Source: Sarcocystis neurona (lineage: Eukaryota; Apicomplexa; Conoidasida; Eucoccidiorida; Sarcocystidae). Taken from it: a stretch of DNA of 64,000 nt. Location of the stretch: the NCBI GenBank assembly GCA_000727475.1, contig KL647290.1:2772695-2836694 (forward strand). The letters are read 5' to 3'. Within the stretch, counting starts at the first letter, position 1. Every line of letters starts with the position of its first letter. The translations under genes were made by a program, and so were the position numbers. Positions 1-64,000 of the stretch are shown one piece after another. Below the pieces are notes generated by a model. It worked only from the letters and a program-made list of their open reading frames with translations, did not search any database and had not been told where the DNA came from.

Positions 1-3000
1 CAAGGCGTCACCTGCTGATGATGCTGCTGCGCACGCTGCTGCTGCGCATGCTGCTGCTGCTCTTGCCGGTGGATCTGGTTCTGCAGCTGATAACGCTGCT
101 GTTCTTCCGTCTGCGGCTGCTGCAGCTTTTGCTGTTGCAGTTGTAGCAGCTGTTGCAGGTGGTCATGGTTGAAGCAAAGCGCGAGGAGGTCTGCGGCAGA
201 GCGCCAGGCGGCTGCTTCGTGCAGCAGCAGGAGCAACTTCTTCGACGGCAGCTGGCGTATGCAGCAGCCGGAGAAGAGTCGCTCCGCCGCAGCATACGCT
301 TGGCCAAAACATTCTTTGCTGCGCACGCACTGCAGGCGCATCTTGGTCGTTTTCTTTCCTTTCCCAGTCTCCACCGGCCCGGCAACAGCCCCACCAGTGG
401 CAGCCACAGCATCGGCAGAATGCCCGTCACCAGCAGCAGCAGGCCAAGCAACGAGGGAGCCGCTGCTGTTTCGCAGAACCAGCGGCCCTCCGCATGCAGG
501 ACAGGTCCTCGGGCATGCACACGCGTCGTCGACATATCGATCCTGCTGCTGCTCCTGCTGCTGCTCCTGCTGCTGCAGTCCTGACCTTCCAGCTGTCTGC
601 TGCTCATTCTTTTCTTTTTGTCCCAGTTGAGAACCGCGAGTCCCCGCCACTACCCTTAGCTGCTGCTGTTGCGTTAATTGATGCTGAATTCGCATGCAAC
701 GCCCGGATGCATTCGCCTGCCTTGCCTCCGGTGCCACCGGTCCTGCTTGTCCTGTTTCTGCTGCTGCAGTTCGTGCGGCTGATCCAGTTGCTGCTGCTAT
801 TTTTGCTGCAGCTGCTGCAGCATCTGCTTCTCCTGTCCCAGTGGCTGAGGTACCTGTTGGTGCGGCTATTGCTGCTGCTACTGCAGCGGCTGCTGCCGCT
901 GAATCCTCCGTAGCCGTCTTTGAGGCACCTGCTGCTGCTCTGCGATGCTTCGGTGCAGCCTGCCCGCTTCCCCGCGCTGGAGGCACCTCTCGCGAGGCTG
1001 CTGCCCCTGTTGCACCCTCGCTACTCCACGTTCCTGTCGCCGGCTCTCGTACGGCAATCCGCGATGGCGTTTTATTCGCTTCTCCTGCTGCCGCCCGCTC
1101 ACTTTTCGACCTGCTCGTCACTGTCGCTGCTACTGCTTTGGCTGCTGCTGCTGCTGCCGTACCAGCACCTGCCCGTTTTCCTCGTGCTGCTGTTGGGGCA
1201 GAGGCGAGACACGCGTCTTCTGCAGCCACTGCTGCTGCGGATGCGCTTGTTGCCACATGCTCGTCCTTTTTTTTTTGAGCTGCCACTTGTGCTGCTGGTG
1301 GACTTTCCCTCTGGCCTGGCGACGGCGCTGCCAACGTTCGCAGCTGTTTCTGTTGCTCTGCAAAAGCACTTGTAGTCTCTTTTAGACTGCCCTGTGTAGC
1401 ACCTGGTGGATCACCTTGGTGTATGTCACTCGACGCAGCGTCGGCCAACGGAGCAGTTTCGACGGCTGCAGCACCCGCAGCCTTCTCTTCTGAAGCCGTG
1501 TCTCTACCGAAAAGGGACGTCGCTTCGTTCGCTGCTCCTGTTGCTGTTGCAGCGAGGCGTCGGCTGCAACCGACGATTGCTAGTTCTGGTGCACTTGGTG
1601 CAGCAGACAAGACGCCTTCTGAAACGGCCGCTGCTGCTGCTAGTGCTGCTCCTTGTAAAAATTCTGCTGGTGTTGCCGCTGCTGCTGCTTGGTATTTGCG
1701 TGTTGCCACCACTGCTACCGCTGCTGCTGCTGAGGTTGCTGCCGCTGCGACGGCGACACTGTCCGGTGGCATTGCGTCTCTTGCTGCTGCAGTGCAGCTC
1801 TTCTTCGCGGTTGCTGCTACTGCTGCTTCGCCTCGCGTCCCCCTCTCTCTGCGGCGTATCGTCCCTGCTGCCGGTCTTGCTGCTGCACTGGGAGCTGCAG
1901 TGGCTGCTGCTGCCGCGAGGGGTGCTGCAGGATTCACATCGTTCTGCTTCTCTGCTGCGTCGGATGTCGCTGCTGTTTCGGCCGCCGCTGCTGCTTCGGC
2001 TGCCGCTGCTGCCGCGCGGGCCTCCCTGCTCCTGCTGCCCACGATCGCAGGCACGGCGCCGCCTACAAGCTGTACGTACACCTCGTCGCCGACTCGCAGG
2101 TGCTGCAGGGCATCCGCGTGGCCAAAAGAAGCACTTCTGACAAGAATATTATTAAGTTTCACTGGCGAGAGAAGGGCGACGCGGTGCAGCGTGCCGTCTA
2201 AGCCAACAGAATAGCAGAGAGAAAGAACGCGAGCTACGGCTATCGGCTGGGGAAACTTGTACGCCAGTGCCCAAGGGGGGGAGCGTCGCAGCAGAGGTGG
2301 CTGCCGCTGCGCGTGCAACGAAGAAATCTTGTATACCACCCCGTCAGATGGGATGCAGCGGAGGGGGAGACGAGACGCAGAGGGACAAACTAAGGCAGCG
2401 GCAGAAGCCTGAGCAGCAGCAGGAATGACAGCAGGAAGAGGAGCAACAGCAGCAGGAGCTGAAGCAGAAACAGTAGCATCGAAATGAGCCAGAGCAGCCG
2501 CACCAGCAGCAAGAGAAGAAGACCCAGCGGCGGGAGCAGAAGCAGGCATAGAAGAAGAAGCAGCAGCAGAGACAGCGAGACGAGCAAGAGAAGCAGCAGC
2601 AAGGGGACCTGCAGCTCCCTCGGACGCAGTAGCCCACGAACCGGCAGCAGCGCTGTATCCTGCAGCCCTGCATACAGTGACCCGTTTGTTAACAGACAGA
2701 GTGGACGCGGCGTGAGAAGGCGCTGTGCGAACGGGAAGCTCATGCGCATCAACTGCTGCCGTGATACCTGCAGCACCCTCTCCTGAAGGGGATGTTGGAT
2801 CGCTAGCCGCTGCACTACCCGCCGCAGAAGAACAAGAAGAAGCAGCGGAAGGCAGTATAACGGAGGGAGATACAGACGTCAGCAGGTTTTCTCCGGAGAG
2901 AGCAAAAGACCTGGAGGAAGAGAAAGACGAGATAGGCGTCTTAGGAAATTGAGAAGAAGCTGCCGATGTTGCTGTCCACGCCACCAACGGCTGAGAAGCA

Positions 3001-5784
3001 CCGTGGACTATCTGCTGTCGCTGCTCCTTTGAAATGGGAGGCACACTCCGGCACGTGCTGCTCCTGCTGTTTGCATCGCCAGTCTGGCTGTTGCTGCTGT
3101 TGCTGCTGCTCGTCTGGTCCGCTTCGCTGGTGACGCTGGCCATACTGGTGTTCCTGCTGCTGCAGCCGCTGCTGCCCCTGGGGCTGCCGCTGTCATGCAA
3201 ATGTGTATAGGAGTGGTTCCTGTGGCTGTTGCTGAAACTGCTGCTGTAGTTTGTGGGAGCACTGCTGCTGCTGTAGCGTCTGCTGCTGCGGTTGTCGCTG
3301 TCCCTGCTGCTGCTGGTGCTGCAACTAGTGTTGCCGCTGCTACGTATGGACGGGTTGCTGCTCCTGTCGCTCTCCCAGCAAGTGCTCCCGCTGCTGCTGC
3401 TGTAGCTGGTGCTGCTGCGATCGTCGCTGTTGCTGTTGTTGCTATCGCTGGTACTTCTGCTATCGCTGTTGCTGCCGCTGCTGTCGCTGTTACTGCCGCT
3501 GCTGTTGCTGTTGCTGCCGCTGCTGTTGCTGTTGCTGCCGCTGCTGTCGCTGTTGCTGCCGCTGCTGTCGCTGTTGTTGCTGCGACTGCACCCGCTCTCA
3601 CTGCTGCAGTCGCCGCTGCTGCAGTGTCTACTGAAAGAGCCGCCGGACATCGCAGCAGCTGCAGCAGAAGCAGGCGCGGACGCCACACCGGCGCAACAGG
3701 GATCGACTGCCAAAAGAGGGACACGCAGCCCACAGTGAGACAATCTCTCCAGCTGCTGCTCAACCGCGTCCACCAACTTCTGCGGCACTGCGGCGAGACT
3801 CATTACCTGCTGCTGCTGCTCTTCCACCGTAACTCCATCGCCTCGACGGGGTTGACGCTGGCCGCTCTTCAATTCACCTGTAGAGTGCTGGTGCTGCCTT
3901 CGCTGTCTGTGGTGTTCCACCATGAGAAGCTGCTTCATGTGCTGCGCTGCCGTCTGACAGCAGCTCTCCTGCTGCTTCTCCCTTTCCCGCTGTTCCTCCT
4001 TCTCCTGATGCACCTCGCTCTCCTGCTGCTCCTCGCTCTCCTGCTGCTCCTCGCTCTCCCGGTGCACCACTTGCTGGTGACGAGGATGTTGCTGCTGTTT
4101 GTTCTCTCCGCCGTCTTCTCCTTCCACCTGCTGCTGCTGTTTCTGGTGGAAGAATCGGAAGGCCTCTTTGCAGTCCAATAACGTGCTGCACGTGCGTGCG
4201 ACATGCAGCGGCGTTAGGAAACCCATAGAATGTAGCAGCAGTAGCAAGTCTTCCTGCGATGAAAGCGGCAGCGCTCGCAGCGGCTGCTGCAGCTGTTCCT
4301 GCCCTTGCTCCTGATGTTGCTGCTGCAAGTCGTGCTTCTCCTGCGACTGCCGTTCCGGTTGCTCCTCCTCTAGCCCCGGCGTCGGCAGCTGCTGCCGTTG
4401 CTGCTGCACCTTTTGCTCCGTCTTCAGCAGCTGCAGGCTTCTGTTGAGTCTGCGTGAAACTTCAGTACTGGAATGCGCTACCGCTGCAGCAGGATCTGCA
4501 GCTGCAAGTGCTGCTGCTCCGCACCCCGATGCTGTTGGCACGAGCCCTTCCCATCGCAGGTCGGAGTTGTCCACTGTTGGTGCTTCTACAGGTGCTCTGT
4601 CTTTTGTTGCTGCTGGAAGGGTCCTTCCTGCTGTCCCTGCTGTTGCTGCTGGGGCGTGGCCGTTTACAACAGCGGCAGATGAGGCAGCAGGGAAAGCTGC
4701 TCCTTGCGGAGGGTTGGACAGCAGACACGCGTCGCCGCTGCCTATGGTGCTGCACAGATTCAACGGTCTCTGCTGCAGCAGCAGCACATCCCCCCTCCCC
4801 TCCGTCTCCACACCTGTTAGAACTGCAGCAGACGGAAACAGCAACCCGCCGCTGCCCGCCCGCTGGACGGAAGCAGCGACGCCTGCAAAAGTAGCAGCAG
4901 CAGGAGCGGCACCAGCACCAACGCCAGGAGCCGGAGCCGCGGAAGAAGTTGCAGGACCAGCACCAGGAGCAGCGGCAGCTCTCTTGATGTGTTTGTGCGC
5001 TGGTATTGCTGGCGCAGATGAATGGCAACCGGGCGGGGAAGGAAACAAGACAGAACCCAGGTGTACGTACACCTCATGATCAGCTCCAGCAGCGAACGAC
5101 TGAGCTTTCGTATGCATTATAGCATGCGGCGTAAAAGAAGAAGAAAGTGCAGGAAGCCGATGCAACAGATGCGGCCAGTGTCGCTGGTGCTGCGGCAGAT
5201 CCCCCTCGACGTACTCCTCCTCGTCAACCGTTGGGCGCTGCGTGGTGCGCCTCTCTAATATTTGTTTTAGCGACAGCTGCTGCTCCCGCTGTGGCAGCTG
5301 CCCTTGGCGCTGCGCGTCCTGGTGCTCTTGCTGCTCTGGTTGTTGGTGCACGTCCCACAGCGCCTCCTGCTGCTGCTCCTGCCGCTGTCTTTGATGCTCG
5401 TTCTGCTGCTGCTGCTGCTCCAACTGCTGTCGCCCGTGCCACACCATTTGCTGCTGCAATTTCTTCTTCATTTGCTGTTGCAACTGCCTGCCCACGTGGT
5501 GCTGGTGTTCTTGCTGCGTTCCTGGCGGATGGTCGCACTCTTTAATCCTCCCCTGCTGCCGCTGGTGCTGGCCCTCCTGCTGCCTGTCCTGCTGCTGCTC
5601 CTGTCGCCGCTGCCCGTCCCGCTGCTGCTCCTGCTGCTCGCCCTGCCGCTGCTGCCGCTGCCCACCCTGCTGCTGCCGCTCCTTCACTTGGCACTGCTGC
5701 TGCTTCTGCTCGACGAGACCGAAGGCTACGAAGCGCAGCAGGTCGCAGTGCTCCCCTGTCCGGGCCAAAGTCCCTGCGGCATGC
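1..5784 (-). CDS. ligA: ligA exon 5: rest of adenylation domain, OB fold, zinc finger and start of HhH, with giant Q/A/S insertions; runs off the edge
   Basis: One frame is open for all 5784 bases (1928 codons) to base 1, starting after a GTGGAGTGCAG acceptor. Conserved blocks and spacers in order: HAAGTLAR and LLRFVAFGLVEQ (5784-5700), Gln-rich (5700-5165), Ala-rich (4990-4460), SQEDLLLLLHSMGF and neighbours (4265-4130), Glu/Gln-rich (4140-3930), Ser/Asn-rich (3650-3060), Ala/Ser-rich (2760-2370), SDGVVYKIS (about 2345-2320), PPWALAYKFPQP (about 2275-2240), OB fold GLDGTLHRVALLSPVKLNN and following (2210-2050), Ala-rich (2040-640), CPACGGPLVLR (about 510-475), LQCVRSKECFGQ (335-300), SKKLLLLLHEA...ADLLAL (265-195) and Gln-rich (190-1). 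The active-site lysines of both downstream motifs are present. Confidence 0.92.
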
Positions 5785-8700
5785 CTGCACTCCACACAGC
5801 AGGTATATATGCAACAGAGAGCAACAGACATACATATTTTGTACAAATAGATTAGGAGTACATAGACAGAAAGACGTGTTCGTCTCACACGCCTACACAC
5901 ATGCATGTATGTGTGTACACGTATATATGTATACATATATCCACCTATTAACAAACGCACCCCAGCAATTGAAACAGAGAGGAACATAAGAAATGTATGT
6001 GTACAAATATGTTGATGTACACGTGTCCAGAAAAGTCTCTCTCTATGTATATATATATATGTACGTATACAGGTGTAAGGTGGTGACCCACATATGTGTG
6101 CGCAGAAATACATACGTGGGTATGAAAGTGGCCACCTGCTCTACGCAGGTCAGCCTCTTCTTCACGCCAGTGTCCACCTCGCCAATCATTCTGCTGCTCT
6201 GCGAGCTGTTGCTGCTCCTGCAGCTGTTGCTGCTTCGTCTGTGCCGTAGCCGCTGCTCCGCGGCCCTGTTGCCGTCACTACTACTACTACTACTACAACT
6301 ACTACTACTAGTACGACTACTACTGTTCCTCCTTGTCCTCCTCCTCCTACAACTACCATGACGACATTGTCAGCTGTCTCCTGCTGCTGTTGCTGTTGCT
6401 TGTGCTCTGCGCTGCTGCGTTCTCGGGGCGCTGTGTGCTGGAGCTGCGCCTGCGCCCAGCCACGCATCCCTGGGGCGGTGATGCAGCTTCTTTTTCTTCT
6501 TCTGAGACTGCGGTGAACTCTTCTGCTACTGCCGTCGTTATGCGTTTCCGCCGCCGCAAGTCATTTCCCTCCCGGCTGCTGTCCTCGTGCTGCTGTCTGC
6601 TGCTGCTGCTCCTAGGTCTCTCTTATTCGTTCTCACTCCTGGTGCTCTGCTGCTCTGCCTGGCTCCCGCTACCCTGCCGCGGCGCTGGTGCGGGTGCTTC
6701 TCTGCTTCTGCCGCGCTTCGGTGCTGCTGCTGCTGCTAGTGCTGCAGATGCTCTACCACTCCGCTGCTGCCGGTGCTGCTCCTCTTTTTTTGCGGAGGCT
6801 TCTGCTGCTGCTCTGGCGTTGCCGCCGCTGCTGCTCTGCTGCTCCTCGTGCCTCCGCTCGAGGACTTCTGCTGCTGTCGCGGCTTACCGCGGATGTAGTA
6901 TAGGGCGTTTGCCAGCAGCACGGCGACGCGAGTTGATGATCTGCAGCTCCGGCAGATCTACAAACAGCTCCCCTCGTACCTGCAGCAGCAGCAACCATTG
7001 CCGCACCGTCACTCGTATGCATCTGTCAACCGTCACTGTGTTGCTGAGGCTGCTTCTCGGCTCTTGCTTTTCTTGCTGCTGCTGCTGCTCTGCTCCTGCT
7101 CCTCTTGCTGCTGCTGCTCTAGCGTTTGCTGCTGTTGCAGCGGTTCTGCGAAAATCGCGGCCGTGGGCTGCCGCAGCACGGCTCGCTGCTGGACCGCGGG
7201 TACTGTGGCTCTGTTGCTGCTGCATGCGGAGCACGCGGTCCTCCATCTCTCTCCGCAGCAGCGTGGGACGGACATTCCCCTACGTCGTCGCCACCTCCTC
7301 GCCGTTATAAAGTCTCGACAAGGGCACTTCAAGACGCCTGCTGCAGCGGCTTGCTACAACAAGTGGGTAGAACGTCCACGGAGTAGCAGCAATCCCCTGC
7401 TGCCCCGCGATAAAATGGATGCATCTGCTTCCGTATACCACTTCCCGCCTTCAGCTGTCGGGTGCTGATGCTGCTGCCTTTCCTGTTCGCGTGTGTGCTG
7501 CTGCTGCAGGAGTTCGTTTCTGCGTGATGCAAACCACCACCACGGCGTCACCGGGCGTCCCTGCCTGCATGTTCGCGTACAGCCCGCTGGGAAAAGAGGG
7601 CGTCTTTCGCTTCTTTCTTTCCCTTTCTCCGTTGTTTCCTTCTTTTTCTGTAGCTTGCGTACTGCTGCTGCTGCTGCAGGTAATGACGCCCCGCTGCGGC
7701 GGGTCCTCTGCCGTTAGGGCTCCTCCCATCCGTCTGTCTATTCTCCACGCCTGCCTCTCGACAGGATCGAGGAACTTGCATGCAGCACTTCTTCTTCTTT
7801 TCCACACTCTTACTGAACCACACCAGAGCCTCTCTATGTCGCGCTCTTGTAGACCTGAAGCAGCCGCGGCTGCTGCTGGTGCTGCCCAAAAGTTCATCTT
7901 TCGTTGCCACCGGCGACCTTGCTGCTGCTCACCGCAAAGCCTCTTCTTTCAGCAGGCAATACAACACCAGCTTTACGTACGACGCCTGCTGGAGCAGCCG
8001 TCCTTGACAGCCTGATACAGATGCTTGCTTGTCTCTATCATTTTCCCAGGGCTGCAGTGGGGAGCGAAGGAGGGGAAGGACGGCAGGGACGGGAGGGCGC
8101 CACGAGTGACCTCCATATATATATATATATATATAGGACAATATAATATGAACGTATATGCATACATACACGTGTCTGACAGGTCTACATATGTATATGT
8201 ACATGTACGTCTATATAGACGGCCACATAAATAATACGCCCGTCGCATGTTGGAACATACGAATGTACGTATATATATATATATATATATGTGGGTGTAG
8301 TTACAGCGTTATACGCATGCATATATATACGTGTACACCGACACATGTATGTCGACGTGCAGCATGCAGGAGGAAACCTGGCTTTACGAGCGTCGAAGAA
8401 GGGAATGCTCACCTCGAGGATCCAGTTTATATCTTCTGCAACAGCAGTACCGACCCATGTCTGGGCGGTCATCTCGGCTGGTGTTGCTGCTGCTGCTTGT
8501 TTGTCTTCTGTTGGATCTTGCTGCGCCCCTCTTGCTCCTGCTGCTGTGAGTTCTGCTGCCGCAGACAACTCTGCTGCTGTTGCTCCTGCTTCTGCCTCTG
8601 TCGCCGCCATTCCGCGGGTTGCCCCCCCGTTTACTAGTGGAAGAAACGCCGGCACTTTCACTCCTGCTGGTGCAGTTGCGCGTCCTTTGCCTGCTGCGCG

Positions 8701-10718
8701 TGCTACTCCGGCAGCTGCTTCTCTTTCTCTGAACCTCTCACCAACTGTTGCTGCTGCTTCGTTTGTTGCCCTCGCATGTCGCAGGGCTGCGGCTGCTGTT
8801 GTGCTTGTTGCTGTGGTGCGCAGCGCTGCTCTGCTGTTTGCTGCTACGCTTGCTGAGGCGCTTGCTGCGGTTGCCCCGGTGGCCGCTGTTGTTCCTGTGG
8901 CGACGATCTCTGTCGCTGTTCCTGCTGCTGTTGCTGCTCTGCGTGACAAAGAAGTGCGACAGTTCACGGAGACTAGCTGCGTCAGGAAACGACGGGGCAA
9001 GCGGCCGGCTGCAGCAGCTCGTTCAACGGCTCCTGAAACGTCTTCTCCCCTTCTTCCGTCCCCGCGCAGCGTGGCATGTAGCAGGTGCCACTCAACAGTA
9101 GCTGCTTTGCTGCTGCCTGTTCCTGGAGGCGCAGCAGCTGCTGCGGCATCGTCAGGCCTTCGGTCGCCGTCCTCTCCGAAGGACGCTGCAGGAGTGCTGT
9201 CCTCCCATGCGAGAGTACGAGTCTGCAGAGCAGCAGCTGCTGCGGCGGCATCGCAAGCAGCAGCAACAGCAACAAGCGAGGCAGCCGGAGGAGAGGCAGC
9301 GGACGCAGCAGGCGCAGCGCAAGATGCAGGAGCAGCAGAAAAAAAAGGAGCTCCCGGAGCAGTCGGAGCAGCAGCGCAGCAAGCAGCAATAGCAGCAGGT
9401 GATGCGGAGGCACCAGTTGATGCGGAAGCACCAGTTGATGCGGAAGCAGCAGGTGGTGCGGCAGCAGCAGGTGACGCGGCAGCAGGAGCCGCACCTGCAC
9501 CCGCAGGAGCACCTGCCTCTGCAGGAAGAGCAGCAGGGCCGCGGCTGCGTAGAAGAAGAGTAGGAAGCGGAGCAGCAGGTGATGATGCGCCAGAGGGAGC
9601 AGCAGCACCAAGAAGAGGAGCTGCAGTAGGAACAAACACTTTCACTGCCTTATACTGCAGCGCGCATGCAACGCCGTCGAACTTCGGCTCCGCTACCAAG
9701 TGAAACGGCAGCGGCACGTCGAAGTCGGCAGCAGCGTCGCTTGTTGTACACGAAGAAGGAGCTGCTCTCTCTCCTCCTCCTTCTCCTGCTGCTTCTCCTC
9801 CTCCTCTGCTGCTGATGCTGGCGCTGCTGTTTCTCGTGCGGGGGCCCCGCGTTCCTTGTGCCTTGGGAAGTCCGGCTCACTGCTGCTGCGGTCCAGCGCA
9901 CTGCTGCTGTCATCGCTGCTGCTGCTGCAGGACTTGCTGCTGTTGCTGTTGCAGAGGACCGCGCTGTTGCTGCGGGATGAGGCGAGACGCGCTGTCGGGA
10001 CGCAGTTCTGCAGAACATTCCACTCCACGCCTGCATAGCTGCAAAGCCATAGCGCAGCAGTGTTAAGGACACGACTACTCTGACTTCTACACGTGACTGA
10101 CACGTATATATATATACATATATTTATGTATATGAACAACTTGACAAACAACGGCGCCTCCGTTAGCTTCTTCATCCGTACCACGGGCACACACATCCGT
10201 AGCGTCGTACACCTCTGTCTTCTCCATCTCTCTCCCTTTTTCAATCTTTTTCTATTTCTGTCGGCCGCCCCCTCTCTTTCTTCAGTACGTACACAAAAAC
10301 ACAAATACATTTATGTATACCTGTATACGTATACTGTGTGTGTGCATGTATATGTGTATGTATACGAGCATTGAGTTACGTAGAACCTACTTGGACCTGC
10401 CTACGTAGAGATATATATATATATGCGAGTGCACGCGCACAGACGTGATGACGCGCACATATTGACCTGTATGTCTTTGAGCTGATGTATGCATTGATGC
10501 ACTTCTTTACTTGTATACCTACACACACACAGAGCGACACACATCCGTATGTATATATATATATATATATACATGTATATATGTATATGTACATATGTAT
10601 ACATGTTGGTATGTTTATTGGTACACACACATAATAATATCTATCTGTCTACCTATCTATCGATATACATGTATATATATATATATAGAGAGAGAGAGAT
10701 TGTTGTGACACATATCCG

Positions 10719-10765
<47 letters not shown>

Positions 10766-13700
10766 NNNNNNNNNNNNNNNNNNNNNNNNNNNNNNNNNNN
10801 NNNNNNNNNNNNNNNNNNNNNNNNNNNNNNNNNNNNNNNNNNNNNNNNNNNNNNNNNNNNNNNNNNNNNNNNNNNNNNNNNNNNNNNNNNNNNNNNNNNN
10901 NNNNNNNNNNNNNNNNNNNNNNNNNNNNNNNNNNNNNNNNNNNNNNNNNNNNNNNNNNNNNNNNNNNNNNNNNNNNNNNNNNNNNNNNNNNNNNNNNNNN
11001 NNNNNNNNNNNNNNNNNNNNNNNNNNNNNNNNNNNNNNNNNNNNNNNNNNNNNNNNNNNNNNNNNNNNNNNNNNNNNNNNNNNNNNNNNNNNNNNNNNNN
11101 NNNNNNNNNNNNNNNNNNNNNNNNNNNNNNNNNNNNNNNNNNNNNNNNNNNNNNNNNNNNNNNNNNNNNNNNNNNNNNNNNNNNNNNNNNNNNNNNNNNN
11201 NNNNNNNNNNNNNNNNNNNNNNNNNNNNNNNNNNNNNNNNNNNNNNNNNNNNNNNNNNNNNNNNNNNNNNNNNNNNNNNNNNNNNNNNNNNNNNNNNNNN
11301 NNNNNNNNNNNNNNNNNNNNNNNNNNNNNNNNNNNNNNNNNNNNNNNNNNNNNNNNNNNNNNNNNNNNNNNNNNNNNNNNNNNNNNNNNNNNNNNNNNNN
11401 NNNNNNNNNNNNNNNNNNNNNNNNNNNNNNNNNNNNNNNNNNNNNNNNNNNNNNNNNNNNNNNNNNNNNNNNNNNNATATATATATATATATGTACATAT
11501 GCATACATATAGGTAAATATGTTGGTACACACACATTATAATATTTATCTGTCTATCTATGTGTATATATATATATATATATATATTTAGATTGTGGGAC
11601 GTCGATATTTCAGCAGCATTCGAGGTGTGCGCGTGTACAGAGAAGAGGAGGTCTTTTTCTGCACACGTGTGTACAGATATATATATATATACATACAAAC
11701 GACGTCCACAAACGCAGACGAAGCGATACACAGACCCCGGTAATACCATCGCCCTTTCAAATATATTCGTATGGATACGTAGCAACTCCTACACATCAGT
11801 GGACCTACGCCTGCATATATATAAGTAAATTTCTACCTTCCTTTTCCTCTACCTGGCTATCCTCCTCTCCCTCTGTGTGTCTCTCTCTGTAGGTATACAT
11901 AGATATATGCATATAAATGCAGCATCGATCTCTCTGTCCTTATCTATATGTGTGTCCACCTACCTACTTGCCTATTTATATATATATATAGGAAGGGGCA
12001 GGGAACACTTTATTTTTCAAGGTGAGGTGTACACGCCTGCGTATGTAGCGCTGCTGTGTGTGCCAGGGTGCTGCAGTAGACTTTGGGGTGTACGTACACC
12101 GCCGTGAGCAGCGAGATACAACATACCTCGCCATTCGTTGAAGAGATTTGCAGAATCCTTGAAAGTCTCTCGCGGCGTCCAGCGACAGCATCGGCGCAAC
12201 GTGCAGATGCGTGTGACGTTTTCTCTTCTTCCACAGCAGCTTCTCCTCCTGCTGCTGCGGCAAAACCTTCTTCGGCTGCTCAGCCACCCGCTGCTCTTCC
12301 TGCTGCTTCTTCTTTCTTCTCTTCTCCCCTTCCACACTCTGTCCACGCTGCTGCAGTTGCCCCTGCCCATGGCGCCGCTGCTCTTCTTGTTGCTGCTGTT
12401 GCTCTCGCTGCTTCTGCTGCTGCTGCTTCCGTCTCTCTTGACGCGTGGCGCCCTGCACTCCCTGCTGCTGCTGCTGCTCGAAAAAGTGCACCTCTTGCTT
12501 CTGCGACGGGTTGCTGCTCTGCTTCCTCACTTTCTCGCTCGAGGAGAAACACAGGTCCACGCGCACTGCTCTGTCTTTCTTCTCTTCTTCCGCAGCTGCT
12601 GCATCTGCCATATTCAACGCAGTTGCTTCCTCTGCACTAGCCGCTGCTGCTTCCGCTCCTAGTGCCCCTCCTCCTCCTCCTCCTCGCGACGCTGCTGTTG
12701 CTGCTGCTGGTGCTGTCTCCTGCTGCATTTGATCTGCAGCAGCTGCTGCATCTTCTCCAGCGTCCTCACGGTGCTGCTGCTGTTGCTCCTCTGTACGTCC
12801 TGCGCTTGCTGCCTGCTGCGACCGTCCGGCTGCTGCTGTCGCTGCTGCCGCGGCTTCTGCCGCAGCCGAAGTGCGCTTGCAGGACCGTCGTCGTTGACGG
12901 GGAGGGGCGCCCACGTAGCTGCTCGGGCTGCTATCGTCCTTCAGAAAGGGGTACTTCTGCAGAAAACCGCACTATCCACAAGAGGGCCCATAGATCCATC
13001 CAGAACTTCTGTCATACATCTATTCACATATTTATCCATGAATACACGTATCAGTCGAGCGTCAAGCAATGCAAATATTCTCACACATACATATATATAT
13101 ATATATATATTTGTCTATCTGTATGTATGTCGATCGAGTAGCGACCGATACGAATATTCTCACATATATATTTATGTATTGTATATCGGTATGTGCATGC
13201 TCCTTGGGCATACAATGTCTGACAGTACCTACAAATATGTATTTGCCTGTTTTCTTGAGTACATGTTTCCCTCTCTTCTTTAATCTATATGCACACACAC
13301 ACACACATCTCCCTCCTTGTACATACTGGCCTTCCACACACACACACATATTATACATATAGTGGTGCTGATATGAGTGTGTGAGGTAGAATAGCAGCGA
13401 CGTTGTAGATCTTCTTCGCATGCAACATCGACGTATGTTTGTGTCTTGATGACGGGCTTCTCTTGCCGTTCGGCTGGGTACGCCTCTCTGTTTTCGTCAC
13501 TCTCTGCTGAGTCACACTCATTCAAATATAAACGCCATGTCCACACACACCATACGCGCGCATGCAGACACACATATCCACAGAGAAGTACATAAACTCA
13601 TAAATATACGTATTTGCACGCTTAACTTTCTTTTTCTCTCTACACACGTTTGTCAGGGTCCTCCTGCTGGTGTGGCTCTCTGCGGTCAAATAATTACATG

Positions 13701-16700
13701 CAGATGAATTGAAGCAGAAGGACGAGGAAGTTTCTGTCTGTCGCTGTGCCGTGAACTACGAGGAGGAAACTGCGAAGAAGTCACTGGGCAGGGACGCACA
13801 TAAATACGCACCTCTCATGAGAAAAAAGGGACACAGAGAGAGACACGTAAATACACACACACACACATACGTATCAAGAGGAAAAGAAAGGACGAGAACT
13901 GTAAACAGATACATACACATATCACAAGAAACGAGAGACACGAATGTAGGGAGATACACACCCGTATCAAGAGAGTGCGACACAGACAGAGACACACACA
14001 CAGAGAGGAATTTAAATAGACACACACACACACAGAGAACAGCAGGGAGACACAGGAATGTAAACGAAGACACACACGGAGAACAGCAGAGACGGGAATG
14101 TAAACGGAGACACACACGCACACAGAGAACAGCAGAGACAGGAACGTAAACGGAGACACACACACAGAGAACAGCAGAGAGGGAGACGGAAATGTAGACG
14201 GAGACAGACAGATATTGTGGGGAAAGGAAGAGAGGGAAATGCAGACTTTCCCGCACACACACACACACATACATATACATCAAGAGAATGGAGAGGACGA
14301 GAGATGAACGTAAATGGAGACCCACACAAATCAAAAGAGAAAAGAAGACAGAGAAGTGCATGTAAATAGACACACACACAAACACACTTGTGAAGTGGAA
14401 AAGAGAGGAAGAGAGAAGTTTGCTCAGTCGCCTGCCAGGTTTAGTACGAACTACACGTAGCACCAGAAAGTCTGGCTCATTATAGAACAACTTCTTCATG
14501 TACGGAGGTCCTTGCTGCTGCTTCAGGATAACCTTCTTGTGTCCAGCCTTCAATACAAAAGAGAAGAGCCGTCCACCAGTGTTGCTTCGTATAAATGGTA
14601 CGCACATATATAGATGCGTATATACAGTCTACCTACGTACCTACCTGTCTGTATATGTAGATGAGGCAGGTGTACGCGTGGACGCGTGTCCTTCACTGAA
14701 TATAAACGTACCTACGTAGCCATCAAGATGTCTATATACATAGACATTCATATATGTATAGATATGTGCGGGCACTAATAACTATATACACATATACAAA
14801 CAAGTCAACTGGTGAAGACATATATGTAGAGAAGCACCAACGGTCACTTGGTAGATGTCCGGGAATATATAGTGAAGGCACGTTCCAGAAGAAAGAGGCA
14901 GCAACAATTTAACGGCTTGGGGGACAAGGGATCCTCCTGGCACGGTGCTCTACATTCAGGTACCTACACAAATATATATGCAGATGACATATATATATAT
15001 ATAAATGTATGTCCACTGCACTCCCTGCACATGCATTATATCAGACATTATATATTGCGTGCACGCACGTACATACATATTAGAGATAGGTATATTAGAC
15101 TCTTATATCTTTTTAGAGAATACTGATGCTAACGAATACACACCTATATATATGAATAGATATGAGTACTCCACTTTTCTCGCAAATCAACTACGTCACA
15201 TAGAACATACCTAGATATATGTACGGATATACAGGAACCCAAGATGGGTCCAGGACAACACATATATATGTACAGGAGCCCATAATGGGTATACGACATA
15301 CTCCTACACAGTCGTATACACATGCGTGTATATATGTGTGTGTATGTATAGGAAGTTCCCCCGTCTGGTAAGTTTCTCTATCTGTCTGCCTTTCCGTCTC
15401 TTCCTGTCCCTCTCTTCGTCTTTTCCTCTCTCAATGTGCCTGCGTGTGTCTCTATCTGCTGGTGTCCGGGGATAGATGGCAGATCTGCATCCCGTAGATT
15501 TGCCCACGACGGAGAGACCGAGGCTGCAGAGCAGATGTGTTTAGGACTGCAGAAGGCGTCGAAGTATTTTCCTGCCACCGTGTGCGGCCCACATTTTCGA
15601 TGTCAAGGAGACGGTCCTTCAGACGGTCATAGACGACATCGGGGAGGCGAGACGCCGCATGCAAATGGTACGTCTCGTCGCACAGCAGCAGCTGCGCGCG
15701 AAGCCTCTTCCACTCCTGCAGCACCACCTGAGGCACTGCCCCACACTGGCCGACTCCTCCTCGCAGCAGTCCTGCTCCTGCTGCTGCTCGCCTCTCTGCT
15801 GTGTCATGTGCTGCACCTGCTCCTCTCCCTCCTGTTGTCGCCACCTGTGTCACTCCGCTTGCCGCTGCTTCCCCTGCTGTTGTCTCTACTGCTGCCGCCA
15901 GTGGTAGATCCGCTTCTGCTGCTGTTTCCGCTGCTGCTGCTGCTTCTTCTGCTGCTGTTGGTGGTACTGTTGCTCGTGTTGGGGCAGGCAAGAGCACTGC
16001 TTCTGCGGGTGGCGCTGCTGCTGCGCCCGGCGTTGGAGCAGAGGAGAATAAAACGTCGCTTCTCTCCTGCAGGTGCTGCGGTAGAGCTGCTGCATGTCGT
16101 CGGACGTCTTCTCCGCTGCACGCACTGGTCAAAGCTGCTGCTGAGGCAGCAGACAACGTTGTGTTGCAGCAGCCGACCTGTCTTTGCCGTTGGTTCTTCT
16201 GCTGCTGCTCGGCTGCTGCTGCAGCAGCACGTCCGTCGTTGGGTATCCCCTTTTTGTTGCTGCTGCTGCTGCAGTGCCGCCGGAAAATCCTAGCAGATGA
16301 AGCAGCAGCAGTGCAGCAGCAGCAGACACCTCTCGTTAGAACTGGGAAGTTGACGGACCTTCGAAAACTCGCAGCAGCAGCAGACTTCCACACAGCAGCA
16401 GGTGCGGCACGAGGCCTCCATACCGCGGCAACGATTACGGCAGCAGCAGCCGCTCCAAGAGAAGCAGCTCCGTCAGCTGCAGGTCTACCACATGCAGCTA
16501 ACAGATGAATAACTGCAGCAGCAGAAGAGGGGAGTTGCTGCAGCAACTGCACCTGTTGTACGTGCTGGGCGTGCCGCGACTTCGCTTGCGGCAGAAGCGC
16601 TGCTTCTTCGTCTTGCTGCAGCTGACAGCTGCTGCAGCAACGACGACGTAATTGCCTGACGTGCTGCGCCTTCAGCAGCGCAGCCCAGTTGCTGCGAGTC

Positions 16701-17293
16701 TCTCTCACCCAGTCTGTCGCTGTTCCAAAAGAAGAAGTTGCTCCTGTTGCTGCTGCTGTGGCCGCAACGAAGGGAAAGCGGTGACGCCATTTTGCTGCCG
16801 TTGCTGCTCCTCCGAAGCACATGTGAAGACTCTCTCTCGTTGCGCCTGATCCTGCTGCTGGCACTTGTTCTCCTCTTTCCCCTGCTCTGCTCGCCGACGA
16901 TGCTTCTGCCGCTAACGTTGCTTCTGCCGCTGCTCTTGCTGCTGTCGTTGCTGTTGCTGCTGTCGTTGCTGTTGCTGCTGTCGTTGCTGTTGCTGCTGCC
17001 GCTGCTGTTGCTGCTGCCGTTGCTGCTGCAAATGCAGCAGCAGGGAGAGCGTAGACAGCAAGAGCAGACGCAACAGGGACAGCAGGCGCAGAGGAAGAAG
17101 CAGCAGCAGCCGAGGCACCAGGACCCTGTGCAACAGTAGCAGCGGAGCAGCCAGACGGCGCAGCAGCAGTAGCAACAGCCCCACGTGCAGCAGCAAGCAG
17201 AGAGGCAGCAGGTGCGGCAGCAGAACGGGAGCCTATCTCGGCAAACACAAGACGATAAACCAAGCGGCCCATCACCGCAGGCTCAAGCATCAT
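1..17293 (-). CDS. ligA: NAD+-dependent DNA ligase (LigA family), five exons, truncated by the left window edge
   Basis: The product would seal nicks in DNA using NAD+ as AMP donor (ligase-adenylate, then DNA-adenylate, then sealing). Exons, in transcription order: 15593-15715 (open upstream to 17293), 12127-12956, 8413-9739, 6888-6979 and 1-5784. Every junction has GT-AG ends and matching phase. Blocks appear in LigA order: domain Ia (Y,H,D,Y,D residues kept), DSPT-like and PMLSLD, adenylation site AEPKFDG, TLRGDGRRGED, VRGELF, AAGTL, SDGVVYKIS, WALAYKFP, OB fold, then a C-x2-C ... C-x5-C zinc finger and the start of the HhH region. Introns and homopolymeric insertions show it is a eukaryotic nuclear gene, not a bacterial contaminant. 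The HhH remainder and any BRCT domain lie left of the window. The start is uncertain. The family is known from bacteria and a few viruses; an organellar role (apicoplast or mitochondrion) is my inference. Family assignment is secure, exon 1 length is not. Confidence 0.92.
5785..6887 (-). other. ligA intron 4
   Basis: GTAAGC donor and GTGCAG acceptor. It holds TA/TG microsatellites (5880-6090), a CTA/ACT triplet run (about 6275-6330) and CTG-rich DNA. I see no coding block. Confidence 0.75.
6888..6979 (-). CDS. ligA: ligA exon 4: VRGE block of the adenylation domain
   Basis: A 92-base exon between a CTGCTGCAG acceptor and a CG/GTAAGC donor. It encodes VRGELFVDLPEL...NSRRRAAGKRPILHP plus two bases of an Arg codon. 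This matches LigA VRGEVFMxxxxFexLNxxRxxxGxxxFANPR. The Arg codon is completed by the first base of exon 5, which continues HAAGTL, the counterpart of NAAAGSLR. It has no insertion, unlike its neighbours. Confidence 0.93.
6980..8412 (-). other. ligA intron 3
   Basis: GTGAGC donor and CTGCAG acceptor. It holds CTG-rich DNA (7070-7700) and (TA)n/TATG tracts (8110-8350). I see no conserved block. Confidence 0.75.
8413..9739 (-). CDS. ligA: ligA exon 3: adenylation domain with KxDG catalytic lysine
   Basis: Begins after TACAACAAG with one base completing a Ser codon, then ADFDVPLPFHLVAEPKFDG. The lysine in AEPKFDG (codon at 9684-9682) is the residue that becomes AMP-linked in NAD+ ligases. About 155 Ala-rich residues are inserted before WHLLHATLRGDGRRGEDVS, the ATRGDGxxGED motif that normally follows within about 20 residues. 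A second Ala/Thr-rich insertion leads to AEDINWILE at a CTCGAG/GTGAGC donor. It splices in phase 0 to VRGELF in exon 4, recreating the LEVRGE block. Length 1327 bases fits the phases exactly. Confidence 0.9.
9740..12126 (-). other. ligA intron 2, containing the assembly gap
   Basis: GTATGT donor and AACAAG acceptor. Mostly (TA)n, TATG and CACA microsatellites (10100-12000) around a 711-base N run. Confidence 0.75.
10766..11476. other. Assembly gap (711 N) inside a microsatellite array
   Basis: A run of N flanked on both sides by (TA)n. The unique-looking sequence on each side is related, so the gap lies inside a repeat. True length is unknown. Confidence 0.99.
12127..12956 (-). CDS. ligA: ligA exon 2: end of domain Ia through the PMLSLD motif
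   Basis: The exon follows a TTTTCTGCAG acceptor and opens with KYPFLKDDSSPSSYVGAPP, the counterpart of LigA HPEL...DSPTQRVG. A Gln/Glu/Lys-rich and Ala-rich insertion of about 220 residues follows. It then returns to HLHVAPMLSLDAARDFQGF, matching the invariant H-x-PMLSLDN block that links domain Ia to the adenylation domain. It ends AG before a GTATGT donor at 12126, phase 2. Length is 830 bases, consistent with phase 0 in and phase 2 out. Confidence 0.85.
12957..15592 (-). other. ligA intron 1 of the exon 1 to 2 junction
   Basis: GTGGGC donor (weak) and TTTTCTGCAG acceptor. It contains TA/CA microsatellites, a GACA/CACA-rich stretch with a minisatellite (14035-14207), and a segment at 14430-14610 that reads like protein on the minus strand (KAGHKKVILKQQQGPPYMKK) but matches no ligase block. 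Confidence 0.65.
14035..14207. repeat. Minisatellite, about 4 units of 40-46 bp
   Basis: Units begin GAGAACAGCAG and end with a GTAAACGGAGACACACAC-type stretch. Copies differ by small substitutions and by CACA length. It lies in a ligA intron within a longer CACA/GACA-rich tract. Confidence 0.85.
15593..17293 (-). CDS. ligA: ligA exon 1: domain Ia (secure 15593-15715) with a possible long Ala-rich N-terminal extension
   Basis: Bases 15715-15593 encode 41 residues matching LigA domain Ia, the NMN-binding part. In the block ETYHLHAASRLPDVVYD the Tyr, His, Asp, Tyr and Asp line up with E. coli Y22, H23, D32, Y35 and D36. The exon ends ...DIEN before a GTGGGC donor, in phase 0, and exon 2 continues KYPFLKDD. 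A CTGCAG acceptor just before 15715 would make this a short exon. Alternatively the same frame is open up to a stop at 17359, with two adjacent ATGs at 17293-17288 followed by MLEPAVMGRLVYRLVF and an Ala/Gln-rich stretch, which could carry organelle-targeting information. CTG-rich DNA stays open by chance, so the extension is weak evidence. Confidence 0.7.
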
Positions 17294-19700
17294 ACTGAAG
17301 CGCCCTCCCGCTGGTGGTGTTGCCAACAGAGAGACAGCTCTCTGCTGCGTTGGCCCCTACTGCTCCGCCTTCTGTTGTCGCTGCGTCTGCTGATCCTGCT
17401 GCCGTAGCTGATACCGCAGCTGCTGCTGCAAACGCTCGCGCGTTCGCGTAGCTAGCTCCAACTGTGGGGTCGTCGTAGACTGCCTTCGCTGCGGCGCTGC
17501 ACTGCTGCTGTGCTGCTGCATCGTCTCCTGCTGCCTCCGCTGCTACTCCTCTTGCTGGTACTCTGCTGCTGCTGCGGCCGCTGCTGCTGGTGGCACCGAG
17601 AAAGTCTGCTGCTGGCTGGAACTGCTGACAGCTGCCTCCTCCTTGTGGGCTTGCTGCTGCTGCTGTCGCGTTCCGCAGCTGACGCGGCTGCTGCTTCTGC
17701 TTCCCCACGTGCAGGCCTATCCCTCACGGTTTCTATCGCTGCGTCACATCCTGCCGCCTTTGCTCGCTGCTGCTGTTTCTTCATCGGGAAGCGTAGCTAA
17801 CGCTACACTCTATCACTGCTGCTTCTTGTTCTGTGTCTTCTGGGACGTGTGCTGCAGCCTCTGCTGCTGCGGCTGCTGCGGTTCTGCTGTGTCCCCTTCG
17901 CGCTGCGGCATGATGCTTCGAAGACAGCTGTCCCCGGTGTCGTCTGCATGCGCTGCTGCAGTTGCTATGCCTTGTCCACGCGAGGCTTGGGAGCGTGTCG
18001 AAATTGCTCTCGCTGCTGTGGGCATTCCACAAGTTGACGGAACTCGTCAGTTGCTGCTGGCGGTCATTGCTGCTCTACATCCGAGCCGCCATATCCTGCT
18101 GCGCTGCTCTGTGTCTGGGAGCTCGCTGCTTCTGCAGCTGTCTCCGATGCGCTACTCTCTCGCAGCGAGCCACCCGCGGCCACCCTGTGGTCGCTGCTGC
18201 TGCTGTTCCTCCGGACTGAATTCTACACCTGTTTTCCACTGTGCCTGGACCGGTGCTTGCAGAGTGCTATGCGCCGCTGCTGTTGCTCCTTGTATGGCCG
18301 GCGCTGCTCTCTTGCTGCTGCTGTCGCTGCCTGGGCTCCGCGTCTGCGGCTGTTTTCCTGGCTGCCGCTGCAGGCATCGCCTGCCGCCCCTTCAGGCCTT
18401 CGAAAGGGCTGCGTCTGCTGCTGATGGTGCTGCTGCTGCTGTCGATGTCGTGCGTACTGCTGCTACGGCGCTGCGCCTGCGGCTGCCGTGACTGCATCAT
18501 CACTTCCTCAGGCCGCATGCCTTGGGCGGCCTTTTCAGCTCCCGGTGCTGCACACGGTCTCAGCTGCGGCTGCTGTTACCTTGTTTTCACGAGGACTGCC
18601 GCCTAAGGTTCCGGCTGCAGCTGCTGCACTGCCTGCTCTTGCTGCTGGTGGCGCCGCTGCTGTTGTGCTGCTGGTCTCGCTGGTCCTGCTTTGCCGCTGA
18701 AGGAGTGCTGCCCGGGACTGCTGGTGCTGCTCATGTTGTCGGCTGCTGCGCCTCTGCGCCGACTGCGATACTGCTGGTGTTGCTGCAGGCAGAGGTGGCA
18801 GTAGTAGCAGTAATAGGTCGTGTAGCGGTAGGCTGCTGCTTATGGTGCTGCAGCTGGTCATGCCGCGGTGGCTGCCTGGGCTGCTGCTTCCGCTCCTTCT
18901 GTCGATAGAAAGCTTTTCAAGCTGGCGAGAAGGAGGAGGACGGGATGCAGCGGAGTCAACTGCGACGTCGCTGTGCTGCAGCACTCACTCTACCCGGAAG
19001 TCTACGAGCAGCAGCAGCTCGTGTGTGCACGGGTAGGAGCTGTCGGGACGGCCAGTAGGGTTGAAGGAACCAGCAGCGGCAGTAAAGGAGAAGAGATAAG
19101 TGAAAAAAGGCATACGCGCACGAAGAAGCAAGTTATCAGAAACGTGCTGGGCTCCAGCGTGCATGCGCTTTACTAGGCAGCAGCAGCAGCAGCAGCAACA
19201 CAGCATCGAGACAGAGGAAGAACCCGCCGCCGCCCTGTAGCAGGAGCACCCGTGAAAATGGTTGCAGCAAGGGACAAAGGTGACTGCTTCTAGACTGCAC
19301 ATGAAACTCGTAGGAAGAAGGCAAGTTGACTCTGCTCAGTATTTCAAGAATGTCTTTGAAACAGGCGGACGGGTTTTGTGCTTTTGCTGCCAGCGAAGCG
19401 CTGTGCAGGCGCGCTGGGCTGCTATTGCTGCTGCCGCAGCAGTAGCGGCTGCTGCTGCTGCTGCTGTGAGAAGGAGGCGTGTAATATCGCGCACAGCAGA
19501 GCTCGCCACGGCGTGTCGCCCGTGAATCGAAGCGCTGCTACTGACGCAAGACTGCATACGCGCTTCTGTCTTGCTGCTTTTTGCTGCAGCAGCAACAGCA
19601 ACTGCGGCGGCAGCGGCATCGCTCTTGAGAGCAGACAGCTGACGCGCGTGCCGCCGAGGCAGCAGCTGTAACAACACTGCCGCCAAGTACAATCGCGATG
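17294..19700. other. CTG/CAG-rich region upstream of the ligase, no gene assigned
   Basis: Dense CTG triplets on the plus strand keep several frames open on both strands (for example plus 17643-18491 and minus 17283-17708). None shows a recognisable family. It may include 5' exons of the ligase on the minus strand or be intergenic. I cannot decide from sequence alone. Confidence 0.5.
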
Positions 19701-19852
19701 TTTCGCCCCGATGTAGAAGCGAGCAGCACGAGCCCGTGGTAGGCTACGGTTGCTGTAAGAATGCTGAAGTACATCGCTACCACGGTTGCGGCTCCTGCTG
19801 CTACTGCCGTTCCGGCTGTTGATTGACGCAGTGCGTGCATTCCCAAGCCGGT
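19538..19852 (-). CDS. Possible exon with a hydrophobic signal-anchor-like segment
   Basis: Not recognised. On the minus strand an ATG near 19850 is followed by MHALRQSTAGTAVAAGAATV, then VAMYFSILTATVAYHGLVLL, a hydrophobic stretch that could be a signal peptide or membrane segment, then an Ala/Ser-rich stretch. It lies upstream of the ligase in the same orientation, so it could be a 5' exon supplying an organelle-targeting leader. No splice path to 17293 or 15715 could be established, and chance translation is possible. Confidence 0.2.
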   Translation of the reverse strand, partial: TGLGMHALRQSTAGTAVAAGAATVVAMYFSILTATVAYHGLVLLASTSGRNIAIVLGGSVVTAAASAARASAVCSQERCRCRRSCCCCCSKKQQDRSAYAVLRQ

Positions 19853-19989
19853 CTGCGCCTGCGTACAGGCACTTCTGGGAGGCAATATATGTCCCTTTAT
19901 CTGCCTTCCTACACTGCCACAAGCAGAGACGCATGTGTGTACGTATTTGTAGTTCAAAGTCGTTCACTTGTGCGCCTCCGTGTGTGTGT

Positions 19990-20395
19990 GCCTCTAGAAG
20001 GACGTTTATACGCTCATTATACATACATACGTGTATACATATATATATATATATATATACATGTATACGTGCACATATAAAAGTGCTTTTGTGGACGCGA
20101 ATACAACATATAAATGTATATATATATATATATGTATGCATACATACATGCACATATACTCGAATATAGATATATATATATATACATACATACATATACA
20201 TATCCACACATGTATACAGACAAGCACGTATACACGCACACAAATATACATGCACACATACATGAATAAATACATACATACGAACATAAATACGTGGATA
20301 CACACATACATCAATCTCCCTATTTATACATACATACATACATATATACATACGTACAAACATACATACACATGCATACATACAGCGTACTTATA
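19990..20395. repeat. TA/CATA microsatellite block
   Basis: Long (TA)n, TACA and CATA tracts translated as IYIYI in several frames. Not coding. Confidence 0.9.
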
Positions 20396-20678
20396 CCCGC
20401 GTAGCGGGATGTCTCACCTCAGCGGCACAAGTGTAGCACTTCACGAAGGAAGGGAATGCTACTGTGTCAATATGTTTGGCCCTCAGGCAATATTTGCGGG
20501 TAGGTAGCAATATAGGCTCTGTGCGGTGAGGGTCGCAGTGCATGTACGCGTGTATTTTCGTAGGTATATCTTACGCAGCATTTGTCGATTTCTACGCGTG
20601 CCAACACACAAAGTCCCTCCTATATGTATGTATCTACGCGGCCAGAGAGTAAGATTCACACTGCCTGCCCGCCTGCCT

Positions 20679-20765
20679 ATTCCGCCAACTGTGCAAGTCT
20701 GTAGAACTACGAGTTGGACCGACTCTTACCTTTCCGCCAACTGCGCAACTCTGTAGAGCTCCGCG
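20679..20765. repeat. Direct repeat, two units of about 33 bp
   Basis: Two copies beginning TTCCGCCAACTG and ending CTGTAGAACTACG or CTGTAGAGCTCCG, separated by about 20 bp. They differ at a few positions. No function inferred. Confidence 0.8.
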
Positions 20766-22150
20766 CTGAACATTTACGTGCGAGTCTGCGAGTCTGTATC
20801 CATAGACAACGTGCGCATATTGCGGTCCAGACATCTATGTCTCTGCGCACGTAACCTCTGCATGCGGAGCACTGTATAGGTGTGTATGCGTGCCTCTCAC
20901 ATAGAGCGCTCCACACATACACACTTTCCTATGTATATTCCTTTAGATCCATAACAGTAAGCAGCGACGTACGAAGTTTGCGTCCTGCGATCTGAACGGC
21001 TATATTTAAACTACATCTTAGTGTTCGATATTCACTCACGTGAACAGAATGACGCGCCCGTCCCTCGAGCGTTCTTTAGCCAGTTTTTTCTTCTGCGCAC
21101 ACCTTCATACTTACCACAATCGCGTACGTACGCATACGTAATCAACAGATCATTACACATAAGGAGACATATAAATTTAGACAAGAACGTACAAATATGA
21201 ATGCACGTGCTCGTAGGTCTATCTTGGTGTGTATGCATATAAATTCGTGGTACAAAATGTACACACAGGTGGAAATATACACATGTATATATATATATAT
21301 AAGCAGACATTCAGTTGGCAGTCGCTGTTTCTTGCTCTGACTCTCATGTATGCGCGCATCTATACACAAATATTTCTCCACCAACGCAGCACACACACGC
21401 ACACATAAAGACTGGCCTGTTACCACTTCTACAATCTGTGGATTTCTCTACGTATGTGTACAGTGTAAACATACACACGTGTATGTCCTAGAGAAGCTGT
21501 AGTCCTTTTGAGAGATAAAAGACACGGACTGACGACGGTGCTGCTCATCACCTGCTGTCTGCGTAGGAAAAGAAAACCCATCTACTGAATCGATTGCTTC
21601 ACTCCCGTCTGAACGTGTGGATCTTCAGTTGTACGCTCACGCACCTGTCCAGTTGTTGCAGATAGGTCATTTATGATACGTATCAATGGCCTCCCCTGTA
21701 AGCACACGCGAGTGTACTTCTCTACAAAACTGATATTTTGCAGAGTGATTCATGCCTGTGTATGTATCAATTTATAAAAACACCCGTGCACGTTTCCTCA
21801 AGCCCTATGTACACAAGGAAGACGAGTACACGATTCCCGATACTCTTCTACATATAAGTGTATGTACACGTGTCTGCACATACACATATATATGTATATA
21901 TATTTATCAGAGCTGCGTAACACGACGGTAGACAGAGAGATGAGTGGCAAGTTGTCCACTACTGGGGGCCTTCTATCATCGTGTCACTGATACGATGCAT
22001 TATACGGTGGCTCACTAGACCGCAGACATTCCAGATTCTTCTCAAAGGGGTTTTAATGCAGTCAAGCGTTCCGTGAACTATGCAATTCTACGACGAGCAA
22101 CGGACACCTAGGCTTCGTCATGATGTAGAAGTGTGAGAAAGAAACGAAGT

Positions 22151-22405
22151 TCAAACTCCAGAAAGTACGAGCACCTGTGACATTGTGAAAGCACTCAGCC
22201 GTGCACGGACTGCCTTACCGTATGCTTCGTCAGTAAAGAATGCGCCGCTGCTTGTAGCGGTATAACTGCGACTGCAATTCTCCTCCCCACCGCTCTCACT
22301 TTGTGCGAGTACACTACTCCGTGTCTTACTACTGCAGCCGCTGGTATCAAGTACGCCAACCGGTAGATACGCGCTGGTATTGCCAGCGCACAGTGCGGAC
22401 GACAC
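22151..22405 (-). CDS. Unrecognised open segment, Ser/Cys-rich
   Basis: An 84-codon minus-strand open segment in a low-repeat area. It reads as ordinary mixed-composition protein (includes LAQSESGGEENCSRSYTATS and GAFFTDEAYGKAVRARLSAF) rather than triplet-repeat translation. No family recognised and no exon partners found. It could be one exon of an unknown gene or chance. Confidence 0.2.
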   Translation of the reverse strand: MSSALCAGNTSAYLPVGVLDTSGCSSKTRSSVLAQSESGGEENCSRSYTATSSGAFFTDEAYGKAVRARLSAFTMSQVLVLSGV

Positions 22406-23676
22406 CAGCGTGATGACCTAGTCTCAGACGGATGGATATCGGTGTAAGCAGCGCAGCTTCGAGTTCACTTTTGGAGAAAAAGCTCCATGGACAGAAGTGG
22501 ACTGGTTCCCTTCTTCAGTAACCCTCTTCCATGAGGAAGCCCCGGTACAATGCGTCCACACGCGTGGGCCACGTCCATCCCTCTACACAATCCCACGGAA
22601 GGAAGACGCACTTACAAGGATATATATATATATATATATATGATGCCACGTAGACCACTGTACGGAGGCGTATGCGTGTATGCGCTGATGCCTGCGTAGC
22701 CAGACTGAGGCATGCTGAAGTTCTCTCTTTGAAACAGGACACTAGGTGGAAGCAAGAGAAAACCTCTTGACAAGCCTTGCAGCGTGTGCACTTACACAGA
22801 AATAGCTGGTGCAGTGAATTCTGCGAAGCGCGTGCAGTCCGACGCTTTCAGCGCATACTTGCGTGAGCGTAGGCTGTCAAGTGTGCGCTAGTGCGGTCAC
22901 TTCCACATATGCGAGTAAAGGAAGGCTCCTACCTCTAGTTCGTGTAAGGGTGTCAAGCATTTGCTTCCACGCGCCCCTCCTGTGTATGTTTGTGTGTGCA
23001 CTGCATTCATATTTTAATATCTACGTATGTGTGAGCACGAAGCACCAGGGGATAAAAGCCTCTGCAGCAGACTATCGTACCACAGCTGACGCGATGAATT
23101 TCTCAGTTCTGTTGTTTACTCTGCGCGTAGGTTTATGAAACGTGGTTAACAAGTGGGAGCTGTGCTGTCCCTGTGTCTGTGTAAAGAATCGTAGTTCTTT
23201 TCACTAGTAGTAGTAATTTTCATTGTATACAGGTAGTGCAGATACACGCCGCGGGCCCCAACGCAGAGCAGCAGTTTCCTGCTCATTGAACAAAAACTTG
23301 TGTGGCGGAAAAAACTGGAGGGTGGTCATCTCTGCAAACGCAGCGGCACGCGGGCGTGTGTTGCCGGATCAGTCACGGCAGCACGGCTCGCAGACGGCTG
23401 TCACTTCTTCGCATAGCTAAACGCACACCTGTGCTTCTGGATAAGCAATCCTACGAATGTACACTGCGTCAGCATTTCAGCAGTGTGAACAGCCTTTCAC
23501 CAAATTTTCCTGCAAGACGCTAGGGTGCACGCAAAGGATTCTCTGCTTCGTGCGGTCAGACGTCTTGTCTGTACGAAAGGTGGAGCCACTCTCGCAGCAG
23601 CAAAGCGCCCCTTAACAAAAACGCTGTGTAGGAGAGTCTGCGGTCAAAGCAGAGACCACCATCAGCGCATCGCTAA

Positions 23677-23805
23677 GGCAGGTGCGACTCACAATACAGT
23701 TTATGGCCACCGGCACACCTCCATGGCAGTAAGAACTCAAAATACTGTCTATAGCCTTCGGCACGGCAGTAGCAGCTCAGGATACTGCTTGTACGACAGC
23801 AGACG
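23677..23805. repeat. Degenerate tandem repeat, three units of about 40 bp
   Basis: Three copies around the core GGCAG...ACTCA-AATAC-GT-TATAGCC...CGGCAC (near 23677, 23725 and 23765). They are diverged from one another and contain no triplet or TA microsatellite, unlike most repeats here. Confidence 0.7.
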
Positions 23806-24949
23806 CAGAGTACACAGAGTTGGTGCGCGCGCACAGCAGAATCGTAGTGACGTGAGTTTTGTAGGTCCCTGGGAAGCACACGCAAGCCTCAGCGTGTGTG
23901 TAAACGCACCCAAGTACATTTTCAAACATGATACATCCAGCTTCTTCCCTCCCCTATTTCCAGGGAGTCAACTGCAGCGCCGCGGGGCGCCGCCCTTTCA
24001 CCCAACTTTGCGCTTCTGCCGCCCTTTCTGCGAACGCTTGAGTTCATTCTTATCTGTCAGGATGTGAAACGGTGTAGCGCGGACTCTCACAATACTCCTG
24101 CCTGAGCGCATGTACCAGTGTATTTCTGGTACCGCTACCTGTAGCGAGGTGAAGTAGAGAAGCACTACCCCTGCCTGTGCACGTTACAGACTATCCTTGG
24201 TTCTCGATCCACTGGAAGTTGGAAGGCTTTTGTGCAGCTCCTGTGTCTAAAGGACGCGTTGGCGACAACGCTTTTACGCAATAAGTGCACATGAGTGTGA
24301 ATAATCAGTATACATTTTCAGCCTGCGCAGAGTAGATAGGCTGCTATGGTGAGACTATCAACGCTACCAGATGCAAACTTATTTGGCCTACGAGGACGAC
24401 GCGTCGCAACAGCAGCAGCAGCAATTTATCAGTGCTGAAAGGATTCTACTGGTAACGGCGGCAGAACCGTCTGCCACACTAGCAGGAGCGGCAGCAATGC
24501 TACGACAAACTACTGGGGAAGGGCAGTAAGAGCACACGTCCTTCAAGCAGAACCAGGTGCTGCAGCAGGTATGTGGGAGCAGCAGCTAGGGCTGTCGCGC
24601 AGGCTGCCGTTCCGGCAGAAGCAGCCGACGCGCTTCAGCAGGTCTTGCCAAGTGTCGTCCTGCTTCCACGGAGGTATGCATGCAGAGCACGCCTGCACCG
24701 AGGTGACGCGACAGCAGCGGCAGCGCATTTGCCGCAACACGTCTAGTTTCTCCAAAAATGAACAGTCCCTTCACAGCTACAACTGCGTGAACAGAAAACG
24801 ACTCTTCAGGTTTCCGCGTTCGAGGACGCAGCAGAGAGTATGCGGAGGTAGCCTTCAGCGGGCTCGCAAACAAGTGAACCGTGTGGAGTAGCAGGAGCAC
24901 ACGCATGCAGGCGCTAGCGCAGTGGAGCCGAGGGCTGTCAGAATGCAGC

Positions 24950-26000
24950 AGCAAGTAGGAACGAAGCTCCGCGCAGCCTCGCGCGGAAAGAAGTATCACA
25001 CCAGCAATGCAAGGCTAAGACACGGCAGCAGCAGCAGGGTCGGAGAGCGGCGGCCCATCCGTTCGGCCGAAAGACAATGACGACGTGCATGCCGCAGAGA
25101 GGGGCACGTGGGCTGCGTACACCTAGACCGTGGAGAAGCGACGAAACACGCAACGGCAAGCAAGCAGGGGAGTCCATTTGCCGCTACAGCAGAGGAGCAA
25201 GGAAGCAACAGCAGCAAAAAGCAAGCGAGTGATCCAGCAGTAAAGCACAAGGGCCGCGCAGGCGGCAGCCATGAACAGCGGAAACGCATGCAGCGGCAGC
25301 GACGCTGGTGCAGGGCATGTATCAGCACAGCTGCAGCGACGAAGTGTGCGCAGTCGCAGGAAAGTCGGGACACACACGCAAAGCAGCAGCGTGTGAGGTG
25401 TGAGGCGCCCATGCAGCAGCAACACGTGGACAACTGCAAAGGCGCACAGCCAGCCAGACGTAACAGGAACGGAGAGGGAGGATACAGCAGCAAGATCGAT
25501 TGCTCGGGATCGACGCAGCTGAAGAAAAAATGTAGACAGTTCGTGAGGAGTACTCCTGGCAGCCAACGCAGTCAAAGACTGTGCTGCGTCGCCGGTAAGA
25601 AGTTCCAGACTTCGTGTTTACAGCTGCCGCTGCAGCGGAGACCCTGCAGCTACGGCCCCTGCCTATTACACCGTGAAAGCAGCAGCAGCAGCAAGAGCCG
25701 CCGCACGACGCATTAGCTGCTTCTGATGCAGCAGCTGCCTGTGCCACAGCTTCACCTGCAGTGCTCTCCCGTTCCTGCGCTGCTTGGGGGGGGAAGCATC
25801 GGAGAAGAAGCGTGCAACGCAGAAGGAAAACGCTGCACGTGCAACAAGAAAACACAAGTGCTGCCTGCACTCCCCCCACAGCGACGGTCGGCAGCAAGCA
25901 GCAGACGATGAGCTGCAGCAGGCAAAGGCGAGATACATTCATCACGCCGGAACAAACGGACTGTAGTCGTGGCCGCGAGACACAACAATGACTCTCATAT
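24950..26000. other. CAG-rich low-complexity DNA
   Basis: Scattered CAG/GCA triplets keep frames open on both strands (plus 25108-25716, minus 25322-26233). No conserved block recognised. Confidence 0.5.
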
Positions 26001-26009
26001 CTACCTACG

Positions 26010-26935
26010 AACACACACACATCTTTATGTATGTATATATATACATATATATATATATATGTAAAGGACGCACAAGGTCCAGGCACACAGAGACGCCTGG
26101 TCATCGAAGAAACAAACGAAGAAAGAGGGGAAGAGAATGCGTCGTTGGCACGTTCGCCGGTGACGACCCTAGGTGACGTTTTTATAGCCACACACGCACC
26201 TCCATATGTAGCCATATGGGTATTTACATGCATGTATACATATACGCGTGTAGAATGCTACGCATGTATATATACACAGCGAACTATACTTATGTTAAAA
26301 GATACACGTCCAGCGGCTAACTCAGAGACGCAAACTTCTCCACGGTGAAGCCGCCACTCATACGTGAGGCACCTGACGCAGAAAAATCCAACATATCATG
26401 TATGGAGATTTCCCTCCGCATCAACAGCAGAGAAGTTGCAGAGGCGGAAAACCCGGTGGCGTGTTTGTGGGTTAATTTATTGAAACGGCCGCGCAGCAGC
26501 ATGCAGAACAGAGCGCCGCGCTACGGTGCTTCTGCTGCAGCGTATCGACGTCGCAGCAAGGATCGTACAAATCTCTCCCTTCACTTCCATCGAATCTTCT
26601 ACAATTGCACACGTCTATATCTGACGAAGCACATATACAAACACGTGTACACGCAAAACATATATATATATATACACACAAACCTTATACCGGAAAATTA
26701 CATATAGATATATATACGCGCACACATAGTTCTGCATATATATATATATATATATATACATAGATACAAATCTTCACAGTGAACAGATACACATATACAT
26801 ATATACATACGTATATACATACATATGAATATATGTACGAATACATAGATATCTATAACGTACAAATCATAACTGTAAGCAGACAGGTGTACACATACAC
26901 AAATATATACATACAAATCGTTACAGCAAGGAGAT

Positions 26936-26969
<34 letters not shown>

Positions 26970-27006
26970 ATGCGTACGTATACGTACGAATGCACGTCAC
27001 GAGAGA

Positions 27007-27039
<33 letters not shown>

Positions 27040-27060
27040 AATGGGCATGGACAGCCGCAC
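26010..27060. repeat. TA/CA microsatellite block with three degenerate copies of an interspersed unit
   Basis: Mostly (TA)n and TACA. A unit of the form TACAAATC(A/G/T)T-ACAGT-A(A/G)C-GA appears about three times (near 26765, 26865 and 26915) separated by TA tracts. A short coding-looking segment sits at 26317-26502 but could not be assigned. Confidence 0.7.
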
Positions 27061-27137
27061 ATGACTAGAAAAGAGTCCCCTTTCAGTCTTCCTATTCACC
27101 TAAATCTGCATTCACACACAGCAGACGAATAGGCAGT

Positions 27138-27620
27138 TCATTGCCTCTGGTTCCCCCGCAGCAACAGCAACGAGGACGCGGCCCATTTGCGAAGAACGCG
27201 CAGCGCTACGAAAAGGGAGGGTGGCTCCGCTGCACAACGCCAGCAGCAGCCTGCCGCCGCTCTCTGCTTCGGCTGCGGTGCTGCTGCTCCCTGCTGCTTT
27301 GGCTGCGGAGCTGCTGTTCGTTGCCGCCTTGGCTGCGGTGCTGCTGCTGCTGCTCGGTCGTCCCCCCCCGCCCCAACAGCAGCAGCAGAGGCGTTGGTGG
27401 GTTGCACTTCGCCGGGGGACTGCACCTGCCGCTTGCTGCACGCCGAAGAACACAGGAGGGCGGACAACGCGGGAAGCAGCGACAGCATGGACAACAGACA
27501 GCAACACGAGGGGAGCAGCAGAAGAGAAAGTGACGAAGCTGCTTGGTGGCCGCAGCAAGAAGCTGCTCAGAACAGCATGTTCGGCTCCACGGCAACTACC
27601 CGTCTTTGTGTCACCCACGG
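27138..27620. other. Coding-looking, triplet-rich segment, strand undecided
   Basis: Both strands are open. One plus frame ends with EEKVTKLLGGRSKKLLRTAC and FVSPTG, and another has three related GCGAA units (CFGCGAAAPCCFGCGAAV). The minus strand gives Ala/Gln/Pro-rich reading. Nothing recognisable. Confidence 0.3.
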
Positions 27621-29091
27621 GTCCCTTTTCTTCTTCCTCTTCTCTCGCAGCGTTTTTTTCATCGCCCTCTCACGTCTGCCCCTTCCACGGGCCTTTCTTC
27701 TCTCTATCTCTCGCTCTGTGTATATATGCTTGCACATACGCAGGTCTACAAAGATATATATGAATATAGCTCTGCTCAGGGCCCAGACTTGGGTGTGCGT
27801 ACGTACACCTGTGTGCCTCTACGAATACAGGCGCAGCCCCGCGCAGGTAGATCTCGCTTTTTCTCTTTTATCGCCCTCTGTCTGTCTCCGTCTCCACACA
27901 ATGAGGCATGTATGCTGGCATTGCGACGGCAGACGGAGATACAGAGGGAGATGGGGAAGGGACATACGAAAGCGCCACAAAAGACACATACATACACACC
28001 CATACACGGGAAGGCACCCATACATATCGCGACACACAGACATGCAGCACGTACGCAAAACTCAACCTATTGCGCTCTCTCCAGACAAGTCCCTACGTCT
28101 GCACGTATACGTCTCCCAATATTTTACAAAGATAATTCTGTACAAGTGACTCCTCCTCCTGTTGCGCTCTCTATCCACACAAGTACCTCCGTCTGCACGC
28201 ATGTGTCTACACGTAGGGTACTCGCTTATCTCTATAGATACATTTCTGTACGGAAATTGTCTTCTTGCGCTCTCTGCCTGCGCCTCGCTCCGCCAACACG
28301 CCGTCGACGAATACGACACGTACAAGAGAAGTGAAGACGGTTCTAGCAAGCACTGCCGAAGCAGCCGTTCGATCGTCTGCGAAGAACCAGCTGCAGTGCC
28401 CTCTTAAACTGTCACCAGCGATCTACTGTATCACTAGATATATATATCTACTTAGACAGGAACCTTGTGTTACATTCACGTATGTAGAGAGAGCGAGAAG
28501 TAAATATAGGCGCACACAAAGGGGTGCGCCGGTCTACGAATATCCGCGGAGAGGGGAGGGGAAAGTGAATCTACATACGCACTTCACATACAGACCTCTA
28601 CAAACAAATATATACATCTATCTATCTCTATATACATATATACATATACACATATATATATATACTTACGTGTGTATATCTATATCTATATATATACACA
28701 GAAAAAGCGATAGGTGTAGCGGAACAACGTATACAATTGACACAAGTAGGTGTATACACATGTATATACATATATATATAGGTGTAGAGAGGGAAAGGGA
28801 TTCAGCAAATGTACGCATGCAGTTGTACGAATTGCTACATATATACATATATGTATTATGTACAGGTGTAGAGATAGGGAGATGTACACTTGGGTGGATT
28901 GACCGATGTCCGCATCACATATCTGCCTGTATGAATACATATATATATATATATATACATACCCGTGGAGAGATATGCGTGTTGGGAATTAACATATGTG
29001 ATAACTGATACGCGTTTGTTTATGGAGAGATATATAAACGCAAAGGTGCAGTCCCAGCTGACTGAAGCCCGCGTGATAGTCGTGGAGAATA

Positions 29092-29247
29092 CTACACGAG
29101 GCGACACAAGTCGACAGCAAGTTTTCTCTCCGCCTGAGTGCACAACTGCTGCGTGAACAGAAGCAGCTGGCAGACGTGGAGGCAGCAGCCTCAGCACCGG
29201 TTAAAAGAGTCGCGGAGGCTGGAGCAGCACCGGCAGCGGCGGTCATA
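29092..29247 (+). CDS. Possible 3'-terminal exon of an unrecognised gene
   Basis: A plus-strand frame reads ILHEATQVDSKFSLRLSAQL then LREQKQLADVEAAASAPVKR, and ends at a TAG at 29245-29247. It looks like a mixed-composition, partly helical protein end rather than repeat translation. It begins after stops in the same frame at about 29073-29078, so an acceptor near 29090 would be needed. No upstream exon was linked and no family recognised. Confidence 0.25.
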
Positions 29248-29859
29248 TAGCAGCGGCAAAAACAGCAGCATGGACATAACAGGAGCGGCACCTGCAGCCG
29301 CAGCAGCAGTAGCAGCAACAACGGCAGCAGCAATACAACAGTAGCGGCAGATGCAGCGGAAGCAGCAGTAGCAACAACGGCAGCAGCGATATAACAGCAG
29401 CGGCAGCAGCAGCAGCAGAAGAACAGAAGCGCGGCTGCTCTGGCGGCAGCAGCACCAGCAGTAGCAGTGGCCGAAGCAAGAGTAACAATAGCGGCAGCCA
29501 TCTGAGAGGCTGAGGAAACAGAAGAAAAAGCGGCACGTACGCAGAGCTGGCAGGGGCTTCCTGCGGAGGCGACGGGGTAACGGGCGGCCGGGGCGGCTGC
29601 AGGAGAAACGTTTTGTCGCACACACAGAGACAGAGCAAGAAGAAAGGGAAACGCCGGATGGACAGACTTCGGTTGTGGGTGGCTCACCGCACAGGCCCCC
29701 GCCAGAGAACTGCGTCTCTCGAACAAAAGACGCATGCAGCGAGGCTACCTTCCCACTTTCTTTGCGCGTTCCTCGTTGCTGTCGTGAGCCTCCTAGACAT
29801 GCAAATGTTCGCGCGCAGATATCAACAGCACAAAATTTCTGTGCCACCCGCTACACAAA

Positions 29860-30706
29860 TTCAGAGAAACGCTCCCCCATGGTACGTCTGTATATACACA
29901 TATATATGTATATATGCATGTATGTATGTATGTACATGCGTACCTGTAGGTTCACACCCAAGGGACCCATACACACAGCAAGCAACTGGCTGTACGTACA
30001 AGGATAAGTACAGCCACACATATCTATATCTATCTATATATGTATATATATGGGAGATAGAAGGTTCAAAATCTGTGCATAATATGTAGCAGTAAAAGTC
30101 CCGAAGTGGAAGGTACAACTAGTGCTGCACTTGGGAGAAGGCAGCGATGGCGGCAGGCTGCTTCTCTCTCGAAGCCAAAGCGCGTCAATCATTCTGCTGC
30201 TGCTGCAGCACTGCACATCGCACCGCCGTGCCTCTTGCACAAAGAAACTACACAAATACACCTCGTTATATATACACACACACACACGTCTACACATATA
30301 CCTGGATACCTTTAAGTCATATACACCTATCTTTCTCAGTTTCGGTTCTGTCAATATACACATATGCATGTACATATATGTACATACACGAAGGTACACA
30401 TTCATCTACACAGTTCCATATATATACATATATGCGTATATCAATGTGTGCATATATGCATATCCACATATATATTGTATGCATGCACATATATATACAC
30501 ATATGTCTAGAAAGGGATCTCGCTCTAAATCTGATATACATATATATATGGCTCATTCTCTCTACCTCTATGAACCGACAAAAGTAGACACGTATATGCA
30601 GAATGTAGGCACGCACCCGGAAAATCGTTGGCGGGAAGTTCTGCACTCCAAACAAACATATCTACTTCACCACATAAGCAGGCCAGTCCCCATGGTATAT
30701 ATCCAT

Positions 30707-30738
<32 letters not shown>

Positions 30739-30820
30739 CTCTTGTGCGTACATAGTATATATATATATATGCGTAGTACACGCATTTGTCGAAGAAATTG
30801 ACCTTTTGGGATTATAAGCG
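29860..30820. repeat. TA/TATG microsatellite-rich intergenic DNA
   Basis: Alternating TA, TACA and TATG tracts with short unique islands (30110-30250). No supported gene. Confidence 0.7.
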
Positions 30821-30823
30821 AGA

Positions 30824-30919
30824 TTATCCTATGCATATGCTGCTCTTGCCCTGTTGACGTCGCGGCGCTATGCGTCTCGTCCGCGTTTTCCTCTTCCTCT
30901 TCCGTCGACTGTGCCGCTG
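30824..30919 (-). CDS. SEY1: Possible SEY1 terminal exon, strongly basic tail
   Basis: Phase 0 after GTTCCGCAG. It encodes [20 protein letters not shown] and 11 more residues, then TAA. It would supply a basic cytosolic tail. Another acceptor 11 bases downstream gives an acidic tail in a different frame, so the choice is uncertain. Confidence 0.35.
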   Translation of the reverse strand, partial: QRHSRRKRKRKTRTRRIAPRRQQGKSSICIG

Positions 30920-33900
30920 CTGCGGAACTTTTTACACTCCAGCAGTTTCTCTGCTTTTTACGCCACACCGTACACTACTTCTACATCGGAGACATACATC
31001 TGCTTCTACCCAGACAAACCCGAACGTACACACGTATGTATATATGTGTACCTACGGTTCAACAAACTACTGCAGAGGCGTAGAGATGTGTGGACTCTTC
31101 TCTCTTCATCTCTCTTCATAGGCGAACATATGCGTATACACATGCGCGCGCCAGAGTTATATTGAGATTTCTTCCTTTCTGTATCTACCCACTCCCACAG
31201 ATAGACGTACTCGTACGTACGTCCACCTCAATATATGCGCCTCTTCTCTGTCCGTTTCCACATGGGACATATATATATATATATATACGTATACACACAC
31301 ACGTGTGTGTAATACGGGTACTCCTCGGCCAGTATGTATACATGTTCTACTATGGGGGCACATTTACAGCACCAAAGAGAGAGATGTGATCCTCGTCCTC
31401 CTATTAGTGAGCAGCGCCCTCACAGTAGACGTACTTCTAGGAATCGAAGAAGCTTCATAAGAAGCTGTCGTATGAGAGGAACGAGGAGAGCTTGCAGCAG
31501 CAGCATGAGCTGCTGCATGCGACTCGCAGCATCGCGCAAACCCCCCACAGCCCCCGCGAGGCCCCCCCCTCCTCCGATCGCGGCAGCAGCGGCGAAGACC
31601 GCGGCGAACAGGAAGAACGGCAGCAGGAGCAGCAGCAGCCAGCCGCTCTCCCAGAAGAAAGCAAGGACCGCAGCAAATTCATCCCAGCCGAGCACCAGCA
31701 GCAGCAGGTAACCCCACAGAGGAATCGACCTCCACGACGCTCCCGCTTTCCCTCCCCCTCCTCGCTGAATCGCCTGTGCGTCTCGACAGAGCTGCTGCAG
31801 CTGCCGCAGCACGCGCTGCTGCAGGGCTTGCTGCTGCAGCTCGTCCAGCAGCGGCGCGTAGAACTGCTGCGGCACTTCCTCGTCCTCCTCCTCCTCCTTG
31901 TCGTCGCCCTCTTTTCCTTCTTCTGGAGCAGCCGTCGCAGCTCCTCTCCTCCACGGGGAAGAGCAGGAAGCAGGAGACGCAGACGCAGACGCAGCAGCAC
32001 CAGCAGCAGACAGAGACGCGCAGACGTGTTTACCTCCCCCACACGCCCCGGCAGGAGACGCGGCAGCACCAGCGGTTTGCACCACACGTCCGTCTCCCCC
32101 TCCTCTCTCGCGTTCGCTTCTCCTGCCAACGCTGTCTCTATTGAAGGCTGGGTCGCCTTCTGCTGCCGCTGGCGGAGCTGCTGTTGCAGGAGAAACTGCC
32201 AACAAGGAGGGTGTACGTAGAGTCACCACACCTAGCTGCATGCGCGACAAAGTCGGGATCAAGCCTACGCAGCAGAACACAAGAAGTTGCACACGTGGTA
32301 GACAAGAGAGACACCAACATAACTATACATTTATATATATGTGCGAACGGAAACAGGCACACACATGATTATACAGAGCAACACACATGCACCTTTATAC
32401 CTGCACGTGTACAGACAAACACACATATATATACACCTACTTCTGCATCTGTACACTCGCCGAGTTGACACTACGGTGAAGACAACCTCCCCACTTTATA
32501 CAGTATTCTGTCCACAAATATCCACACATATACGTACGTGTATCTTTATCTATCTACCTGTCTGTCCATCTATTTGTCTACCCATCTATCTCTATCGATC
32601 TGTATGTATGTGTACGCGTACATCACGTGGATGCGGGGAATGTAGAAGGACAGGACTCTGGTACGCCATACAAGCTCGACGCAGGAAGTCAACGACAAGC
32701 GGTGCAAACGTTAAAAAGAATACCACGCGCACTTCTCCACTTATAATACATTGGCTATGTGTAAGGCACCTATACATATATATTACATATATGGGTATTC
32801 CGATAGAGAGACGGAGAAAAACAGAGACGGAGACGGGGATGGACACAGAGGGAGAGGGAGAGGACGTAGAGAATTTCTCGAGTGTCTCTGTGCTGGCGAC
32901 CTATACATGTATATATAAATGTATAGGTCGGTCTAAGCTCATAAGTGTGTATTAATTCATATAATATGTTTTTGTGTGTGTACGTATATACGTGCGCCAG
33001 TCAGCGTCGGCGATGGAAGACTCACACATGCGGGTGGACAGACCTATCGAGCCGCGCGCCGTCTCATGCAGTCGACATGAGTGTATGTATACCTGCCTAC
33101 CTATGTGTCTCCTTCTCTCTGTATATATATGTGCATGTATATATTTACGTAGTATATATACGTATACTTGTACACATAGATGTACGTAAATACAAAAATA
33201 TACCTCTGCACCTGTGCTTCTCTCTTCGCACATACACAGGCATACACGTGTGTATTTACGTACTACACAGACATACAAATATATTTGTGGGTATGCGCAT
33301 ATATATATGTTTTGCAGAGGGGAGCAATGTAGAGAAGTCAGAAGGTGTGGAGAAGTATGTTAGTTGAACAGTTATGTATAGAGAGGTGCGTATAGCGTCG
33401 GCGTAGTAGGAGTACTCTGTGGTAAATAAACACGGATACAGTGGCCGTTGTTGGGTGCCCCCCTTCATATATACATACATGTATTTACTTACACGTCCAA
33501 ACATGTAAGATATATCTATATATACACGAACAAACGTTTAACATATTCATATGCAGATCGCTATACATATATATATATATATACGTATGTGTGTACTTAT
33601 ACATATACACATGATAGAAATTCAGACGCATATAATAAGTAGATATACACATACATACGTACACACACAAAGACATATTATATGAATCAATACATGCTTA
33701 TGAGCATAGGCCGACCTACACATTTATATATACATATATATATATACATGTATACACACACACATATATATACACACATATACATATATATATATATACA
33801 CGTTAAAAGGTTGCAATGAATATAACCACCACATATACAAAGACACAGACACATCATATGCATGAATAAATATATATATATATATATATATAACGACTCA

Positions 33901-34775
33901 TACACACACACATATACATATATGCATACAGAGAAAACAGAATTTAACCCACATCATGTAAGCACGAACACACACACACACACATACGTAGTATATGAAC
34001 GAATACATGCATACACATATATATACATACATACTCACATACGTGGTATATGCGCACCAATACATATATATATATATATAACGACTTTCACATATAAATA
34101 TACGTACACGCATACAGGGAAAAGAAATTTATATGCACACTATGAAGGCACATGCATGCACATAGACATACACGCGTGAATACTCACACATATACATTTA
34201 CATACGCTTTGATACACATATACATATACATATATATAAATATACATATATATATATATATATATGAGTGGTGCACCGTAGTGCGCGCGATAGAGGGAGA
34301 GGCAGTGCAGGCAGCAGAGTATCGAGGCGCGCGTGACGAGAAGTGCCGCCAACGAAGACGAGCGACGAAAACGTAGACGAGGACGACGAAGAAGAGGAGG
34401 ACGGAAATCGTGAGGATGGAAATGTGAGAGATACGAAGAAGGACGGGGACGAAGACGGCGTAATAACGAGAAGCGGAAGCGACGCGAAAAGGGACGGACT
34501 CAGCGCTTGGTCCTTTGCCTCGACGAACAGCTGCTGCAGCTTCTCCGGGGAAATCAACTCCCACTGCAAATGTTCAGTCGGCAGCAGCAAACGCAGCCAC
34601 TTACGTCCTTCACACGTGCTTGTGGCTGCTTTCTCTCGAAAAAATTATGACGCAGAGGACAGCACAGCCGACTGCATGCGTGGCGCGTTTACGTGAGTAC
34701 GTCTGGACGTACGTTTGGAGAGAGACAGCGAACCGCAACGTACACCTGCGTGTGTGTGTATATATATACATATAT

Positions 34776-34806
<31 letters not shown>

Positions 34807-35145
34807 CACGCATTCGGATACGAACAGAGCTATTTCCCCGTGCAGCTATACGTACGTCGATTCATAAAAAACAGCTGCAGCAATTCGTGTAGTCCATCCG
34901 TAAGTACAAACATGTGTAAGGAGTCGACGTTTAAAACGAACAAAGCATTTGACAAAGACAGCAGCAGCAGCTCTCGTATTCAAAAGAAGTACGTGGGTCT
35001 GGCAGATAAAGTGAGGACAAGTCCTCATGTACAACGCTTGACAAATTTCTGCTAAACCACCCCTACATCGAAGTAATACATACACACCCATATGTGCATA
35101 TCTATCTATCTACAGTATATATACTAGAGAATATAACATACACAC

Positions 35146-35179
<34 letters not shown>

Positions 35180-38100
35180 AGGCATATGTATGCGCAGGCG
35201 TATGTGTGTATGCTTTGCCGTGGGAGTGGGGGGGAGAGACGCAATACTGCAGAGATGGGAGGAGCAGAAGAAGTGAATTTCTGCGGTGCCGCAAGCGATG
35301 TAGAGGCCTGCGGAGGTGGTGACAGCACATCACCAGCGAGCGCATGCAGCAGCAGCGGCAGTCTCCACGAAGATACGAGTACACTCTCCAAATTATTGTG
35401 GCCGCAGGAGTGTACTACGCACACAAGCAGGATAAATTTATACACGTATCTATGTAGACGTTCATCCACACAAAAGATACATGAATATCCATATGGACGT
35501 ACGTAGTTCTGCATGCATCTGTTGGCGTGGACAAGCACACGTTTATATGTAGAGACGCGCTCGAAGTCACACATAAACGTATACGGTAATATATATCTTT
35601 AGCTACATCTACATCCATATCTAGATCTATCTATATAAATTAATGTACAGGTTTGTATGCGTGTAGCACCACATGTATATAATTCATATCTACATATATT
35701 ATACGCACGTAGTCATATGCATATATATACATATATATATATATACGTGGGGGTGAAGGTGACAACAGATAAGAGTGTATGTGAGAAATGTTCCTGCGTC
35801 ACCCGGTGGCTGCATGCAGAAAATGAATCAAACAAGCTGTCCGCCAAGAATAACAGCTCCTATACATCTTGCATTAATACATATATTTACACATATATCT
35901 GTATATGTATACGGAGAAAGAGAGATAGCGGCAAGGAGAAAAAGAGAGATATAGATGGATAATGCCGCGTACGTATATTTCAATATACGTGGATATTGAT
36001 ATATACACATGTAATACTTAGGCATTTATGAAACTAAAACAAATATATATAGAGAGAGGGAAAGGTGACAGCAACGTATGTAGATCGCAGCCCTTGTCAA
36101 CACGCAGACAGAAACTTCACCTTCTCACTGCCACTCGCTCTATTTCTCGGTCTCTCTGCAAATACATATACATACATACGCATGTCTCTATGTGTACGTG
36201 GGCGCCAGCTGTGTAGTCGTGTAGACTTCTGTATTCCTCCATATATATATATATATGTGTAGGTGGGTGTCAGCTATGTAGTAGTATATATGTTGGAGAG
36301 GGGAAGAAGTGAAAATACTCGAGACGGGAGGGGTGGTGGTCTTCAGGCAGCAGCAGGAGACAAAACGCACCTGCCGCGGTTGGTCATTTCCGTCGAACGT
36401 GAAGAACGTCTGGAACCTACAACGTCAACACCAGCAGCAGCAGCAACAGCAGCAATTCTTCTACCCTGAGGCCCGAGCGATAAACTACACAACAAGTAAG
36501 AAAGACACACAGAAAGTAGAAGAAAAACAGAGACATGCACATAAGGAGGACACAAAGAAACATTCGAGTCCCTTCGTATGTCCCAACACTCTCAGTCCTA
36601 TACGCAAATATACATACATATACACGTTCAGACGTACATACATACATACATACGTTCAGACGTAAACACATACATACGCACATACATACATATATACACG
36701 TATAGATAAATACACACATACACACGCACGTCGACCCATCCACACAGACGTATACTCATACATTTATATGCACATCCACACAGACATATATATGTACACG
36801 TAACAGGATCACAGGTACACACATATACATATATATATGTATATGATATGTGTAAGTCTAAGATATATATGGATATACAGGAGGAGTCTTCCATACACGC
36901 TCACGCCTACGTACATACGTACAGACATGCGCACACACATACAAACATATAATATATGGATGCGTAACAGCACATATACGGATCACAAGCACACACATAT
37001 ATATACACCTGTAAGTGTACATACTGATATACCGGAATACTACTATATACACGGCCGTCCGCCCGTATATATTTTTCCCGGGGGGCTCGTTTGTAAATAT
37101 GTATCAAGGAAGGCCACTGCCGCATGCAGCTGCGAGACGTCGGTAGCTCATAAAGACTCCCCTGCTGCCTACGCAACGCCTCTCCCCACACGTCTGTACA
37201 CAAAGCGAGGCCTACGCATGCAAAAATTCACTCCCCTGGCAACTATACGGAAACACGAAGCAAATTCTAACATATAAGTATGTACACATACATATAAATA
37301 TATATATGGCAAGTACAAGATAATACACAGCGATGTCTCACATACATATATATACACCTATGTGTGTGTGTATTTACATATATACAAGCACATTCTTGAA
37401 GACCGTGACCACAGATGTGCGTATATAAATATTTACAGACACACACATAAATATATGTACGCCTCCACGTAGACAAGCGTAGGTATATCGACGCATGCAG
37501 CTCATTAATTGTTTCGTAATAAAAAGCAGGACCACCTGCATGCACATACATATATATGTAGTTGTAGGGGGAATAACCACGTATACACACAGCGCGCATT
37601 CTCATATGTGCTTTACCTATGCCTGCCTCCACACGTATACACCAAGGTGCTGAAACGCCCTGTACATCTATTCCAATCAATCTACTTATATCTACACATG
37701 TATATACATATGTGCGTATCCGTACGCATGTGTAAGTGTATATCGAGTCATATACACATATCACATACTTAAATAAGTATGTACGTATATATATATATAT
37801 ATATATATGCCTATGCGTAGGCTTGTGTAAGTGTATATCCAATCACAATATATATATATATATATATACATATTACATACGTATATAACTATGTACGTAT
37901 ATATATATATAACATAATATATATATATATATGCCTATGCGTAGGCTTGTGTAAGTGTATATCCAATCACAATATATATATATACATATTACATACGTAT
38001 ATAACTATGTACGTATATATATGTGCCTGTGCGTAGGCCTGTGTACGTGTATATCCAGTCATATATATATATATATATTACGTATGTATATATGTATATA

Positions 38101-41100
38101 TGTTTTTTATGAGTTCACTCATGTACAAGTAAATACACCCATACATCCTCGCCTGTACGTAGGCATACGTAATATCGACTCATATACATATACATATATA
38201 TATACATATCTTGATGTATGTAAATACTTGTATGGGTATACACGTGTATGTTTCCCTATACATATATATATATATGTACACGCATTTGTGCGGGTACAGT
38301 GAAGCATTCCTTCCCGCCTTTATATCAGCCTCTACGGGTAGATACAAGGACAGACGTTGACTCAGACTGTTCAGCCTGCGCCTGCGGGCGGGAGCTGCTT
38401 TTTGTAAATTTCCCTGGGAGTCCCGTTGGTGCTGCTCACCGATCAACGATGGTCGGCTGCAGATTACTCGCAAGACCTTCCATGTGTTGCCGCAGTTGCA
38501 GCAGCGCCTGCAGTCGCGCATGCTTCTGAAAAGCCGCTCTCACACATTCTTCCCTCTTCTCGTTTCTTTTCCTCTTCCTCTCCTCCTCGTCTGCTTCCTC
38601 CTGCTGCTTTGCTGCTGCTGCTGCTCCTGCGGTTGCTGCAACTGCTGCCCCTCCTCCTGCTGCTGCACCGGCCTTGTGTTCTGCGACATGAGAGCTGCTG
38701 ACTCTCACGGCGGTGGCTGCTTCTCCCTCGCTACTGCTGCTCCTGCGGCTACTGCGGGAGTGTGACCGGCGCAAGAGCAGCTGCTGCTGCTGCTCGTCAT
38801 ACGGGGCCGCGAGGCCCAGCGCGGCGCTCACGTAGACCTCTTCGCATTCGGCAGCCGCAGCCGCGGCCTTCAACCGGCACGCTTCCCAAAAGTGTGCTGC
38901 AGAAAACTCTGAAGAAAGAAACGCAGCAGCAGCAATGAAACGTCCCAGTCAATCGACAACAAATAGAAGGTCGGGTATTTAAAAGACAGATAGGAAGTCG
39001 GGGGAAGGTAGATTATACATCGGATAGGGGGAAAGGGTAATCACCACCGCAGCCAAGGAAAATACAAGCAGCAAAAGAGAAATTAGCTAGCAGACACAAA
39101 AAGTGAAGCAGCGCGATGCAGGCCTACACCTACATACATATTTATTCACTAACATGCCCACACATATACATATACATATAACATGCCGCGCATGTCCTCA
39201 GGTCGCTTTGAAGGGGGAAAACGATTCTGAGCGTACGTAGTAAACGTCTCTCTTTCTGATATACACTGGCGCCTCTATGCAAACGCAAATATTTTGCATG
39301 TGTATATATATACGCCTACGTGTCTACATACACACACACACACACACGCAGGTAGACACAGAGCTACAGGGGAAGTCACAGACAGTCCGAGAAGGGAGAC
39401 GGACACGGAGCAACAGGGACTGAGAAAAAGATTGGTATATATATATGCATGCATACGTAGACGCGAAGAGTTGCATATATCCCTCTCTGTTTCCGGAGGC
39501 TCTACGTTGTTATTTACCTATCTATTCACACATGTATATTACCTGTTTTGCTCCCGCTCTTCCTCTCTCTTCACATACGTATAGATGTAGATGCAGATAT
39601 ATATATATATATTGTGTACGTACACGTAGATACCGAGGTTGAAGTCACTGTATATATATATATATGTTATATATATATACGTATATACCGAGGCTGAGGT
39701 CCACGAAGGAATGTAAACGTTCATAGGGGATCCACACACACGCATAAACACTTCAAAAGTACGTATACACCAAGTGTGTCCACACCAACATCAATGACAA
39801 CACATATATAATATACTATCTATATAATATGTGTCATTTGTATATGGCATATGTTTGCATGTGCGGAGCGTTGCTCCTGCGCTTGCACACAAACACACAC
39901 ATACATATACGTCTATGCGTCCATTTATGTATTTGTGGACAGGGCTGAAGCTACGTACGTCATTTCACGTATATACAGACACATGCACGTAGGCACAACT
40001 ATATCTACATATGCGTGCATGTAACAGAAGGTGAATCAACTCAGTAAACAGAAGCCACACGACTGCTGGCATAAATACATACGTGTCTATATATCTGGAT
40101 GTGTGTGCATGCGGTAGGTGGGGAACTGACCCAGCACACAGGCGCGACACCACAACAGCAGGCATAAATAAATTTATACTCATATGTATATCTCTTGAAA
40201 TGTATGCAGGTGGGATGCAGGGGTGATATACGCAGGCAGCGAGACTCGTGAGAAAGGAGAGGAAAAGGAGCAGCGGCGTACCTCTTGACGTGAGAGTGTC
40301 GCCTATTCCTGCGAAGCGCGCCCGACACGTTTTCTGCATGAGCACGGCGGAAGACCGGAAAGCAAAAGGCGGGGAAAGGACGAGGAAGTAAGGGCAGCAG
40401 CAAAAGAGACAAAAGAGGAAGGGAAGAAAAGTCTCAAATTTGGAAGAAGTCAGCGAGCAGAAAAAAACGCAACAACACGAAGAGCGGCACGCAGAAAAAA
40501 TGACAGGAACGACGGGGGACACACATGTGCATATATATACATATACGTGTATATATGTATTCGTACGTATACATACATATATACATATATGTAAACATAT
40601 ATATCTACGTATATTGTGTCCGAGCACCTTTCCACAGCCACATACGTATGCAGATGCGTATCTACGGATATCCACTAGTACGTGTGTGCTGTACGTGTAG
40701 GAGAGCACGTTTTGGGGAGCGTTTATACGTATAGACGCAGATGCGTGGGGGAGTTCAGAGGAGGATATAGAGAGAGGCGACCCTCTGGCTTACGCTTCTG
40801 CACAACGGCAAATCGATGGACATATATAGATCATTTTTTACACATACACTTCTCTGGGCGTGGACCGACCTCCAGAAATCATTTACACGTATAGATCTGC
40901 GGCTAAACGTATATAGAGTTCAAACGATCCCCAGTATAGCTACGGAGAGAAAGGCGCAGGGAAGGCCCGTCTCGAATAGATAGACGCGGGTGTACGGACG
41001 CTCGCAGCTGCATGCCAGCGATATCGCGAGGAGAGTGCGCGGATTCCCCGTCGACGTCTTCCTCGCATGCGTGTCGCTCTCATCACTTTCCCTTCTTCAT

Positions 41101-41278
41101 ATCCCTCGTCTCTGCTCTTCTTCATTGCCCATTTATCCAACGCCACTTGATCACATATACACATTTATATATGTGTGTATGTAAATAGACAGGAAATAAC
41201 ACATACACATATATATATATACATATATATATACAGGGAAATACAGATCCACACGTATGTATGCACGCACGCATATAC

Positions 41279-41311
<33 letters not shown>

Positions 41312-41427
41312 CATACACACATATATATATGTATATATTCTCTATACGGTTACCACAAAAGCAAATCATACAACAACAAACTCTCGCACCAGAAATGCAG
41401 TGTGCGTGTATACACATGCCTGTAGAT

Positions 41428-41458
<31 letters not shown>

Positions 41459-41504
41459 TGCCTGCAAATACACATTCATATATATACACATGGCTGTAAA
41501 TACG

Positions 41505-41540
<36 letters not shown>

Positions 41541-44500
41541 CGCCTGTAAATACATATACATATATATATATATATATATTTCCTTTGCGAACCTGAAGAA
41601 AGGAAGTGAGTTCCAATTGCTGCTTTTGCCGCGTGGCCTCGACGTCCCGCCGCATCGCCTCTGCACAAGTTGCAGCAGCACCTTCACGCGTCTTCACATC
41701 AATCTTTATCAGCCGAAATGTACGTGGGTAGAGCTCAATCCCGAGAATTACCGCGAGCATCCTTCTTTCTGGAAAAGCGCCTTCTACATATTCAACCAGC
41801 AGGGCTATATATACACAGACCGTTTCACAGTTCGTAGAAGTACGCAGATATCTTCCACAAAGCGAGCGGAGATACTCTGTGTCACACAGTCAGAGGCACA
41901 TACACGGACACGATGTAGGCCTCTGCCCACAAACACATATACATATATATACATATATTGTACTCGTATTATATAGAGACTGTGACACATAGACAGACAG
42001 GTGGGTCTCTACCCACGTATATATATATATATCGCATATTAAATAGAGAAAGTGGTCCACATACAGACAGCGGGTAGACCGGTACCGATGTATACATACA
42101 TATGATGTGGATATTATAACTAGAGAGCGGTACACACACATACAAGTGGGTTTGTACCCAGGTACTACTACATCTATGATGGATGTTATATAGTGGTAGT
42201 AGCCTACATTCGTGTATATATATATTTTACATACGCACATACACGCCTTCGACCGTATGTGAACGCACGTTTGTATCTACGCAGCGAGACGCCTGCAGAG
42301 ACGCATGCAGCGAAACGAACGTCGACGGAAGAACAGCACACCACGCACACACTTGTCGAAGGAAATCAAGAAACGGGAACTTCTGTGTGAAGCGTAAGGA
42401 AGGGTGCGCATGGAGACTCACATACACATGAGCTGCCCACGCCATGTCCAAGAAGGAGCCATAACGTACGACAGCAGGTCGCGTTCTTCACGGTGTACGT
42501 ACACTCGTGCACAACGCGGAGCGACCTGCGCCGCTGCTCGCAGCAGCAGCAGACCCACGACGCGCACTACGGATGGGCAGTGAAATTTTCGCCTCTCTGT
42601 CTCTCTCTGTCTCGAAGGCCCCCTCTCCCATAATCTCCCCCTCTTCTTCCTGGGGCGCCACCTGCTGCCGGGACGCCCGAATGAATGCCGTTGCTCCTGC
42701 TGCTGCGTCTCACTCGGCTGCTGTTGCCGTCTCTCTTTTCTCACGTCGCAGCCGCTGCTCATTCAAAAATGGCCGCCCCGCTGGACTTGTCTCTCCTCTG
42801 TGCTGTTACGGCGTCACGTTCGCCTGCTGCGACTGGTAATTCGGCTGCATCTCCTGCTGCACCGCTGTTCTCCTCCCCTCGTCCTCCTCTGCTGCTGCTG
42901 CGTCGCTCTCTGTGCTGTCGCTGCTGCTGTTCCCCAGTCTGCTGCTGCTGGTTTCGTATAGTCCCCGTCACAGATGCCAGTAAAAATACAGATGACCATA
43001 CGGCGTCCTCGCTGACTCTGTTCTTTTCTCTGGCACAGGAGCACTTTTGCCAGCAACTGCAGAAACACGGGGCCGCAGCAGCTAACTACGTGTGCCCACG
43101 CGCATGCACAAGCCGAGAAGCACACAAAGACGCAGGAAAACCCTGCTCTGCGCAGAAGTCAACGACCGGCGAGGCACGGGCCTCCCTCTGCTGTGTACAT
43201 GTCCGGCGAAAAGGACGGCGAAGGAGACAGATACATGCAACGCGGCGTCCTGTCTACGGGACTGTCTAGCTAGCAGCTACACACGGCCAAGCGTGCATGC
43301 AGTCCGAGAGGGGGGGCCATATGACAAAACGTTCTCCGAAAGTCCCCGACCAGGGGTCGCCAAGAAAGATATTGACGCCGTCCCGCGCTTCCTGCACAGG
43401 CAAGCGTCTACCTAGCTAGCTGTGGCACCCAGGGACGGCCGAGACGAGGAGGAGGAATAGGAAGACGCTGCGCTTCCTGACCACCTCCGCGCGACCAAAC
43501 GGCTGGCTAGCGACCCCGTGGTCCGTGCCGCATGAACAAAAGACTGCTGCTGCTTTTTCGAGCCGGACAGCTAGCCAGCTGGCTCCCTCACACCAGTCAC
43601 GCAGACGGAGAAGATCGTCATGCATGCGTCTCCGCGTGCTGATGGGCACGGCTATTGCTTCGCCAGCGAGAGACATCAAGAAGTGCGATCCAGCAACGCG
43701 GAGACAACGTATTTGTTCACTTCAACACGCAGAAAACCGTGCCCTATATAGGCGTAAACATTTACATACATATATATCTATATGTGTACCCTCGCATACA
43801 CACGCAGGCATATATATATATATATATATATATGTTTATGGGTACACAGACACGTGAACAGAGCTTTGTAGGTGCCCACGAACATGTACGTACACGCTTC
43901 TATACACAGCCTCCTATACGTCCACGCAGATGTACACATAAGTATGCATATGCCTCTAGGGGAACACGCACATACTACGTTTACAGACCAGTACAAGTGT
44001 ATATTATATGTAGGATGTGTAGAGCGATGTGCATTTGTATGCGGCTCAAGGAGAAGTACGAAGAAGGTGAGGCGCCACTTCGCAGAAAAAAAAAGGAGCA
44101 GAGCAGGGAATGCCAAGAGAGGCGCAACAGAAGAACGAGGTGGTCCGCCGTACGCTGCAAGCCGTCGAGGATCAAATCCGCAGAAAACCGAAGACTCGCC
44201 CCGTCGCGCAGTTGGACGTCGCACGCAGCTGCTGCAGCAGCAAACTCGGCGGCTGTCCGTTCCATCAGCGACGCGCTGCACGCCAGCAGCAGCAGCCGCA
44301 CCGCAACGAACGGTCGTCGCATTTCTGAAAGACGACTGTCGAGTGCTTGCAGCAGGTGCTGCACAGCATTGCAGCAGCAACAGCAGCAGCCCCGCGGCAG
44401 CAGCAGCCCGGGCAGCAGGAGGCCCAGCAGCGGCAGCACAGCACCGCGGTGGCTAGTGAAGCATCAGGCGCCGCTGTAGCAGTACGCGGGTGTGGCAGCC

Positions 44501-47500
44501 GCAGTAGCAGCAGCAGAGCGTCGTTGTCCACCGTCCATACATGCATGAACGTGCAACAAGCAAAAAGCCTTTGACAGGCACACAGCGTCGCACAAAATAT
44601 ATGTCCATAGATGTTCTCGTGGATACGTACATGAAAACGCGCGGTGTCTGCTTGCGAAGCCGCTGACGCAGAGGGGACGGTGCAGCAGTAGCAGGAGCAG
44701 CAGCAGCAGGAGCAGCAGCAGCAGGAGCAGCAGCAGCGGCTGCATACGGATAGAGAAGTGGTAGAAATATACACGCAGAGGGAATGCAGCAGCAATATGG
44801 ACGTGCTGCTGTGGACCGCTTGCGCAGGAACGCAAAAACTGACGAGGCAGCAGCAGAGCGGCACGAAGCAGCTACCAACGTCCGTTCCTACGCATGACGA
44901 GTATCAGGCGGCGCCACGTAAATTGCTGTCTAGTTATACACACATGGATGCATACATGTCCTTGTATACGCCCTCAGAAAACGAGAGGAAGAGTTCGACC
45001 AGAAACAGACAGAGACGGTGAGGCAGGAGAACAAAGGATTTGCAGCGTGTCAGGCAGCCACAGAAAGGCAGGGCATGCAGCAGAGGGGATCAACGAAAAG
45101 AAATACGTACACACGAAGCGACAACGACAAGCAGCAGGGCTCGTACGCAAGAGAAGACAGCCTCATTGACATACCAAGTTTTGTTGAAGTCCGTCCACGC
45201 AGCGAGGAGCTGTGCCGGTGGCTGTCCCTGCACCAGCAGCAGCATCATCCCCAGGAGCAGCAGCAAGATTTGCAGAAGCAGCACCACGAAGACTTGCAGC
45301 AGCAGCAGCAAGATTAGCAGCAGCAGCAGCAGCAAGGTTTGCAGCAGCACCAGCACGAAGACTTGCAGCAGCAGCAGCAAGATTAGCAGCGGCAACAGCA
45401 CGTTCAGCAGCAGCAGCAGCAAGATTAGCAGCGGCACCAGCAGCAAGATTTGCAGCAGCACCAGAAGCAAGATTTGCAGCAGCACCAGCTAGATTCGCAG
45501 CGGCAGCAGCAAGATTTGCAGCAGCCGCGGTAGCGCCAGCTGGAAGAAGACTTGCAGCAGCAGCAGCACCTGCACAGCACTGCTGCTGGGTGAAGCAGCA
45601 GCAACGAGAAGACCACCGCATCAGCAGCCGGGCGGTCAGCGGCAGCAGCAGCTTAACCAATAGAAGCAAATCGTAGTTCAGCGGCAGCAGTAGCGGAAGA
45701 TGCGCCACGGGGCACGGGGTGGCACCCGCAGCTGGCGCAACTGTTGAGAGGGCTCTCGAAGAGTACGAAAGAAGCAGCAGCAGCAGCTGCTGCGGGCAGG
45801 AAGGCGGCGACGGCAGCAGCAGTTGCAGCAGGAGGATACGAGAGATGGGAAGCAGCAGCGACACGAACAGCGCGGTATGACGCGAGAGGGACGCAAAGAC
45901 GAACAGCAGCAACAGCAGCCTGCGAAAACAGCACCAACCGCAGCCGGACGTGTTAAGCAGGCTCCGGCTGCAGCGGAAGCCGCCGCCGCAGCAGCAGGAG
46001 CAGGTGCAGGAGCAGCAGAAGCAGGCGCAGGGGCTGCAGGAGCAGGCGCAGGAGCTGCGGGAGCAGAAGCAGCTTGAATAAGAGCAGCAGAAGCAGGCGC
46101 AGGAGCTGCAGGTGCAGGCGCAGGAGCTGCAGGAGCAGAAGCAGCTTGAATAAGAGCAGCAGAAGCAGGAGAGGAGGCAGCGGGAGCAGACGCACAAGAT
46201 GCAGGAGCAGGAGCAGCAGGAGCAGCAGGAGCCGGAGCAGCAGCTCCTGCTGTGAGAAGCAGCAGGTTCGCCCGTCCCTATAGGGGGGCAGCGGCAGCAC
46301 ATCACCTTTACACAGCGTGGAGAACAGCAGCAGCGCAGCGAAGAGACAAAGGAAGAGGACACGTCGAGAGATTCTCACCAGGGTGTTTTCCTGAAGCGTA
46401 GTCGCCAGGTGCACCGGTTGTCCGAACTGAGTCCTGCAGCGTACGACCGTGCGCACAGCCGCAGCAGCAACGAATGACAGGGCAGCAGCTGCAGCGGCAG
46501 AAGCTGCAGTCACGACGGCAACGGCAAAGCAGCAGCAGGAGCGACAGCAGCAGGACACGCCGTCGACGCAGCAGGGGCAGGACAAGCAGCAGCACGGACA
46601 GAAGCGCCGCCAGTGCAGGCCGAACAGCAGCAGGAGCAGCAGCAGGAGCAGAGGCAGGAGCAGCATCAGATGCAGCAGCGGACGCAGCACCAGCAGCAGG
46701 AGCAGCAGCAGGAGCAGGAGCAGCACGCGACGAAGCAGAAGCACGAGCAGGAGCAGCAGCAGCAGCGGACGCAGGATCAGCCGCAGCAGGTAAAGGAGGG
46801 GCAGCAGCGGGGGCACAAGCAGCACGCGATGCAGCAGAAGCAGGAGCAGCAGCAGCAGACGCAGGACCGGCAGCAGGAGGTAGAACAGCAGCAGGAGCAG
46901 CGGCCGGCGGGCAACTCCACCCGCAACTGCACGCGGGGAGGAGGGAAATAGAAAGTCCGACGTCTCTGCTCCTCTGGTGCAGCAAGGAAAACCAGGAACC
47001 ACAATATAACCGAGTCAGAGGAAATTTAGATAACTACCGCTGCTGCTGCTAATTTTTGGCTCCCGCCCCTCCCGTTCTTCTGCATGTTTTCTTGACGTCC
47101 CCCTGTTCTGAAAACTTCTTTGGCCACTGACGCTGGACGCAGAAAACAGTTGCTCCTTCCACTCTTCTTCTTTCTCGGCCTTTCCTGACTTGTCGCCTCC
47201 TCCTTCTCTTTGTCCTCCTCGTCTTGCTTCTTCGTCTTTTTCTCCTTCGCGTGTGTCTTTACAGCCGGGTGTCTGCATGCGGGCGAGCCAAAAGTCACGT
47301 GCTGCTCCTGCTGCAGCTAGTGAAGTGGATTGCAGGAGCATCACAGGGAAGAATTTCAGCTCGAAGCAGATGCAGGAAAAAGAAGAAGAACGAGTGATGG
47401 GCCTCACGAAAGGCACTGGACGAAGTGTAGATTCAACGCATCGCGCTTGCGCGTCAGCAGCCCGTCCACGAGCGGCTGCAGCGTCACCGTCAACCTGCGG

Positions 47501-50500
47501 CAGAGCAACAGCGGTCATTACAACAGCAGGAGCAGCAACTGAAACACCGGCAGCAGCAACAGCAGGAGCAGCACCAACAGCAGGGGTTGCAGCAGCAATT
47601 GCAACAGCAGCAACTGCAACAGCAGAAACTGCAACAGCAGCAACAACAACAGCAGTAGCAGCAGCAACTCCAACAGCAGCAGCAGCAACGGCAGTAGCAG
47701 CAGCAGCAGGTGCCGGAGCAGCCGCGCAGTAACACCACTGGTAGTGCCATAGAGGCAACTTGGGCGATCGTGAAGAAGCAGCAGCAGCGCCCCCGGAAGC
47801 AGCAGCAGCAGGAGTGGGGAAGGAGGAGGAGAAGCAGCCACAGCTGTAGCAGCAGCAATACAGCGGATGGGAAACAGCAGCATCCTCAGGACAACGGCAG
47901 CAGTGGAGGAGCACCAGCACCGCTACAGAGAACCAGCAGCAACGGGAAGAGCGACAAGCAGGGAAGAGCCTCCGCGCACGCGGCAGCAGCAGCAGCGCTA
48001 GCTGCCAGAGCAGAAGTTGCAGCAACCGCAACAACAGCATTTCACCGGTACAGCAAGCAAGTGGACGACGTTGCAACAAAGCCAAAAGAACAGCACCGTC
48101 GGAAACCGGCAGGTACGCCTCCGCCAGCATCACACACGGGCAGCAGCGCGTCACCAGGACGTTGCCGCTGCACAGCAGCAGCAATACCAGCCAAAGAACG
48201 CGCAGCAGGAGCAGAGGAGAGAGTGGCAGCACCAAAACTGTCTCATCTCACCAGCTGCAGCAGCTGCGGCACGCGCAGCACCACAACACTCTTTATCAGC
48301 AGCCGGAAACTCTCAGGGCGGCGCCCCCTGGCAGACGGCAGGAATGCATATCGAGAACCAACGATATGCAGCAGCAGCAGAAGGAATCAAGCAGCCGCGT
48401 GCCCTTCGCAGCATTGCTCCAGCAGCACCACACGCGATTCTTCTCTAAAACAGGACTTCACGAGCAGCAGCAGCAGGGCCACACGGCGTCGACAATTCTC
48501 GAGAAGAAAAGGGAGCAGGTGTGCGGGTGTAGTAGTTGATATGCTGGTTAAGTGGAAGTTAAAAACTAACCTCTACTCATGACGCACATGTATCTGTGCA
48601 AACACGCATGCATGTCACAGTCATGCTGCTTGCTCGCGGTTCAGCGGCTGGGAGATGGAAAACAAACGTTCACACGACCTCGCAGACAAAACGAGGAGGC
48701 GAATGTACGAGCCTAAGGCAGAGAAGGCCTTCTGCCACCGTCGGCAGAAAGAGAGGACTCCCCGTCGGGAACACGTATTCAAATTTCTCCAGAAAGATAC
48801 TACGTGTCTCTCAAAAACTGCAGTCCACCACCTGGTACGGACAGAGGAATCGCTCATTGAAATGCCGTCCTCAAGCTTTCGAATAACGACCAGAAACAGA
48901 GAGGCAAGTGAAAGACGCTCTGCTGCTGCGACTCACCCGTCGAGGAGCTCTTGTCGGACGCGCATGCAAATTTCTAGCTTGTACCGGGACGCCTGCTCCA
49001 TATACTCCGCTGCAGAACACACCACGCGGACGCAGCAGAAGCAGCAGCAGCAGTGCCGTCAGCCCACCGCGTGCAGCAGCTGTGATGAGTTAGAAGCAGC
49101 AGGAACAAAGGCTTGACCAGTCCCGGCAGAAGCAGCCGTGTTGCGGAGGCAGCAGCGCGAGCAGCTACGAAAAAGCCGCAGGGGCACGACGGATGTAGCA
49201 GGGGCGCAGCAGCACCAACAGCAGCAGCAGAGCCACAGCAGAGGCGACAGCCGCAGCAGCAGCAGCAGGAGACGCAAGACAGAAGCACCACCAACAGCAG
49301 AAGAAGGAAAGCGCACGGAGGAAATGGACGACACACAAAAGAAAGGAGAGCCGGGACAGGGAGAACGAAGAGAGGGGGAAGAAGGGAAAGGAAAGGAGGA
49401 GACGAAGGAAAGAGGAGACGAAAGGACGGAGCACGAAACAGCAGATATACACACACACGCACGTAGACATATGTGAACAAGGAGAGACACATGCACACGT
49501 CCGTATATCTATGCATATACATGCGCGTACATCCGGGAAGACGTACTTGAAAATGAACTGCCTAAACCATAGACATATACACATATACGTGAATGCATCA
49601 TCGTCTATACAAGTGGGAGCTTGTACATATATACACATACATTTATACGTATATGAGCCTATTTAGATGTAGACATCGCGTCTCATATATATATATATAT
49701 ATACGTATATTTATACACAGGCACGTGAACGGACGAGGACGTTAGGAGTGGACGGCAAAGGGACAGATAGATATTTCACTGGGGAGAGGTCTACAGGCAG
49801 ACAAACATGCACAGGTGTATGGACACACCTTCACACCTAATACATATATGTACACGTTTGCATGCATACACACGCTCATACGTATGTACACATATGCGTG
49901 TTAGCGCAGACCCACACATTCACATATATACATACAGACATACGACCATACATACGTGTCAATACATACCCAAACTCCTATATATATATACACACGTGCC
50001 ACGGCATACCTATATATATATATATATACATGTCTCTCTCTGTCTGTCTCTCTTTGTCTCTCTTCTCTCCTCATATATATATATACATATATATATATAT
50101 ACACAAACGGACACACAGACCCACATGTATACACATCTATACATATACACGTGTTAGTGCATACCCACATATATATATGTATACGTACGTGTCAATACAT
50201 AACCATACATACATATACATATATATATGTATATATATACACACACATCTCTCTCTCTGTCTCTAGCTCTCTCTCCATATATATATATATATACACGTGT
50301 ACGTGTCAGTGCACACTGCGGCACATATATATATATATATATATATACATACGTACACAGGTACGTGTCAATGAAGAGTGCGACACATACCTATTCATAT
50401 ATATATATATATATACATGTGTACGTGTCAATGCACACTGTGACATACGACACATATATATACATGTGCCTGTCAACGCATACCGAGACATGTATATACA

Positions 50501-53039
50501 AACATATATATGTATATATATAGAGAGAGACGCACGGGTGGCACTGAAGACTTCTGTGCATGACTGGTGACAGCTGCCTGTATGGCGCAGTGCGCAGCTA
50601 AAGGAGGGAATATCAACACGAAGAGTGGGATTTACGAACGTAGCGGCCTTTGCTGACGGCTGGCGAGCAACTGCGCTCCCGAGTCGTTCGCCATCCGCAG
50701 ACCTATTTACACAGGGACGTGGTCGGACGCACGTCCATACCCATACATATTAAACACGTAGACAGTTGTATATAAAGACAGCGAGACAGAGACAGAGAGA
50801 CGGGTGAAGGGGTGAATTACCACAGGTGTGTACACGTGCACATCTGTATGAAAGAACAGATTTTTTGTGAGCCCTTGCACATGTCTATGCAGCAGGTAGA
50901 TCGACGTTGGCACTCACGCACGTATGTAAATATACGCACACATTTCCACATAAAGAGAGACGGGGAGACACACACACACACACACACAAGTGGAGACACA
51001 CAGACACAGAGCTACATACGTAGAGAGGTGTCCCCGTCGCTGAATAGATCAATAGACCAATACACGCATATATGAATATGGAAATGTTACAGAGATACGC
51101 AGACACTACTGCGGAGAGCACACACTTACACAGCGACAAAGGGATAAGAAAAGAGGATTCCGCGTCTACAGATATACACATCTTCGGAGACAGAGAGACA
51201 ACAGGCACACGAGCAACCTTCGCAGATTCTCCGAGTGTCGTCCGCGTCTACATATGCATGCATATATACAGAGACAGCAGAGAAATGTAGACACGGCTGG
51301 TTTTCCATGTCCCACTGCTCAACACACACGTCTACACACACGTACCGGAGACAAAGCGATACAGAGAGAGACAGAGGGGAAGACAGACATGTACACGGCT
51401 GGAGAGCGGCTTTTCGTGAGACGCCTTACCGAATGTATCTCTACGGACGTGTGCACATATACATGCATACATCTACAGGTAGACAGATACACAGAGATAT
51501 CCAGACACGACTGTGTCTACCGCTGTGGAGACCACGTTTCTTTGTCTCCTTATTCAATGCCGCACATATATGTATGTGCACATACATACACATATATAGA
51601 GAGAGAGATAGATAGGTGGATATAGAGAGAGATACAGATGACTGTGTCTACAGCTGTTGACAGCGAGTTTTCGTGTCTCCTTATGCAATGCCGCACACAT
51701 ATGAGAGATAGATGGATACATATACAGAGAGATAGAGAAGACTGTGTCTACGGCTGTTGAGAGCGAGTTTCTATGTTTCCTTACTCACTGCCGCATATAT
51801 GTATACATATATATATATATATATGTATGCAGGTATATATACATATGTATAGATAGATATATAGAGAAGACAGTCTCTACGGGTGTTGGACACTTACTCA
51901 ATGCCGCATTTCCAAGTTGTTTTAGAGCGGCAGCTAACTGAGAGACGCCGAGGGGGTGCTGCTGCAGCGCTGCGTGTGCTGCTGCTGCTTTTGTCGTTTG
52001 CGCAGCCAGCACCGCCGCTTTGATTTCCTGGCAGCGATAGGTCGCCAGCATTTCCCTCTGGCTCGGGATGTTCAGGTGGGACTGCTTCTTTATCACTTCC
52101 TGGAAGAACAACCAAAATCACCTTTCAAACTTTCCTCTCTGTCTACGCGTGCGTGAGGGCCGCCGTCGCAGCAGAGCCAAGGTGGGAAGAACACCCAGCA
52201 GCAGCACACCGGCGGCAGCAGAGAAACAGCAGCACGCCGACAGCAGCCGAGAAACAGCAGCACACCGACGGCAGCAGAGAAACAGCAGCAACATGGCCTG
52301 CAGCAGGAGCGGCAGAGCACGAACCAGCAAGGGGGGCCGCAGCAGGGGGACCAGGAGAAGAAGAAAAAGCAGCAGCGGCGCCAGGCGGGGGGAGAAGCAG
52401 CAGATGCAGTACCGGCAGCAAGGGGAGGACGGCAGCAGCAGAGCACGTGGCGTTGAGACGTAACATCAGCAGCAGGCGTTGCTGAGAAGCGCACGTGCAG
52501 GAGGGGAGACAGGCGTGGACGCAGCAGCAGCAGCAGTGTGGACTCAACAGCAGTGTTGGCCGCTTCACAAGATAGCAACAGAGAAACAAATGCGCAGCCT
52601 TTCTCTTTCGAACGAGAAAATGAGAGGAAGCAGTGCCGTGCGGGAACTCTCTATTCCGCAGCTGCTGCAGCACAGGAGGAATGTCAGTAGCAGCAGCACC
52701 AGCAACGACTCCAGCAGCGGAACGTCCTGCATCCCTCATACACATGTATGTATATATACACACACACGCAGGTAACGTCTTCTACACAGAATTGCTACAT
52801 CCTCCTTACATATATGTAAATATTTGTATACACATCTATCTACGTCTACCTATCTATCTATCTCGCTCTCTCTCTGTACGTATATATATATATGTATGTA
52901 TATACACATATATGCATATATAAATATGTATACACACAGACAGGTACCTTCAGTAACTTCACCTACACAGAATTGCTGCGCCCTCGTTACATATAAACAT
53001 ATATATATATATATATGTCTACCTATCCATCTCTCTCTC

Positions 53040-53071
<32 letters not shown>

Positions 53072-56000
53072 AATTTATGTATATACACGGACAGGTAACT
53101 TCACCTACACAGAACTGCTATCCTCTCCATACATATATATATGTAGACACATATATAGAGGCAGGTAACTTCTTTTACAGAGAGATCTACGGATGTCCTG
53201 AACAAAGCAAACTCCGTGTACTTCTTCTGTGTCTGACGCCCTGCGCTGGGCCACCACAGAAGTTTATCTCTACGAAGCAGAAAACACGACTCAGAAGAAG
53301 AAGTGGGGCGGATAGAGTGGAGCGGTAGCACCGCAGCAGGGGCAGATCATCGGCCGAAAACGAAGAAGCGAAAGACAGAAGAGAGGAAGCGACAGCGAGG
53401 AACAGCAGAGAAGACAGCCGGAGCTTTTTGTGTGGTTCTTTTGGCTTCTTCGAGGAAGACCCTGGGAGCCGGACGAGAAAGGCAGCATCGTTTATTCAGC
53501 GAAGAGGAACTTTCGAACAGAAGAGCAACAAAGAGACGGAGAAGTTAGTGTTCGAACGCATCAAGAATGGACAACTGAAGCGGGGCAACGAGAAAGTGCG
53601 AGAGTGGCCGAAGCAGCAGGAGAGTCCCAGCAACAGGAAGCACTGGACACTTCGGCGTGTCCTGCAGTCGGAGACAGAGACAGCAGCAGCAGCAGACAAC
53701 GCGGCCACGCAGGTGGGTCGAAGCGACCTGCCAGCTGAATCAGCGCCCCGGCATCAAGGAAGATGGGCAGCAGCACGAACGACGGACAGATCTCTGTTTG
53801 CGTCCTCCTCCGCTTCTCCGCGCAGACCCACCACTTGCCGCATACGCCTCGGTGAATATATGGACTCGTGCAAAGTCACGTACACACACACAGAAATATA
53901 CGAGCCCATACATATACATATGTGTATATACGAACGTGAGGAGAGTTTGACAAGGCAGATATGTGTGAGCTTGCGTGCAGCCCGCTGCCCCGTCGTTGTG
54001 CGTCTCTTCTTGCGTGAACATCGGCCCACGTCCACGGCTGGTCCACACGCCTGTGCTTGGGGCACGCTGTGTTCCACCTACTACCTGTCCGCTGGTTGTG
54101 AGAGACTGCTGGCTGCTCGAAGTTAGTCCCTCTCCTCAGCTTCCTCCGCGAGCAACCTACCCAGATAGAAGTCGCGTAGTGGGGGAAGCCGTCCGCCGGA
54201 ATGCCGCGGGAGTACTTCCGCGGCCGCAGCGCCAGCAGCCACCTGCAGCAGCCAACAATCTCGCGGACAGCTACGAGCTCTCGAGGACGCACTGCGCGCA
54301 CGTGCAGGTGTGCGAGCTGCGGACACGGACGTGCTATCGCATGCAGAAGAGAAAGTTAGCAGAGTATCCGTGCGGCAGCAGGCTACACAGATGCACGCCG
54401 GCCCGTGCACATATGGGAACCATATTCTCCTCACGTTCATACATATATATATATATATATATGTGTACACCGAGGTGTAACTTTCCACAGAAGTATAGGG
54501 AAAGTAGGGATGCATCCGACAAACACATGTACACTACAGTCGTACATATGCATATATGTACATATGCTAGCGTACACGACAGCCAGCTATACGCAAGAAC
54601 AGCGGAATGTGTACAAACGTATCCATATACATATACATGCGTAGGGTCTCTGTGTATGCGCCTGTCTGTGCGTATGTGTACGGAAATGGGCTCTCAGATA
54701 AAAAATGATATATACGAGTGTGACTACGTATGCATACGTTACCTATACGCGCACTTACGTACACATATAGATGTGTACGTACACATATGCATATATACAC
54801 ATATATCTATAAATATAAGGTTTTGCACTGATGAGTAACAACATCGTGTGTGCTGCTCCCGCTGTACCCTGACGTGCGTGCTCCTGCTGCGCGTCTCTGT
54901 TTCTCGACCTTCTGGTGATGCTGATGCTAAGTGCTGCTGTCCCTGCCGCCGCGGCCGAGGCGGCTGCCACTGCTGCGATCGCCGAGAGAGATTCCTCTCT
55001 TCTGCATGTAGGTGCATCCTTCTCGCTCCATTCATTTTCACCCGCGGGTGCACACGCGGCGCTTTCTTCTCCTGTTCCACGTCTACCTCCGTTGCTGCTG
55101 CTGTTGCTGCTGCTGCTGTTGCTGCTGCTGCTGTTGCTGCTGCCGCTGTTGCGGCTGCCGCTGTTGCTGCTGCTGCTGTTGCTGCTGTTGCTGTTGCTGC
55201 TGCCGCTGTTGCGGCTGCCGCTGTTGCGGCTGCCGCTGTTGCTGCTGCTGCTGTTGCTGCTGTTGCTGTTGCTGCTGCCGCTGTTGCGGCTGCCGCTGTT
55301 GCGGCTGCTCCTCCTGTTGCTGTCGCTGCTGCTGTTGCGGTTGCTCCTCCTGTTGCTGTCGCTGCTGCTGTTGCGGCTGTTCCTCCTGTTGCTGTCGCTG
55401 CTGCTGTTGCGGCTGCTCTTCCTGTTGCTGTTGCTGCTGCTCTTCCTTTTGCTGCTGCTGCTGTTGTTGTGACAGGAAGGCTGCTGTAGTTGAAAACAGC
55501 TATTCTCTCTTGTCACCAGGTACACCGTACACGAGCTCGCCTCCGACCGTATTTTTCCTGTTGCTGCCGCTGACCCGCTGTCGCGAGCACCGCTGGGCGC
55601 TGCTGTCCTTGACAGCTCCTGTTGCCCTCGCGCCGCTGCTGCTACTTCTCCTCCTCCTGGTGTTACCATACAAGGCAGTGCAACCCCGTCCCTGCTGCTG
55701 CTGCTTCTGTTGCTGCTTCTGTTGCTGCTGCTGCTTCTGTTGCTGCTTCTGTTGCTGCTGCAATTTCCGCTGCTCTTGCAATTGCTACTGCTGCGATTGC
55801 TGTTGCTGCTGCTGCTGCGATCGCTACTGCTGCCGAGTCTCTTGCTGCTGGTGTTATGCCTGCTGTTGCTGCTGCCCCTGCTGTTGCTCAGCCTCGTCCT
55901 GGTGCTGCTATGCTTCTCTTTTATTCCTGCCGAGTTGCCCAGTCGGTGTTCCTGCTCTCGTCGCTGCTGCTTCTGCTGCTGCGTTTGCTGCTTCGTCTGC

Positions 56001-58260
56001 AGGACAAAGACTTACTCCTTGCGAACTGTATCTACGTCTCGGTTGAAACTCTCCGGGTCCATGAATTTGTGGGCGAATCCGTACACGCGGATATCGAACA
56101 GGTCATAGGGCGAAGAAGCTTCTAGACCTGCTGGCTGCAGCAGGAACAAACGGCGGCAGACGCAACAGCAGCACCGGGGGGGGTGGGGCAACACAGGCAG
56201 CAGCAGCGGCACAAAGGCAAGAAATTTAGATGACCCAGCCTCTTGAGTTCCCGGAGCTCTCACTGCCCCCGATGACACAGCCGCATACGGGCAGGCGCAC
56301 GCGTGTCACTAAGACCAACAGCTCAATAAGCATGCATCAAAGCAGACTTACCTGTGTACATACATATATATATATACATATATATATATATATCTACATA
56401 TGGATAGATATGCCGCATATATGCATATATATGTATGTTGCCTTGTCTTGACCCTGGTTGTATGGCTTTCCACTACGCAATATAACTTCAAACGCAGAAA
56501 AGTACTCCTGGTGGATACCTCCGTCCTGCGTTACGCATCGGAAAGCAGGTCACGCGTCTCGGCTGCCGTGGTGCCGCTAATAGAGCGTTCCCTTCTTAAA
56601 GTAGTCCTGCGCATATCAAAATCACTGCGATATAAATATATATATCTATATAGATATATATATAGAGATATATATATACATATATATACATATATATATA
56701 TATGGGAGCATTTGTGCACCCGTGCACGTACACACATATATATACATATGTGTACACATACGTACATGTATATGCATATAAAAATATACGAATATGCACA
56801 CATTTATATATATATATATATATGCGTGGATATCCATATACGTGTAGACACGCCTATGCGAATACCCATAGATAATGAAGTAAATTTACGCACGACCTGA
56901 GCAGCGAGCCAGCCGCAGAACCCGTTCTGCTCTCCACACACACTAATAAATGCTTCCATTTTCACTTCGCCAGTTGAGAGCGCTGCCAATTCTCGTCTGT
57001 GCTTTGAGACGCGTGAGCGTACGGCGCATTCTCTCTTTCGGCAGCACCTGCTGCTGTTGCTGCTGCTGCTACTGTTGCTGCTGCTGCTGTCCGCTTACCT
57101 TCTGAATCTCACTCCAAATTTTCTCCACGTATTCCTTCTCAATTTTGTGCCGCACGGTCTCTGCAGCAGCAGGAGCATCGGGACACAGGCCGCGCAACTG
57201 CCATCAGCAGGAGCAGGAGGAACGGCCGACGCGGAGGCAGCACAAGAAGCTCAACACACCTAACACTAGCAGCAGCAGCAGGAGCAGCACATGGCAGCAG
57301 CAGTAACCGCAACCGAACGGCCGCACAGAGCCAGGAAGACTCTGAGCAGCAGCAACGGCAGCGGCAGCAAAGAAAGAACAACGTCGGCAGCAGCAGGGCG
57401 GAGGAAGCCTTTCTGCGTCTTGCAAACCATCAGACACGAAGAGACGCACGCAAGGAAAATCAAAAAGACGAGAACACGTTTACAGTCACCCCACGTGTTT
57501 CACTCGTAAATTCAGAAATGTCCCTACGTATCCACACGCCCGTAGCAACAATACATGTCAGTGCCTAAATATAGAGCGGGAGAAGCATACGCGCACATAC
57601 ATATATACATATATATATATACACACGCACATGAGTAGTGTTTTCATGTGGATACAGTGATACAGATGTGTGTTTGCATATGCGTTTATATATATATACG
57701 TGTATATACTTATATATGGTGTTTCCATGTGGATACAGAGACACATATGTATAGTGGTATACATACGTATATACATATACGTAGTGTTTCCATGCGGATA
57801 CAGAGATACAGATGTGTGTTTGTATATTCGTGTATATATATATATATGTACATGCACAAATTTGAACATATACGTAGGAGCAGTGGTACACGTATCCTGA
57901 GTGATATTATACATGTCGTATATGGCTGTGTGTATGTGTGTCCCTGTGGCCACTGGTAGTGGAAGTGTAGCTCTTTGAGCAGGTAGGGACGTGCAGACGA
58001 AGAAACAGGTTGACGCATAAACAAAGGAAGGTCTAGACATACTTCAGCAAGGGACACATAGACGTAAATACGCGTATGTATACGTATATATAGGTGTACC
58101 TACACTTAGGTGGGAACTTTTCCATACGCCTACGGATAGGACACATAGCGGGAAATAGGCATATCTATACGTATGTATATTGATATACCTACACGTAGAT
58201 GGGAACTTCCATACGTACATGAATATACAGAAATACATCGGCATATATCTGGAGTTGGCT

Positions 58261-58291
<31 letters not shown>

Positions 58292-61200
58292 GTGTATACG
58301 CGTGTGTCTGGCGCCGGCTCACATACGCCTGCATATAAAGACATCTACACGTGTGTGGAGCTCGCTGATAAGCTCGCTCTCATACGCGTATCTGCACAAA
58401 TATATAGATATACTGAGGCGGGTTACAAGGAGTCGTATGTATATATACGTATGTGTGTCAGGAGCTGTTCGCTGCCATACATATGCATATATAGATATGG
58501 ACGCGGTGCTGGCTCCCACGAGAGAAATATATTCACACCTAGTTGAGCCTGGCACACATGCATATGTATGCGGACGTACATCTACGTGGATCTGAAGCTG
58601 CTGGCTTCCACCTGTGTACGTACATACAAAGACGTATGTACACATATTCGAAGCTGCCTTACAAGAACGACGTACGCGCATGCGTAGGTCTACCACAGAT
58701 ATTCGGACAGCCGACCACCTGTAGAAGCGACTGGCGTCCGTAGAAGTCTACAGACAGCCCTCCCTCCCGTACATCTATACATGTATATATATGGAGAGAG
58801 ACAGCGACTAAGTATATACGGAGGGGAGGGAGGTATGCGTCTTCGAAGCAACGTGTGTGTATATATTTTATCCATATGTCGGCCGTTCGCACGCCGCGAC
58901 ATCACGGCAGTATGCGGAGGCTGCCTGTGTTTCTCTGAACACGTAGGAAGTGCGCTGCAGACGCCTTGCTGCTGCATTTCCTTCTGCATGCGTGCGTCTG
59001 TCACGTGAAGAAGAAGAAAACGAAAGGCAGCAGTAGCCACTACACTCGCAGATCTCCAGGGCTGCTGCAGCCCAGAGTCGGCTGACCTAGAGGAGTCATG
59101 CATGCCGCCCAGTCCCGCACGGCGAACAGCAAAATTGTCTTCGGCGTGCTGCACTCGCACATCACGTTCAGAACAGCAGACACAGACGGTGACGCACATT
59201 CATATATATATGGAAACCCACAGGACTACTTGCACGCATGCATAAATATATATATATTCAGGTTGCAAGCGTAGATAAATGTATGTGTGCCAGTACATAT
59301 GCACTGGCACTTACACACACAGGCGGACGCCCACCCGCATGTGTATGCACGGAGAGCAACCTTTAAATGCACATGCAAATACACACATATACATATATAT
59401 ATGTACGTAGAGAAAGCAATAAATGTACACATACTTACGTAGAGGTACCCTTCTTTGCAGACACATGCAAATACATATATGTACATATATTAGCAGTTCG
59501 TGAGAAGAGGGAGATATATACTGGTATGTCTATCTGTATGGGGACTGACAAGCAAACACATCCCCCTGCGGGTGCATGCATACACATCTGTGCATACATC
59601 CATCCATGGTCCCCCCGACGATGAGGCAGTACCCAGCAGTATACCCATACAAGTCCACAGAAACGAAGAAGAGAAGCGGAGACCCGAGGGAAGCTGCTGC
59701 TGCAGCCTCTCTGCAGCACGGCGCCAGTGACGACGCGGAGGTCACTTTGACTGACGTCGAGACACGAAGAAAGTGCCTGCAGCGCCCAGCGAAAAACGAC
59801 CGGACCGCGAGACACAGAGAGCGAAAATCGAAAACCGGAGGACGCGTCAGCGCGAAGGAGACGCAGGAAGCGAAGGAAACGGGGCGCGGGCGGAAGGCGG
59901 TGGTCCGAAGAGACCACGCGGTCCCCCACGCTGTCTGCGGCGTCTCCTGCCCGCTCTCCCCCTGTGCCCTTTTCCTTTTTTTATCATTTGTCCTTTTCTT
60001 GGCCTCCTCTGTCTGTCCACGTCTTTTGGCTGTCCTTCTTCTCTTCTACGCCTCTCCATCTCTATTCCTGCTGTCTCTGTGTCTCTCGCGCTGAACTTCT
60101 GCTGCTCGATGATTTCCCCCTTCTGGCATTTTTCCTCCGCCCTCGCCCTACGCTGTTCTCTTCCCTCGCCTCCTCCACGAGGACGTCCGCCTCCTCCAAG
60201 AGGACGTCCGCCTCCTCCCCCCCCTCTGCCCCTCCTCTTCTCTTCTCCTGAACTTCCTTCACCAGCTGTCCCTTTCTTCGCACTGCCCCTTTCTTGCTTC
60301 TCCTCTGCCGCCGCCTTCTCTTCCCTGTTGCTGGCGGGCCCACGACTCCCTCTACGGGCGTACCCCCTCCTTCACGCGCACACTTTGCCACGCAGAAGGT
60401 GACCACTGCCCTCTCCTCCGGCACCACGGGCGGCGGCAGCAAAGCCACCAGCAACAAAGGCAGCAGATGCAGCAGAGGTAGCACCAGCAGCAGCAGAGGT
60501 AGCACCAGCAGCAGCAGAGGTAACAGCAGCAGCAGCAGAGGTAGCAGCAGCAGCACAGGCAGAAGAAGCAGCAGCAGCACAGGCAGAAGAAGCAGCAGCG
60601 GCGCGACGTACTTTTTTTCTTGAGCGAAGAGTTCGAGGTTCACTTCGAGCACCGTGCGCAGGAGACCGTAGCCGGAGGAAGTGAAGTTGCCGAGACTCTG
60701 GTACCAGGTGTTAATAATTAAACAGTCGGCAAGAGCAAGAGCAAACAGCGCGCTTCGATATTCGAACGTCTGGCGATCTTCTCCTCTTTCTCGGCTATCA
60801 ATGCCCTCCACATCTACTACTATACACGCTGGGGCTGCTCGGGCTTCGGCTGCCGTTGTGCCTGCAGAAAAACAAGAGGTAGGAGAAGCAGCGCGGACGA
60901 GACCGTCTCGTTCTCGTGCTTCTCTTCCTTCCCGCACAGAAGAAGCAGCAGCATCAGCAGCAGCACTGGCAGCATCGCGGCCAAGCCAAATTCCCTTCGT
61001 TGTCTGGGAGTGCCCCAAGAGATGATCCATTACTTGAAATTGGCAACCGAAGAGCGCGTTCACCAAGGAGCCTGGAGAGTCCACAAAAAAGGGAGAGGAA
61101 GAAAGGAAGCAGCCGCATCAAAAACAGAACAAATTCGCAGCAGCTGCAGCAGCAGCCGCACACAAAAGACACGGCACGTGCAGAGGCACCACCAGCAGCA

Positions 61201-63194
61201 CCACGGGCAGTTGCCGCAGCAACGGCAGCAACAGAATGACAGGGCACCACATGCACCAGCAGGAGCAGCAGTAGCAACAAAAAGAGAGATAACCCTGTCG
61301 CTGCAGGACTATTAACAGCAACAGGGACGGAAAACTCCGGGGCCGCAACAGTAGCGGCAGCGTCCCCAGTGGCAGCAGCACCACGAGCATCAGAGAGATA
61401 GCTTTGACCAGCCACAGCTGCAGAGCACGGAAGAACAATTCCCAACAGCAGCAGGATCGGCGAGACCCCAGGGGGAGGAAGGGGGCGAAGCGAAGGTCCG
61501 TTTCAGTGAAATATAGGCAGCAGCAGATAGAGCTTCGTCGCAGACGAGCGCCCGCCGACCGAAGAGCGAAACAATTTCCTTCTCAAAGCGGTACAAAGAG
61601 AAGGACAGCAGCAACAGCAGAAAATTGGCATGTATCATCAGCGGGTGACATAACTGCTACAGCTGCAGCAGGAGCAGCCGACGGGGAGGAGGAGGAACAG
61701 GACGCGGAGAGTGGTAGAGCAAATCAGCAGCAACACGGGAAGGTATATGCCAACAGCAACGTTGAAAGACAAATCTAGCCGCAGGAAGGTCAGTCGCGGC
61801 CACAGGAAGGCAGAGGCGCGCCGCGACGGGACGTTGCAGCAGCACAACCGAGCTCTCAGCAGCTGGGCGACTGGTCCACGCTACCGGCCGCGAGGGAAGA
61901 AGACAGCAACTGCCTGGGATCGTCAGAGAGCAAGCAAGGGAGCAACAGCAGCTCAGAAGGGAACGCAGAGGGCCGCTGGAGCAGCAGCCACAACAAAAAC
62001 GGAGCACGCTACAGAGCTGCGGCAGCTCTCTACGCCGACCAGCAGCAGCACAGAGAGCCGCGCCGCAGCAGCAAGCGGCGCCGCATAGAAGGAACGTCAC
62101 AGCAACGGCAGCGGCAGCAGCGGAGCACTGCAGCACAGAGGAACAGCAGCGGTACCGAGAAATAAGAGCTGCAGCAGAAGTCAAAACAACACGGCTGCAT
62201 GCGGGATGTGTCCAAAATGTTGGACGAAGGACAAATACACACTCTTCAGTAGGTCTACAACATACAGACGCATGCACACGTAGATTCATCCATACACACA
62301 ACACACACTTACACATCGACGTACGCCCACACAGATCTATATTTACGTACGTATATATATGTACACCTATACACAGACACATACAAACGTACATACATAC
62401 ACACACACATACGTATCGGTCCATATACCCACACACAGACAGACTTACATACATACACACATATACATATACGTATACGTATACACACACTCATTCAGAC
62501 TTACATACATACACGCACAGGTATACACACACATGCATACAAACTCACGCACATACATACATACGTACATATATACATATACGTATACGTATATACACAC
62601 ACACACATATGTAGACTTACGTACTTACAGACATACATATACGTGCACTTATACAGAGACACACACTGACTTGACACACATACACACTTATACATATACG
62701 TCAATAGACACAGATCCTCACTTACATACGTACTCACTTACGTATATATCTATACGTATACGATCGCAGATATACAGACGTACACACGTGCACCCTTCCA
62801 CAACACATACACTCATCCCTACGTACACGCATGTGACACACGCGCGTACCCCGTAACGCATCTATTCCTCCATATACATCAACAGGCGTGAACGTATGCG
62901 TGGACACGTCTACACATCCATGTGCAGACAACAAACCCATATGACGCGCGCGGATCCATACATATCGTTATAAAGTCCGTACGACGGAGATACACACACA
63001 GAGACTGGTATTTTACAGGCAGCCGCATTGAAGCGAGAAGCGGGAGAGGGCAAGCGCGAGAAACAGAGGCAGGGGGGGAGCAGGGCAGCAACTCACTTTT
63101 TCCGCTCGACTGGGCACCCAAGATCGTCACTACGTTGTAGTGGAAACCGCGGTCTGTGAGATGCTGCCTCCTCATCCAGGCGTCTATGTCAGCC
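30824..63194 (-). CDS. SEY1: SEY1/RHD3-family dynamin-like GTPase (ER membrane fusion), at least 19 exons
   Basis: The product is a membrane-anchored GTPase that tethers and fuses endoplasmic reticulum tubules. Nineteen minus-strand exons from 63194 to 31435 give about 865 residues, the usual family length; a twentieth is possible at 30919-30824. Landmarks: P-loop GAQSSGKS split across exons 1 and 2, [96 protein letters not shown], the helical middle domain, [12 protein letters not shown], and two closely spaced membrane helices ([17 protein letters not shown] and [20 protein letters not shown]). Intron phases agree at almost every junction. The first coding exon (the family's LQxID motif) is not located. 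About 91% of the locus is intron. Confidence 0.94.
30920..31434 (-). other. Possible SEY1 last intron or 3' flank
   Basis: GTACGT donor at 31434. Contains a short (TA)n tract near 31270. No coding block. Confidence 0.4.
31435..32195 (-). CDS. SEY1: SEY1 exon: C-terminal helix, membrane hairpin and tail
   Basis: After TTGTTGGCAG, a spacer of about 150 residues ends in an acidic run ([10 protein letters not shown]). A helix follows ([17 protein letters not shown]), then [20 protein letters not shown] and [20 protein letters not shown], the family's two-helix ER membrane hairpin beginning PPW...LLLVLGWNE. About 50 further residues end FLE before GTACGT, phase 0. Confidence 0.92.
32196..34499 (-). 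other. SEY1 intron
   Basis: Microsatellite-rich, with a duplicated segment (33890-33960 and 34080-34140: AACGACT...CATACAG-GAAAA). No coding block recognised. Confidence 0.7.
34500..34563 (-). CDS. SEY1: SEY1 exon: [21 protein letters not shown]
   Basis: Joins the previous exon to give [11 protein letters not shown], as in PRxWxxxxDI...F..AR..AL. Acceptor CATTTGCAG. The donor chosen (A/GTCCGT) is weak but fits the next exon's phase; the frame stays open beyond it. Confidence 0.85.
34564..36370 (-). other. SEY1 intron
   Basis: Long (TA)n and TATG tracts (34760-34810, 35140-35190, 35720-35750). A coding-looking segment at 35230-35400 was not assigned. Confidence 0.75.
36371..36416 (-). CDS. 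SEY1: SEY1 exon: [15 protein letters not shown]
   Basis: 46 bases between GTTGTAG and CAG/GTGCGT. Clear match to the F...F.YDE.G.PR.W block that precedes the membrane region. Confidence 0.88.
36417..38467 (-). other. SEY1 intron(s) with tandem repeat array
   Basis: Mostly TA/TACA tracts and the 37706-38070 array. Possibly hides one small exon, because the flanking phases do not match. Confidence 0.6.
37706..38070. repeat. Tandem array of about 90-125 bp units, four copies
   Basis: Units read GCCTATGCGTAGGCTTGTGT then AAGTGTATATCCAATCACA, followed by TA tracts and ACATACGTATATAACTATGT. Two copies (from about 37810 and 37932) are nearly identical; flanking copies are diverged. Confidence 0.85.
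38468..38525 (-). CDS. SEY1: Probable SEY1 exon: [19 protein letters not shown]
   Basis: Acceptor CGGCTTTTCAG. Either of two donors (GTCTTG at 38476 or GTAATC at 38467) leaves phase 1, which does not join the next exon directly. A small unrecognised exon may lie between them. Confidence 0.5.
38832..38896 (-). CDS. SEY1: SEY1 exon: [21 protein letters not shown]
   Basis: 65 bases between TTTTCTGCAG and TAC/GTGAGC. Matches the family's FW..I......A......F helix; phase 2 in, 0 out. Confidence 0.82.
38897..40281 (-). other. SEY1 intron
   Basis: TA tracts and a duplicated ATACCGAGG(T/C)TGA unit near 39630 and 39685. No coding block. Confidence 0.7.
40282..40333 (-). CDS. SEY1: Probable SEY1 exon: [17 protein letters not shown]
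   Basis: 52 bases between CTCATGCAG and G/GTACGC; phase 0 in, 1 out. The conserved motif content is weak. Confidence 0.6.
40334..41592 (-). other. SEY1 intron
   Basis: Contains a four-copy GCCTGTAAATAC-type unit separated by (TA)n (41410-41560). No coding block. Confidence 0.7.
41593..41660 (-). CDS. SEY1: Probable SEY1 exon: [22 protein letters not shown]
   Basis: 68 bases after ACTTGTGCAG. Phase completes the Gln codon of the previous exon. Donor CAG/GTTCGC is weak. Charged helix fitting the end of the middle domain. Confidence 0.7.
41661..44153 (-). other. SEY1 intron
   Basis: Includes diverged repeats at 41975-42165 and an unusual stretch at 42490-43700 with few microsatellites and several GCTAGC sites. 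Plus-strand open segments there (for example [18 protein letters not shown] near 43040) were not recognised. Confidence 0.6.
44154..44275 (-). CDS. SEY1: Probable SEY1 exon: middle-domain helix
   Basis: 122 bases after CTGGCGTGCAG, encoding [20 protein letters not shown] then [20 protein letters not shown], donor C/GTACGG. It resembles the family's EF..A......W.....L...L segment; phases 1 in, 1 out. Confidence 0.75.
45175..45227 (-). CDS. SEY1: Probable SEY1 exon: [17 protein letters not shown]
   Basis: 53 bases between CTGGTGCAG and TG/GTATGT. Helical sequence in the variable middle domain; phases agree on both sides. Confidence 0.68.
46379..46433 (-). CDS. SEY1: Probable SEY1 exon: [18 protein letters not shown]
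   Basis: 55 bases between CTGCAG and CTG/GTGAGA. Phase completes the TCx codon of the previous exon. Sequence fits the variable middle domain; support is mainly splice sites and phase. Confidence 0.65.
47408..47494 (-). CDS. SEY1: SEY1 exon: [20 protein letters not shown]
   Basis: Acceptor CTGCCGCAG, donor TC/GTGAGG. Matches the L.PLFD.QL..LR..AL..F helix of the family. 87 bases, phase-consistent with both neighbours. Confidence 0.88.
48937..49009 (-). CDS. SEY1: SEY1 exon: [22 protein letters not shown]
   Basis: Acceptor GTTCTGCAG, donor GG/GTGAGT. Matches FDxxASRYxxxVYxxKRxELL. Phase 2 in and 2 out. Confidence 0.92.
49010..51897 (-). other. SEY1 intron with repeated donor-like unit
   Basis: Holds CAG-rich DNA (49020-49300), a GTGTCA/(TA)n array (49940-50510) and the 51506-51913 repeat. 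Confidence 0.75.
49940..50510. repeat. Array of GTGTCA-containing units separated by TA tracts
   Basis: At least seven units carry ACGTGTCA(A/G)TGCA-type cores (for example near 50155, 50185, 50300, 50362 and 50425) separated by (TA)n. Confidence 0.75.
51506..51913. repeat. Four-copy repeat overlapping a SEY1 exon end
   Basis: Copies near 51506, 51639, 51739 and 51866 share GACTGTGTCTAC-GCTGTTG and end CCTTA-TCA-TGCCGCA. The last copy contains the 3' end and donor of exon 51898-52099. Confidence 0.8.
51898..52099 (-). CDS. SEY1: SEY1 exon: [18 protein letters not shown]...RCQEI
   Basis: Acceptor TTGTTCTTCCAG. It encodes [20 protein letters not shown] and [12 protein letters not shown], directly continuing IW|E of the preceding exon as in other family members (xxIxxNKDLDLPxQxxxLAxxRCDEI). 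An Ala/Gln spacer follows. Ends A/GTAAGT, phase 1. The donor lies in a sequence that recurs nearby in the intron. Confidence 0.94.
52100..54160 (-). other. SEY1 intron with tandem repeats
   Basis: CAG-rich at 52190-52530, tandem repeats at 52765-53180, and unrecognised open segments at 53300-53850. Confidence 0.75.
52765..53180. repeat. Four-copy repeat with CAGGTAACTTC and ACAGAATTGCT
   Basis: Copies begin near 52765, 52945, 53085 and 53160 and are separated by TA tracts. The last is diverged. Confidence 0.8.
54161..54242 (-). CDS. SEY1: SEY1 exon: [16 protein letters not shown]
   Basis: Between GCTGCAG and TGG/GTAGGT. The motif [18 protein letters not shown] is a near-perfect copy of the family's [19 protein letters not shown] block. 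Phase 1 completes GAG from the previous exon. Confidence 0.94.
54243..56015 (-). other. SEY1 intron with a long CTG/CAG tract
   Basis: A near-continuous CTG-type tract at 55080-55470 and another at 55690-55990, plus TA tracts near 54450 and 54770. Confidence 0.75.
55080..55470. repeat. CTG/CAG triplet array with 15-18 bp higher-order units
   Basis: Repeats such as TTGCTGCTGCCGCTGTTGCGG and CTCCTGTTGCTGTCGCTG recur in order. It lies in an intron of the minus-strand SEY1 gene. Confidence 0.9.
56016..56134 (-). CDS. SEY1: SEY1 exon: PAGLE...[12 protein letters not shown]
   Basis: Starts after CTGCTGCAG with [20 protein letters not shown], then [19 protein letters not shown] and GA before GTAAGT. 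It matches KPEGLE...FDFEFVALPHK...F..DV..LR of SEY1 proteins. Confidence 0.92.
56135..57098 (-). other. SEY1 intron
   Basis: (TA)n tracts at 56360-56400, 56640-56710 and 56800-56825. No coding block. Confidence 0.75.
57099..57160 (-). CDS. SEY1: SEY1 exon: [15 protein letters not shown]
   Basis: 62 bases between CTGCTGCAG and AAG/GTAAGC. It encodes [20 protein letters not shown], matching the family's L..DL.KIW..I.KP segment; phase 2 in, 0 out. Confidence 0.9.
57161..60363 (-). other. Large SEY1 intron
   Basis: CAG-rich ends, repeat array at 57638-57840, diverged repeats at 58080-58520, and pyrimidine-rich DNA with GAGGACGTCCGCCTCC units near 60170-60220. A minus segment [15 protein letters not shown] near 59000 is an alternative but weaker candidate for the exon placed at 60364-60410. 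Confidence 0.65.
57638..57840. repeat. Three-copy repeat with GTGTTTCCATGTGGATACAG
   Basis: Copies near 57640, 57718 and 57783 also share AGATACAGATGTGTGTTTG, separated by TATA/TACG tracts. Confidence 0.85.
60364..60410 (-). CDS. SEY1: Probable SEY1 exon: beta strand before the G4 position
   Basis: Encodes [15 protein letters not shown], placed where the family has TLLFVIRDHxxxTP. Phases match both neighbours (AA/G and G/AG) and the donor is GTACGC. The acceptor is poor, and the RD dipeptide of the G4 motif is not visible, so the exon may be misplaced. Confidence 0.45.
60612..61071 (-). CDS. SEY1: SEY1 exon: GTPase core, end of P-loop, switch I and switch II
   Basis: After CTCTCCAG the exon completes Ser of GKS and continues [15 protein letters not shown], then [13 protein letters not shown] spacer of about 50 residues (Ala/Ser/Arg-rich) precedes [17 protein letters not shown] and [19 protein letters not shown]. 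It ends LELFAQEK plus two bases at AA/GTACGT. Length 460 fits the phases. The spacer contains a TTTTTCTGCAG that could act as an alternative acceptor. Confidence 0.93.
61072..63096 (-). other. First mapped SEY1 intron
   Basis: GTGAGT donor and CTCTCCAG acceptor. CAG-rich (61130-62160), then CATA/CACA microsatellites (62270-62720). It splits the P-loop codons. Confidence 0.8.
63097..63194 (-). CDS. SEY1: SEY1 exon: N-terminal GTPase segment with most of the P-loop
   Basis: Follows the pyrimidine-rich acceptor CTGTCTGCGTCCGCAG. It encodes [16 protein letters not shown] and [16 protein letters not shown], then A before GTGAGT. Family counterpart: GFNYHVVSVFGSQSSGKS. The frame stays open upstream to 63538, including an ATG at about 63535, so the gene could start there; the family's preceding LQxID motif is not seen, which argues for another upstream exon. 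Confidence 0.88.
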
Positions 63195-64000
63195 CTGCGG
63201 ACGCAGACAGCCAGGGAGGCAAATCGTGTGCGGCGGCGCTGCTGCTGCTCTGCTGTTGCTGCGGCTGGCTGAACAGTTTCGACGCGCGAAGAAGAAAAAG
63301 CAGCAGCAGCCGCAGGAGCAGCAGAGACAGAGGGTCGCGAACGACCCTCACACGGAGACGCCGTGCCACAGAGAGGACCCAACAGCAGAGGGACAGACAC
63401 ACACACGTGTGGCCTTCGGCCAGTTGACAGGCAGAGAGACAAAAACAGCAGACGCAGCGCGACTGAGAAAAAGTGCTGCAAAAAGTGTGCAGCACGACGT
63501 GCTCCCGTTGGGGTGTACATACACAGACTCACCATCACGCACGTAGTAGACGTGGACGTCTGTTGGAGGAGGAGTCACACATTCACACACACATATATAT
63601 ACATGGATACACACATACAGGTACACATGTACGCGAAGATGCGGGCTCATATGAGTACACGTATATACACACATTTGTACGCTTAGACAGCCACCACGTC
63701 CATGTACGGGATTCGCAGCAAAGGCGAGCCGCGCAGTGTTCTTCGGAGTCGAGCAGTCGTCCGTCTCAGTCGACACTCCACCACGCCTCACAACCGAAGC
63801 GAGTTCCTGCGTCTTTCTCCATACATACTTTCACATACACGTCTATCTACATAGGTGCCATAAGCCGCTATCTGTATGTGGACGGCGACGTCTGTATATA
63901 TACCGGCCTCTACGACATACATATGTGTACATACGTTTACGTAAATGTGTGTGTCTGCGTGTATCCCTTTATACACACGAACAGCGCGAAAGAGAAAAAG
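63195..64000. other. 5' flank or unmapped first exon(s) of SEY1
   Basis: Contains a CAG-rich part (63230-63340), an open minus frame to 63538 and a possible 27-base exon near 63541-63567 (acceptor CCTCCAACAG, donor GTGAGT) whose phase does not fit. Microsatellites follow. No promoter element could be supported. Confidence 0.4.

Follow-up and report, generated by a model that had tools for sequence, protein, structure and literature searches.

A nuclear, intron-containing gene predicted to encode a repeat-enlarged LigA-class NAD+-dependent DNA ligase in a coccidian-like genome

Among the closest described systems is the bacterial LigA of E. coli (PDB 4glx/2owo). Its domain Ia, nucleotidyl-transferase motifs, OB fold, finger and helix-hairpin-helix (HhH) region are found in identical order in the gene analyzed here. 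The LigA class is also represented on viral contigs. For eukaryotes the likeness is drawn from published descriptions. According to a passage of a 2025 paper, the T. gondii annotation includes an NAD+-dependent ligase, which would place the same enzyme class in an apicomplexan (PMC12838351). Furthermore, the legend to Figure 1 of a paper of 2009, a tree of NAD-dependent ligases, includes Ostreococcus and Dictyostelium (PMC2806865). Since eukaryotic NAD+ ligase genes were thus noted earlier in a few species, the present gene, though uncommon, has precedents and belongs to a known enzyme family. Its novelty is moderate, and smaller than it appeared in the initial annotation, whose author knew of no earlier study.

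To describe the locus we analyzed a stretch of 64,000 nucleotides (the window) together with flanking DNA. The gene lies on the minus strand and is predicted to be divided into five exons bounded by GT-AG splice sites, running from 17293 down to 5784 at the first base of exon 5 (Table 1). The predicted start ATG at 17293 coincides with the end of the interval 1..17293 given in the initial annotation. At the other side this interval was too short, as the last exon extends 884 bases beyond window position 1 to its stop. The HhH region begins in the window and continues to the stop in the flanking DNA. The joined exons are predicted to encode 3,570 residues without an internal stop.

Table 1. Positions of the predicted exons, ligase motifs and neighbouring features in the window (^, splice boundary)
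Feature	Position	Strand	Content	Splice sites
Predicted exon 1	15593..17293	-	start ATG, 522-residue Ala-rich N-terminal extension, then domain Ia (DETYHLHAASRLPDVVYDRLKDRLLDIEN)	donor GAAAAT^GTGGGC
Domain Ia motif	15634-15593	-	VYDRLKDRLLDIEN	
Predicted exon 2	12127..12956	-	KYPFLKDDSSPSSYVG, low-complexity insert, PMLSLD	acceptor TTTTCTGCAG^AAG, donor GCGAG^GTATGT
PMLSLD	starting at 12194	-		
Assembly gap	10766..11476	.	711 N, within predicted intron 2	
Predicted exon 3	8413..9832	-	EPKFDG with putative AMP-accepting lysine, insert, RGDGRRGED	donor CTCGAG^GTGAGC
EPKFDG	9690-9673	-		
RGDGRRGED	9066-9040	-		
Predicted exon 4	6888..6979	-	92 bases, VRGELFVDLPELQIINSRRRAAGKRPILHPR	acceptor CTGCTGCAG^GTACGAGG, donor CCGCG^GTAAGC
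VRGELFVD	6979-6956	-		
PILHPR	6904-6887	-		
Predicted exon 5, window part	1..5784	-	HAAGTLAR, RFVAFG, DGVVYK, AYKFP, OB fold, C4 finger, HhH start	acceptor GAGTGCAG^GCATGCC
HAAGTLARTG	5783-5754	-		
DGVVYK	2345-2328	-		
AYKFP	2264-2250	-		
Adenylation-domain end and OB fold	2058..2345	-	DGVVYK, AYKFP, LQHLRVGDEVYVQLVGG; Pfam and NCBIfam matches	
OB-fold stretch	2108-2058	-		
Four-cysteine finger	300..515	-	C-x2-C within 515-486, C-x5-C within 329-300, 54 residues apart	
RHD3-type GTPase exon	60065-61117	-	within the window	

Three of the junctions fit LigA continuity exactly (DIEN/KYPFL, WILE/VRGEL and HPR/HAAG), with matching phases and no residues lost or gained. Where exon 3 begins is uncertain, as nine AG dinucleotides between 9832 and 9739 would each keep the frame. 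Exon 2 was covered by the spliced model and the alignment. The triplet repeats of the locus produce long open frames on the opposite strand as well, for example one of 490 aa at 8231-9703 of the plus strand, and frame length alone is therefore weak evidence.

All LigA parts were found on the minus strand in the order domain Ia, EPKFDG, RGDG, EVRGE, DGVVYK, AYKFP, OB fold, four-cysteine finger and HhH region. The initial annotation had reported the parts from domain Ia to the finger in order and in phase, and the predicted exons, once joined, gave an open frame and a continuous alignment. The ligase core used below comprises 611 residues trimmed by eye out of the predicted 3,570. It was aligned with E. 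coli LigA and 14 database matches. Within these 16 sequences 51 columns were invariant, including Y20, D30, D34, E116, K118, D120, G121, D313, K318 and K342, and so were the finger cysteines C424, C427, C449 and C455. The Tyr, His, Asp, Tyr and Asp set of domain Ia has its role in NAD+-dependent ligases, and all five residues align with those of E. coli LigA. The HhH motifs are weak in appearance when judged by eye.

The trimmed core matched the NCBIfam LigA profile with 221 bits (E 2.9e-65; core residues 4-559, profile positions 1-528 of 664), and the helix-hairpin-helix region falls within this alignment. The two LigA equivalog models carry curated thresholds of 369 and 444.45 bits, and the core stayed below both (221 and 212.3 bits, respectively). 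The best PDB match of the core was E. coli LigA 4glx (E 7.5e-35), while the reversed core, used as a control, matched no NCBIfam family at E<=1. When the window part of exon 5 was searched as an open frame without trimming, the NCBIfam LigA profile PRK07956 reached 63.4 bits (E 1.5e-17).

The Pfam families named in the initial annotation were recovered in part. DNA_ligase_aden (PF01653) scored 94.4 bits on the trimmed core (cut-off 27) and 22.8 bits, short of this threshold, on the untrimmed exon 5 frame, where DNA_ligase_OB (PF03120) scored 34.0 bits (cut-off 32.9). DNA_ligase_ZBD gave no match at E<=1 in the last-exon frame or the trimmed core; here the finger region matched Zn_ribbon_Top1 weakly (E 0.034 in the exon frames, 0.0095 in the trimmed core). 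Pfam Nlig-Ia was weak on the core and below its cut-off (E 0.12), and no separate Pfam HhH match was found on the core at E<=1.

Scanned singly, the frames of three of four exons (1, 3 and 4) gave weak matches or none. The open frame of exon 1 matched NCBIfam LigB (E 0.011) and no Pfam family at E<=1. The exon 3 frame at 9876-8188 matched NCBIfam dnlj (E 0.0018) and PF01653 (E 0.0089), and the 131-aa frame of exon 4 matched PF01653 (E 0.063) and no NCBIfam family at E<=1. A six-frame search of the whole genome with PF01653 listed no match at E<=0.001, the adenylation domain being divided among exons.

The stop is predicted shortly after the HhH region. The usual, but not universal, C-terminal BRCT domain was not found in the 10 downstream frames that were scanned, and the database matches P0001 and P0005 likewise lack it. 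In contrast to E. coli LigA, to which the core is 29% identical, the present gene has predicted introns, no BRCT domain was found, and 2,959 of its 3,570 predicted residues are additional to the core. Some of these are inserted within the catalytic domain, so that folding is not assured.

Based on the GT-AG junctions, the profile scores, the alignment and the null result of the reversed core, the predicted product is almost certainly a LigA-class NAD+-dependent DNA ligase, and the gene behind it is nuclear and contains introns, as the initial annotation had proposed. Judged from its sequence, the enzyme is very probably catalytically active. By analogy with the family, domain Ia would bind the NMN half of NAD+, and the lysine of EPKFDG would accept AMP with release of NMN. 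The AMP would then move to the 5' phosphate of the nick, which the 3' hydroxyl would finally close.

The gene was probably acquired from a bacterial-type source into the protist nuclear genome, and then gained spliceosomal introns and was enlarged by low-complexity repeats. Two quick trees of the core were calculated, with 58 rows (14 viral) and 34 rows (5 viral), respectively. In both the branch of the core was very long (4 to 5 changes per column). The 58-row tree placed it at the midpoint root beside P0113, which was flagged as a meeting of long branches. In the 34-row tree it stood with four of the five viral rows (support 85, not starred) within a starred set of nine rows, and E. coli LigA was closest by path length. 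When the core was constrained with three alphaproteobacterial rows, the likelihood was above that of the free tree (p-AU 0.918). A kinship with viral LigA is unsupported, given the long branches and the lack of such a grouping in the 58-row tree with its 14 viral rows.

The sampled LigA rows include no cyanobacterial LigA, and no cyanobacterium was present among 60 of 239 plasmid records listed. Longer homologues were found in the protein collection neither with a first, poorly chosen query rich in alanine words (8,000 candidates) nor with a second one (868 candidates). The protist coverage of this collection is uncertain, and these missing homologues therefore carry little weight. As a taxon marker the Eimeria surface antigen family PF11054 was searched for; it had no match in the genome, and none in the control genomes either.

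The genome carries a separate ATP-dependent ligase (contig C8, PF01068 132.3 bits), for which reason the NAD+ enzyme would most likely act in an organelle with DNA of its own, and the apicoplast, a relict plastid, is the first candidate. We consider an organellar location likely; for the apicoplast in particular the chances are about even. No clear signal peptide is seen at the predicted N-terminus, and the model of exon 1 carries an uncertainty of its own. Among the 12-residue stretches that start at residues 1 to 70, the most hydrophobic ones have a high content of Ala, Val and Pro or Leu.

These features leave room for a genuine LigA-derived gene with a nuclear or mitochondrial function and no plastid role, which we regard as less likely than not. 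Next to the missing recognisable signal peptide, the five K/R versus two D/E among the first 120 residues suit a mitochondrial presequence at least as well as they suit a plastid one. Dictyostelium has no plastid. Its entry in the legend of the NAD-dependent ligase tree (PMC2806865) fits this alternative as well. Nuclear ligation, however, can be covered by the ATP-dependent enzyme. In addition, a DNA ligase of unstated type is among the orthologues of Synechocystis that one study, with a set built from three apicomplexans, treats as putatively targeted to the apicoplast (PMC4465681). For Plasmodium, pull-downs are reported to have recovered the single ATP-dependent ligase together with DNA of the nucleus, the apicoplast and the mitochondrion, so that an organelle may not need LigA; by microscopy this ligase was seen in the nucleus only (PMC12838351). 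Two papers describe one eukaryotic-type ligase of the red alga C. merolae that reaches both plastid and mitochondrion (PMC4166229, PMC3914683).

That the gene is a decaying relic, a repeat-rich open frame with a dead enzyme, seems improbable. The very long branch, the inserts within the catalytic core, the weak HhH motifs and the local repeats that extend chance frames would agree with decay, but 3,570 predicted codons have stayed open and the catalytic residues and the four cysteines are in place. Contaminating or misassembled bacterial DNA can practically be dismissed, as in the initial annotation: the protein family is bacterial and the assembly gap lies inside predicted intron 2, but GT-AG introns interrupt the LigA motifs with frame and alignment kept, the genome's own ATP-dependent ligase has inserts of similar style, the locus lies on a 6.2 Mb contig and shares the window and its orientation with an RHD3-type GTPase exon, and the core shows only 24-33% identity among 120 of 237 matches listed, with no close relative among the bacterial ones.

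We therefore favour, with some reserve for the reading as a whole, a bacterial-derived LigA encoded by a nuclear, intron-containing protist gene that was swollen by repeats and is most likely used in an organelle. That coccidia retained a dedicated bacterial-type NAD+ ligase for replication of the apicoplast genome, and that it was lost in Plasmodium, is a tentative proposal that falls somewhat short of even. With a core of just 611 of 3,570 predicted residues the architecture of the enzyme is extreme.

We know of no animal counterpart of LigA, which makes it of interest also as a target. For some lineages there is no settled view of which ligase closes plastid DNA. Passages in two papers of 2014 call the plastid ligase of Arabidopsis unclear (PMC4166229, PMC3914683). 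For the replication of the T. gondii apicoplast, one paper names Prex, gyrase and SSB and mentions a ligase once, where replication proteins of bacteria are enumerated (PMC8113025). PMC12838348 refers to ligase as a reagent only, and NAD does not occur in PMC3890036. With its complete LigA core, the gene of this coccidian-like nuclear genome is a concrete candidate for plastid DNA sealing that can be tagged and removed. If coccidia do use an apicoplast LigA, nick sealing in the organelle would be driven by NAD+ and perhaps be open to LigA inhibitors, while in Plasmodium the single ATP-dependent ligase would serve all compartments.

Six-frame reading and motif mapping placed the LigA motifs in order on the minus strand, along 17.3 kb down to the start of the window (C3:2772695-2836694; the genome comprises 123 Mb in 74 contigs). 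This bears out the order of parts claimed in the initial annotation, and the LigA profile agreed, as described below. In the flanking DNA before position 1 the frame encoding the OB fold and the zinc finger continued through the HhH region (VVENIKRSG, LPDWLLNRVAVFY), and the stop codon was found 884 bases outside the window.

The predicted gene model is a single open frame of 3,570 residues. Adjoining LigA motifs were joined exactly at three junctions (DIEN|KYPFL, WILE|VRGEL and HPR|HAAG). Exon 1 and the start codon were predicted from the open frame alone. The ligase core accounted for 611 of the 3,570 predicted residues and was distributed over 12 collinear pieces. The other residues belonged to inserts rich in Ala, Gln and Ser and to a 522-residue N-terminal extension.

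Predicted exons of the LigA gene and other features of the window (negative positions lie before window position 1)
Feature	Position	Strand	Acceptor	Donor	Remark
LigA exon 1	17293-15593	minus		GAAAAT^GTGGGC	
LigA exon 2	12956-12127	minus	TTTTCTGCAG^AAG	GCGAG^GTATGT	
LigA exon 3	about 9832-8413	minus	one of nine in-frame AG sites	CTCGAG^GTGAGC	
LigA exon 4	6979-6888	minus	CTGCTGCAG^GTACG	CCGCG^GTAAGC	
LigA exon 5	5784 to -884	minus	GAGTGCAG^GCATG		
Repeated ACACA/GAGAACAGCAGAGA-type units	14000-14400	plus			by eye; in predicted intron 1
Assembly gap, 711 bases	10766-11476				inside predicted intron 2; AT repeats on both sides
RHD3-type GTPase exon	60065-61117	minus			PF05879, E 1.6e-34
Open frame	62882-63574	minus			by eye another exon of the RHD3-type GTPase gene; no Pfam match at E<=0.01

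Single-exon profile scans covered the frames of exons 1, 3, 4 and the last exon. The untrimmed last-exon frame (window part, 2,046 residues) matched the NCBIfam LigA family PRK07956 with 63.4 bits (E 1.5e-17) and Pfam DNA_ligase_OB with 34.0 bits, the latter above the cut-off. The exon 3 frame matched NCBIfam dnlj (E 0.0018) and PF01653, the adenylation domain (E 0.0089). For exon 4 a PF01653 match (E 0.063) and no NCBIfam match was obtained, and for exon 1 an NCBIfam LigB match (E 0.011) and no Pfam match. Searching the whole genome in six frames with PF01653 gave no listed match at E<=0.001, which reflects the distribution of the adenylation domain over several exons.

The core, trimmed by eye in a way that biases toward a match, reached 221 bits with NCBIfam LigA (E 2.9e-65, profile positions 1-528 of 664) and stayed below the curated LigA cut-offs. 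Two of the Pfam profiles proposed as a check also matched this trimmed core (PF01653, 94.4 bits; PF03120, the OB fold, 33.9 bits). The reversed core, used as a control, matched no NCBIfam family at E<=1. Among solved structures, the trimmed core was closest to E. coli LigA (E 7.5e-35).

When 14 proteins selected from the search matches were aligned with the core and E. coli LigA, 51 columns proved invariant. Among these, in core numbering, domain Ia contributed Y20, D30 and D34, and EPKFDG contributed E116, K118, D120 and G121; R142, G143, G145, R189, G190, E191, D313, G314, K318, K342 and four cysteines were also included. We take the roles of these residues to be those familiar from bacterial LigA. 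A BRCT domain was absent from the ten downstream frames scanned. The parts retained in the predicted protein would be those of the LigA cycle, as judged from the enzyme family. Domain Ia would bind NMN, the KxDG lysine would be adenylated before transfer to the 5' phosphate and nick closure, and the OB fold, finger and HhH region would clamp the nick.

A collection search with the core found at least 237 proteins at E<=0.001 among 8,000 candidates scored, and the best 120 of the 237 shared 24-33% identity with it. Among the matches listed, those bearing a full source name were bacterial or archaeal. Genome contigs yielded at least 587 relatives (80 kept, spread over many phyla, 25-31% identity) and viral contigs at least 495 (80 kept). 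No close relative was present among the proteins, genome contigs and viral contigs listed, and two quick trees failed to place the core.

One collection protein, P0113, is a LigA of 903 residues that carries an N-terminal extension as well as inserts rich in Asp, Gly and Ser. By eye it resembles a protein of an alga, another eukaryote or a virus and is a possible further eukaryotic LigA. The N-termini of three other collection LigA proteins (P0001, P0002 and P0005) resembled signal peptides by eye, which is odd for a DNA ligase.

The interpretation as a eukaryotic nuclear LigA gene was also upheld. The RHD3-type GTPase exon lies on the same strand as the LigA gene, and its family is known from eukaryotes. 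Six of seven other window frames scanned with Pfam had no match at E<=0.01 and one had a match under the cut-off; an Rfam scan of the window gave no match at gathering scores.

A eukaryotic setting for such a ligase has already been noted by others. The T. gondii genome has an annotated NAD+-dependent ligase, and none was observed in Plasmodium (PMC12838351); a tree of NAD-dependent ligases contains eukaryotic rows, its legend including Ostreococcus and Dictyostelium (PMC2806865). Orthologues of Synechocystis proteins that occur in one or more of the species T. gondii, N. caninum and P. falciparum have been taken as putatively apicoplast-targeted, and a DNA ligase of unstated type is among them (PMC4465681). 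Plasmodium Lig1 is described as mainly nuclear, with none seen in organelles by microscopy, but it was pulled down with apicoplast and mitochondrial DNA (PMC12838351). Excerpts of PMC4166229 and PMC3914683 call the plant plastid ligase unclear and report that C. merolae uses one eukaryotic ligase; in those of PMC8113025 ligase is mentioned only in a bacterial list. Among the open-licence literature matches listed, none was a dedicated study of such a coccidian gene.

Altogether, the LigA gene belongs to a known enzyme family, of which it is a divergent representative swollen by inserts. The predicted N-terminus carried no clear signal. An ATP-dependent DNA ligase is also encoded in the genome (contig C8, locus L004, 730-3084), with low-complexity inserts of the same style within its frame. 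With this second ligase in the genome, an organelle would be the likeliest site of LigA action.
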